Shown here piece by piece: positions 1 to 64,000 of a stretch of DNA of 64,000 bases. Positions within the stretch are counted from its first letter, which is position 1. Each line of letters opens with the position of its first letter. Origin of the DNA: Antitrichia curtipendula (taxonomy: Eukaryota; Streptophyta; Bryopsida; Hypnales; Leucodontaceae); the NCBI GenBank assembly GCA_951230915.1, contig OX579636.1:35213567-35277566 (forward strand). The letters run 5' to 3'. The notes under the pieces are model-generated. The model made no database searches. It saw nothing but the letters and a program-made list of their open reading frames with translations, and was not told where the DNA came from. The position numbers were made by a program, and so were the translations under genes.

Positions 1-139
1 AAAGGGGAATAAATCATTTTCAAAGGGGTACAAGTGGCATTCAATCATTGGCCATTGAACATTTACAAAATATGTGAAAGGAGGTACACGCATCATTTTG
101 CCATTGGATGAAGAATTGACATGGGTGCTTGTGACATAC

Positions 140-470
140 CTCCCCCCCAACCCCATACTTGTATTTTTGTGACATGTACTTCACTTGCAAACAATATGGG
201 ACAATGTACGTCCATATCTGTATTGCCCTATGTATATGTATATACCTCATACTTGTCTCATATATATTTTAAGCATATTTCACATGTTGTACATATTCTG
301 TATTCAGTATCTGTCTAATATATCCATATCCAAGAGTATCTATGTTTGTATTATCTATTTTCCAAGATCCACAATATTGGAGGGAAGAAGGAATTTTTGT
401 TTATGAGATCAATGGCTCTTGATTTTTACATAGAGGTGGGAGGGGAGGAGGGGATAATTACAACCTGAAC
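140..470. repeat. Dispersed AT-rich repeat, copy 1
   Basis: This stretch shares landmarks in the same order with two other places in the window, about 6525-6910 and 63640-63930. The landmarks are a C-rich tract, an 'atacttgtattttt' or 'aacaatatgggaca' block, a run of TATTCATATTC-like words, then 'atcaatggctcttgattttt' followed by a G-rich tract. No open reading frame explains it. It is probably a non-autonomous interspersed element or LTR fragment, and its ends are not defined. Confidence 0.5.
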
Positions 471-480
471 GTATACTTGC

Positions 481-3400
481 ATCAACTTGCTACATAGTAA
501 AGCAAACTTGACAACATCTTTAGTAGTGGGCTCTAATTGCGACCTTCTTCTTCAAATAGTCCCTACATGGAACTTTGAAATGGACAGAAAGTGGTTATAA
601 AATGAACTACCAACAATGTGAGAGGATAAAAAGATTTGTTAATACTTTGTCAATGGATGGAACACGAGCCATGGAGGGTCCATTTCAAAGCCAAGGTATG
701 TTCACTTAATTTTTTTAAATGAAAAGTGATTGCCCAATTGCCTTCTTCCAAATCTTAAAAGGATATGGAGCCTATTTAAGTTTAGTAATGGTCGCATATA
801 AGAACCTTGTGTATTACTTTTTGAATGCCATAGTGCTTGTTTTTAGTCAAGCCATATTTTTTTTTAGACTGCGTGCATAGGAGAGAAAAGGGTTGCTAGG
901 CCTATGATCAAGAATAGGTGCCTATTGCAGATTTCTTTAAAAATTCATAAGTGATTTCTAAATGCTCCAAAAATATGAAACCACTCATATGATTGTGCAT
1001 CAAATTTTTTTTCAAGTGAAGATTATGGGAAAGTAATTTCGGGCATCTGAAACCCATTAGAAAGGCCAACCAGTCCTTAAAGGGTTGCTTTATGAGCACA
1101 CTACCTTAAATGCTACCTTTAAAAGCTTAAAACACATAGTCCTCACTTCAACATTTGCAAAAAAATTGTCCTTAATTCGGAAAATTTTCATGTTTATGAC
1201 ATTTGCATGTCATCTAGAAAAAGGTAAATCCTTTATTCTTGATATGAAAGATAATATTTCTTTGCAATGCCAAAAGTTAACCCTCAAAGCATGCCATTGA
1301 AAGCACTACTCTAGCTAGTTAGAAACTACAATGAAACTGATTAAAAAGTGAATATTGACCAAATTGCAAAAGCCATGTGTAATAGAAGCAAACATTTTTT
1401 CATCCATCATTTTAGGAAAGTGTGAGAACTTGAGTTGTCACTTTGGTTTTAGAATTTTCTTTTTCCTTTTGCTTATTTTTTGTAAGGTTTATGGTGAGAA
1501 ATCCATTAAAAAAAAAAGTGTTCAAACTATAATTGATAAAAGTCCCTACTTATGAAGTGCCTAAAACACTCTAACTCTTTGTTTTTAAGGTAAATTAGGT
1601 GTCTAAGAGGTTGATAAGAGTTTGAGAGATATCATTAGAAGAGATCATAGGCCTCCAGAATATTGTTTTGTAGTTGTTTCCCTTGCTATGATCCACTGCA
1701 ATATTTACAGATTATTAAAAAATTATTATGTGACGTAGCCATCTCCCAACTATGTCAAACTGCTAATGTGGCTCTATTCCCATAGTCCAAGAACTCAAGC
1801 TCTTCTAAAGGCCTCAAAAATCTTCTAATGTCAAGCATTGTTGGCAAAAATAGTTACAAGATTCTCAATTTTGAATAGACACTAAATTAGGCCTACAAGT
1901 GCATGTGACAAAATGTATCTTCATGGAAGTTAGTAGTTCACAATAGATAGTCCTTTTTAGCCTTGGATATACTTGCGTTCATCCAAAATTAAAGTTACCT
2001 TCTATTTCAAGAGAATTGTAGAAAATTAGATTTATGCTTTGTAGGTAAAATTCAAGTTGTATAAGAAATGATGTAGTCAAAGATTGGAGAGTGGTGTTTT
2101 TGACATAAAACACATCAAGAGCTCAAAGGCAAAATCATTTTGTCAAAATTTCCTTTCCAGTTAAAAAATTTCTTGTTTATTAGATTTAAAAGGAAGTAAT
2201 TAAAATCAATCTTCTTGTAAACAATAAAAAGTAACAATATAAGCTTATTCTTAGAGTTTGAGAACCTCTTAGAGGTTATGCAAAAATAATTGGATTTTTT
2301 GGAATGCAAAAGATGACTTTATAGGAAGCCAATAACACAAATTAGTGATGGAAAATTCCTAGAATTATCCAAATTGCAGTAAAATTACACTAAAAATTAC
2401 GATAGAATTTTTAGTGATATTAATGCTCTCTGACAAGTTCCAGGACATTTTGACACCGACAAGTACCCGAACTGGCAGCTCCTTCAAATTTAGGTGGAAT
2501 TTAAACAAGTTTAAGGTGTTGATTAGCATACCGTGAGCTTGCAACCACCACACAAGGCCAAAGAGGACTCTTTTATTACTCTTTTGACCCCTCCAAACAC
2601 TCTAGACAAGTCAAAATATTTGAAAAGTGCAAATTCCATCATCCAGGACTTTTACACTTCCTTATGTTAACAATTCATTAGCTTTTGTGAGCCTAAATGA
2701 CTTGGAAGTTGGAGGTAGAGGATCTTCTAATCTAATTTATACCTTCTAAAGTCAAAGGCGCAATTTGTTTGTCATTTTGAGCTTTTTCCCAAAAGTTAGT
2801 TAGGGTCTAACAATAGATTTGACTTTTCTCTAATAATTAGTAGTTAAATCTACAAAGATTTAGAGGTTAAACAAGGATAGGGATGCCTTGGGAAGAGTGT
2901 GAAAGGCCATGACTTCTTTCTAAGGCCTCTCCATCCTTTCTAAAACCACCCCCTTGTTTTTGTTATTCTCCAAATTCGTTGGCATTTTGTTTACATATTG
3001 GTGTGTGGCCAATTTGGTCATTTCATTGTCTATTTTGTATTCTAGAGCAATTTTTCTTGTTGCTTGAAGTCTTGAAGCTTTTCTTAAAGGACACAAGGGA
3101 CCCTTCTAGTATTGCCCAATATCTCTTAAATGTCTTGGATTTTGTTTACTAACATTCATGTGTGTTTTCTTGATTTTTTCTAAAAAAAACTTGAGTCATT
3201 GTCTTATACTAACTATTTTGCAGTAGCTCTATATGCAAGAATTCCAATTCCTTTGGAAAAATCCTCCTAAAGCCTTGATCTACAAAATACATTGTCTAGG
3301 GCAAAATTTTGTAGTATTTTGGTGCACAATTTGTAGTTTATTTATTTATTTTATTAATGACAAAGCTTCAATTTTGTACTAACTTGCTTGCCTTTCTTTT

Positions 3401-5280
3401 GCTAAAAACTTGCTTTATACGACAAAGCTTTGGTTTTGTTAGTTCCATTTAGATACAATCAAGATATTAACCCCTTCTCTTTAGTTATAGTACTTGTGGC
3501 TAACAGTCTTTTATGATAAAGCTTTTGCTTCATATGTACTTGTCAAGTCATAGAGATATTTTCTCCTATTCCTTTTTATTTCAAAGTTCTCCAACCGACA
3601 AAGATTTTAGCTTGGCTAGCATCAAAACACATAATTGGTTTGTTGTATTTTTATTTTATTGATTTTCTATGTTCACCAAAAACTTTGTAAAAAAAACCCT
3701 TTCCTTTAGTGTGTTCTCAACTTGAATTCAACCACTTGGATTGCAGCTAAAGCCCTAAACAAGTCAGGAAAAGGAGAAATAAGTAGGAAGGTAAGTCCCT
3801 GGACCAAACAACAAAGATAAAGTAGGTAGCTAGATAGTAGGTAGCTAGATTGGAGTATGGCATGTGATGGTCTGGGTGGTTTAGAAAAAACATTGAAAGC
3901 ATTTTGGATTTTTTGGGTGGTTTGGAAAAAAAGTTGGGAGCATTCTATAAGACATGGGTTTTTTAAGAACATTGAAAGATCCACTTTGAGTAGTTAATAT
4001 CTAGAATTTTTTTAAACATATAAATTCTTAAAATAGACCAAAATCAAAGAAGCTATGAGAGAATGAAGTTAAATTTTTTAATGAAAATTCGTAAAAGTCA
4101 TCCAAAAAAGTCAAAAAAGAATGGTAGAATCTGTATCAAAGTCAAAGTCAAAACCTAAGGAAAAAAATTTAATTAGAGTTGTAGGACCATAGAAAATAGT
4201 AGATGAAGTTTTAAAATGCCAACTAGTGGTCAACCTTCAACCCTCCATAACTTTCTCTAGGAAAGTCCAAACTTTAAATGTCTTAACATTCTAAAACTTT
4301 AATTTTAAATTTTATAAGTTAAAAATATTAAAAATCTAAAAATAATAAGATGAGATAAAAAAATTCAAAGTGGCAAGTAGTAAATAGAAGGTCAATGAAA
4401 ATCTTTTGAAGACAACCAAGGAACAACTAAGGAGCTTAGAATCACTTAAGAAATAATTAAAAGATTTCATAACTAATTTATACTTAGAAAATAGAATAGA
4501 AACATAGAAGATAGAGTAGAATGAACTTTGATCTAGGACAATTTTAGATTTAAATGAAAGTAATAGTCATCCTTCCAATTAAGATGAAATTGGAACCTCG
4601 CAAGCTAGAATTAACTTGAAATCAAACCTTGAAATTGAAATTGAATTTAAAACTAGAGAATATTAGAAATTGATGGATGAAATTTGGTATGACAATCTTA
4701 GAGCTAAAACTTCATCTATAGATAACTTTTGGTAGGAAAGTTAGATTAGGAAGTATTTTACCAGCTTAGGGTAGTTGAAATCTAGATTTGTTTTTATTTA
4801 TTTATTTGAAGGTCAAAAGTATTGGTCCACATTTTCTAGAACCGACTAAGACTTCTAACTATTGACTACATTGTCTTATAGCTTACAATTAGGTAATTTA
4901 AGATTTATCACAAAACAAGAATTGTCCATAATTTCTTGGAAGGCGTAGTGGACAATACTTAGACATTTGTTGAAGGATTTCTATACCAAAAGTACAAAGA
5001 ATCTAATTGTGCTCGTTCTATCTCAAAAATGGAGATAAAACACTCAGAGAGATGTAAAAAGGAGCCTAGTGCCTATAGTGGTGTTGCTATAATTGACAAC
5101 TACATTTATATTTTTGGTGAAAATATTTATTGTTTATTTTAAGAGCACCAAAAAGTTTCATCTATCCCAACCTTGTCGTCTAGATGGACATAAATGCCAT
5201 TGGGCTTGATGTGATTGTGCACATTACCTCAAGGAGCTACAAATCCCTTGCCACATATGATAAATAGATGAATAAGGTAT
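481..5280. other. AT-rich intergenic DNA, no gene seen
   Basis: Only short open frames of 60-90 codons occur, none with recognisable motifs or splice context. Local features are simple: homopolymer runs and a small direct repeat of 'agtaggtagctagat' near 3820-3850. The 3' part, from about 4.6 kb, may be the decayed gag side of the gypsy-like remnant that follows, but I could not read a domain in it. Confidence 0.5.
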
Positions 5281-5289
5281 TGAGAAACT

Positions 5290-5560
5290 TCATTCTAGAA
5301 AAGATTACGTCATTCTTGATGATGTGCTTATCAAAAAAATGTTTGAAAGAAAGAAAAGGTGAGACTTTGGATTTGACTAGGATTCACAAGTTTGTTGCAA
5401 ATCATATTGTTTAATTGTGAGAAGATTTTAACAAAGTTGGAAAATCTTCATTTGACATTGTTAAGACCAAAATCAATGTATGGAGTTGAGGAAGTTTTGA
5501 TTATGGGACACATGTGTGGACCATATGGATGCAAACCATCTAGGTAGACAAGCCTATTAC
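5290..5560 (+). pseudogene. Decayed Ty3/gypsy reverse transcriptase fragment
   Basis: Two blocks resemble the metavirid RT palm and its C-terminal side. One reads YVILDDVLI near 5305-5331, matching the YxDD catalytic box context (F/Y-x-D-D-V-L-I). About 90 nt later another frame reads GVEEVLIMGHMCGPYG (5479-5526), which fits the conserved 'FLGHxV...G' region that follows the RT palm in gypsy elements. Stops and a frameshift separate them, so it cannot be functional. Integrase-like sequence in the same orientation begins near 7470, with repeats inserted between. The family call comes from motif memory only. Confidence 0.5.
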
Positions 5561-6524
5561 CACCTTGATTCGTGATCTGACTATGTTGGAGTCAACTTCA
5601 ATGGGGTCACCTATTTTTCAAAGGTGTATGCATGTTTCACAAATCAAACCCAAGTAGAATTATAATTTTCTAATGAAAATTGAAATTTCTATGAATTGTT
5701 GAAGTTGACTGCCCTGAAATTACAAATCCATCCGTGGATTAATTTATAAAAGTCAGATCAACAACCCATTACCGCCAAAGATTGTATCTATGAGTACTTG
5801 GATATCCACCAATCAATGGTAGACACATTATCCAAGCTGAACTTAATGAACTGATTTTGTTAGAAAAATAGATGGACTTAGATGAGTTTCAGGGTGGTAA
5901 TGGGGCCAAAAGTAAGATGTCGGAAATAGGCTGGTTTACCTTATGACAAAGCTAGATGCAATTAGAAAGATGAAAAAGTGCAACTACCACAAAAGTTCAT
6001 ATATTTTTGGAAGCGTGTATGTTTATTACATTTGAACTCCACATTTTGCACATATTATAAATTAATTAAATAATATTTGTTGAGGAAAGTAGAATAGTTT
6101 AAGTGGAAAGTGGATTAAAGTAAAGCCATGAAGAAATTGAAGAAGTTTCTTTCTTCACCACCAACTTTGAAATTTTTTATTTATAATTAAGATAAATTTG
6201 TGATAGTAACAATCTATGTTGGTCCAATAAGAATCAATTAGACGAACTATTGAGGTAGATGATGATGATAGAAGGAGGTGTATAACTAGATTCAGAGAAT
6301 TTTTTTTAATGCTTAGTAATGGGATTACGTACAAATCAAGAATGATTTATGAAAAGTAGTGACCACTATAACTCAACAGAGACTCAACAGAGGCTGTCTG
6401 TTGAGTGGATAGTGAGGAACATGTTCATTTGAATTAATTCATTTGAATAAAATTAAAATTTTCATTTTTCATATCCCTTCTGACCCTTTAAGAAAAATTT
6501 CAATTTTAAAATTTAAAATTTTTC

Positions 6525-6910
6525 ATTACCCCTCCCCGTCTCCCCCCCCCTTTCCTCTTGTAATTTCAAAAACCAACATACTTGACAAACAATATGGGAC
6601 AAACCTGTATCTAGTATTCGTACTAGAATCCATATTTTGTATATGTATATGTATTCATATTCGTATCCAGTATTATACTTGTGCCTGTATCCGCATTTTG
6701 TATTCATTATGTATTTGTATACAATATGATATCTATATTTGGTATTCATTATTGTATTCGTATCCGTATTCATATTGAACGGCTCACATTAAATCTCACA
6801 AGATCAACGGCTTGTGATTTTTTGAGAAATCAACGGTGATTCTGAAGGTAAGCATTTAAAAATAAAAATAAATCAACGGCACAGGATTTTTCTCGCCTCA
6901 AGGGGGGGTC
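6525..6910. repeat. Dispersed AT-rich repeat, copy 2, with a TATTCRTATYC-type simple array
   Basis: It begins with a C-rich tract and the block 'acaaacaatatgggacaaac' shared with copy 1. It then carries a degenerate array of words such as GTATTCATATTCGTATCC over about 6600-6775, ending with 'atcaacggcttgtgattttt'. Open frames on both strands here are by-products of the array. It lies between the RT-like and integrase-like parts of the gypsy remnant, so it may be a later insertion. Confidence 0.5.
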
Positions 6911-7283
6911 ACAAATCATCATGCCATGTCTACACATGAGACAATGACCACTATAAAGAATGAGAACAAATATTGATAGGAGCATTGGTGGTTATCTATA
7001 TGTCTTAAGTACAATTACAAGTTGTTCTACACTAGATATTGCAATGTTGAGGTGTATTGCATACATTGAGTCTTTAAATCCAAAGTTCAAATATATTGCA
7101 TGCATCAAAAGATAATGTGGTTGTGGATATGTTGTCACAATTAAACAAGATATGATGATGAAGATTGATTGATGATGAAGAAAGATTGATTGATAATTGA
7201 TTATGAAGATTGATGATTAAGAGCTTAAACATTTATTCCAAATTAGATCATGTGGAATTTCCCAAGTATATTCAAATATCCAC

Positions 7284-7411
7284 CAGGGCTTTTTTTTTTG
7301 GCGAAATTTCGCCAGACTGTCAGAAATCTGACCAATCTGGCTTCATCCCTCCAAAAACTGGCCTCTGCAATGAAGCCAGCAGGGGGGACACTGGTCCAAA
7401 AAAAAGCCCTG
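7284..7411. mobile_element. 128-bp hAT-type MITE with 8-bp TSD
   Basis: The element starts CAGGGCTTTTTTTTTT and ends AAAAAAAAGCCCTG, a clear terminal inverted repeat. Flanking it on both sides is the identical 8-mer ATATCCAC (7276-7283 and 7412-7419). CAGGG/CCCTG ends with 8-bp target duplications are typical of the hAT superfamily. Just inside the left end is a 14-bp perfect palindrome, GGCGAAATTTCGCC (7300-7313). There is no coding capacity, so it must have been moved by a transposase supplied elsewhere. The open frames across it on both strands are incidental. Confidence 0.8.
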
Positions 7412-7469
7412 ATATCCACTATCAAGATGGGTTGCATTCTGTTTAATCATTAATCATTTATTGTAAATG

Positions 7470-8110
7470 CATGATTGATCTTATTGCAATGGCTTTGGGA
7501 TTTGGACAAAATAAATATTTGGCCCTTGTTGAGGAGAATATGTCAAACCAAATTAAAGGTCAAGCACTAAGAACAAAGACAACGGAAGGAGTATGTCAAT
7601 TTCTTTTGGAGAATGTTATTTTTTGGTTTAGATGTATTGAAAAAATCATTGTAGCTAGGGGAGAGTTGAATGCTAAAGAAGCACCGGAGTTTTTGGGTAA
7701 TTGAAGGATTAAATTTGCATGGCCAATGGCATATAATATGGAAGGTAATGAAAAAGTGAGTCTTTCTATTCACCGATTGCCCAAGCTCTAATAAAAGCTT
7801 GTGATGTCAAAATGAATGATTGACCTATATTTCTACCATTTGCATTATTGACAAACTATACCACACATAGTACAATTATTGGTCACATTTTAATAGAGTC
7901 AATGTTTGGGCAAAAGACAATGATGCCAATTGAAGTTGTATTAATGTGGAATGTATTGCCTTGGACAAATGGTCTTATTAAAAAAGACTTGTTCACATTT
8001 TACATTTAGCAACTTGAAAAAGAACTAGAAGATGTAAAAATTGCTATAACAAGGTTGAATAAAGTAAGGGAGAAGAACAAGGACAGGTTTGATAAAAAAA
8101 CATTGGTTGC
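7470..8110 (+). pseudogene. Decayed Ty3/gypsy integrase fragment
   Basis: An open frame of 77 codons (7471-7704) reads like the middle of a gypsy integrase core: a CIDLIAMALG start, then TTEGVCQFLLENVIFWFRC, the usual 'A..va.fl.e.ii.rfG.p' segment. After stops, another frame around 7845-7975 reads PFALLTNYTTHSTIIGH and later FGQKTMMPIEVVL. That fits the A-x-R-T-x-H-x-x-T-G and G-x-x-x-x-x-P-x-E blocks of the integrase C-terminal side. 'QLEKELEDVKIAITRLNKVR' near 8010-8070 fits the helix before the GPY/F region. Several stops interrupt it, and the catalytic acids are not intact. Confidence 0.6.
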
Positions 8111-8544
8111 ACCCATAACCTATTCAAAACGGTGACTGAATGGTGGTTATGATAGTAGCTTAGATAATCAACATAATACAATTTAAAAAAACTTATAAAG
8201 AGGTGATTTGGGCCTTATATTGTCAAACAAGTCTATGACAATGCTATTTATTTATTACAAAAGCTTCATGGAATGGAATTGAAGATCCCAATTGAGGGGA
8301 TACAAATTTATTTATTTTTGAAGAAAACACCAAGTTTATACATCTAAAAGTTGAGGATGATGAGTTTGGCATTCAAGACAAAGGTGGTGAACAAAGTAGT
8401 GGAGATGAAGGTGGCATGCATCAAATTGAATATGTCGATTTTAAGTATTTTCAAGATTACCTTGTCAAGGAAGATTAATGTAGGCCCACATCATTTTATA
8501 GCCAAGAAAGTATATAATTCGAGTTGATATCCAGGTTTATAAGG

Positions 8545-9120
8545 GGAAATTTTGTGATGTAAGTTGTCTACTAGTTGAGGCAAGCATCTTCATATGTTAA
8601 TGTGTTTAATATTGGAAGTTCTTATTGGTTGTTTTTATTAGTTGTTGATTGATAATCAATTTGTTAGTAGTTGATGTTAGGATTAGGCAAGTTAAGATTA
8701 GGGTTAGCCAACGCCTAGCTTCTTAGAATAATGCATGGTTGGTTACTTAGAGGTGAGGATTGGTCCCTTATGTTTCTCTTGGTTCTTGGTGGGTTTTGAG
8801 ATGTGGATGTATTAGGATGCTCAATTGGACATTTGATGGTAATTTATTACTGAATGAAGAATTGATGTGAAGTATTTTGGATTGTATTCTGATAATGTGT
8901 TGGATTAAGGTAAACTTTTAAATCTAAATTTTTGATAACTGATCTACCATGATACTAGTTTTTATATCTAAATCTATTATGAATAAGGAGATATGAAGCT
9001 TTAAAATGGAGGTATTGGGAATCTAAGGCAACCAAGAAGCAATAGGGGAAGAATGGTGTCTCAATAAGGTTGCCACTTTGAAGACAACAACAAGCAACAT
9101 ACAATTGAATAAATAAAAAA
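8545..9120 (+). repeat. Possible 3' LTR or flank of the decayed gypsy element
   Basis: A purine-rich tract, 'aaggggaaattt' (about 8540-8551), is followed by TGTGATGTAAG, the usual arrangement of a polypurine tract and LTR start after a gypsy integrase and spacer. No matching 5' LTR was found in the window, so both the boundary and the identity are tentative. No gene is present. Confidence 0.3.
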
Positions 9121-9278
9121 TTTGAAATTCAAAATTCAAAATTCAAAATTGCTATCCACCTTGGTAGACCATTTGCTAGGTGGACTATGCATAAAAAAAT
9201 TTAGTTTAAAAAAAATTAAAATTAAAATTAAAATTTTTATGTTTATTCCAAGTAATGGACAATCTTTTAGGGTGGATT

Positions 9279-9555
9279 TGTTGGCGTTTTTTGCTCTTCA
9301 GACCTCTTTCATCCATGCCCTATCATTCAACCAACAAAAAACACAGTTGTTAGTCTACCAACAACGAACTCATTACAGTGTACATATTACTGTTATGTAG
9401 TAACAATTTTGCTTAGTGGTAATTAAGTGATCCAAGTAGTGGGCCTCAGCACAAGCATGTATATATACTGCCCACTGGCTTTCTTAATATAAGTCTTCTA
9501 ATTACCTATTGTTCATATGCATGCATGTCTATCTTTTAAAGTTCTTACTGCAACA
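9279..9555 (+). repeat. 5' LTR of the copia element
   Basis: 277 bp with TG...CA ends, about 95% identical to the 3' copy by manual comparison. It contains a TATATATA-type box ('catgtatatatact', about 9460) that may be its promoter. The PBS follows immediately at 9556. Confidence 0.93.
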
Positions 9556-9567
9556 TGGTATCAGAGC
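9556..9567 (+). other. Primer binding site (initiator tRNA-Met)
   Basis: TGGTATCAGAGC directly abuts the 5' LTR. This is the standard plant copia primer site complementary to the 3' end of the initiator methionine tRNA. Confidence 0.9.
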
Positions 9568-9729
9568 GATAGAATAGTATGAGAGAGGGGAGTAAGAGAG
9601 GAGAACGTATCGATTAAATAGAATTCAGTTGAGCTCTGCTCCTGAACGAGATAGACCGTTGAAGTAAACTCTCAATAGGATAGAAGTCAGTTGAGCCCTG
9701 CTCCTAGACAAGGTCTTGAACCAAATAGA

Positions 9730-10566
9730 ATGGCTAAGGGATCGAGTGTAGTCATGAGAGAAGGAGACAAGTTGAAAGGATCGGAAAACTATTACGTCTG
9801 GGCCCTCAAAATTAGAGCCATGCTAAGAGCTGAGGGACAATGGGGAATCACCGAAGTAGAACAGAATCTTGCTACATTTCCAGCAATGATAGACGAAGAG
9901 ACATTAACGGACACCTTACTGAGAAAGAAGAAAATGCTAGCTTGCCGCTTACTGCTACTATCTGTATCCGATGATCTAGTTGATCTTGTTGCAAAGCACT
10001 CCGATCCTGCACTGATCTGGAAAGCATTAAAGGATCAGTTTAACTCTGGAGACCAATCCCAAATTTTCACATTGATGGGAAAACTGCAGTCACTGAAGAT
10101 GCAGGAGGGTAGCTCAATAGAGGAGTACATAAAGAGAGCTAGAGAGTTAAGAAATCGCTTAGCAAGTATGGGAGAGAAGCTTTCTGATAGAAATGTCAAT
10201 CAGATAGTTTTAAACGGCCTTCTAAGGTCATATGAGAGCACAATTCAAACTCTCATGCATCTCGACTCCAACATGTCTTTCGAGAAACTTAGCGCCAGTC
10301 TGCTTTCAGAATCTCACAGTTGTCATCATCGTCACCAACAATTGGGAGATAAAGAAGTGCTTGCTGCCAGCTTCTAAAGAACAACAATCCAGTCCTTAAG
10401 CTTTGGACACGGTCGCGGAGGGGGTCGCTAGCCCTATGCAATCAGGGGACGAGGTTTCCCAAGCTTTCCGGGACAAGGCTTCCCAAGTCGACATCAGTAT
10501 GGGAATCAATCGCCACCGATTTGTTACAACTGTTCCAAGCCAGGACATCTTGCACGAGATTGCAGA
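9730..10566 (+). pseudogene. copia gag (UBN2-type capsid plus zinc knuckle), interrupted
   Basis: The ATG at 9730 opens a frame whose product has the plant copia Gag signature: KLKGSENYYVWALKIRAML near the N terminus, later LWKALKDQF-like and YIKRARELRNRLASMGE segments. A TAA at 10375 and a TAG at 10429 interrupt the frame, but the same frame resumes through a Gly/Arg-rich stretch. It then reaches a CCHC zinc knuckle, C-x2-C-x4-H-x4-C, encoded at 10522-10563. Gag packages element RNA, so the knuckle would contact nucleic acid. Both stops could arise from CAA, CAG or CGA codons by C-to-T change. Confidence 0.88.
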
Positions 10567-10689
10567 CTGCCGCCAAACCCACGCAGTTATCATGCTCAAG
10601 AAGCCAAGAATGTAGAGTACGCTAACTCAGCAGAGATCTTTGAAACAGAGCTAGCTTATGACCATTATAATCCATACTACTATTGGGAC

Positions 10690-10900
10690 AATGGTCCCTG
10701 GTATCTTGATAGTGGGGCCACTAGCCATATAGCATCAGATGCTCGGAAATTAGATCGTCCCCCAAGTTCCTCTGGAATAGAGATCCATGAAATCAAAACG
10801 GAAGGGGGAGAGTCATCCTGTAAAAGGCTCCAGTCCCGCCACTGTCTAGACTGCAAACGGCACAATAAAGTTAAAAACCGTTTCTTATGTCCCTAGTATG
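10690..10900 (+). pseudogene. copia protease region, frameshifted
   Basis: The frame continuous with gag encodes WYLDSGATSHI, with the aspartic protease D-S-G triad at 10708-10716. Downstream, the expected 'V.YVP...NL.SVG' block is split over different frames: there is a frameshift near 10815 and another at the nine-A run near 10899-10907. An active protease could not be made from this copy. Confidence 0.8.
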
Positions 10901-11033
10901 AAAAAAAAATCTCATCTCAGTAGGAGCAATAGCGGACTCAGGAAATCAAGTAGTATTTACAAGTAAACACTGTTGGGTTCTCGACAAAAAGGGAAACACT
11001 GTAGCCTTTGGTCAGAGAGACCAATCAAACGGA

Positions 11034-11740
11034 TTGTACGCATTCCAACGTCCAATAATGGCCCTTGCAGCCAAGCATAAGGAGATAGCAATGCTGTGGC
11101 ACCGGCGACTCAGCCATCTAAGCTACGCTGGAGTTAATTTCTTATCCAAGACCAATAAAGTCACCAGACTTCCCAAGATCGCACTAGAGCACCAAGTCTG
11201 CACCAGTTGTATCTCTGGGCGGCAGCATTGAGAGCGCTTCCCTCGCTGATCCGACACTAAGGCCCAATATCCAAGTCAAAAAATACACTTTGATGTCATG
11301 GGTCCAATGCAGTAGATGTCACTAGGTGGCTCCAGATACGCCCTTGTATTTACAGATGACTATTCTTGTAAAAGTTGGGTTTATTTTTTAAAACACAAAA
11401 GCAAAACGGTAGACAAGTTTCTGATTTTCAAGAAACAGATCAAGAATGAAACTGGAAACCGCATCTAGATACTTTGCTCAGATCGGGGAGGCGAGTACAC
11501 ATCTACAGAGTTCTTAGATATCTGTAGAACGAGTGGCATAAAACGTGAGCTCACCCAAGCGCATACACCTCAACAGAATGGTACATCTGAAAGACAAAAT
11601 CGCACAATTATGGAGAGAGCTCGTAGCATCTCCCATGACTGCAACTTAGTACCAACTTTCTTATGGACGGAAGTTGTATCCCATGCAACGTACCTTGTCA
11701 ACAAAAGTCCAACTCAAACAAACAACGGGGAAACTCCTAA
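11034..11740 (+). pseudogene. copia integrase, several stops
   Basis: The frame gives the HHCC zinc domain (WHRRLSHLSYAG...VCTSC, 11097-11214). The core follows with DDE residues visible in HFDVMGP (about 11288), CSDRGGEYTS (about 11477) and QNGTSERQNRT (about 11575). In-frame stops occur at 11229, about 11247, about 11313 and about 11466, each explainable by a single C-to-T or G-to-A transition. The integrase C-terminal part runs on into the open frame that starts at 11610. Confidence 0.88.
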
Positions 11741-12551
11741 AGCTCGCTACACATGTATGACACCTGATGTCACCAATCTCAAAAAATTTGGCTGCATTGC
11801 GCATGCACACATTCCAAAAGAAAACTGTCGGAAGCTGGATAGCAAGTCTATGCAATGTCTATTTCTTGGTCTCGACAACGAAACCAAAGCATATAGATTG
11901 CTCGATCGTAGCAGGCAAAAGATACTAATAAGTTGTGACGTAGTCTTGAATGAGAACCTCGTAGGATACCATCACTTAGAACCTGCTAATCTCAACTCCA
12001 GTCATCTTATCTTCCCAGAGCCTAGCACCGATGATTGCTCAAGTCAGGTTAGCTTAGACCCTGAGATAATCTCAAAACCTGCCCCACAATACCCAGATTT
12101 ATCAAGCCCAGATAGTGATCAACATTTTATCTTCAATCGAATATCTTTAGACTCATCACCCCACAAGGAGCCCACCCTCTCAGAAGGTAGCACCAATAGC
12201 ACCAGGTCATCACAAACCCACCTTCAGAACCTTGAATCCAATCCTCCGATGTCTGTCGAAGCTACAGAATCTTCTACCCCACCTCATGATCAACACCTGC
12301 AAACAAAAACACTCAAGAAAACCAAAATTCCTCTTCCCGCAAATCGTCAAGTCAGCCCATCAGCTCGCCGCTATCCTACCCGCACGAGAGCTCCTTCCTC
12401 TCGCCTGAAGGATTTCTGGTCTCTCTTATCTGAAGTCATAGACGAGCCGATCAACTTCAAAGAGGCCAACGGTCAGAAGGAATGGAGAACAGCTATTGAA
12501 AATGAAGTCACATCGATTCTGAAGAACAAAACATGGGACATAGTTGATTGA
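11610..12551 (+). pseudogene. copia pol, integrase C terminus and IN-RT linker (open 313-codon piece)
   Basis: This is the longest open piece of the damaged pol gene. It begins in the last part of the integrase core (MERARSIS...), includes the 'KKFGCIAHAHIP' and 'KCLFLGLD'-like block typical of the copia GKGY-side region, and then a Ser/Pro-rich linker. It ends at the start of the RT domain, where TGA (12549-12551) replaces a sense codon. The same frame continues downstream, so this is not an independent gene. Confidence 0.88.
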
Positions 12552-12559
12552 CCCAACGA

Positions 12560-13223
12560 CAAAACTCCAATTACAGCAAAATGGATGTTCCAAGCCAAAC
12601 GGAATATCGATGGAACAATAAACAAGTTCAAGGCTCGAATTGTAGCCCGGGGATTTCAATAGAAGGAAGGCATTGACTATCATGAAGTTTTTGCTCCTAT
12701 TTTATGATGGAAAACAATATTGGTTATTCTCGCTCTTGCTGCACAGCACAACTAGGCACTGTCACAAATGGACGTGATCACAGCATTTTTGAATGGAACC
12801 ATCAACGAAGACATATTAATGGAGATACCAGAAGGCTTCCCATGTGCAGGTGATTCAACCAAGGTATGCAGAATCAACCGAGCCTTGTATGGCTTAAAGC
12901 AAGCCCCCAAAACCTGGTATGATTGCATCGACAAATGGATTCAACAACAAGGTTTGACGCGAAGCACCAGCAATCCAAATCTCTACTTCAAGAAAACAGA
13001 CGGTAAACTCATCATCCTATTACTTTATGTTGATGACCTCTTTATCACAGGGGACGACATTGAAGGAATTGCCAACCTTAAGCAAAAGTTACGATCTGAA
13101 TTTGAAATGAAGGACTTGGGTGAAGCAAGCAACTACCTTGGAGTTGAGATCAATCGCACAACTCAAGGCATCTTTATCAATCAACGTGGATACATCAAAA
13201 AATTACTTGAGAGGTTCAATCTG
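12560..13223 (+). pseudogene. copia reverse transcriptase, several stops
   Basis: Same frame as the integrase piece. It shows TAKWMFQAKRN, KARIVARGFQ, SQMDVITAFLNG and the RT active site LLLYVDDLFITGDD, with YVDD at 13026-13037, then YLGVEINR. Stops lie near 12660, 12705, 12753 and 13224, all compatible with C-to-T or G-to-A transitions from Arg, Gln or Trp codons. The 152-codon open piece 12768-13226 covers the palm. Confidence 0.9.
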
Positions 13224-13339
13224 TAAGGCTGTAATCCAAGCAAACTACCAATCGACCCCAAACTACAGCTACAAAAGAACACATGCACAACTAAGATTGA
13301 TTCGGAATTGTACAGATCTCTGGTTGGATCCTTGCTCTA

Positions 13340-13983
13340 TCTCTCACACTCGCCCCGACATTTGCTACGTTGTTAGCAGCATCTCTCGATACATGCAAGA
13401 ACCTGAAGAAGATCACTTTAAGGCAGTAAAGAGGATATTGTGCTACCTGAGCGGTACTGCTGACTACGACTTGCTTTCGTCCTTTGACAGCAACAACACT
13501 CTTCACTCCTACGCCGATGCAAACTGGGGACGAGATATCGACACACGCAAATCCATATCCGGCATACTACATCAATTTGGAAATTCAAGTATTGGCTGGA
13601 GCAGTAAAATGCAACCAATTGTCTCCCTCTCAACTACTGAAGCAGAATATTGAGTTCTCACGGACGCAGCCAAGGATATTGTTCACTTGCGAAGATTCTT
13701 CCAAAAACTAGGGTTCAACATGGATGCTCCAACAACACTACTTAGTGACAATCAATCCTGCATCAGATTAGTAGAAAACCCCGTCTTAAATGCTAGAACT
13801 AAACACATAGAAATTCATCACCATTTTATTCAAGATACTGCAAAAGCAGGAGAGATACAGGTAGGCTACATCCCCGCCGAAGACCAACTAGCTGACTTTC
13901 TCACAAAACCTCTAGCTCTTAGTAACTTTCACGCTAACAAGCGTCAGGTTGGCATTCTCTCTAAGGCCGAAATTTTGACCTAA
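13340..13983 (+). pseudogene. copia RNase H, frameshifted with one stop
   Basis: After a frameshift near 13351 the frame reads HTRPDICYVVSSISRYM, HSYADANWG and SLSTTEAEY. After a TGA at 13651 it continues with LLSDNQSCIRL, KHIEIHHHFI and QLADFLTKPL. These are the standard blocks of copia RNase H, including the D-E-D residues. The coding part ends at 13983, about 610 bp before the 3' LTR. Confidence 0.9.
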
Positions 13984-14596
13984 CCCATGCTGGTGTCTGC
14001 CAATTATCTATCCACAATGCTCTCTTTGTCATCCTATGCTTAAAGTCTGGAGCTCTAGGGTTTCTCCGTGACTCTCTGTTATCCCACCAATCCCTTAGAT
14101 TGTCTATCAGGTCCCTCCAACAGTCATCTATAGTACTCTCAGTTTCAACTCCCTGTACACTCGTCTCTCCCAAAACCCTAACAGACTTAGCAATACCTCC
14201 ATCTGTTTGAATCATAGCAGCCAAAATTTTGTTGTTCACCTCGCTTCCTTGAAATAGCCGCCACATGAACATACATGCATCTTGCAGCCAATCACAAACT
14301 CGCAGCATCGCCATAACCCCAAACCACAGCGACATTACAATCAACTAAACCTACCAAGGTACCACTTAGATTGATCAACATTACTACCCTTGACAAGATT
14401 CTAAGACTACTCAATCAAAGCCTCAGACTCCAACACAAACTTACCAAGGACATCTGATCTGCACCACTCCGGCACACCCGCAACACTTCCATCGGCAACT
14501 CAAATACTCGAGACATTTCTTCAAGCTTAGCAACAATTCAAGCCAGGGTGGATACCTTGGCGCTTATCTTCTGAAAGGTCTTTGCGCAAGGAAGGG
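13984..14596. other. Spacer between RNase H and 3' LTR, with an antisense open frame
   Basis: No copia domain is expected or seen here. On the minus strand 13961-14344 is open for 127 codons (start MIVMSLWFGV), longer than most chance frames in this window. It overlaps the end of RNase H. Antisense frames in this position have been reported for some plant LTR elements, but I recognise no domain, and chance is possible. Confidence 0.4.
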
Positions 14597-14873
14597 TGTT
14601 GGCGTTTTCTACTCTTCAGACCTCTCTCATCCATGCCCTATCATTCAACCAACGAAAAACACAACTGTTAGTCTACCAACAACAAACTCATTACAGTGTA
14701 CATATTACTGTTATGTAGTAACAGTTTTGCTTAGTGGTAATTAAGTGATCCAAGTAGTGGGCCTCAGCACAAGCATGTATATATACTGCCCACTGGCTTT
14801 CTTAATACAAGTCTTCTAATTACCTACTGTTCATATGTATGCATGTCTGTCTTTCAAAGTTCTTACTGCAACA
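14597..14873 (+). repeat. 3' LTR of the copia element
   Basis: 277 bp, preceded by the polypurine tract AAGGAAGGG and followed by the target duplication GGATT. Confidence 0.93.
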
Positions 14874-14878
14874 GGATT

Positions 14879-16060
14879 TACATTTAAATTTTAAAAAAAT
14901 TCAATACTTTGTTAGTCACAACTTTTCAAGGGAAGGCAATTCTATTGAGAGCCCATTCTTGCTCTAATGGATGTATTGGGGAGCTTCAATCTTTTTGAGT
15001 TTTTGTAATATGGCTAGGAAACTTGGAAGGTATTTTTAAAGCTTATCTACTACCTTGTATAATTAAAAGAATTGACTACAATGAATATGGGATCTACAAG
15101 TTATGCTCAAAACAAAATCGAGATATAAATGCCATAACTTGGAAAAAAATTAGTATCAAATTTTTTTTTTAATAAAGTTGAAAAATATTTTAGATTCAAA
15201 TGAAAATTGATATATGAATACTTGACAAGATAATCTACATTTTAGTAAAGTTTTAAAACATTTGGAATGATTGTCCATCATTTACACTTGGCCAAAGATA
15301 ATTGTGATAGTTTATAGGTTATCTTGGGAATTCTAAACTAATAGAGACTTGGAAAAATAAATTTGAAAACAGGTTTAGGATTATTTGGAGATTAAAGATA
15401 CAAATAGATTCTTTACACATCATTTTACAACAAAGGCCCTATACTATTTCAAACCTATTTGCAAAAATTTGCAATGATGGTAGAGGCATGTAGTCTTTAT
15501 AGGCAACTATTTCACTTCAATGTAACTATTGATAGACTTGTACTAAACACATAAGCTATAAGGACCGTTGTCGCATCAAATATACATACAATATGTAAAA
15601 ACAACTAAATGTTGTCAAAGTAGACGTTTTTTTGAAGAGTCTAAAGATCCACATGGAGAAGATTCTACTGTTTTTACCTCTATTAAACAACCATTAAGCA
15701 TTAGTTCTTTTATTTCTTTAGTTGAAAGCATTTTTAACTTTGTTTGTAGATTTTAAAGTTGTTAAATGGAAAGATAAAGTTTGTTTTATCTTTCTTTTGG
15801 ATTTTAAAAGGGATTTGAAAGCCACGTAGTCGCCACGTAGGAGATAAGGATAGAGTTATGGGGGGAAAAGGGTGGTCATTGGACGAATTGTGGTCCATGT
15901 GGTATTTTGTGGCATGTGGCAATTTGCTTAAGTGGAGGGGATGGGGGGTGAGGTGGAAGATAAGGTGGAGGGCCTTCTTCTTCCTCCTCTTAGTTTGCTT
16001 AAGGAGAACCAAAACTTTGGAAAGACATAGCGTTTTGTACAGAAGAGTTTTTGTAATGAA
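14879..16060. other. Intergenic, no gene seen
   Basis: AT-rich sequence with short open frames on both strands. A short direct repeat, 'gccacgtagtcgccacgtag', lies at about 15822-15841. Nothing in it looks like a gene. Confidence 0.45.
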
Positions 16061-16700
16061 ATTTTTTGAGCTTGCTTATCTTGTTTTGAGATTTCTAAAA
16101 ACTTGTCGCTCTCTCAATTTGGAGTTTATATGTGAAGTTATGCTTGATGGAGTGAGAGAGATAATTGGCATGGAGTGAGAGGATAGAATTTTCGAGGACT
16201 CATAACTTTTAGGTGAGGAGTTTTTTGTCTTTGAGATTTAAAAAGAGTATGTGTTTAAATATTAGCTTTTCTAAAAGCCGTCATTTTCTTAGTTTGGAGT
16301 TAGGATGCAAAAGTTATAGGCTTAGAAGCAAAGTAGTGAGAGGTTGCCTTTGATTTGAAGAAAGAGAGCTTCGATCGGCTATAAAAGTCGGAAAATATCT
16401 TATTTTGTGTTAAAATTTGAAAGCTGTGTAGATTAGCATGTTAGATTTCTATAGAATTATCATACAATCAGTTTGGAGTTTATATGTGGGAGTTATGATC
16501 TTGGGAGAAGAGTAGTGGTGAGCTGCCTTGGAGTTGAAGAGAGAAAACTTTGACCAACTATAAAAGTTGTAGAGTATGATAGTTTAAGTTGAATTTTGGT
16601 GGATTTGTAGATATTGTTGTTAGCTTTCCAGAGAGATGTTTCATTCTCAATTTGAAGTTCTGGAGAGGCTGTGGCACTCATATTTGTGGCGGGACCTTCC
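16060..16700. repeat. Degenerate tandem repeat, about 180-bp period, 3-4 units
   Basis: The landmark 'tcaatttggagtt' (or 'cagtttggagtt') recurs at 16114, 16289, 16468 and 16647, giving spacings of 175, 179 and 179 bp. Each landmark is preceded by a 'ttagctttctagag'-like block, and the three full units continue with 'gttat..gcttg...gtgagaggttgcc'-like blocks. Units are diverged from one another. Each lacks a long open frame. Confidence 0.7.
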
Positions 16701-19700
16701 TAAAAGGGAACTTATGCGGTTTATGAGCAACTCCAACTACTTTGTACAAACATGTGATGTTATATGGGGACTTTGTGGTGGATTATGAAGATTTTGTGAG
16801 CATGCACACATATATTTGTTAAATCACGGGCCCTTTATTTCCCAACCGAGTGTACTTGCAGTCAGAAGCCCAACGCTTGCCCAAGGCAAGGCCTTTCTAC
16901 TCGACACTGTGTACTCCAGCAATGTTGGATTACTAAAATTCATAGTAGACACCAAAGCATACTCTAAAGTGTCCTAAGGTTTGAAACTAGCATGGCGTGT
17001 GCACTCAAGTAATTTTCTCTTGTGTGATTTGAATAGATTGAAAACTTGTCTTCTTGCTCTTGTCATTTTATCTACTTGTTCTTGCACTGGGAGTTTGGTG
17101 GCCTACGGTTCCAAGAAATATGAATGGTAAACAAAGGAATTTTGACACCTTTCCCGCTCACAACTTTAGGCTACATGGAATTCATGCACAGGGTTGATGT
17201 GCATATACCTTTCAAGTTAGAAGTTACAAATGGTGGCATGAAGTGTTTTTTTCTTTTGGATACTTTTGTCGTCAATTTTTACATCCTTTATAAATTTGTA
17301 AGTGTTGCTTTAGAAAAATAGTCAATAAAGCATTTGAGCTTTCAGATTCATTTGGCACAAGATTTGTTTCAATCATATTGCTCATGGCAAGGATGCATCT
17401 CATTATATTGGTTGGCTTCTCAATCTACTTTGAACACTCACAGACTTGGGCAAAGCATAAACCAGAGGACTTGCTAGTTCTACTAGAATAAAACATGCAT
17501 AAATTTAGTGGGTATGTATGTGATAGTCTAATGCATTTGTATATAAAAGACTGCTTCTAGCAAAGTTATTAGATTTTGAAAAGGTAAGATTTTTCAAAAT
17601 TGAGAGAAGTACATGTTGATTCATGTTTTGCAATTGGAGAGTGGGAAAGAGTAGAATGGCAAAAGCGGTATCAACATGCAATATATGATTTTAGAAAAAA
17701 ATAGAAGAAAATTCTACCATTTCTACTAAAGGTAAAATTGTCGTGAATGTATACAAGGGCAAATTGGTTTTGACCATTTTTAGGCCTATTGTAGCATTAC
17801 ATTTGATAGGCGAGTCGTTGGCTACATGAATAGATCTACAAGAGAAAGGACAAATTTTGGTGATACGAAGGAGGACATAGAAGCAAAGCAGGTGACTAAA
17901 AAAAGGTGTGTATAGACATGACAATAGGCAATGGCAAATTGTAAATTTTTTGGTTCATAGTATACAAGTTCTAAAATTTTGTAATGAAAATAGATTATGG
18001 ATGCTAATGGCCTTCTAATTCTAAGAATTTTTTGACAATTGCTAAACCACTCAATTTGGGTACAAATTTGCACAATTGTAGGAAAAGTGCACTCGGAATA
18101 GTGTTGGGCTTGATTGATGCCTCTAATCTGAAACCAAAGTGGGTTTTTTTCTATCAAATCCTCATTCTACAAGTACACTGCCATGATTTACACCAAATGC
18201 ACTCACGTGCCCTTAGCCCCCACTATGCTCTACATTATATCAATTGCATGCGTAGTACAATTCCATCTGGAAGTATAGAGGCCCCAATTAAATTTGCCAA
18301 GGCTAGATTTAGGGCTTTAGAACACTCAAGGATTAAAAGTCAATTTTGCTAATTTATCACACTTTGAGGTTTAGTACTAGTCAATATCCAAAATGAATGA
18401 TCTAGAGTTAAAAAATTTGTAATCTATTTCTACTATAGGTGAACATGTGCCTACCAAGGGGCATCTAAAAATATATTATTTTATGTACTCCATGCATGTT
18501 TGTGTAAATAGAACTCCCTTGAGCACGCACTTTTGAATATAGAAGATGGTTTTGAGTTCATTCTTTTGGTGAAATTTGATCAACATCAAGTTTTCATAAA
18601 GTGCCAACTTTCAATTTTTTTCATTATTTTTTATTAATTCATACCTCGTTGTATCTATCTTTTGTGACAAATTGTCTTTTTTTCACACAATATTGTTTTA
18701 GTACTCGCAAGTAGTCCACAATACTTACAGTAGTACTTTTAGCCATTGATTTTTTTGATCAATGACTAAGATTGTTCTAATACAAAGTACTTACAATATT
18801 GGCCAGCAAAATTTCTATTTGGGCCAACGCTACAAAATTTGACCTATCTTCTTTACAACCATTCTAGAAACAATCACAACAGAAAAAATGGTAGGACATG
18901 TTGTGTTGAACCAATTTGTCCAATTTGTCCCTTGGAAATGATGGTCCACATGTTCTTTGTACGCATGCTATGCATAAGTAAGTGTGTTTTTTATTTTACA
19001 ATGCAATCTTAAAAAAGAACATCAAAATCTGGTAGAAAATGTGGATTATGAGGTAGAAAGAAGGGTGGGCAAACCACAAAAATAGCATGGAGAAGTCACA
19101 GAAAGAGAAGAGGTTGATGTTCACAACAAAGATATAAGTGGACGCGGCTTATGTCATTGACAATGGAACCTTTTTAGGAGAAATTGAAGGTGAGGCATTG
19201 TGGGAGGTGATCTAATGTTTGTTAGTGGAGGTAAAATGGGTGATAGTAGAACATATTTGTGGAATCACTCTTTATATACATCATCTTGTATATATAGGTT
19301 GGACTTCCAAATTCAATGTTAGGCATCACCACAACAAGTAAGAGCAACAAATTGCGCTAGTGCATTGTGTGATTTGAGCGTTTATAAAAATGATATTTTT
19401 GAATTCTTTCTTGTCCTTATTGCAACGGATAAATAGTGGTGGTGCAAAAAAAGTAGCACATACTTTAGTTGCAAAACTAGAATTTTATAGGCTTGTAACA
19501 TATTTACACGCTAGTAGAGCAACGGCATAGTTATGAATTCCTCAATGTTGGTTTGCTTTCAAAGTTGAGGAAGGACAATTCAATTGTCAACAAAGAAAGC
19601 ATTGAAGAATGGTAAAAAAAAATGAATATTAGTCACAAGGGAGTGGTGGAGCTTTGTAGGAAATTAGAATCTATACAGAAAATAGGATTTGGGCATTACA

Positions 19701-20667
19701 AAGATTATATCATTTTGTTTATGTTTGTTTTGTAATTTAATTTCTATTATTTAAACATGCCCCATACATATGTTAAAGCATATACTACCACAATAATAAT
19801 TTTATTGAAAAATTTCTTGTAATTATATACTTTAGAAGTTAGAACATGATTGTAGGCTTCAAAATTCAATAAAGTAGTATTTTTAAGATTTTTTAAAGTC
19901 TTTAAGCAAAGTAGCAACCAGACTTGGGAAGCTTCATTTTGTTAATTTTAATCAAAATAATAATAAGTCATTTTAATCTTCAAAAATTGAATTTTAAGAA
20001 TAAAAAGTACAATTCAAAATTATATTGTTTTTCCTTAAAACTATATCTCATATTAATCAAAAAGTGACCACTACAATTTAAACTCGATTATATGTATACA
20101 CCATTAACAATTGTGCACAAAAAATTAGGGTGAAAATAATCACTTTTTTAGAATTAAAATGAATTATTTTTCTATTTACAAGCAAATTTGGGATCCTTGG
20201 AAATCTTCTAGGGCTATATAAATAGAGATTAGCAACAAAAAAAATAAGTATCTCTAATTGTAGACCTATTTGCAAAACTAATCTATATACATTTTTTATT
20301 TGAATATATACCTTTTGAACTTGAACACTTGTGATCAATTTAGATACACTTGTAATGAACAATTTGAATATTTCATGGTTTTTTCATATAGTATTCAAAA
20401 TCTATATGCTAAAAAAATATGGAGTTTTCTTTCAGTTATCAACAAGATCAAACAAAAATTAGGACGATATAATATTAGAAATCATTTTCAAATGCATATT
20501 TAATAACTTTTAGGTGGAGTTGCATTATGCTTTTATATTTGCTACAAAATTCACCAAGATACTCCATTTTTATAGGTTAATCTCTTAAAGACCATGCTAT
20601 ATTTTCACTTGAAAATTAGTAACATTTATTAAGCCTTAATTCTACATGGTATTGACTTTTTCAATTA
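16701..20667. other. Intergenic, no gene recognised
   Basis: Open frames do not exceed 111 codons and show no motifs I can name. The stretch near 19060-19230 is less AT-biased and has a broken readable frame (AAYVIDNGTFLGEIEGEAL), possibly a remnant of a coding sequence, but I cannot assign it. Confidence 0.4.
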
Positions 20668-20678
20668 GATGCACCTTC
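20668..20678 (+). repeat. Left target-site duplication of the 16.5-kb MULE
   Basis: GATGCACCTTC occurs here and again at 37137-37147, just outside the inverted repeats. A length of 9-11 bp is what Mutator-family transposases generate. Confidence 0.8.
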
Positions 20679-20727
20679 AACGACGCTAGGGTCCGAGCGT
20701 GGAGCGGTGAGCTTGTGAGCTGTGAGC
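20679..20727 (+). repeat. Left terminal inverted repeat of the MULE
   Basis: It contains GCTAG, then CGAGCGTGGAGCGGTGAGC and further GTGAGC copies; two more copies of GAGCGGTGAGC-like sequence follow just inside. The match to the right end is about 40 bp with scattered differences. Clustered GTGAGC words are candidate transposase-binding sites. Confidence 0.72.
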
Positions 20728-21218
20728 ATATAACTTGCGAGCGGTGAGCTTGAAATAGCCTTTTCTTGGAAAATTTAGGCTCAGATTTTTTAGGAGTAAA
20801 GAATCTGTCCAAAAATTTAACAAAAATTCACGATTTACAATTCACATTGGTACCTATAACCGCGGCTCCTATAACCGTGGGTGAAGGTGAAGGGTGGTTT
20901 TTTGGAGGCAAATAAAACTCTTGGGTATGCATTTCAGATTACGGTGATTTGCAGTAAAGACCTTCTGAAAGAGCATCTTGTCTCTATAAATATCAAAGAT
21001 TCATGTAATTTCACTAGAAATTATTCCACCGAAAATTGGGTGGAATAGAAATGTGTGACTCAGAGAAGATGAAAAGTAGACCCAAAAAATGGTAGAAAAT
21101 ATTGGATGTACTTCCAAAACAGTCAGTTTTTATAAATGAGGACTATGACATCATAATTTCACCTGTAGCACATGTTCAGGGTTCAAACATGAAAATACTA
21201 CCCTCCAAGAAATTACTC
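20728..21218. other. Left subterminal region of the MULE
   Basis: Holds the inner inverted repeat CCTATAACCGTGGGT (20868-20882), preceded by a near-duplicate 'cctataaccgcgg'. It presumably carries the 3' untranslated and polyadenylation part of the minus-strand transposase gene. There is no other gene. Confidence 0.55.
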
Positions 21219-24200
21219 CTATTTTGCAATCAAAATGATCCCAGCTCGAACTAGAAGTAGCTTCAACTCATTAAAGCTATAACTTGGTGCATGAATGAAC
21301 TTGTCATCATGAATGTCCATTTTGCAAAAGTACCTATACAAATAGTATAAGTGCTTACAATTGACGTATTGTGCTCGGCCTCCAATAGCAGATACCACCA
21401 TATTGACAAAATCAGGACATGTGCATGAAGGGAATGTACCCACAGTAACTCGATACACATTTTGCTTGGGCTCCACTCCGGTCTGCAGTACCACAATTGC
21501 ACCAAGTGCAGGAAGAGGGACAAGGGTCACTCCTAGAATTTCCCCTTTAATATTTCGAGCACTCTCCCACTTATTTCGATGCTCAACAGTTGAAGGATTT
21601 GCAAGTCTTTTAATCGTTCGGTTGTTCCTCACGGTTGGATGTGCATCTGGATTTGGTGGACATGGTTGGGTGAAAAAGACCGGCTCAAAATTTTTTGACA
21701 TGGCAAAAAGGTCCTTAGGCGACAAGGTAGGCCGTTCTTGAAGACAAAAACCGGCATGCTGTAATAGTAAAGTTTCTTCGCGACTCAAATTTGTCCCTGC
21801 CAATTTTGGCCAAACTTCATGTACCTCAGGCCTATCAATGATCCACTTTCGTTTTGTACCTTTCACACAGCGTTCAATATCATCCCAGCAAAACCAAAAA
21901 TCCACCACCACTGGGCGCTTAGTTCCATACTCTTCTTTCCTACCACGATATGTAGGAGCAGGGGTTCCCTTTCCACCCTTCGCAATTCTTGAGGTACACT
22001 TGATGTTTGATGTTTGCTGCTGAGTCCAACATTTTGCATTTGACTTGTGGCTGATTCTAGCAATGTGCCACTTGGATGTGTCGCAGTCACTTTCGCATGC
22101 TACTATCACGTACTTTGAATTATTGACTTCACTACAATTTAAGGTGCCTTGCATTGATTCCTCTACCACCTTTGTAGACCTGGTTTTGACTCGAGGTTGC
22201 GAGAAGTTTACTTTGTCTGGTCTATGTGAATCTCCTGCATCACCAATAGGAACATCGAGGCTCCTCTTTGTGCTCCCAAATATTTCTTCTCCTTCTAGAT
22301 GTGGTACTCGAGATCCCACGCCATGACCTTCCGGCAATAAATTCAATGCCTCTGCTATTTTTTTGGGACACCCAGTGCGCCTAGCTACTCTCAACTTCAA
22401 CTCACTCTTAGATGGTCCTGACCCAGATGTATGCCCTCTAAGGTAAGCTCGGTAGTTTGTCATTTGCATCCAAGCCCGAATACTGTCATCACAAGTGGCG
22501 TCGAATAAACTGTTTCCTTTCTTCCCCAACATTTGAAGCCACTTGTTATGTACAGTTTCGGACAAATTGCAAGAAGGCATGTCTGCCATCTCTTGTAAAG
22601 TAAGACCCTAAAATGCAACCATCACCAGATGCAATTAAGATAAATCTCAAAATATACCATGCCATTTATATTTGTAATCGCTTTATAAATTGGCAAGAAT
22701 GAAAATATTCTATCAACTCTACAAATGTACTATTGAAAGAAAATAAAGAAAGACTTCATTAAAATTTGTTTTTTTCAACTACTACAAAATAAAAACAAGA
22801 AGTTGAAAACATAGTACAATCATCCATACATGGAAAAATTTCTACAGTAGACCCTAATACTCAAATTCTATTTCAACAAATACAAGGCGATTGAATTCGT
22901 CGGGTTTAACAGTTTAAAAAAAAAATCCACTATGCAAAATCAAAACTCTTTCATTGAAATTTGAAGCTTTAGGGTTCTCAACAATTTCCGAAATGCAAGC
23001 TTCTAGGATGTGAGTGTTTAAAATCATATTACATTTTTTTTTATAACAATCATATTACATTTAGATCCGTCGGATCCGACGGATGCATACTTTATTGGAA
23101 CAAATATTTTTATTCAAAATCTTCTGAAATTTATACACTTCACGTACAACGTTAAAAAAAATCTCTATCAAAACATTTAACTGAAAAGAATAAGTAGTAA
23201 TTCCAAAATAATCTTCATGGATATAGTTCAAATTTATAGATGCCTACTTCACTGAAAATAGAAAAAAAAGTGCACACCAAATAAGATTAACATACCATTG
23301 TCATGAAACCTCCCCATTGTAAATAACGAAAATGCCAAAATGCTAGCCAATGCTCCAAATGATGAAGTGCGTCCTCGGTTGTTGCTCCAGATGATAGCCA
23401 CCATGATCGGATTGCAAGATAGCGAACCTCCGCTTCATCCAAAGTCTTGGATTCTTTATATTGCTTGCATAATGCAATGTGTTGTTGTTGTAATGCTGGC
23501 TTGATGTGTTTCTGGGTGTGCTTCATAAGAGAATTACTCCAATGCAATAAACATGACCTCTCCCGATTTGTCATGACATCATCTGCAGAACCACTACCAT
23601 ATACAATGCGAATTGCATTCCAATTGGCCATTGCACTATCCGCCATGAATCCCTTAAAATTTGGATTGGGTACTCCATGTTTCTCCATCACAGCATTCAA
23701 GGACCTCCAAAATTGTACTTGAATCTCCGTATCTTCTGATTGCATGTCACAAATTGCAATGGTCATAACCTTCTTGTTCTGCGAGTCATACACGTGGCAT
23801 GCCATGGTGGTCCAGTCCTTCACGCGCTTCACGTGGTCGAACATCATCCACGCATTCTCTAGATCACCTTGTGGTTGCATCCGCTTTACCAAGTTCACTC
23901 CACTTCCAGGCCCCTCCGTGAGCATCTTAAAGAGATAGACTTTTTCTTTGCCTTGGCCTGGGAAGACACTGTCATGTATGAACTCGAACTTCGATTCCTT
24001 CTTCATGGCCATAATGTTGTCAATGATCCCTCCTTGATTGTTGGAGCGGAAAGAAGAGATAATATTCCGTATACTAGGACTACTTAGCGATTGAAAGCGC
24101 TCCATGACTTCTTCCATTTCATCTCCCTTTAAGATCTTCTTCTCTCCTTCTCCATGGTGAAAAAGGTGGTTCGTAAGGAAGTCTTTGCTAGCAGATAGGG

Positions 24201-25458
24201 CTATGGCAGAGTTCGTGGCCGATGGGGTTTTAGCCACTTGTTCTGCTATGAGTTTAGTAATCTCTTTTGCGGAATCTCTATACACGCCTTTTGCTACTGG
24301 ACGGGAGTGATTTCCTAGGTGAATTGCTGCTCTAGTCATATTAGGGTTATCAGTATAGCAGTAGTACATTCTTGCATCACAGGACCTAAGGCAGGTAGGT
24401 ATTGTTTTGCAGACTTTGCAGAGAAGTTTGCAAGTTTGTGGTGGCACAACTCCTACGATAAAAAGGAATACTGTAGACCCTATCCATTCTGTTTCATTTC
24501 GCCTAGAAGTCCTAGACAAGTACTCGCAGGTAGCATTTTCACAAACAAGGTGGCCAGCACAGAACGACTTACGGAACTTAAGATTATCAGAGTTGTGGAT
24601 GTTTGTTGTCACTAGCTTGCACCACGCATGTCCATCGTGGCGCTTTTCCATTCCCTCCAAGTTCTTTGCTGCAGATGAAGAAGAAGAGGCTCGACATGGC
24701 GGCAATTCGAAGATGATGTCTCCGTCATAAGTAGGTGGCAAATACTCCACTTGGTGGTGCGTTACACCGCTCATGTTTAATGTAGAAAGTTCGTTTCGGG
24801 AACGGTGAAGACCAGAAAGACCCTTCAAGCATATCATTATACTTGTTGAAGTGGTTGGACTCAGACCTAAATCTTGTTGTGAAAAGATAGGTTGCTCATA
24901 AGGACTAGTAGATGTATTATGTAGTGATTGTCCTAGTCTAGTGTCAGTAGACTCAATTTTGACTATGGAAGAGTAAGGTGAAAGGGGCAAGGAAGGGGAC
25001 TCGCCTTCTGAATCAGTAGAGAGTTCTACAATAGTCCCTAATATCTGTGTCTTTGCTTGCGACAAAATTTCTGGTTTTTGTCCAAACACTGGAAAACATC
25101 CTGTAGGTGTAGTCGGGTTGGTGGCTTTAGGTACACAAGGTCTATTCACTGTAGAATTATTGGACTCATGACTTGCTATCTCAGTGGTCAAAGCTAGCAT
25201 AGAAAGAGGAAGACCGTAAGCTCTATAGTTTCCAAGACCTAGATACCAACAGTGACCTTCATCGGAGAGAGATTTTGGAACTGGTATTGACTGAAGTAAT
25301 TCATTGGAAGCAGAACAACGCTCTTCCTCAACATAGATAGAAGACTGTGCAAATTTAAATCGAACATGGAGCAAGTGGCTGGAAACAGTCGCCCAACCGT
25401 CTACATCAAGTGGAAACACAAGAGGTACTTCGTGACCATCTACCCGAATGCTTGCCAT
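21219..25458 (-). CDS. MULE-type transposase with SWIM zinc finger (two exons)
   Basis: Exon 1 runs from ATG at 25458 to 23296 (721 codons) and ends at ATG|GTATGT. Exon 2 runs 22607-21219 after a TTTTAG acceptor; both are phase 0 and together give 1183 residues. Residues 300-384 hold Cys/His clusters ending H-L-G-N-H, reminiscent of the WRKY/GCM-like zinc domains of many MULE transposases. The RNase H-fold core lies around 535-710, with candidate acids D541 (FDHVKR) and D607 (FMADSAMANW), a conserved E575 region, and C636-x2-H639 (CLLHW). The C-terminal SWIM finger is C1116-x-C1118...C1138-x-H1140. It should cut and join the element ends in the nucleus. There are no internal stops, so this copy may be functional. 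The first 260 residues are unrecognised. The family is inferred from motifs. Confidence 0.82.
22608..23295 (-). other. Transposase intron, carrying a perfect 20-bp palindrome
   Basis: 688-bp AT-rich intron with GT-AG ends on the minus strand. At 23065-23084 it contains a perfect 20-bp palindrome centred on TCGGATCCGA, much more GC-rich than its surroundings. Related palindromes occur elsewhere only inside this element. Confidence 0.7.
23065..23084. promoter_or_regulatory. Perfect palindrome with TCGGATCCGA core (site 1)
   Basis: All 20 bp are self-complementary, with GATC at the centre and CCGTCGGATCCGACGG as the inner 16 bp. It is probably a protein-binding or modification site of the element; the function is inferred. 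Confidence 0.6.
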
Positions 25459-26272
25459 GTTGCTCTCAAAACAAAATTAGAAAGATACAAACATACAAAG
25501 AACTCTCTGTAGTTGAGGATCAAATGTAGGACTCATATTAGGATGTCTAAGGTCCGTTGATGAATAATAAATGATCAAACATGGACTCAGTGAATTTCAA
25601 ATTGTTTATTTACAAATCAAAAACGTCGGCGCATATGGGTCTAGGTGTATAGGGGATTAGGCTACGATATAATTTTTGGCTTGCCGTCATATTTGGAAAA
25701 AAAATAATGAGTGCAATGGCACCCCTATACTTTTTATAATATAAAGAGGACAGTGCTAGTGCCGTCATTCTTCCAAGGGTTTTGGTCCATTCTAGAAAAT
25801 AAATTACCTTGCCTCTTTCACTTCTATTAGTATCCCACACGTTTGCAAATAGGACATTGTCAGTGCTAGGACTATCATTTTTTAAAATAAAAGAATAAGG
25901 GTAGTAACGGAATTACCTACTCAAATTAATTTAGCAAAGCTTCGTAATTGAATGTGTGAGGAATCCTTAGGCATAATTTTTTATTTGCATTGCGGCCCCC
26001 CAAAAAACGGCTCGTTCAAACTTCGATGTATACCAAAATCTAAGGAATCTGACATTGGCGGCATAGAGTACCTTGGGCAGTGTGAGCTTGAAGTGCAAAT
26101 AAATGCCGGCACCGAATTCAGAACTTATGAGACACCAATGCATTTGAGATGGAGCGGTTTGGGTGATGTATAAAGGAAGCCATTGAGGTGGGGAGCTCTC
26201 ATTTCACAACCTCCCTTGTATTGTGGGCGACGGTGGTCCTTGGGTTCAATGTTGTAGCTTTTCTATTAGGTC
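25459..26272. promoter_or_regulatory. Divergent intergenic region between transposase and cargo genes
   Basis: It separates the minus-strand transposase start from the plus-strand block. A TATAAAGG box (26169-26176) lies about 100 bp upstream of the plus-strand ATG at 26273 and points in that direction. No clear TATA box was seen for the transposase. A 76-codon minus-strand open frame (25610-25840) lacks any motif, and I do not call it. Confidence 0.45.
26169..26176 (+). promoter_or_regulatory. Candidate TATA box of the plus-strand gene
   Basis: TATAAAGG in a locally GC-richer setting, 97 bp before the ATG at 26273, a normal spacing for TATA, start site and short leader. Confidence 0.4.
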
Positions 26273-26581
26273 ATGCGCTTGGACAGTTTGAGTGAATCAT
26301 TAGACATTCAAGAGCACAAAAAAGGTCGTAGAAAACGTAGGCCGTTGTATTTCTCTTCTCATAAGTCTTTACAGAGAGCAAGAATGGTACGCTCCAAGAA
26401 GACAGGAAACAAGAGAGTTTTAGGTGACAATAGTCAGTCACAGAAGTCTCAGTCCTCTGAGGGAGGAGATGGAGAGCAGCACGAAGTTGGTGATGTCCAC
26501 CGGCGAGAAGGAGAGCAAGACCAGAACCCGAAAGCATTACAAGCGGAAGAAGAAGTTTCAATGTCCCTACAGCCATCGAAT
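26273..26581 (+). CDS. Probable first coding exon of the cargo gene (basic N terminus)
   Basis: The ATG at 26273 opens 103 codons ending in AAT|GTAAGT at 26581/26582, a near-perfect donor in phase 0. The peptide has a nuclear-localisation-like cluster, KKGRRKRR, followed by a Ser/Gln/Glu-rich tail. The next exon of the plus-strand gene begins at 28493 directly after an AG acceptor (CTTCATGCAG) and is also phase 0, so joining them keeps the frame and gives a 1400-codon gene. The alternative is that this exon is non-coding leader and translation starts at 28493. An antisense 157-codon frame across this exon is taken as a shadow. Confidence 0.5.
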
Positions 26582-28492
26582 GTAAGTTTGTAGTTTGAAT
26601 TCTTTGAAAAATAGATACTTTTTCAATTTGCAGTTCCGAGTACTTTGAATTTGTCGAGTTTACGAAGTCAATTCTTGGCTGGACTGTGTTCATTGCTAAG
26701 AAGTAAGAAAGGTTGGTAGATAAGGGAGGCAGGACTAGGATCAAGGCTCAGAAAGGCAGTTAGGAGAGGCAAGACTAGGATGAAGGCTAAGGAAGGCAGT
26801 AGGAGTTTTGTATGAAATGTTGGTATACATCCAAGAGTCCATCTTCATGTTGAAGGTTATGTTCGATGAATTCTTGACAAACAAATTTTGCTAAGAAGGA
26901 TTATAGTCATTAGGTTCAGTTTAAGTGCAAGTTCTCAAGTGGGTACCAGAACACTAAGAGTCCAAAGAGAGTGAGCTTGTCATTGTTATTGTGGAGAGCC
27001 ACAAACCTTAACTGAGGACTTACTAATGAATTTGCAATAGAGTATGAGAAATACTTGTAATGAAATGAATTTGGCAATATCAATTTAATCAATACTGAAG
27101 AAAGGTCAATTTACAATTTTGACTTTATACTGCGATGAAATGCATGATTAGGTAATCCTAACTAATGGCTCAATATTGGAATAGTGCAATGCATGAGATG
27201 CAGTATTCCAATGTCATCACGTACTCCTTGTAAGGTTGAATATTTGTATATTTGTATTTATTATTTGGTGAACGTTTAGATCATTTGTCTTTGGATTATC
27301 CCCTCAAAATAATGAATTATTAAAATCATGCTGATGAGATCTAAAATGAGTAGAAGGTTCTCAAATGGAACGGGTTCTAAAATGGTGCCCTATCAACTTC
27401 AAAATTTTATAACAAATTCAAATAACCTCCAAAAAATATGACACGAGTTGAGTTAGATTGGAAATTCTTCTTGTCTAAGAAAATTAATTTACTAAAAAAT
27501 ATTGATAGATGTTTTACCTCCCCAAAATTCAAGTGAGTGGTGCAACAAGAATTTTCAGAAACATGAATGACTGGTTTAATACCTAAAATTAGTTTGTGAA
27601 GTTGAGGAAAATTGGACTGCCCTTCAATCCGGATCGCACGTTTGATCGAATGGCTGGAATTCCTGGAAATTTTGGATCTTGTTCTATAGGTGATTGAAAA
27701 ATAACTTGGAAAATATAGGAACTGCTTGAGGTTGAACCACTTTTGGGAGCCATAAATTCGAGAGCTAAATCTTTGATGTCGATCTGGTTGCAAAATTAAA
27801 AATTGCTTGACAAATGTACGAGAATTCTTGTGAATTTTTGCGTAAGATCCATGCATATACAAACTTCATCATTGCTAAGTGAGATATTTGAAATTCCATA
27901 TCCACACGTACATGCACCATTGGATGTACCTAAGAGATTCATTTGGAAAATTCGGAATCAATTTTTGACTTTCTCCTGTTGGCCGAGGGAAGCCAAGCAG
28001 ACAGCGCGCCGAACTCACTTTACGAGATAGGAAATCTGAGGAAGAGCCCGTACAGGCCAATCCAAGTTCTGGATCAGGATGAGCTTGTAACCGCGGTACC
28101 TGAACCATGAGTCCACCTTGCATCCTTCCGTTCTTTCATTTTCTTGCAAACCTCAACGAGCAATCTTGTTCTAGAGACTGTAGTCGTGGCGGCCCTTCAT
28201 AATCACAACAACCGTTGTAGAGTGCGTGTATGCATGGTTTCTTGTTCTTCCTTTACTCCTCCCGGGAATCCAGATGGTGTCCTTTTCTTAAGCTTCGCTT
28301 GTTGTACACAACTTAGATCTTCCCCGAAGTTGATTTTTGAGAATCTTGCTGTTCAGTTTGCGCCATCTTGGGTGTTTGCGGATCCTGGTACTGTACATTG
28401 TGCGAGTTGTTGCATTAGTTTTTGTAGTGTCAATCTACTGCAACGTGAGATTTTGACATTACTCTTTTAAATCTTCTTGTACCTTCATGCAG
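26582..28492 (+). other. Probable long intron or leader of the cargo gene
   Basis: AT-rich, with a 40-bp near-perfect tandem duplication at 26726-26804 (unit begins GAGGCAGGACTAGGAT). A block at about 27360-27560 is related to the TA-flanked MITE at 41243-41559, read in reverse complement. The last 350 bp are less AT-rich and could be leader sequence or a second promoter for the ATG at 28493. Confidence 0.45.
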
Positions 28493-31400
28493 ATGGATCG
28501 AAGTACTCGAAGTAGAGCTAGAGCGGTTGCGGGAGCAGGAGGAAGGCCCAATGAGAATGTGAACTCTCAACAGGTTTCTTTTTTCAATCTCATACCTTAG
28601 TTGTGTACCAAATTTGTTTTACTCAACTTGATCTAGATTTGAAACAAGAAAAAGACACAAAATCTAGGGGTACCACGAGGCAAGCCAGAAATGCCCGTCG
28701 GCTCCGACCTGTTCTTGCAGGGGTGCTCGTGGTCCCCCCGAATTCCCATTTCTATTTTTTCATTCGAGGATGACGTTTCCAAGATTTGAGCTCGGATCCA
28801 ACGTATACAGCGGCCATCCATCCATGCATCGAGCGGATCGTGTCTTGAAAGCAAAGCAGTTAAAAAAAAACTGGAAATCCGAGGGTACCTTGCGGGGGTC
28901 GGGAAACTCCCATCGGATCCGACGTGGGTTTCCTTAGAGACTCGATGTACCCCTGCATTCACCCTTTTTTTTTTTATTTTTTCAACGTTTTTGGAACCTA
29001 GAGTTTGCAGCAGTCTGAGGATGTAGATCCGAGAGTCCGACAGCTTGCTTGTGCAAACGAGAGATCAAGAAGAATACTTTTGTTTCACCTCCCCAACTGC
29101 AAGGACAGTCTTACTGAGATTCGGAACCAGGTGTAGGTTTCTGCATGGACATTTACGGTTCAATTGTGATTCGATTACTCAGCTTGCATGCCGAAGCACC
29201 CTAGCCACACTTGCATTTTGGCAGCATGTCGATTAAGATTTTAGGTTCTGTGATTCAAATTCTAGATTCCACGTCGATTCATTTTGTAAGCACGTCGATC
29301 CATTCTGTAAGCATTCATTCTGTAACCAGTCATTCCAAGTTGATCCATTTTGTAAGCACGTTGATTTAGATTCTAGATTGAAGGAATTTGTGAGCATGAT
29401 TTTCGTTCATCTGATTCCAGGTTGAGAATTAGTGTCAAGAACCCAGGTTGAATCCGGTTGTGCCCAGCTTGAATCCGGTCGTACCCAGCTTGAATCCGGT
29501 TGTGAGTAATAGAAATCCAGTCTTGCGGTGGAGGGATTAAATTAAGTTCTTGCGGTGCATGGCCAATTTAGATGTTGGAGCGATTTCCCAGCTTCTTTCA
29601 TCACTTTGCAGGGAATGATTCAGTTCATCTAAGATCAGATCAATACATCAGTTTGTTCGAAAATTTGTTGCTCTTTACTGTAGCTTGGATGTACCTATCG
29701 AATTCTCATTTAGACTTTGAACAGGTACCAACATTTATGTCTCAATCTGGCCTTAACGTAAAATATACAATATAATATCGTTGCCATGATAGCTGAGGTA
29801 CTCCGTCTCCAATTTGATACCAGAACATGCGGCTATCAGTTGATCAGATTTTTGACCACTTTTTTAGTTTGATCAAGGATCAACTTGATTTGGGATCGAA
29901 TGATCCATCTGTGACTTGGTTCGGTAGAAAGTTCTTTTTATCTATGCTTTCGTTCAGCTTGTAAGAAATAGTTGTAATCTATTGCGTGCATGCCGTAAAA
30001 AAATGAGAAATTGGGGGGTACCTTGAGGTGCACCAAAAACTCCCTTCGGATCCGACGTGGGTTTTCAAGGTGCCCCAATGTACCCCCTGATTTCTCTTCC
30101 TATTTTTCATTTTTTTTGAAAGAACTTGCAATTGAATGTTTGCAGCAGTCTTGCAAGCTAAGGATCAAGCATTGCTTATGGAATACCCGAGGATGTTAAT
30201 CATAGAGTCTATATGCTTATTTGTCTATTAGCACAATTTGGAGTCAGTAAGCACGTCAAATTAGATTTTGTAGTTTGTATATAGAACCTCGAAGGAGCAG
30301 TCTAAAAGCACGATCAGGCAGGTTATTAGAATTGCCCAAAGTCAATAATTCACAAATTTGGACTTGCTGTGGAATGATTCAAATGCAGTCTTGCGATGCA
30401 TGGTCGTTCTTAGATGTGGAGTGATTTATTTGGTTAATTTCAGAAATAGTAATTTGTTTGGTTTTATTTCTTAGATGTTTTGTTTGGTTAATTTCTTAGT
30501 TCATAATTTTTTTGGTCTATTTTTTAGATCTTCATTTGTTTGGTAATTTGTTTGGTCAATTTCTTAGATCTTAATTTGTTTGGTAATTTTTTTTGTTAAT
30601 TTCATAGATGTGGAGTGATTTGTTTGATTTTGCAAGACCTGTTCAATTATGATTTTTCCATTTTGAAAGGAACATGTACCAAGATTATTTCATTTAGATA
30701 TTTTTAAATCTAATTTTGGAGGTCCTTTGAGTGCATGCCGAAGACCCCGTCGGATCCGACGTAGGTTCCAACATGCACTCAAGGGACCCCAAAAAATGCT
30801 TATTTTGAAAATATGTAAATTTCCTTGAAGCCATTCTCTTTGGTCCGCAATTGTTCAGGATGACGTGAGCTTTTTCTCAGCCATAGAGTTGGTATTTATT
30901 TGTTTTATTTTTTTGATAGAGAGAATTAAATGAGTAATCCACAACAAGTGGTTTTAAATTGTTTAAAGGTTTTTTGAACTTTAGATTAATTTTTGAAAAT
31001 GGTTTGTTTTCGGTTGCTATTTTATCCCCACATCATTTATAATTTAATGGTCTTTCGTTGATAAAAACTTTTGACTTATGAAATGAATGTAGTGTATCAT
31101 TGAGATATATGCGTAATCAAAACTTAAAGGGTCCCCCTACAAATTTATTTCTAATTTAATGTCTGATGATTTCTACAGAGTGGTCCAGCACGAGGCAAAC
31201 GCCTAAAACTAACAACTTCTTCCGAGGATCCAACAATGGAGGAATTTACTCCAGCTCCCAAGATTGGAGGGCCTTCAAAGCAAAACACTTTGTTAGAAGA
31301 AGGCGGGTCACATGCAAGTGACGATGAAGGGGCTGAAGAGAACTTGGTGAGTTTTGACGATGTAATGGACGCAGCTGATAGGGCAATAGATGCATTTGAA

Positions 31401-34400
31401 ACAAGTGTCCAGAGTGGTAATGGGCTCCAGCGCTTCGTATTCTCAACTTATAGTTCAGAGGAGGAGTTTCCGTACATGGAGCTTAAGAGCTCCACCAACA
31501 AAGGGCGTCTTCAGAGCTCGGATGCAGAGGAGAGTACCGGGTTTAGAGAGAGTTTCCAAGGGGCGGAAATCATTATCCTTAGCTCTGACGAGGATGATGA
31601 TGTCGTAATCTATGACTAGATTCGTGTACAAGTGATTTTATATAAATCATGTTTTCAGGATTTATCGGCATTTAGACTATTTTGATCTGACATTGTGCTT
31701 TTGAGTTTGACTACCAAATGACAGAATAATATGAATGTATAAATTTTTGTTCAATGTTTATCCGTGTATATGTTGCTATCATCTACATATTGCTTTACAA
31801 GCAAATTTGTATTTATTAAACTTAATGTTTTCTTTTCTAGATGGACATCACATCCGAAAAAATTATAGAAGAGGAGACCATCTTCGAGACTCCGGGCTCT
31901 CAAAAAGTTCAACAACCTGAAATTGAGCAAGTTTCTGACGGTGACAATGATGATGATGGAGAAGTTGGCGAGGAAGACTCAACAGATGTCATCCAAGAGC
32001 ATCCAGAGGAGAAGGTGATGACCGAGGATGAATTACGCAAAATCCAAAAGGGAGATACCGTCAATATTCTGGCCCACCTCCGTATGAAGCCGGAGGAGTC
32101 CTTCCGTATGCACATTCCACTGTGCAGATTGGTGACCATGCCCATGGTCCGACCAGCTCTCCTGTCTGATATATCAAAATTGGAGCAAGATTTTGCAGCC
32201 GGGGGCTACCTAGATGGTGCGGCAGTCTTCTATGTCTCCACAACAAACGAAGAGGGGAACACAGAAGAATTTACAGAGGTAGAGATGGAGAAATGGGACC
32301 CCATCTGGAGAGAGAAGAACCAGATCTTCTCTCAAAAGGTTGAGGGAAGGCAAGAGCTCCAATTTTTGAAGAAATTGAAGTTCTTCATTTGCGATGGAAA
32401 CCACAGACGGGTCGCATGGATGAATTTCATTGGAAAACATTCCAAGTGGCATTGCAATGTGGATTGTATAATCCTCGATACAAAAGGAAAAAATGAGATC
32501 GTCATGCAGGTCATGCATGATATAAACAAGTAAGTGAATTGGCCTTTTTTCTTTTCAAATGCAAGACTCAATCATTTCATTTTGAATACTTTGTTAGTTA
32601 TGATCTCAATCTTCAACTTTACCGCTAATCCAAATGTTTCGGTGACATGTAGGTCTGTGGAGGATTCTCACGTTAAGACAAACTTGGTACACACGTTGTT
32701 CCAAGTTCAAAAGTACGGAATGCTCCCAATCAATAAATTTGCAACTCTTTTGAGGCCTGCGGAAAGGAAGAGGTGCCTTGAGAACCCGGTGACAAAGAAA
32801 TGGTATTCAGTTCTGCCCGACATTTTCACGTCATTCATTTTTAGGGTAAGGACATTCCACACTCTTTGATTTCAAGAGTTTTACACATACCCAGTTTTCA
32901 TTGCACAGGTTTTTATATCTAATTTGATGGAGGACACTGTACAGCAAGAGATTTCTCAAGCAGCTGATTCGTCAGTTAGAAGATATCTAGAGGCTACGAG
33001 AGAGACTGGTAGTACACCAGAGGGAGCGGCCGAAGCAATGAGGGAAGGGGCCATGGAGAGAAAGAAGGCACTTACGTCAAAGATGTTTAAGCTCTTGGCC
33101 GTAGCAAACCCAGGCAACGGAATGGACTTCCTTAAAGAGGTGAATGTTTGAGAATCATGGTTTCTTGCTTCTTCTTATTCCACAAGAATCTATTACTTAT
33201 AAATTTTTCTTTCTTTGCAGGTGGAGAAGCATTGGGGAAACTATGAGGTGCCAGAAATGACGTTGGAGAAGCTACAAATGGTTGGAACCTCGAAAATGAC
33301 TGGTAAGCACAAAACCAACATTTTAAAGTGGTGGAACTCTTCGACACTTACTCGAGAAGCCCGAAAGTTGCCACCCAAACCAGTCTCGGAGATCCATCTT
33401 CCTCAATTCATAGTGAAGTGTACTTGATACACAGGGGTAAGTCCTTCTTCTCTTTTTCCTATTGACTTTAAACTACGGTAATGAAGAAACGGACAATGCG
33501 ATAATTTTCTTATGTTTTATTTTTTTTGTACTGCTTTACTATTTTGATTTTGTATCACTAATTTCAGATTGAAGATGCTGCGGTTGCGTTGTTCGAGAAA
33601 ATTGTCAAGGAGGACAATCTCACCATCAACTACAATACCCCTGACGAACCAGAGCAGCTACCGGAGTACATTGAAGGATGGCGGCAAAAAATTTGGGACC
33701 ACGGGTTTCTGAACTACTTGAAAGGAAACAACTATTTCAAGAAGGGAATGACCTTTGATACGTTCCCGGGCTCTGTGGCAGTGGTTCGGAGAGTACTCTA
33801 CCGGTATGCATTAAATTCTTTGAATACATTTTTTTTTCACAACTTAAAGTATTTTGGAACTTGTAATTTATAATAACTCAATATTTTTATTGTCTTCTCC
33901 TATTTTCTTGATGTAGTGAACTGAAGTTGAAGTGAAGTGTCATTTTGGTCTTTTTTTATTAAAAGTCTACTTAGTACGTTGTTTTTTAAATATGAAATTG
34001 GCTTATTTGCAGGTACTTTAAGCTAGAGCTAGAAGCGAAGGGGGCCATCACCAAATTGGATATCCCTCCTTTTCTTAGTGGCTTCCTTGATCGCAACTCT
34101 CCATCCTGCATGTTCAGCGCACACCAGTTGCGAACGTACACAACAGCTCATTTGAGTGGTGCGGGCTGGTACTTGGACTGCACTTTGGAGTTCACTCATC
34201 ACTCTGAAACGCAGCTTAGAAAATCCTTGGAGGGAAAAGGGATTGTGGATTTGGATCTCATTGATGAGTTCATCGGCATGGATGACGAAGCCAAGAGGAA
34301 GGCCATCAACAAGAGGGATGCAGTGGATCGCAAGAAAGAAGTGAAGAATCAGTTCGCACTCCAAAGAAAAGAAAAGAAAGAAGCGGAGAAAGCGACAAAG

Positions 34401-36472
34401 AAGGCTGAGAAGGACTTAGTGAAAGAGAAAGAAGAGAAGACTAAAAGCAAGGGCAAGAAAACGGTGGAAGAAGAAGGCCAAGTAGTGACTTCCTCCACTG
34501 TGGATCAAGCGGGTCAGACACAAGAGGGGGTGAAAAAGAAAATCACTTTGTCACAGCTCACGGAAGATGTAATCTCGCGCGTCACTCAAGCGTTGGTCCT
34601 CTCCGATGACGAGGTTCCCAAGACCGAGGATTTAATCCTCAATGTTTGCATTGAGGATATTGCAATGGACATGGAGAGCAAAAAAGCCAACGTCTTTGAT
34701 GAGGTCTTAAAGTACTTGAATAAGGTATAGTAGTTATCCTTTATAGATCAGTTTTCTGGTTTTTGTCAATGATATCATTTTTCTGTACTTGTGATGTATT
34801 GATGTTGTAGTACTATAGAAAAATTTAATGTTTGTGTACATTACATTTACCAATCCTTTTTACTTCATTAATTTGTTTTTCAAAGATGTCATGTGCACAA
34901 AGCACATTATAGTAATTTTGTCGAATTTAATGGAATTTTATAAAATGACTTTTTGTCTTCTGTACTTCTCTGTTCAAATTGTTTGCCTAAACCATTTGAA
35001 TTTTGGAGGATTCATTGGTTACGCAATGGTAGATAGATGAGCTTTATTAGTTTATTACTACATTGACATTGGATTGAATCAAAAAATTTCAGATGTCAGT
35101 TGGGAAGACCCGGGTGTTTGAAGGTGTAGCCAATGCAAGGGCTGGAGTGGACGTCATTTTCATCGATTGTCCTGAAAATTTGCCCGTACCGGGCATTTCA
35201 ACATCGCCGAAGGACGTGCCCAAGTGGAATGCAGATCCAGAGGCAGATGCTCTGCAATCTACCTGTGCGTTTGCTGTAGAGCATTTGCATGATGATGGAT
35301 GCATAGTTGTTTTTCACTCCTTTAGCGTTGCATCGAGGTCGGACATTGCTGGAGCTTGCGAGGTGTATGACTTAAAAAAGAAGAAAGATTGGCTCAGCAT
35401 GAATCGCATGCACCTCACGTCGGCATTAGATATCACAAAGACGGTATGCTAATTTGTAAATTTGAGTTCCAGTTTTTAAATTGTGTCTACACATAATTAT
35501 CTTCACTCTAATGTTTTTTGTTCTCTTCAAATTGCAGACACAGAAGTTTGGAGTGACAGTTCTTGTGAAGGACCTTCAATCAGTAGGCAAATCAAAATTT
35601 GCCTTCAAACGTACGCAAATGATGAAGAAGGCTGGGGTAGATGTAGAAATCGATGATATGCTCATGAACTATATGCATGAAGATGACCTCTCTATGAATG
35701 GAAACAAGCCATGGAGAGGCGCACGCGAGAAGGATCCAAGGTTCTTCACTCTCTTCCTCGAGGCCACAAGCAATGAAGGCGATATCATTATGGACTGTTC
35801 AGCCTCTACTGGTTAGTGTTCTAATTTTGTAAATTTGAATTGTATTCAATTGTACAAATTGATAGCCTAATCTAACTGAAATACATTCTTTTACTGTTGT
35901 AGGTGCTTGCATTAAGGCTTGCAGAGGCACCGGGCGCAATATATTGGCTTTGGAAGGGAACAAGGACATTTTCAACGCCCTCTTGAAGCCAATGACAAAG
36001 TCTACACCGTCTGTGGTAGCAAGAACAACGCCAACAACAACAGCTGACCTCCCAATCAATCCAGAGGATGTGCCCATCGTACCTCGCAAGTTTGTTCGAA
36101 AAGGAAAATCTAGTAAGTAAGTCCCAACCTCTTTCATTCTTTGTTTGTTTTCTTCCTCTTGCATTTTCAAACACTCATCCATTGTCTTCAATTTCTTTCA
36201 GGAGTGACAGGTTGATGTTGGCAGAGGCCATAGAGAAGAAGAAATGGCTTATCGTTAGTCCAGAAAAGCCTTTTCATCTTCCACAATATGCAGAGCAAAT
36301 GGCAAGCGCTTTTGCAACTTGTGGTTCCTCTAAACCAAAACGACGCAAGAACACTTATGCCCTAAATGTCTTGCAATATGTAGATGTTTCTGCATCTGAG
36401 GGTAGGGAGTCCTCAGAGTCATCTACTGAGTCAGATTCTGTGATTGAATCAACCAATGACTTGGATTCTTGA
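28493..36472 (+). CDS. ParB/Srx-like plus DNA methyltransferase-like fusion, 12 exons
   Basis: Exons are 28493-28573, 31179-31604, 31841-32529, 32653-32845, 32909-33139, 33221-33436, 33568-33803, 34013-34724, 35093-35443, 35538-35811, 35903-36116 and 36202-36472. All introns are GT-AG, all phases agree and the total is 3894 nt (1297 codons plus stop). Numbered from 28493, an acidic region (about 40-230) precedes a ParB/sulfiredoxin-like domain: IPLCRL...VRPALL, then DGNHRR at 354-359. The middle is largely unrecognised, followed by a Lys/Glu coiled coil around residues 770-850. The C terminus resembles a permuted N4/N6 DNA methyltransferase: FIDCPEN (motif IV position, D953) precedes IIMDCSASTG (motif I position, D1131) and NILALEGN. 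A TGA at 33425-33427 interrupts exon 6. ParB folds bind DNA or cut it; methylase activity is uncertain because DPPY is replaced by DCPE. Confidence 0.7.
28666..28740. repeat. Intronic hairpin 1 (variant core TCGGCTCCGA)
   Basis: Left arm GGGGTACCACGAGG (from 28667) pairs with right arm TGCTCGTGGTCCCCCC (28724-28739). The centre, GTCGGCTCCGAC (28697-28708), is the family core with one change, so GATC is lost here. Confidence 0.65.
28881..28954. repeat. Intronic hairpin 2 (core TCGGATCCGA)
   Basis: Left arm GAGGGTACCTTGC pairs with right arm CGATGTACCCCT. Inner arms GGGAAACTCCC and GTGGGTTTCC also pair in part. The core is at 28913-28922. Confidence 0.65.
29442..29504 (+). repeat. Three tandem 21-bp units in the intron
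   Basis: The unit is CCCAGCTTGAATCCGGTTGTG. Three units are head to tail, the first with AGGTTG and the second with TCGTA as differences. Looser relatives occur just before. The role is unknown. Confidence 0.8.
30014..30088. repeat. Intronic hairpin 3 (core TCGGATCCGA)
   Basis: Left arm GGGGGTACCTTGAGGTGCACC pairs, with a few mismatches and a small bulge, with the arm AAGGTGCCCCAATGTACCCCC. The core is at 30046-30055, followed by CGTGGGTTTT as in hairpin 2. Confidence 0.7.
30714..30794. repeat. Intronic hairpin 4 (core CGTCGGATCCGACG)
   Basis: This is the best-paired of the four. TTTTGGAGGTCC...TTGAGTGCATG on the left matches CATGCACTCAAGGGACCCC and the A-run on the right. The 14-bp perfect core is at 30748-30761. 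Confidence 0.75.
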
Positions 36473-37077
36473 GATCGACGTATCTCTTGGATTGTAATAT
36501 TGTGTTTTGCTCTTTAATTGGATTGGATTTGTGTGTTTTATGGTTACTTCTAAGAGTCTCATCTTTGTCATTTTATATTTGAATTTTTTTTAACATTAGT
36601 ACCTCAAAAATCAATATTTACAATTCCGTCGGATCCGACGGAATCATAGGTATTGCTCAATATTTCTCACATTTATATTTTTTGAAGACAACTTTTTCTC
36701 ATCACCACTTATGGTCTATAATTCAACAACTCTCTTTAATCTTTTTTTTAATCTTTTATCTTCCATTTTCTCGATTTGTGGTTTTAAGCCATCATCTCTG
36801 TTATCCTATATTGTTCTTTTCATTAAAAAATTGCTCGATTTTTTTTTAAGTATAAAAGATTTAGTATTTCTAGCATAAAACTCTCCTAAATATTCAAGAA
36901 ATACTTTAGGTCTAGAAAATAGACCCTAAATGTCTACTCTATAATATACATTGTCCACGGTCATGGGTATTTGAGATAACAAAGAGAGGAAAAATCCAGG
37001 TAATTTATATATAATCCAAATGTTTAAACCCACGGTTATAGGTAGCCAGCTATAATTTTTATTATAAAAAAGTTCCT
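36473..37077. other. Right subterminal region of the MULE
   Basis: Holds the 3' end of the cargo gene, a 22-bp perfect palindrome (36623-36644) about 150 bp after the stop codon, and the inner inverted repeat (37028-37042). Otherwise AT-rich with no gene. Confidence 0.6.
36623..36644. promoter_or_regulatory. Perfect 22-bp palindrome with TCGGATCCGA core (site 6)
   Basis: It shares the inner CCGTCGGATCCGACGG with the palindrome in the transposase intron at 23065-23084. The two near-identical palindromes lie towards opposite ends of the element. It is a candidate binding or modification site. Confidence 0.6.
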
Positions 37078-37136
37078 GCTCACAGGCTCACAAGCTCACA
37101 GGCTCACCACTCCACGCTCGCCTGCTAGCAACCCTG
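37078..37136 (-). repeat. Right terminal inverted repeat of the MULE
   Basis: Four GCTCAC words at 7-8-bp spacing, then CACTCCACGCTCG and CTAGC, the inverse of the left end. The target duplication GATGCACCTTC follows. Confidence 0.72.
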
Positions 37137-37147
37137 GATGCACCTTC
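37137..37147 (+). repeat. Right target-site duplication of the MULE
   Basis: Identical 11-mer to 20668-20678. Confidence 0.8.
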
Positions 37148-40100
37148 TCTAAATTCTTAAAAATAATTTGATACATTTTTAAATTTTTCATGATATTTTA
37201 CACAATTGTCTCTTAACAAGACAATGCCAGTACAAAATTAAATAATTAAAGCACCAAGAAAAATGTGAAAATTTTGTTATAACCTCAAATCATAATTAAT
37301 TGAATGACAAATAATATTCAAGGTCTCCAATTCTTTATCATAAGAACTCATATTATATAGGTTTTGCAAAATATATTAGATATATATGTGCATTATTAAA
37401 ATTCTTTTTTTTTTCCAAAAAATCACATCAAACAATGCTTGAAGTTTAAATAGCAACAAAAAGACTATTAAATTCCTTAGGTTTATCTTTTTATCCAATG
37501 TTCAAAAAATGAAATGCAAATGTTGTCATTTTTTTTTTAGAAAACAAGCTAAAACATGATTCAAAAGCCATTTTCGGTCTTACGGTTTTTAACCCCTTGA
37601 GGACCAAATGTTCAAAAATTTTAGCAACAAATGAATGCAAATATGTCTCAAACACACAAAGTCTTGTTTTTTCATCCATCTAAATGTTTATAGATTTTTG
37701 TGTTAATTTTATTATATTTGTCTTATATTTATTTTTGTAATATTTCTTCAAAAATATTCTACAACTTAAGGGATATGGGTATGTTTGACTTCAAAAAATA
37801 AAAATTCATATTTGAAAATGACTCGTAAAAGATGATTTGAATAAATAAATAAATAAATAAATAACAAAAAAATAACATGATAATTAGAATTTAGCATTTT
37901 AAACTTTAAAAAATTATATCTTATGAAAATTATAGATGTTCAATTTATAAGAAAAATAAAAAATAATTTTTTATTTTGGGTTTGAAATTATATTGAAAAT
38001 ATAAGTGACCTCAAATGTTGATTTGATTTGTAAATCATAATTACAATTTTGACTAAAATCATCATTAAATAATCATCTAAGTTGCATTATACACTAAATC
38101 TTCATAATTTTAGAAATCTCAACTCCCCTTGGTCCTTGATATGTTAAAATATTTGTACCCATGCATGTTGAATATGATGTCCTAAAATTTTACATCTATT
38201 TTGAAGAGCCCTCAAAAATTTTGTCTCCCATAATTGGTCAACAAATCATTAAATGTGTCCCATAAATAGTCAATTGATAAATCACCATTTGAAATATATG
38301 ATAAAGTTCCTTAAACTTAAATCTAAATAGACTTGACACAATAGGATTGAGTGTCATGAGAATATTTTGACTGTTCCAGAGCACTTATCATTCAAGCCTA
38401 TTTGAGGGCCATGCTGCGGTTGTTATTAGTTCCTAAATTTACAAGCTTTTTTGAGCTCCTTAGAATTTTCCCCAAATGGAACAAAAAGTCCACATTTTGA
38501 TACGTGTTATCAATTTTTTTGAATTGTCTAAATCCAATCTAGACATATTAAAGATCACATAGGAAAATATAAGACAACAATATTAATTATGGATTGAAAG
38601 ATTATTATGTACAATCATGAAGGTGTTAAAATTGTGAACGTAATTCAAAATATTTTAATGTCCTTTTCACATGTCAAATCTAAAATCAAGGTCACCAAAA
38701 GAATATGAGGTTGCAACAATGATTAGGAAAAAACAAAAGCTAATTCAAAGTGTCCTGGTGGAAGTAAGAAAAAAATTGGTTGCATTTTGAATACAAATGA
38801 TGCAAAATTGGAAGGAAATTAATAGGGCCAAAAATCAATCAATCCCCCCCCCCTCTAAATTGGAAGATATTTTATCCACCTTTGAACATTTATTGGATTT
38901 TAGATGTTGTAGGATAATATTCAATGGCTAATAACTAGGCAAGGTGAGGGTCATAACCGGGTATTAGTCTTGTAGGATATGGTATCAAACTAGGAGGATC
39001 AACAATTTAGGCGGTTTTAAGGAATTTGGATAATAGGATAAAATGCTTGAGCAATTCCATGACTTTAATCTGCAACTTTTGTAATGCATTCAATTCATGT
39101 TGTAACAATCTATTTGAGCTCTTGTAAAAATCTTGCTTAGAACCTCAACTTGAACCTCTAGCCTTTTTAATAAACAAATCAAAAGGTCCAAATTTGGGTC
39201 ACATTTTTTGTAGATATTTGAGTAGGTAATATGGTGACTTTGTTTTTTCAAATTCTTTGGTTGGACCTACAGATATAATATTTTTTTGATTATGATGATA
39301 TGAATATGGCCTCAACTAAATTTTAAATTTTAAATTACGATGAGTTAAATTGGTCATTTTCAAAGAATGCATCATTTTTCTTCATGGGTTAGTTAAAGTT
39401 AGCAGCTTTTGTTATATCATAATTTCCATAAGCATTTATCCTATAAGCATTTTTTTAATATACCAATTGTAAATAGTACCTTATAAGGGCAATAGAAAAA
39501 CCATTTGAAGAAGGTGAAAACTTTTATTCCAACTTTTTTGATTTCATGCAAGTTTTGATTACTATTCTCAAATCCATCTTAGATGAGTTGGGAGGATCAT
39601 TGGCCTTCAAATGGTGAAGGGCTATGCCAAGTTCAATTCCAAGATGCAATAATAATTAGTACTTTCAATTTAAAACTAGTTTTTATTGCATTACAAAAAT
39701 TTAACAATTTTGTCGGTGCCAATTTAAATTTGGAAGAATTGATATTGCACGAAATAAATTGGTACATTTTGTAATTGAGAGGATGCAACTAGTGACGACC
39801 AGATAAACACCGGTCCATTTTTGTCGAAGGACAAAATCAACAAGTGGAACTCCAAAAAGTTCCCAAATATGGAGTTGAAAGATAGAAAATAATTTCCAAA
39901 AGCCATCAATGCTAGAAAATAAAAATTTGCAATGGATATTGTTGCACAAAATCTTGAGTAGAAAAATAATAATCATTCCTATTCAAAATTGGATTTTTGA
40001 CGCTAAATCTAGACTTCAAAAATAATTATTCTAAAAATATCCTACTAATATCCTACTAAAATAGTAACTTGGTATGGTTTTATGTAACTTCAAATTTTTG

Positions 40101-40745
40101 TCAATACCAAACTTTGGTGTGTCTGGCACTATTAGAAAAATTTGTAACCAAAACAACCAAAATTGTTGTTCGCATCTATTATTTTGGTTGCATTAACTTT
40201 ATCAAAGGTCCATTGAAATTTGTTGTTTCGTAATTAGTGATTTGAATAATGAAAATTTATTAAATAAATAAATAAATTGCCATGTCCTCAAGTCAAAATT
40301 GCCACATCAACACGTCAAAATTGCCACGTTAGCAAGATCAACAACTACCACGTCAATAGAGATATTGGCACTGGGGGTTGATTCTAAGACCTTTCTCTTG
40401 CAAACCGCTCATTTCCTATTCAACACACCATGGTTGAATTCACATGTGTACACAGAAATAACAAATTTTTACTTATAAGTTTAAAATCTAATGGATTTTT
40501 GTTGATTTGGTCAAAAAAATTTGACATGCCTAAAACAACAAAAATCTTGCAACTTCTTTACATAATTCTATAAAATTAATCAAGTTGTGACCACCAATGC
40601 CAAGAACAACGAAAAATCATTGTTTCGATGGTCACAATTTTTTTGTAGTAGCTCGGGCATTTAGGGGTTGATAATGTTACAGTGAAGAGGAACTAAAGTT
40701 TGACCATATAGGAAGATACTAACTTAGGTTTGAGTGGGTTGTAAA
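37148..40745. other. AT-rich intergenic DNA, no gene seen
   Basis: Long A/T runs, (AAAT)n at 37840-37862 and scattered short open frames. Words resembling the TTAA-flanked MITE family ('ttaaccccttgaggacc', about 37590) occur without a clear partner. A short duplicated phrase 'gtcaaaattgccac' lies near 40290-40330. Confidence 0.45.
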
Positions 40746-41202
40746 TAAGGTAACTAGACCTAAAATGGACCGCTCTTGAAAATTGACTCCTATTTTTGAA
40801 GGGAAAATAAACAAAGAGGATTCCCAAAATGGTGCACATGGCAAGGACAAATTTTGAATGAATCTTGAGAGTAGTGTGCAACTCTATTAATAGAACTATG
40901 GAGGTGGCAACTCTACAAGTGGTCCATTTTGCGTGCACTTTGTGTTGTTTTAACTTCTCTCTATTGTCATTTCTTCATGTGCACCAAATTCATTTTGGCA
41001 TCACCTCCATGACACTTTTAGCACCCTACACCTTGAATCTCTGAAAATTTGTAACCAATTCACAATACATCCAAAAATTATGGAACCACTTGCAATTTGA
41101 TTCGTAGTCCTTTAGCAGTGTGCAAAAAATATTATTCATTTTCTACAGCACATTGGTTATGCCACAAAACTTATTTGGTCCATTTTAGGTGTAGTTACCT
41201 TA
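40746..41202. mobile_element. 457-bp MITE with TAAGGTAACTA ends
   Basis: The left end TAAGGTAACTAGACC (40746 on) and its continuation CTAAAATGGACC are repeated in reverse complement at 41177-41202, about 26 bp with one mismatch. The outermost TA on each side may be a TA target duplication, pointing to a Tc1/mariner-like group, but a palindromic TA cannot be separated from the repeat itself. There is no coding capacity. Confidence 0.65.
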
Positions 41203-41242
41203 CACTTCTAATTGTGTTTCAAGTTATTACTTCAATACACAA

Positions 41243-41559
41243 TAAGGTAGGAGGTCCATAAACCGCTCATCTAAGAGCTGAAGCTGACTTTTGGGGAGGT
41301 AGAACTTCTTTAAATATTTTTCAGTAAATTTTCCTTGAAAGGCAAGAGAAATTGGCATCTAACCCAAGTTGTTTCATATTTTTTGAAGCTTTATAGAATT
41401 AGTTATGAATTTCTGAAGTTGCAGAAAAGTGCATTTTTGTGGGCTCTATAACCGACCACCTCCTCAAATGCACACCACTTGTACATTGGAAAGTGCAAAA
41501 TGTACCTCTAGAACCTGATTGGTTTTAGAACCCGCTCCATTTTAGGACCTCCTACCTTA
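41243..41559. mobile_element. 317-bp MITE with TAAGGTAGGAGGTCC ends
   Basis: A perfect 15-bp terminal inverted repeat (41243-41257 and 41545-41559). The next inner sequence (TAAAATGGAGCGGG read inward from the right end) resembles the inner ends of the neighbouring 40746 element, so the two are family members inserted 40 bp apart. A diverged internal copy occurs inside the MULE around 27360-27560. Confidence 0.7.
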
Positions 41560-42938
41560 GGCAAAGTTGGAGATCATTATGTCATCACACAAGTACTAAG
41601 TTAGTTTGCGGCACCTTTTTTGCTTGTTGACCAACACAAAGAGAGTTTGGGCAACAACAGCAGGCTGGGTTGACAGGAGCGTCATCCCATTTCCTGCAAA
41701 TGAATGTGAGTCATGCAATCACAGTTAAGTACTCCTGCTGGCCTTAGAGATTGTGGTCAAGTTTGTTTCAAATTCTTAGTCCCCAATTTGTGTGCTTTTA
41801 CGGTTGAAAATCACAAACTCATGGAGCCTGCGAAAAGACACTGACTTGGGCATCCAATTCACTGTCAGTAAGAGTTAATCTCCACAATCGGCCATGAGAA
41901 GCTGCAATTACAGAGTGGCAAATAACAATACTAAGATTATGTGCATCCATAATCCACACCGCCCAAAATGCAACATCTACATTTAGAATTCAAAAATGTT
42001 ACAACTTCCTAGATATTGATTACACAATATGTAGACAATCAAAATATGAAAGTCTATGATCAAGAGTCTACTATCGATTTCTGGTACACCTATCTAGAGA
42101 GTGAGGAATTTATGAATAATATTATCAAAATGCAAACATACAATTCAATTATTATTCATAATTTATTCATTTGGTGTCCAAATAAGGCCCACTAAAATGC
42201 ATTGGAATCCCGGCCTCATTCATTCTGTTTGCCAATCAAAATAAGATCTGATAAAAATTATTTATAATAACTGTGCTCAGTTGGAATTGGTGAATGGTGA
42301 GAATAATAGGTGTGCATACCCTATGTAAAGGTCAGATTCGACAAAAATTAAATCATTTTTTGTATTTTGAAAATGTCACATGTCATCATGTGAATGGTCT
42401 GAGGTGACGTGGATCCTTGAAAACCTGACATGGAAATTGACACCTTCACGTATGATGCCTTGTAACGAAGTCTGAATTCTACAGACTCCTCCCAACATAT
42501 GCTGCTTACCCATTCCAATTTCCAAACTCACACATTTGGCAAGGTCCACTCTGACTTAACTTAAGCTTTGAACTTAGAATACCTGTGTGCATGCCATGCA
42601 GGCTGACTCATGCCACTTTCAATGATTTCCCAAAAGGAGGTCCAATTGAAAAAACATTTGCTTGCATAGAGGGCCATGCAAAAACTCCTTCACGTCTGCA
42701 TCACATTCCTTTCAATAGACATCAACTGAGCTCAGTCAACGTGAGTTACTCACTGCATTTAAATTCACATGATTTTATCAGTTTCAAATGCACGTTAATA
42801 TCATGCAACTTTCCAGCCAGATATTTAAGCTCTCACTGATGTTTTCATTTTGTTTTCAAAACAAATGGCCCAATTTATTCCATTGGAGAAGAACAAACTG
42901 AACACTGAACTGAGGGCAGGGCCCTGACCAGTAAGAGG
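41560..42938. other. Intergenic, no gene seen
   Basis: Slightly less AT-rich than its surroundings with several short open frames, for example 84 codons at 42585-42839. None is convincing. Confidence 0.4.
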
Positions 42939-43069
42939 CAGGGTTGTTTTTTTTGGCGACAGGCCACCTTGCGTGCCCTCCCAGCAGAGGTCGATATCGG
43001 GAGGGAGCCGGGCCCAATGGCCAAATGCTCTGACGGATTCGGCGAATATCGCCAGAAAAAAAAACACTG
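42939..43069. mobile_element. MITE-like element related in structure to the one at 7284
   Basis: Left end CAGGGTTGTTTTTTTTGGCGA and right end TCGCCAGAAAAAAAAACACTG form an imperfect inverted repeat with the same plan as the 128-bp hAT MITE: CAGxG, an eight-to-ten-T run, then GGCGA. No exact 8-bp flanking duplication was found (gtaagagg against ccgtggat), so the boundaries or the insertion are altered. GC content inside is higher than outside. Confidence 0.55.
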
Positions 43070-45483
43070 CCGTGGATGGACTAAGAGGGCAGTTCGTGGA
43101 CCATATCACTCTCGTGCCTTGCATAATGCCCCCAAATGGAGTAAGCTCTCCATGTTTTTTGTGTCTGTACAAACTACACAACTTAACCCCTAGACAATGT
43201 TGGAAGACCATAATTGGTCTACGGTTTACAATACAAAAAAAATCTACATACTCAACTACCTGGGCATCAAAGGGTTACAGCATCCGCAAGACAAAGACGC
43301 CAAATTTTGGTTTGCCATGTGGCTTTGGAGACCGGGGCCTTGTTGTGTTCCACGGTTGATGCACCAAAAAAGAGGCCCCAAGTGCAGTATGCAATGTAAG
43401 TTAAGGTAGGACCATCCATTCCTGACCAGAGATCCATATCCAACTTGTAGGGTGTAGTTATTTGCAACCAAGGTTGGAACAAATTTTCAACCAAAGTTTG
43501 GAAAGTGTTTTTTCCTTGTTTTCAAGATTGGGACAAGTAAAGTCATGACATTTGTCCCAAAATTAGTGAGCAAGAAATTAGGAAGTAATGAACAGGAAAA
43601 TATTTCTTGAATAAGCGAAATTGGATGACTCTAGACATTGGACATGGATCCAGACCAACTTTTGGGTTTCAAAATCCATAGTAATTTAGTTCAAGCAATA
43701 AAATTACCAAATTTTAGCAATCCCCATCATTTCTATCTTTGCACCTTTGGAAATATTTGCTTCGCTTTGCACTACTCTTGATCATGTCCACAATTGCTTA
43801 TTTGGTCGGTTATGAGTAACTTCACCTTAATTTTGTGGCTTAAAATCAAACTATAAAAATTCAACTTTCAATTTGTTGAAAACAATGAATGCAACAACCC
43901 ACATCACAGTTTCAAAAATATATCCAACTTATTTTGGGTTTTCAATTGAGTAGAGAAGCTCTTATATACATTTGAGGTAGTAGGAAGTAGAACAATCTAT
44001 GTGGGATATGTAGATTAGAATAAGTAGGAGCTCAATTACACACAATTAAGTCAAAAGTAGGAATTGTGTTTGAATTAGAATTTTAAACCTCATTTAAGCA
44101 TAGTAGAACCATTTTTTTCAAAAAAGTTTGAATCACAAAAAGTTGGTAAATCAAAATTAATTTCATCTCCCAAAATCCGTTTGAGACTTTGAGCCTCTAA
44201 TCAAAAGTTATGGACAATTGACTTTTGCTCCCAAGCACCAACTTAAATAAAAATTATATTCTTAAAAAGATAATGTATTTTCTATCTTTGAAAAAAATTT
44301 AAACTAAATCACAGGAGCTTGTGCAAACCTTCAAATACTCTAGACTTTAGAGATTAAATATAATACAATCTATCTTACACTCTTATACATATGCTCAAAG
44401 TGCACATCCTTTGTGTTAGGACTAGGATCAAAGACATTTGTTTTTATTAAGAGGTACATGGTTAATTGGAAGTCTTTTCAATTTGAAAATCCCCATTTAA
44501 ATTTTGTTTTATTTTTTTGAATCATTCACTATATCTTTTGAGGATTAAAAAAGTGAAAACATCTATTTTTTTGAGTTTCACTATAGATCTATAGTGATTG
44601 TCAATATGTATACATGCACTTTAAAACTTGCCATAACCAACTGAAAATTTAGATTTCAACAAAATTTAGACATGTTGAAGTATGAGTAACACGCTTGTAT
44701 AAAATACTTAATTTTTTTAAATTATTATTATTATTATTATTTCTATTATTTTTAAATTAATAAAATTTACTAGTGAAAATAACCATTACATATTTTTCAG
44801 CCTTTGTGGAGGGTTGCAAGTTCCCCCATGATTCTCAAACTTTAGAACCGTCTGGAACTATGCCGCAGCAGCTACCCAATGTGGTAGAGAGACTAGCACA
44901 TCATATAAAAACATTATTTTTTTCAAAATTAAAAAAAAATCTTTTTTTTATTTTAAGATTTATTTATTTACTTACTTTCAATATTTTTTTCTTCTAACAA
45001 CGACCGTTCTATTGGGGGAACAATGCCAAGAACAAGCCCAAAACAGCCCTCTAGGCCCCCAAAAAAACATCTAATGTTTTAATAGAAATAGAAGTTTTCA
45101 AGATCCTTTAGAAAGTGGAATGGAAATTCTTTTTGAAATTTTGCAATAAGACTTTCAAAAAAATTTAAATTTTATTGAAAGAAAAATTATAAATTTAAAT
45201 ATACCAAATATTTTTTATTTTCAAATTTTAATCTAAAAATCTTCCAAAAATATGAAAAATAAGATGTATATATCATTTACACTTTTCAAATCCTTTACAA
45301 TGTTTTGGAAATTTTTAGAATAAAATTATTAAAAGATTTTCATATTTTGAGTCATATTTTAGTCTATAATCTTTTATTTAATAAAAAATTTATACCTTAA
45401 TTTTTTTTAAGCCCACTACAACTTTGTTGTAAGTCCACTACAGGACAAGACAATTTTGACAATTTTTTTAAGCATTTAGGATC
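43070..45483. other. Intergenic, no gene seen
   Basis: Overlapping open frames on both strands around 42970-43494 look like chance frames in a GC-richer patch. The rest is AT-rich, with a (TTA)n run near 44726-44742. The block at 44190-44330 is related to the repeats at 46.2 and 56.1 kb. Confidence 0.45.
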
Positions 45484-46430
45484 TTAACCCTTAAAGTCCC
45501 AATGATTTTTTTCCATCAAAAATTCGAAATCCACTCAAAACTGCCATTTCTATAGCAAAGAGCAAAAACTTTAATTAAATTTTTTTTTAATATATCTAAC
45601 CCTAGGATCTTGTATTACACTAGTTTAAGAATGCATAGAAAAAATTTCAGTAACTTTGACTGCGTAGATTGCAAGACATTGAAATTAAAGTGAAGAAAAC
45701 AAGTATTTTTTACAGTCACCTTGATTGACTAGATTTTTTGGCTTTGAATCTTCTTAACTTAAAATTTTTGCACTACTGATTTTTATTTTCTAATTTTTTA
45801 TGTTGAAGAATTGAGTTGAGAATCTAACAAGATTCAACCAAAAAACACTTAATTTTTACTCAATAAAAAATTGTTAACTAGAAATAGGTTCAAAATTGAA
45901 GGGATAATTAACTGTTAATAGCTCTAAGATGGAATTGAAACACAATAATTCCAACAATCATATTGTTCTAGCAAAAAAACTTAACCATGTTTAACAAATT
46001 TTATTGAAAAATTATAAAAATAGCATTAAAAAATGAATTCTATAAGTTATTTCTTCGAAAAGATGCTTAGATTGCCCAAAAAACGAGATTGTCTATAATT
46101 TTCTCATCACTAGTCCAAATAGAATGAATTAGAGCTTCAGATCTAGACAAAAATATAATCTTTAAGAAAACATTTCATTTTTAAAATTCAATTTTCTTTT
46201 CTTTTTTGACTACCCTTGGAGTTGCATTTTGGACTCATGGTGCCATAACTTCTATTACTAGGCACCGATTGAAATAAGAATTATATTGATTTTCCAAAGT
46301 TGTTCTGATTTCCTATCTTCCAAAAAAAGTTTCAAAAAATCATGTCAAAATTAAGATTACATGAGTTTGAGCATGAGTCTACCCCAAATCCCAAGAGTTC
46401 CCACAGAGACTTTGGGACTTTAGGGGTTAA
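45484..46430. mobile_element. 947-bp TTAA-flanked inverted-repeat element
   Basis: It starts TTAACCCTTAAAGTCCCAA and ends in the inverse TTTGGGACTTTAGGGGTTAA. TTAA at both edges followed by CCC is the arrangement of piggyBac-type insertions, so a non-autonomous piggyBac-like element is my best guess. There is no open frame of note. The internal phrase 'agatgcttagattgccc' is shared with the element at 55872-56273. Confidence 0.6.
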
Positions 46431-46901
46431 ATGATTGCAACATTCAAAATTGTGTTGGCTACCATACATTTTAATTTGTACAAAATATTTTAAATAAATA
46501 TAAAAATTTCAATCTATTATAAGTTGAAGTTTACATCTACTGGTAATATAAATACAATGCATAACATGTTTAGCCATAAAAACATCCCATGAATCAACTA
46601 AATTTGTAATTATTAGAACTTTATTGGTAGTAAAACCAACTTGGACTAGTATTGTAGATTTTAATTTTTTTTGTGTGGATATTGAAATGCTAAAAGGATT
46701 ATTTATTTTAAAAAAAAATGGGACATTTGAATTAGTTTTATGTTCTTAAAAAACATTAATACTATTCACTATGAAAATTTTGAAATTACACTCAAATCCT
46801 TTCAAAATCCTTTTCAAAAGAATAATTTTGTCATGAAATACATTTAATATTAAATGGCTTTTCACTTAAATAAGTTTATAGAAGTGGTTTAGAATCATAA
46901 A

Positions 46902-47831
46902 TTAATCCCTAAAGGACCAAACACCGTTTTTTGACAACTTAACGATTTGGGGCAACTCACTATGACTAGAGTTTATATTTTTTTTCTTTGAAATTTTCAC
47001 ACAAGATGTGCCCAACGAGTAGCTTTAAGGCCCAACAATTTTCATAACTTTTGACCATGTGGTTAAAAAGTCATTGCTTGATATGTCATTTTCATTGGTC
47101 GGGTGGCAGCTCGAGCAGCTGAAAAAACTTCTTTAAAAAACACTTTCTTAAAATAAAAATTTGAAATTGGTTCTTTCGATTTATATATACGTGGGAAGCT
47201 TTGAACCATTCCATTTTGATTAATGAGATGAAAGTTATGAGGAGTTTTAGTTTGAGGGTAGTTTTAGAATCTTTACTCTGAGATAAACTTTGAAATCCTA
47301 TATTTAATTCAATTTTCAATATTTTTGAAAAAAAATAAAAACATTGGGTGTAGATTGTTTATAAAAACATTACAACCGTTGGGATTGGCATTTTTCAATT
47401 CCGTATTTAAATTCTTAACAATTTAGTGTTTTGAACATTCATTACCTCTTTCTACTTATTATTTTTTCCTGCATGTTTTACGATTCCAAATGATCTGAAA
47501 TTTTTCAAACATGTAGCCAACTTGTCTTGAAGAATGAATCCAAAGAGTAACCATTATTTTGGACATTTTTTCATACAAATGTGACCTTGTGAAGTGCAAC
47601 TTCCCAGATTTTTGCAGGGACAAACAAAGGGTTTTTGTCACTTCAAATCCTATTATCTTGCAATCCACATGATTGGTGAAAATTTCTGAAATTTTTTCCA
47701 CAAATTCTCAAATTAGTTTAATACAAAATCCTATGGTTACATTTTTTTTTGTAAAATTTGGTACTTGTATTAGAAATAGCAGTTTTGGAGCGGTTTTGGT
47801 GAAAACATGGTCTCTGACCTTTAAGGATTAA
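46902..47831. mobile_element. 930-bp TTAA-flanked inverted-repeat element
   Basis: The left edge TTAATCCCTAAAGGACC is matched in reverse by GACCTTTAAGGATTAA at the right edge. It is the same terminal pattern as the neighbour at 45484. It has no convincing coding sequence (80 codons at most). Confidence 0.5.
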
Positions 47832-48360
47832 CATGCTCATACAATTTGTGTCGTTTTAACAATACAAGTTCAAATGGATATTTTGGATAATAAACAGAGT
47901 ACTTCATGGCAATGTTTGGTACAAACAAATCTTCATTTGCACAAAGTAATACTTGAATCTTTTTAGTATTAACCTCCCTTCTAACTTAACCATGCATGTA
48001 ATAAAAAAACATGTCTTTTAATGGTCATAAATCTATGTCTTGTTCATTTTGCGGGAGGATTATTTCCCTTAATTTCTTCTAGCCAAATGAAATTTGCATA
48101 ATCGGTGATTGTAGATTTTTCATCCATCAATCAAGTATTACATCCATTTTTAACAGGTGTTTATGTCAAGCAATCTCCTTGTTGTTGGGAATACTAAAAA
48201 TAAATAGGCATTCCTTGTCGGGCTTCGCCCTTCTTGTCAGCTTGTTTATTTTCAGAATTCTCTCCACTTCGGTCATTGCCCTATCCATGAACTTTGTCCA
48301 CAATGACTAAAAATTAGTCATTGCAGATAAAGTTTTCAGTCATTGTGGACACGATTTTCT
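47832..48360. other. Intergenic with a nested inverted repeat
   Basis: TGTCCACAATGACT (48295-48308) is repeated exactly in reverse complement at 48338-48351. Between them lies a second dyad based on AATGACTAAAAATTAGTCATT-like sequence overlapping the left arm. No gene was seen. Confidence 0.5.
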
Positions 48361-49720
48361 ACTGGTCGAACAATTTCAAAAAGATTCGGGCATCAACCTG
48401 CTAAGCCGGGAGTTGGAAATGGCGGGTGGTACCAGCTATGATTGCAATAGCGATGGCGGATGTACAGTACAACTTCTAGAGCTGAGCGCGCACACACCGG
48501 GTCCGCGAGGGGTAGAGGTTAGCGGTGGTGAGCGGTGGTGCTTGCTTCGGGGAGGGGGATTCATGGAGTAGTGCTGGTACTCCTGCCCTTGGGGATGATG
48601 CAATGAACGCATGCAGCAGCAGCAGGACTGAGGAGGAGTTAGTAATTCATTAAATTAATTGTTGAGGAAGAATTGAAGGAGTAGTACTGCCAGCGGCTTT
48701 TTTGATGCCGCCAGATGACGGGGTGCAGCTGTCGGGACGATTAAGCGGTGGTGGGGCAAGACAACAGGCGCCACGGACTGGAGGGAGGAAGCCAATGGGT
48801 ACGCCCGGATCCCGTGATGAAGCGCGCGCGCACTGCTGCTGCAACCACCGCAGGGCGAAATTAACAGCGCCAGCCTGCTGCAAGGCCCTTGCCTGCATTG
48901 CTGCACTGTCTGTGCGTGAGGGAGGAGTGTTTTCATACACTTCACAGAGGATTGATTTGGTCCATGTAACTTAGTGATCATATGTTTTGTTCCGTGTAGT
49001 TATAGTATTTCTGTTAGTAATATTTATTGTCACCTTCCACCGCTGCCCTGAGAGCATGGAGGACGTGGTGGTGGACATACAGAGGACCGTCTACTGTAGA
49101 GTCGTAGCGTAAGTAGGAGTAACGGACGTGCAGCTGGTCCCGTCCAAAAATTTCACACAATTAACGGTCCGCTCAAATTGTAGGGAACGGAACGGCCAAC
49201 ATGCCGACCATGGGAGGAGCTCTTTGCTTGCGCTCCTTGTTGCGTGGATCTCTGTATGATTTTTTAATATTGGCCTGATCATTTCTCTTCTTTTACCTGC
49301 GACGTCATATCACCTTGCTTCAATTCGCTGCTTGCGGCGCGCGGTGGCTGAACCACTGCTTGCGTTGCCACGATCTTGTGCATACGTGCTTGCTTTGTCT
49401 TGCCTTGGGGAGGGCCCCTCCATTCTGAGCGGGAGGATTTATAGTATGCTAAGGGCGTTTTCTATCTCAATCATCTGTTCAGCTGCCAGGCGCAGCACTT
49501 GCATGAAGGCTTAGTATATTTCACCAGGTCTGTTTGAGATGACTTCGTGATAGATTACGGTTTAGGAGGTTTTGGTGTTGTTGAATTCGAAAGCAATGGA
49601 GCAATTTAAATATTTTTGAGCTTAAATGATCATTGGCATGCATAACGTTGAAGTCGAGAAGCTTAGAAAATAATGTATGTCGCTGATGTGTGGCTTCGGG
49701 ACAGGCACGAAGCAGTAAAC
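48361..49720 (+). promoter_or_regulatory. GC-rich upstream region of the NPF gene
   Basis: GC content and CpG density rise sharply here compared with the AT-rich DNA to the left. There are overlapping open frames on both strands (48650-48981), as expected by chance in GC-rich DNA, and none has a motif. The region probably holds the promoter and 5' leader. A possible upstream start codon in frame with the gene lies at 49673. Confidence 0.45.
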
Positions 49721-52700
49721 ATGGCACCGGTAGAGCAAACAAGTGATGAGCTGCCGATGTTGAAGGAGCTTGTCGTAGTGTATGCTACGGAAAGTTCAGA
49801 TAGCAGAGATCTGCAAGTGAAAGACGATATTGCCGACGACATCACTGTAACCGACGGAGCTGTGGATGTCCGTGGACGTCCGTCGATCAAGTCCAGAACA
49901 GGAAATTGGAAGGCGTGTTGGCCAATATTCGGTTGGTTCACCTTAACTCTAACTAGGCAGTTCATAATTGTTTCAGAAAACTGACCAGTGGTCGAATGAT
50001 AACACCTGCATGTTGAGGAGTATCCTATTTGATTCATGACACATTACATGTTACAACTACTGGCAGTTGCAGAATTTGCTATTTTTTATACACGACACTT
50101 TCACCATCTTCGGGTGAATCTGCAGGCTGAACACAAGTTCTCAAGGACGTAACAAACTGATGAGTCACAGACTACAATTGGGAGCCTAATCTCTCACTCC
50201 CTGAATCGTGTCTCACTCGAGCGGGAATAGATTTCACTAAAGCTAAAATTGTGGTTATAATGAGAAACTTTAGCCATCTAATGATGCAACTCTATATGTA
50301 AATATCTGCAGGATGTGAGGTGTGTGAGAGAATTGCCTTCTATGCAATCTCATCCAATTTAGTTATCTACCTCAAACAAGTCCTACATGAGGACATATCG
50401 GTTGCCGCCAGGAATGTCAACAATTGGTCTGGGACTACTTTCATGACTCCACTTATTGGAGCCTTCATTGCGGATGCTTATCTTGGTCGATACTTGACGC
50501 TTGGGACATTCTTGTGCGGATATTTCCTGGTAAGCGTGATGATCAATCCGGGCACACAATTACTAGACGCACTTCCGGAATAATCCTGTCCTTATAGTAA
50601 TGAAAGATGATCCGCAGTATATGTAGCAAAGTAGGGTGAATTACCGGTCAGTATCAGTGCTTGAACTAGTGCCTCGGTACTTCAATTGTCACGTCTTTTG
50701 TACTAGTCAAAGTCCAACGAAATCGAAACGAATGGTCTGTGGTAGGTCAATCTATGGTTAATAGCTTACGTAATTTTCGAAAATCTTGATTCTACTTGGT
50801 AAGTATAATAGAGGTATTACAGCTGAATATACTTACCTGGGGATGACTGCTTGCAGGCTTTGACCTTTGTCACAATGTCAGTAACAGTACCAGCATTGAA
50901 ACCTCCAGATTGTAAGGGAGTAGGATCAGGGCCAACTAAATTTTGTCCACCAGCGAAGAAATCACAAATCGGATTTTTCTACTTTGCTCTCTACCTGATG
51001 GCCATGGGTGCCGGAGGGATCAAGTCTTGTGTGACAGCGCTCGCAGGTGACCAGTTTGATATCTCTGATCCAGTTGAAGCAAAACGCAAAATGTCATTTC
51101 CGAATTGGTGGTTTGTGAGCATCAGTTTTGGGACAATGCTCTCAGTTAGCCTCCTAGTTTACACGCAAGACACCATTGGTTGGTCCTGGGGGTACGGTAT
51201 CCCTACAGGCATCGCCGGCTTGGCGACTCTGTTTTATTTCATCTGCACGCCTGTATATAGAACTCACCATATCCGCGGAGGAAGTCCGTTCACGCGAGTT
51301 GCTCAAGTCCTTGTATCAGCTGCCCGTAATTGGAGGGTCTCTGTACCCTCGAATCCGGAGCTGCTCTATGAACTCGACGACAAAGAAGCTTTAACACAGG
51401 CCCCTGGCAAATTGCTCCCGCATACTCTAGGCCTTCAGTAAGTTTTTACCACAATCTGCTCCCGAAGTTGCACACTACTGAACTAAGTACGTACATATGA
51501 AATTGAGTATGTCTCAGGTATAGTATCTCTCACGAAATGTTTTCGAAGGCTTCCGTCCGACAAGCATCATGATAAAGGCTTTTTGAAGATATTTTACTTA
51601 AGAATCTCCTACCAGCGTCAAAGCGTTACTTAGGAACCTAATATATTTATATGTATTTCTTGATTCTTGAGGCTATGGCGCTGTTTCATCATGGAGACAA
51701 TGTATTGCCTAGGTAATAATGATATTTGTATAAGTCATTATGAAAGTGTTGATTTTTAGGTCCGCTTCTAGGACTGTCCGAAGAAGGTACGAAAATTCTG
51801 TCCGCCAAGTGCAATGGATCAAAAACCAAAAAATCGTTGTGGAAGATACACCGGCATCAATAACAACCGAAACTTTGCTGTCAACGATTAACGCTAGACT
51901 GGACATTGTTCAACTGATATCCTGATCATGCACTTCCTTTTACCTGGATCGTGTTTTGCAGATTTTTTGACAAAGCTGCTACACCAGTTATGGAGCCTGA
52001 ACGAGTATTTAGAATAGAAGAAGTGATGAAGCCTGATCATTGGAGGCTATGCACAGTGACACAAGTTGAGGAGGTCAAACTGTTGATTCGAATGCTTCCT
52101 ATCTGGATGACCAACCTAATGTTTTCCGCCGTGTTTGCCCAAGTAGGCACTCTGTTTCTGAACCAGGGTACCACGCTGAACAGGCACATGGGACCCAACT
52201 TCGAAATTCCAGCAGCGTCAATGCCCCTCTTCGTCACACTTACGATCTGTGTATTCTTACCACTGTACGATAAATTTTTTGTACCTGCCGTCCAACGAAT
52301 TACGGGAGATCAACGTGGCTTGACAATGTTACAGAGAATTGGTGTTGGACAAGTCATATCCACACTCTCTATCACTGTCGCTGCTTTTGTGGAAATGCGC
52401 CGATTGCGCCTTGCGCATTCTCTCAGCACAGAGCAAAGAAATCCTCTTCCAATGTCCATTTTCTGGCTTCTGCCGCAGTACATGCTGACGGGGATCTGCG
52501 AAGTGTTCCTCTCAGTCGGCCAAATGGAGTTTTTCTTGGACCAGGCTCCGGAATCAATGCGCAGCCTGGGGAATGCGTTATACCTGAGTACAGTGGCAGT
52601 GGGAAGCTTTCTTAGTAGTCTTTTGGTTTCCATCGTTACGAACATCACTTATGATTCAAACGGTGGCTGGATTGGGAATAACTTGAACGAAAGTCACATG

Positions 52701-52922
52701 GACTATTTCTACTGGCTTCTTTCCGGTTTGAGCCTCCTCAATCTCGTCGTCTATATATTTTTTGCTCAGCGATATACGTACAAAGGCAGCACCAAATCCG
52801 ATGTCAGCAGGAGGTCACCTGAATCACCGAGTTCCGACTCAAGCGGTGCAATTCAGCCAAATTGCCTGACGATTTCTAATGCAGTTGCACCGCTGCGATA
52901 CAAAGAGCTCATTGAGATGTGA
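49721..52922 (+). CDS. NPF/NRT1-PTR family transporter (four exons)
   Basis: Exons 49721-49931, 50312-50529, 50857-51437 and 51962-52922 join in phases 1, 0 and 2, giving 656 residues; family members are usually about 570-650. The product is a 12-helix major facilitator that couples proton uptake to import of nitrate, peptides or hormones at a membrane; the substrate cannot be told from sequence. Seen here: the proton-coupling ExxER motif at residues 73-77 (EVCER), then ERIAFYAISSNLVIYL, GTTFMTPLIGAFIADAYLGR, the MAMGAGGIKSCVTALAGDQF block, the central CTVTQVEEVK segment and a hydrophobic C-terminal half. The start at 49721 is chosen over the in-frame ATG at 49673 as a conservative guess. The gene looks intact and is the only ordinary host gene I am confident of here. 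Confidence 0.93.
51438..51961 (+). other. Third NPF intron, with a possible alternative terminal exon
   Basis: The intron runs GTAAGT to TTTTGCAG. Inside, an acceptor (GATTTTTAG|G at 51759/51760) would continue the frame for about 54 codons to a TGA at 51923-51925 without a good donor. If used, it would truncate the transporter after the N-terminal half. The main model skips it, because exon 3 joins exon 4 in frame to the expected FDKAA segment. Confidence 0.35.
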
Positions 52923-53964
52923 CGTCAATGATATCAGTAATGCTTCCATGAGTAGGTATGTCGAGGCTCCATTAAATTCTGATGCTAGCTCATTTTTCCG
53001 AGCTGCAAGTATTTGCAAGAGTTGATTCAATTTGTGTGCTAGTAAAATTAGGGCCAGTGTTTGTCCTTCAAAATGTAATTTCCTAGACTTTTCAGGACTG
53101 GATACTTTATTATCAAGGTCCTGATAAAACTCCTAGATTGTGGGGTTGACGAGTTGAGATAATCAGATGTAGAAGGCTATTATTGGCGTCTCCCTAGCCT
53201 GGTGTAGAGTTCATCAATAAGCATTCGAAATGTCGTAATTATTTGATTCATACAGTCAGTTTACTTGGGAGATTTCTGTTCCCATACTATGCTTATGCAA
53301 CAACGCTTGAGCATATCGCCTTTACTCTAATGCAATTCTAAAAATTTGTGGTGACCGTCGCCAACATGATTTTCTTTTCTCATGCCACAGCGTAATTGAT
53401 TTCGTCAATGTGCTCGAATTTTGATTGATTCTGATGAATTTTGTATTGTTCATTATATTGGACAAGCAAATCATTTTGGTTGGATGAATTGCCAAAGAAT
53501 CATGAATTATGAAGCTCACACTTTTCACTTGATTGCTCTGTGAACAGATTTAGGACGGACTAACGTGAATGAATGACAAAGCTATTAGGTACAGCCCGTC
53601 AGACACAAAAGCGTGCTTGGCACTCGCTTCTCACCCGCCTGTACAGTACTTGAGCGATGCCGATCATCAGGCTGCTGTGTCTGCACAGAGGAGCGGGAAT
53701 GACATTCTCACATTCAGTGTTTTCTGAGATTGCGCGTTGTGCTGTGGAGCATCATAGAAATTGGAATACTCTATTCTTACATTACTGAAAATTTCTATGA
53801 TTACTTCGGTTAGACATGTCTTTAAACGTGAGTAATACGGACACCACACACACATAACAGGTTCGTCCCTTTGAAGACAAAGATCATGAATTTCTTCTGT
53901 GTCCACATCAACTATGCGAAGTGCCCAGTGCCCAACCAATCAAATATTCACAGGTGTCACTTGC
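52923..53964. other. 3' region of the NPF gene and intergenic DNA
   Basis: It should contain the NPF 3' untranslated region. Short open frames of 60-90 codons carry no motifs. Nothing else was recognised. Confidence 0.45.
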
Positions 53965-54251
53965 TTAACCCCTAAAGGACCATAAGGCCACCACATGGCT
54001 TTTACAACTACATTTGTAGAAAATTTGAAATGTGAACCTCACTACTTTAACCCTTCAAGGTATCTATCCTTTTTCGAATTTTGGCACATTTTTGCTTATA
54101 TCTTTGTACATAAATGTCATTTATAGCAATTTCATGAAATTGGTCATGGAGGAAGGTTGTCTTTTCAACATTTAAGTATTACATTGGATGAATGAGAAGT
54201 TAGTTCGTTCATCACTTAGAATATGAATGTTGGAACGCTTAAAGGGTTTAA
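53965..54251. mobile_element. Possible short TTAA-flanked inverted-repeat element
   Basis: It starts TTAACCCCTAAAGGACC and ends with CTTAAAGGGTTTAA, a weaker match to the family seen at 45484 and 46902. A second TTAACCC word at 54047 makes the boundaries uncertain. Confidence 0.35.
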
Positions 54252-55871
54252 CAGTTCATGAGCAATCTAGTAATGGGTCTCTCAGAATTGTATAATAGTT
54301 ATTTTCTAAAGAACATAATATTTAAGCTTATACACATACCATAAAAATCCAAAGAATTTTACATGGAAGATGACGGATATTGCATTGTAGTCTAAAAATG
54401 TACTCCAAGTATTTGAGTGGAGTATTTGTGGAGACTCAACTTGCATTATTTTTACCTTGAAGTGGGCAATGTGGTTGGTCAACATTATTCATGAATGGTG
54501 CACAAATTGATCCGACTAAGTTATGTGAAGAGGCTTTTGAAGGAGCCCTGATTTAACTTAGCCTTGACTTAACTTGATAGATTCATCAATTAAATCATAA
54601 CATCAATGGAGCTCGTTTCATGACATGTGACACTCTCTCAGTGGATGCAAAGAAACACGTTCTTTTGCATAAAGTGGGGTTGCCTTAATATTATGAGGCC
54701 CTTGATTTGATCCTTGATTAAGCATAGTTGATCTAGATCCAACCATTTGACATTGAGATTATGTCTAGTAATGCAAAAGAATAGCTTCATTCTCAAAAAT
54801 AGCATTCCTCACCTCTCCTAAGTCTCAATATGTTATTTATTATGATGAGTTTGTTTTTCTGCATTATCTAGTCCTTCACATAAAAATCAAGTATTAATAA
54901 GTATTGTTGGATAATTGCACACAATTGCCTAGGTATCAAGTAAAACAAATATTCATCATGCACATTAAGTGCATAAAATGGTTGATTTACACTAATATTG
55001 CATAAAAAGATTTGTTCTTCAACCTAAATTAGCACTAAAGAATTCAACCTATATTGTAACAGCTAATTCATAACCTTCATCAAAATTTCAATACAACTTT
55101 TACCTTACAATTTTTGGAGAACTGCATTTTTTTAAATTAAAAAAAAAATTTAATCTCTCAAAATTTTCTAAAGTTCTGACCATTAAAGTTAGTGAAATAC
55201 AAATTAAAGATTAATTTTTAAATGAAAAATCACATGAAAATAAAAAAATATAATGTTTGTAATTGTAAAGTCCTATATCAATAATATTGAAACTTATCTT
55301 AATCACTATCAATGTTTTTTCTGAAATTTCAGTACGCATAAATAATGCACAATAGTAGAATTTTATTTAATGCAATCTTCCTTGTCTAGACCATGTAAGA
55401 ATTTTTCCATATAAATTTATAACTATACAACTTTCACTATTTAAAGCCCCAAAAAATAATTCCAAAAAATATGTAGTGAAATAATTAGAGATCTCCATAA
55501 CTTTAGATGCATGCTTCTCAATTTTGACCTTGTAAGTGGATGTTTGTTGTATAATTTTTTGTAGAGCATTGTATGTTCTAATTTCTAAATGACTATGAAC
55601 TTCAAAAATCATTAAAATTTTGTAGGACACCAAAACATGTACTTAGCTTCTATAAACCAAGTTCTATTGCTATACAATCAAACTTTATTTTTGAGGTCAA
55701 TTTAGCCTTTTAAATTATATTTGTGTTTCAATGTAATAATTTTTTATTTGAAAATATGTGTTATCTATCAATGTAAAAAAACTCTATTAGTATTGTAATA
55801 AATTACAATTGGTATAATTTTCAAACTAATATTAAACAATAATAAATTAATAAGATTGAAATAATATCTAA
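54252..55871. other. AT-rich intergenic DNA, no gene seen
   Basis: Long A/T-rich runs and short open frames (88 codons at most, minus strand, 55367-55633) without motifs. Confidence 0.45.
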
Positions 55872-56273
55872 TTAATCTCTAAAGTCTTGAGGCCTTTATT
55901 CTATTAAAAAAAAACTAAAAATTGCCACTTTTGTTGCATTTACTCAAGAAAATAGAATTTTTTTTGAAACTATCCATAGGACCTTGTACATTACTTATCT
56001 TAGATCATGTGGTAAGACTTTCATCGATTTTAATTGTATAAATTGGAAGATTTTAGCATTCATAGTTGAATAAGAAGATGCTTAGATTGCCCCCAAACCA
56101 AGGTTGTCCATAATTTTTTCATTGACTGTCCAAAAATTACATTCACCAAGAGTTAATGTATTTTCTTAGCTTGAAAAAAGTTTCAAAAAATCACAATGAA
56201 TATGGAGACCGTATGAACCCTATCCAAAGTCTCCTTTTGGTCTTTGTAGAGCCAATGGGACTTCAAGGATTAA
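55872..56273. mobile_element. 402-bp TTAA-flanked inverted-repeat element
   Basis: Edges TTAATCTCTAAAGTC and GACTTCAAGGATTAA are related in inverse orientation with mismatches. The interior shares 'agatgcttagattgcccc' and 'aaaaaagtttcaaaaaatca' with the element at 45484-46430, so this is a shorter family member. Confidence 0.5.
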
Positions 56274-57900
56274 TTTAAATTTCTCCAAGAAATAAAAGTA
56301 GACATGAAAAATATTCCAAGAATTTTTCGAGTAATTATTTTTTTTAATATTCAAAACAACCTTGGTGACGACCTTCAAATCTGAGTATTACTATTAAGCA
56401 AAATTTAGCCTTCATATAATTAAATGATAAATTTTGATCATTTTCATGTACAAATTAACATTTTTTCTATAGAAGTTGATTTTTTAAGAAGTTTTGGTGG
56501 AATAAAAAAATTATTGTGGTTTTCTAAAGTATAATCTCTACATAAAATTATATCAATCTAAGTTTAAACCCAAATCAAAAATGAATATTTTGAAAGTTAT
56601 AATCAAATTATTTGACAAAGGTGCATCTATTTTTGGGATGCAGCAACTTTTAGGGGGATAAAGTGTTCTTGGAATATGAACAATTATATACAATTAAGTG
56701 ATTAAGACATTTGTATAATCTTAGTGGAATATATATTTAAACAATGAATGATTAAGATATTTCATATTGTCCTATCTCAAATATCATGGGCTCTAAAGGA
56801 CTAACCATAGAAGAACAAAGCCTTTTCACAAAAGTAGTCCCAAATGATCAAAACCTTGAATGAATAGGTATTGTACATTCTTAGTTCCTACTTCCTTTGT
56901 CCCAAAATGATCTTTATGTTGAATAAAATATTTTAAATTAAGGCTAAAAATGACATTCTTAAAACTTGTTCCATGTTGTAAGTAGAATTCAATGCACTCC
57001 TAACATCCTAAAAACTTTGAGCTTCAGAGCCCTTTTCAAAGCGTATAGTTTTGGAGTATCGAACAATGGAATTTTGGGGGCATCTTGAAGAAGCACTAGT
57101 AGGCATTTGATTGTTAAGTGCAAGGTCATCATTTTTTGGAGAGTTAGTATGGGCCCAAGACCATGTGTGGACCTCTGTCCTACCTCCTTGAGCTTCATCT
57201 CCTTCAATCAGGCAACAATCAAAGAGATGCAAAAAATAGGAACAAACAATGTTGATTGATTCTTTCAATCATTTCATTTGTTTTTCAATTGATGATTGCA
57301 TTTTGATGGAAGGGGATCTACTGATCATAGTTGTTTTGTTGGTGACATATAACAATTGAAAGTCAAATCTGATCATGCAAGAAAACAACGTCCAAATTGA
57401 CATGTCTATATTGATTAACTATTTCTGGATTGATAGATATGTCTAAATTGACATGTCCGAATTGACTGAAAATGTCCAAATTGACATTGTTCTCTTGTAG
57501 TGTGCACCAATTCACAACGTCACAAAGTGCAACGGGAAGATTATTTTAGGATGGAAGAAATATAGTTTCCTTGAAAGTTGTCATCTGGTACAAAAATTAT
57601 ATGACAATAACATCTAGACAAGGAGTTGATTGTAAGGTGGGTTCACCCAAAATTGCACCATATCTAAAACCGCCATATTCACTATGTACATTTCCAAAAT
57701 CATTACATACCTAAGTTGAAGAACAATTATAGAACATCTACCAAAAAAACTTTGACCCGTCATAACTTTTGCATATGGTATCTAAATGTTTCATTCTTTC
57801 ATGCATTGAAACCTTCTTTCATTTGACAATAAGAAAACATGAAAATTTGACAAGTCTAATAATAGTAGTTGAAAAAGTGGCCCTTTGGGTGTCCCTACTT
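56274..57900. other. AT-rich intergenic DNA, no gene seen
   Basis: Contains phrases such as 'tccaaattgacatgtc' repeated in slightly altered form around 57390-57485. Two overlapping minus-strand open frames (56989-57268) have no recognisable motif. Confidence 0.4.
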
Positions 57901-60900
57901 TTCCTTAGTTACAATCTAAACTTCCATCCGCTCGACGAAGAATGTCGCCTGTGCATTCTGTTCGTCGTCCGTCGTCTTCCTTGCTCCGGAGGCCAGTCCC
58001 TCAAAGCGCTTGCACGCTTCTCTCAATCACACGCAAAAGACGATCGATCTGCGAAGTTATTGATCGGAATTCTTCCAATTCGACGGAGCCATGAGAATCA
58101 CGAGCTGCGGGGATTTCCAGCAATGTCAGCTTTTGAGTGTGTGCTTAAATTCGTTCTCCTTTTTCTTGAAATATGGTGCTCTGTTATGAGTCGATTGCTG
58201 TGAAAGGGCCGTAGGCTATGGCGTGCTGTGGTGGTAATGAAATTAGAGTTAATTCGATGAACTGGATTAGTAAAATGAGAGTGCAGGTGCTGAGTGATTT
58301 GTTTGAGGAAAAGTAATTGTATCAATTCCTCTGCCATCTACTGCTCGGACAAGCAACCTGGAAATGCGACGCAGGACTTGAAAATTCAGGCAAGTGGACT
58401 CCCGCATTCCTTAGATCAGTTCGATGTCGTGGTGTTTCGTTTAGAATTCTCTTGTAATTCAAGTCTGTTGGTAATTGGAATGATTCGGAGCTGAGAGTGA
58501 ATCGATTAGGGTCTTTCTTTCTCGAGTCCCGCTGCATCTCGTCTTTCTCATCTGATAGAGCAAATGCTTATTCATGTCTGCCGTATTGGAAAGGGAATAG
58601 CTGTTCATATGCTGAAAATCTTTTCCGATATCTGATAAATTAGGTTTTTTAACGAGTTTCTATTATTGATGTGATATTGCTGTAGTCGAACGTAACGGCT
58701 TTCTTTTTTATAACGTGCCACATGGATGTCGTTGTGGATTGGGAAAGCCGTTCAGATGTGATGCACACCTAAGCGTTCTGTGTGATGAACTCCAGGCGAT
58801 ACAATGTATCTTTTAGAACAATGTCGAATATCGTTACAATTACTACAAAGGCACCATCTGGTTACTGCTGCGGACTTATTTTTCCGTTCCCTCGATGGAC
58901 CATATGAGGTAAGGATCGCTTGTTTCACTGAGTCGTGCCAGTTATGTGCTTTTCTGTAATTTCAGTTTCGATGAAATAGCATGTTTGAAGTGCCACATCA
59001 CCGACTTCAGCTGCACAAAGTTCTAGAGTTGAGGAATGATATAGATCTGAGGGCGCCATGGCACACCGCAATAGAGATTAGGTATCATCGCCTTTGGTGG
59101 TTAGCACCTAATGAAGCGAACACATTTTGCGCCAAATTCGATCTACTAGTTTTATGTACTCTATCTGAGTGAACATCTCTGACTTTTACATCCTCGTCAT
59201 CTGCACTGATGTCCTGAAATTTTCTGTATCAGTTTCTACTTTGAACAAGATTATAGAACGGTGCTTCATCAGGAATTTCTCCTCAGTCACGCAGAGCTCA
59301 AATTCTACTCTTTGCTTGCTTGCAAGGTTGATCTTGAGGATTTAGTTTTTGATATTTGAAAGCTATGAATCAGCCTCGTACTGACCATAGAATGCTCTCC
59401 AACTGGCTCCTCCACCATTTACGGAAGCTTGGGAGCCCACTATCGTCAATCTAGCGCATACGCTAAGAAAGCTTAAGTACATCTTTGCAACTGCTGACTC
59501 TTCTCAATTTCCTTTCCATAGTGATTGCTTTTGAAGCTCCCTCGTTCACCTTACTGATACAGCAACCGGCCATGTAGGCTATTCTCTGAAAGCCGTTTCC
59601 GCGTACGAGAGGGTTGTATCTCTAGTTCCCAGGGGTGCTAGCTCACATCCTGCCCTTGGTTTCACTTACCATATCCATGTTTGTCTTTGTCCTCTTCTAA
59701 TTTGCATTAGAGACAAATTTTATCATATCTCTCATAAGATTGGGAGTAATAACTATGAGAATGCCTGTACCACCTCCCAGCAATATTAGGAAGTATGATT
59801 ATGATTATTTAAATGGTGGTCCTCTTTATGCTTCTTGCATAACGTGATACTGACAATTTCAAGAAGCCATTGCTCTCGCGTATTATTTGTGTCTTCGAAG
59901 TGATAATGTCATTGTGGGTGATGTTGCTTTATTAGACTGAATGGTGCAAGGTTCTTGTACTAAAGCAATACTTGTTTTCTGACACAGGGAGAATAAATGG
60001 CGATGGCATTGATTATAATCTCAATTTTATTTCCTGCTTTTGATGTTGCTTATGTTGTAGATCATGAAATATAAATAATATAATATACAGTTCTCTGTCA
60101 TAATAATCTCACTTGAACTTTACTGCACAGACAGTGGAACCTCTAACATGTAGAACCTTGATCTGATACATGAAATTAGTTATGACGGTTGAGAATTCTT
60201 ACTGACAGGCCCGTTGATTGAAGTCCGATGAGACTGTCACGGCTGAGATTCTTACCGGCGCTATTGGATCTACGGCAAACAGTACGAGACAATATCAAGC
60301 AAGTAACAAGCAAGTACTCGTGTATTCCTCATAACCAGTCAAGCATATATTACACTGTAATAATCCTGACACACAGACTCGCCTCTACAACGTCCGGTTG
60401 CAGAGTACACTATCTCTTGCACAGAGCATACTAAGCTTGGTACCTCACACACTGAATGACGCAAGCTCATACAGAAGACAGAGAGAGAGACTAGTTCTAC
60501 AGTACTAACGTATACTACTCTTCTAGACGGCTAGTACTCGTTACTTTGCAGATCAAGAACGTCCAGCTGGTACTATGTTCGAAACGGCTCCTTCATCATG
60601 AGCCGAAGCATCTTACGATGTAGGTTATCCAATGGTGAGAATCATCCAACAGGCGCGCTTCAAGAAGAATGCTTACGTTTACAAGTGTCAGCTCCTGATT
60701 CTGAGTTTTATGCCGCGCATATAAATCTCGATACTAAAACATTAACGTGGTTGTTTCTTCAATTTGATCTGTTTGATTCACCATTTTGACCTTATTGCTT
60801 TCCCTTCGTTGGTCTTACATGAATCGAGACAGTAAGATATCTTGTTTCTCCTTGCACTGATTCAAACAGGGAACTTTGTCGCTGCTTTCACTACCACGGG

Positions 60901-61660
60901 AGGCGGAACGATCACTGCTGATGAAGACCGATCACTGGTTACGATGACTTTCTGCTTGCAGAGGACTCGGTAGACTCGCCGGACTTGGTGGACTTGGTTC
61001 AGCTACCGACATTCCTATCCTGTAGTTCAGAATCTCTCAAAAATTACGGTAAGACCAATTCAGTAGTTGAAACTGATGAACTCAATCTAAAGTCTGCCGA
61101 TGCCACTTCAACTTGTTCCAAAACAGATTATATCAAGATTAGGCTATGTGAGATTCATTCCCCGCCACTGATGATTGTTCGCATGTAATCAACATTGCAC
61201 TCTTCGGAAGCATTTGATACAGTCAACCATGTCCCAAAACCACCACCACCGTTACACTAAGCTTAATACTAAAGGTCCGACCATTTGCATACAATTTCAA
61301 CACCTTGCAATCAGCAATTACGTAAGAGTCCTCCTGCAACAGAAAGCACGTGTTTTGTTTCTATTCTGTGCACAGTGAAACTGAACGAAGTTAAGATGAA
61401 ACTTTGAATTCTGGATGTTTTCCCCAATTGTTTCCAAAATTTATTAATTGAAGAAACCGAATGTGACGAATCCGAATGTGAATATACCAGAAGATTCAAA
61501 GCTTTTTTAAATATCCCTTTTGAATCTCGTACCCACGAGAACATAAGATTCAAGGATCTGGCAAGTTCCACGATTAAAAAAGTACCGGTCATTATTGGGT
61601 GTTAGTCAGTCCGCTGCTTTTAGTACGTTTCATCCACCAGGTTCTGGGTACGCTGCTGAT
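57901..61660. other. Higher-GC island without a recognisable protein gene
   Basis: Base composition switches near 57930 from AT-rich DNA to a more balanced mix similar to the NPF locus, and returns near 61.6 kb. Open frames are short: 63-68 codons at 58981, 60228, 60598 and 60985. The 144-codon frame at 57769-58203 starts in AT-rich DNA without an ATG. It could be a decayed gene, a long non-coding RNA or the leader of a gene outside my recognition. No tRNA or rRNA signature was seen. Confidence 0.4.
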
Positions 61661-61665
61661 TTTGT

Positions 61666-61998
61666 TTATTTATTTATTTTTGGCACACAGAGAAAACATT
61701 TCATTTCAAAGCCCCCAATTATTTCCTCGGTGAGGCGGGTGAGCTCCCATAAAAGGTTGCCTTTTGACGAAATAAGTTTTTTAAGAATCCCCTTGCACCA
61801 ATAAGAAGCGAAGGAAACAAACCCAGAATAGGGAATTGACCATGATATTGGCAGTCCTCTTATAATGTAACTGAACAGAGTCTCATTCATTGGCACACTT
61901 CTTTTTAAGGCAAAATCCGAAGGGCAAGGCAAAAGCATCATCATGTTATTCATGTTTGCATGAAACACAAGCCAGTGATTTCCTTCATCATTCACCAT
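61666..61998 (-). CDS. Unrecognised 110-codon open frame
   Basis: The frame starts MVNDEGNHWLVFHANMNN and runs without a stop to the TAA within an AAATAAATAAAC run. Its composition is protein-like (SFVSFASYW-type hydrophobic and aromatic mix, Cys near the end). It is longer than neighbouring chance frames, but there is no family match in memory and no obvious splice partner. It may be an exon remnant or chance. Confidence 0.2.
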   Translation of the reverse strand: MVNDEGNHWLVFHANMNNMMMLLPCPSDFALKRSVPMNETLFSYIIRGLPISWSIPYSGFVSFASYWCKGILKKLISSKGNLLWELTRLTEEIIGGFEMKCFLCVPKINK

Positions 61999-63639
61999 TC
62001 AGGGTGTTCCTGTAGTTTTTTTGCAATCTTTTGAAAAAAATGACCTCCCTCATGACTTTGTAACAAGAGTTTAGGAAATTTGGTGTTTTTTACTATATTT
62101 TGTAAAATCCATCCAACTGAGAGCTAGATATTCGCCTCATATTTCTTGTCATAGTAAAATCTGAAATAAATAAATAAAAATACAATCAAATATAGTAGAA
62201 ACCGGCGATTCTATCTTACATTCTTACATATTGTTGCCAACATGGTTGGAGGTCAAAAAGTTAACCCTAATCAACATAGGCAACACGGTACTACAAGAAA
62301 GACTGCAAAGACAGGCACTAACAAAGGATCTACGTACCAAAGAAAACCGGTCAATGACCAAATGTGTTGAATTCTAATCTATTATATGTACATAATATGT
62401 TTTTTAAATAAATTTTGTAAAGATGTGTAAATAAATAAAATGGAATTGAAATGTAAGACAATCAAAGTTTTTTTTAAAATAAAATTAGAATTAGTCCAAA
62501 ATTAAAAATTTCTTCAAAATTTTATTGAGCATTAAATATTAGTATTTTATACAGTTTTTTTTGTTTCTTTAAGTTTAAAATGATGTACTCTAATTATGGT
62601 GGATGAAAAGGTTTTCATCTATAATTGTTTTTTTGAAGTCATTTATAAATGGTTGTTTTTTGAAATGGAGAAAGTCAAATTTTGAGGTGACGCGTATTTG
62701 TGTTCTTTGAACTATAGAATATATGGAGAAATGGTTTTCAAAATCCATATTGTAAAAATGTTAAGAAACTGACTCAAGAATCTAAGAATGACAAACATTT
62801 TGAAGGATGAAAAGAAACTAGCCCTTTGTGTATGTGGAACATTTTACATTCATTTATTATCCAAAAATTCAATAATTAGCTAGTCTTTAAGACTTGAATA
62901 ATACAGAATATTGTAGATCATGGTAGGACAATCCAGACTTAGATTCCATTTTTTTTTTGTATGGGCATAATGAAACTTGTACAAATGACCAATCAATGAT
63001 GAGCTTGCATCCTTCTCAAGGCAACAAGAAATATTAGAGCTATTGTGTAAATATGTTAGTAGACCGTCCAATGCTAAGAACACATAGTCAAATTGTGATT
63101 TGAATCATAAAGCAACTTCATAGATATCATACATCTTTTGAAAACAAAAAGAATGATATCAAAATGTTGGATAGGAGCTTAGTATTGAAGATGCTATCAT
63201 GAAGATTCCTTAAAAACCAAGGTCTTCTAATAAGGCTTGGTGTTTAATGGTTCAAATTTAATGAATTATATAACCATTTTGTGGTTGATGGCCATCGATC
63301 TTTGGATAATGTTTTTCAGTAACAAAATTATTTAATTTACTTTAAATTTTGCATGGTAAAAATGTATTACCTTTGTTTATTTGTAGACAAACTGAAATTA
63401 CTATTGTTGACATATATTTTATTAAGTAGATGAAGAAAAAAAATGCAATACATCCATAATATTTTTCTTTAAAATTGATGGTATAGATAAATTTTTTGAG
63501 ATGCATAATACAATTTATTTTATAAAAACCTCAAAATTTTGGTTTAATATATGTATGTATGTATTTATCTGTGTATGTTGTCTTTTGAGTGGATAGTGAA
63601 AAAATGCCAATTTTCAATAAAATTCACATGTGTAATTTT
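61999..63639. other. AT-rich intergenic DNA, no gene seen
   Basis: Only short open frames. Small TATG/TATT simple repeats near 63550-63570. Confidence 0.45.
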
Positions 63640-63930
63640 AAAAACCCCTCCTCCCCCTTGCATACTTGTATTTTTGAAACTTAGTTACCAATGCATTTGA
63701 TATGGGATATTTTAGTTGAATTTTGTAATTGTATTCATATTCATATTTCTATTCTATACTAGTATTTTGTATCTATTTTGGACGACCAAAATCATCCATT
63801 TGACTAATATCAATGGCTCTAGATTTTTTAGAGGATTGACAATTTTTGGAGAAGGGGATTTTTTTGATGCAAGATCAATGCCTTTAGATTGGGGGGGGAC
63901 AAAGGAAGGGGATAAATTAAGGTTGAACAA
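63640..63930. repeat. Dispersed AT-rich repeat, copy 3
   Basis: C-rich tract, 'catacttgtatttttgaaac', 'gatatgggatatttt', TATTCATATTCATATT words, 'atcaatggctctagattttt' and a G-rich tract follow in the same order as copy 1 at the left edge of the window. Confidence 0.5.
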
Positions 63931-64000
63931 GGTGCTTGCATCTCTTAGGGGATTATAGTATAGCACAACTAAGTTTCCTCTTCAGTCCCTTCATTTGGGT

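What the first reader, a model, noticed from the sequence alone, without database searches (positions are those of the whole stretch)
20679..37136. Giant MULE carrying a ParB-methyltransferase gene
A 16.5-kb unit with an 11-bp target duplication, terminal inverted repeats and an intact SWIM-type MULE transposase also carries a spliced 12-exon gene whose domains look like ParB/Srx plus a permuted DNA N4/N6-methyltransferase. That pairing is known from phages and prokaryotic mobile elements; as cargo of a plant-type DNA transposon it may be an undescribed architecture. The cargo is not a random host fragment, because it fills half the element and has a coherent exon structure.
Basis: partly seen in the sequence, partly recalled or inferred. 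Interest (0 to 1): 0.92.

Follow-up and report, generated by a model that had tools for sequence, protein, structure and literature searches.

The report
Two-gene plant transposon with palindrome sites
A plant genome, probably a moss, carries a large, recently active family of jumping genes that encode, besides their transposase, a bacterial-looking DNA-binding protein fused to a worn methyltransferase domain, and most listed copies of one striking DNA palindrome in that genome lie beside these elements.

Summary
Confirmed and enlarged. The 16.46-kb unit (20678-37136) is a real DNA transposon: 9 complete copies are 99.3-99.5% alike and carry both genes; 12 of 14 copies with both ends seen have 9-10-bp target duplications. 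The second gene is no random passenger: relatives keep it head-to-head with the transposase (109 of 150 listed, about 0.5 expected). It joins a ParB/sulfiredoxin-fold domain to a permuted N4/N6-methyltransferase lacking DPPY in 10 of 10 loci read, so probably no methylase. Such accessory genes are already reported in algal transposons of other superfamilies, so the pairing itself is not new. New here: non-coding palindromes, core GTCGGATCCGAC (379 in the genome, reversed control 3; 45 of 50 listed lie within 15 kb of element genes, 0.93 expected), mostly centring ~76-bp foldbacks whose arms change compensatorily with Watson-Crick pairs only. The 10-bp centre recurs beside the same gene in another eukaryote's contig. 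Best reading: an element-encoded factor acting on its own parS-like sites, comparable to VANC of Arabidopsis VANDALs. Binding is untested.

The parts
20678..37136 (.). complete transposon, 16459 bp
   Evidence: boundaries from 9 complete copies, 0.53-0.70% pairwise difference
20668..20677 (.). left target-site duplication GATGCACCTT
37137..37146 (.). right target-site duplication GATGCACCTT
20685..20727 (+). left terminal inverted repeat with GTGAGC units
   Evidence: local alignment of the ends; GTGAGC scan
37086..37129 (-). right terminal inverted repeat with GTGAGC units
23296..25458 (-). transposase exon 1: RNase H-like core; a GCM-like DNA-binding domain is only weakly supported
21219..22607 (-). 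transposase exon 2 with stop, SWIM-like C-terminus
   Evidence: open frame joined in phase to exon 1; Pfam SWIM E 0.081, below cut-off
26384..31346 (+). tentative exons 1-4 of the second gene (26384-26581, 28493-28573, 29014-29130, 31179-31346)
   Evidence: splice-signal and frame fit only; no homologue support
31841..32845 (+). exons 5-6: ParB/Srx-fold domain with DGNHRR motif
   Evidence: 500 relatives at E<=1e-3, 120 listed; fold match to ParB on the homologue
32909..34724 (+). exons 7-10: middle region
   Evidence: aligned with the Ceratodon protein and family B
35093..36116 (+). exons 11-13: permuted N4/N6-methyltransferase-like domain; motif IV replaced by IDCPENLPVPG, motif I DCSASTG
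36202..36472 (+). exon 14, C-terminal tail
   Evidence: aligned in family B
23068..23081 (.). exact palindrome CGTCGGATCCGACG in the transposase intron; no foldback beyond the core (z -0.4)
28696..28709 (.). palindrome, 2 mismatches, tentative intron of second gene
28790..28803 (.). palindrome, 3 mismatches; weak, no good foldback
28911..28924 (.). palindrome, 1 mismatch, tentative intron; modest foldback (z -1.9)
30044..30057 (.). palindrome, 1 mismatch, tentative intron, ~90-nt foldback (z -6.2)
30748..30761 (.). exact palindrome 1.1 kb before the ParB exon, foldback (z -9.5)
36627..36640 (.). exact palindrome just 3' of the second gene, short foldback (z -3.8)

Best explanation
It is an autonomous two-gene transposon of the Mutator/IS256 kind. 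SHOWN: gene 1 is an RNase H-like transposase; gene 2, head-to-head with it, is a conserved second gene with a ParB/Srx-fold domain and a methyltransferase-like domain without the DPPY motif; many of the related element families carry several palindromic sites with a TCGGATCCGA centre in their non-coding DNA, mostly inside foldbacks, and the extended 12-bp core is largely confined to these elements. INFERRED: the gene-2 protein recognises these sites as a dimer, like ParB on parS, and may load and spread on the element; the degenerate methyltransferase domain serves as a binding or dimer module rather than a writer. INFERRED, less sure: the output is to keep the element's own chromatin open (anti-silencing), as VANC does for VANDAL elements, so that a burst like the one seen here can happen before host methylation closes the copies.
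Confidence: 0.5

Rival explanations
1. The palindromes are sites for the transposase or for host factors (enhancer, insulator, replication or excision aid), and the ParB-like protein does something else.
For: One recurring site lies about 0.56-0.61 kb from the transposase core, in the window inside the transposase intron; in family A one site lies about 0.5 kb from the right end.
Against: Contig L068 has three sites upstream of the ParB exon; I did not search its 4.7 kb for a transposase. Many listed sites are 1.45-2.6 kb before a ParB exon.
Confidence: 0.22
2. The foldbacks are tiny parasitic palindromes (MITE-like), or quasi-palindromes kept symmetric by template switching in replication, without function.
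For: Roughly constant length with conserved outer GGGG/CCCC ends looks MITE-like; template switching (recalled, not from a call) would give only Watson-Crick symmetry, as seen. Five of 50 listed 12-mers are not near a listed element gene.
Against: 45 of 50 are, at repeated positions across diverged families; an unchanged 10-bp centre would not follow from template switching alone.
Confidence: 0.15
3. The protein is an active adenine or cytosine N-methyltransferase that marks GATC inside the palindrome.
For: GATC lies at the dyad; Pfam N6_N4_Mtase 4.9e-07 on the homologue; best PDB sequence match a bacterial adenine methylase labelled DpnA, weak (E 0.053); the Ectocarpus relative is predicted to make 4mC or 6mA (PMC12477816).
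Against: DPPY replaced by D[CMV][PQ]E, or DTPF in Ceratodon, in 10 of 10 loci read; motif I is D-x-[STI]-A-[SA]-T-G in 9 of 10 and broken in the tenth (L046).
Confidence: 0.1
4. A captured passenger gene, carried by accident.
For: MULEs tend to acquire host gene fragments (PMC6446971, abstract start in a listing and passages).
Against: Conserved arrangement across families and purifying selection; the same kind of gene in algal transposons.
Confidence: 0.02

Closest known systems
ParB-methyltransferase accessory genes of algal transposons (Sola1-1_Ec32 of Ectocarpus, 21.5 kb, 1104-aa protein; similar in green and red algae)
   Same: same two domains, gene on the strand opposite the transposase, giant element (PMC12477816 passages; its references 50 and 51 not seen)
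   Different: the carrier here is of Mutator/IS256 type in a land plant; loss of DPPY and palindromic sites are not mentioned in the passages seen, and no word beginning with palindrom occurs in that paper's main text; sequences not compared
VANDAL elements with VANC (Arabidopsis MULEs)
   Same: MULE-type element with a second, sequence-specific gene family and short target motifs repeated in its own non-coding DNA (PMC5735166)
   Different: here the second protein has a ParB/Srx fold and a methyltransferase-like domain, and the candidate target is a palindrome mostly inside foldbacks; no activity data; VANC sequence not compared
Bacterial ParB-methylase fusions such as Bce_0392, and ParB/parS
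   Same: ParB domain fused to an adenine methylase, nicking activity reported (PMC5512222 passages); parS is palindromic (recalled)
   Different: here eukaryotic, spliced, in a transposon, DPPY lost, no ParA sought
Ceratodon purpureus M758_1G295400 (P0001)
   Same: same domain order, 31% identity over 92%
   Different: DTPF instead of DCPE; its genomic setting could not be read
IS256/Mutator transposases (ISCth4)
   Different: no Pfam MULE match at E<=1
MuDR of maize (recalled, not compared)
   Same: two genes
   Different: second gene not known to be of this kind (recalled)

Membership tests
Mutator-like element (MULE) | 9-11-bp target-site duplication | tested here: met
   12 of 14 copies with both ends seen have 9-10 bp; 2 (C6_16.2, C9_25.15) have none
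Mutator-like element (MULE) | terminal inverted repeats | tested here: met
   short, imperfect, 44 alignment columns
Mutator-like element (MULE) | transposase of the Mutator/IS256 fold | tested here: met
Mutator-like element (MULE) | Pfam MULE/SWIM domains by sequence | tested here: inconclusive
   no MULE model at E<=1; SWIM E 0.081 below cut-off
ParB/sulfiredoxin superfamily | ParB/Srx fold | tested here: met
ParB/parS partition system | palindromic binding site near the gene | tested here: inconclusive
   palindromes are there; binding not testable
ParB/parS partition system | ParA partner and CTP-dependent clamp | not tested
   no search for ParA; CTP binding needs the bench
N6/N4 DNA methyltransferase (beta class) | sequence relation to the family | tested here: met
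   Pfam PF01555 4.9e-07 for P0001; phrog_67 5.6e-06. The window's own exons alone gave no Pfam match
N6/N4 DNA methyltransferase (beta class) | [DNS]PP[YFW] catalytic motif (recalled) | tested here: not met
   10 of 10 loci lack it
VANDAL/VANC | second gene related to VANC | not tested
   no VANC sequence was compared
VANDAL/VANC | motif repeated in non-coding DNA of its own elements and rare elsewhere | tested here: met
VANDAL/VANC | loss of DNA methylation caused by the protein | not testable with these tools
   needs bisulfite or native sequencing
ParB-methyltransferase transposon accessory class (algae) | ParB-like plus N4/N6-methyltransferase gene opposite the transposase | tested here: met
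   arrangement and domains as reported for Sola1-1_Ec32; relation by sequence not tested

The most novel reading that the evidence does not exclude
A eukaryotic transposon has taken over a bacterial ParB-like switch: a ParB-fold protein loads at parS-like foldback palindromes, spreads along the element, and with its pseudo-methyltransferase domain shields the element from silencing or pairs its ends, the symmetry of the site being kept at DNA level (cruciform or dimer site).
Probability: 0.3. Interest if true: 0.95.

Novelty: new variant of a known kind. Interest (0 to 1): 0.82.

Why it matters
Accessory ParB-methyltransferase proteins of algal transposons were proposed to bind their own element, with no site named in what I saw; here a candidate site can be read from the genome, so the idea becomes testable with one protein and one oligonucleotide. 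If right, it would be a second, unrelated invention of what VANC does. It also shows a methyltransferase fold kept under selection without its catalytic motif inside a mobile element, and offers dozens of DNA palindromes in which compensatory change can be measured.

Tried and rejected
Captured passenger: disfavoured by pairing and selection. RNA hairpin: in the alignment of 38 sites Watson-Crick pairs rise (955 against 621 in shuffles) while G-U falls like A-C (73 against 125; 100 against 148), which speaks for symmetry at DNA level; no Rfam match in the element. IMG/VR: no relative by pattern scans with a transposase relative, the ParB-containing alignment and the transposase alignment. Phage records: two weak methylase-only matches. 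One genome-contig scan gave one locus, L068, filed as a cyanobacterial MAG, but with an intron at the same place, so taken as eukaryotic contamination. The AF2 model gave no usable methyltransferase part (pLDDT about 30). My first selection run read the transposase core out of frame; redone. The first pairing control used guessed lengths for four contigs; redone with printed lengths, except C218, for which a length was assumed. Ten paper searches of the open-licence PMC library turned up PMC12477816 as the one description that I saw of a ParB-methyltransferase gene in a eukaryotic transposon; I had passed over it and read its passages only on re-checking. Its sources (Iyer 2011; Petroll 2025) I did not see.

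Full report
WHAT IS THERE. The window lies in a 400-Mb genome (G000, 303 contigs; window C4:35213567-35277566). The host is probably a moss: the one protein that the full-length search found is from Ceratodon purpureus. That is inference; no host marker gene was tested. The element spans 20678-37136. Of 40 scored matches to its left 1.3 kb (599 first-look candidates), 16 are full-length at 99-100% and 24 are partial at 77-79%, from related families.

COPIES AND BOUNDARIES. I read 9 copies end to end (window plus 8): 16,415-16,463 bp counted from the second base, pairwise difference 0.53-0.70%, star-like, so one recent burst. All nine hold both genes. With five more copies read at both ends, 12 of 14 have a 9-10-bp duplication; C6_16.2 and C9_25.15 have none. 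The two remaining copies of the 16, a facing pair at C4:5.91-5.93 Mb with an assembly gap, were left out. Within the burst mutations look neutral: second gene 43 synonymous and 82 non-synonymous against 42.8 and 90.5 expected; transposase 21 and 90 against 30.9 and 80.7; a stop appears in the second gene in 3 of 9 and in the transposase in 4 of 9; 357 of 478 changes are C-to-T or G-to-A. These copies are decaying, as methylated, silenced copies would (inference).

THE METHYLTRANSFERASE IS DEGENERATE. In place of DPPY: DCPENLPVP in family A (window), family B, L042, L043 and L046; a changed DCQENLPV in L047; DMPEGLPVP in L044 and L045; DVPEDLPVP in L068; DTPF in P0001. That is 10 of 10 loci without the canonical motif, with a shared replacement in 9. 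Motif I is D-x-[STI]-A-[SA]-T-G in 9 of 10 and broken by a stop in L046, instead of DPFxGSG (canonical motifs recalled). I read this as a conserved non-catalytic or altered domain.

THE PAIR IS CONSERVED. The ParB exon has 196 matches in this genome (150 of 1806 first-look candidates scored, 150 rows listed) and the transposase core 150 (150 of 1428 scored). Among the listed 150 and 150, 109 transposases have a ParB exon divergent and upstream within 15 kb, 116 within 40 kb, 3 have one in any other arrangement; random placement gives 0.46, at most 5, or 0.51, at most 4, with corrected contig lengths. Lists are cut off, so true pairing may be higher. Between families A and B third codon positions carry most differences and dN is 0.16-0.35 for six exons of the second gene, dS saturated in five and 2.5 in one; transposase exon 2 dN 0.14, dS 1.1, core dN 0.115, dS 1.36.

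THE PALINDROMES. CGTCGGATCCGACG with up to 3 mismatches occurs 7 times in the window, all inside the element, none in an exon of my models; 0.15 expected. In the genome the 14-mer occurs 90 times against 1 for the reversed control; the 12-mer GTCGGATCCGAC 379 against 3; the 10-mer 619 against 338, so the enrichment rests on the longer words. Of the first 50 listed 12-mer sites (C1 and part of C2) 45 lie within 15 kb of a listed element gene, 0.93 expected, at most 6 in 1000 draws. Offsets repeat across families: +0.56 to +0.61 kb from the transposase core, -1.45 to -1.6, about -1.9 and about -2.5 kb before the ParB exon, +1.5 to +1.96 kb after it. The five others may lie beside unlisted copies or elsewhere. 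Family B has four 10-mer sites, family D six in 10 kb, three of them spaced 263 bp. Family L041 (ParB about 55%) has none in 10 kb. Of six stretches of 2.5-3 kb downstream of ParB in diverged families (L042-L047) only L042 has one; L044 and L045 began past the +1.5 to +1.96 kb zone and L047 midway, but L043 and L046 cover it and have none. The core belongs to many but not all families.

FOLDBACKS AND COVARIATION. Most sites are the centre of a ~76-90-nt imperfect palindrome. I tested 40 sites (25 from the stretches, chosen from the 50 listed, and those of families A, B and D): 34 fold far better than versions with mononucleotide-shuffled arms (z below -3), 6 do not (window 23068 and 28911, one L065 site, one family B site at -2.9, two tandem family D sites). 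An earlier, cruder test put 4 of 15 above the 99.9% null and 11 of 15 above the 95% null. On an alignment of 38 of these sites, 79.2% of cells pair against 59.6% in shuffles, 325 cells have compensatory changes against 148, covariation score 0.494 against 0.196, none of 500 shuffles as high; the number of pairs with any change on both sides does not differ (31 against 30.3). Sliding by one column drops pairing to 43-45%. The two sites left out (family D 5974 and 6237) are near copies of a third that was kept, but they also are two that do not fold. Related sites inflate such counts. Only Watson-Crick pairs are enriched; G-U is depleted like A-C. So symmetry seems kept at DNA level, either because it is recognised as a dyad or cruciform, or because replication keeps palindromes symmetric.

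ANOTHER ORGANISM. L068 is a 4.7-kb contig labelled Synechococcales MAG, the one relative among 46 pattern matches in the genome collection. It encodes the same protein (46% in the ParB domain) with an intron at the STG|A position seen here, so I take it as eukaryotic contamination. It holds three TCGGATCCGA sites upstream of the ParB exon, 0.003 expected, each a foldback, with flanks CTCGGATCCGAG. The 10-bp centre is thus shared beyond this genome while its flanks differ symmetrically; the three sites share flanking sequence, so they are not independent events.

PRIOR WORK. [quoted passage not shown] So this accessory class is known. What I did not see described there: a Mutator-type carrier in a land plant, the lost DPPY motif, and a candidate binding site.

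HOW IT MOST LIKELY WORKS. Shown: a two-gene element, conserved second gene, conserved sites. Inferred: the second protein binds the sites. The nearest mechanistic precedent is VANC, which binds a 9-base motif repeated in non-coding DNA of its own VANDAL elements and causes loss of their methylation (PMC5735166: abstract, introduction, section on motif binding). The bacterial precedent for the domain pairing is a ParB-adenine methylase, Bce_0392, with nicking activity (PMC5512222 passages). I rate site binding by the second protein about 0.5 and an anti-silencing output about 0.3.

LIMITS. No expression, methylation or binding data; gene model by eye; truncated lists; host not named; the Ceratodon locus and the algal elements not readable here.

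Noticed in passing
window 9279-14873: Looks like a Ty1/copia retrotransposon: 277-nt direct repeats 95% alike flank several broken gag/integrase/RT-like frames; named by eye, no domain search was run.
   Followed up: no
window 50827-52922: Two open frames that look like a peptide/nitrate (NPF/POT) transporter gene of the host; named by eye.
   Followed up: no
L013, L015 (C4:5.91-5.93 Mb): Two inverted copies of the element face each other, left ends about 20 kb apart, with a 200-N assembly gap and missing parts between: a joint or misassembled pair.
   Followed up: partly
L040 5974-6500: Family D carries three of its palindromes at a spacing of 263 bp with near-identical surroundings, a likely route of site multiplication.
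   Followed up: partly
L068: A contig filed under a cyanobacterial MAG encodes this intron-containing eukaryotic gene: probable contamination of the public record.
   Followed up: partly
L041 (C1:8804000-8813990): A diverged family with the same two genes has no TCGGATCCGA in 10 kb; it may use another target motif.
   Followed up: partly
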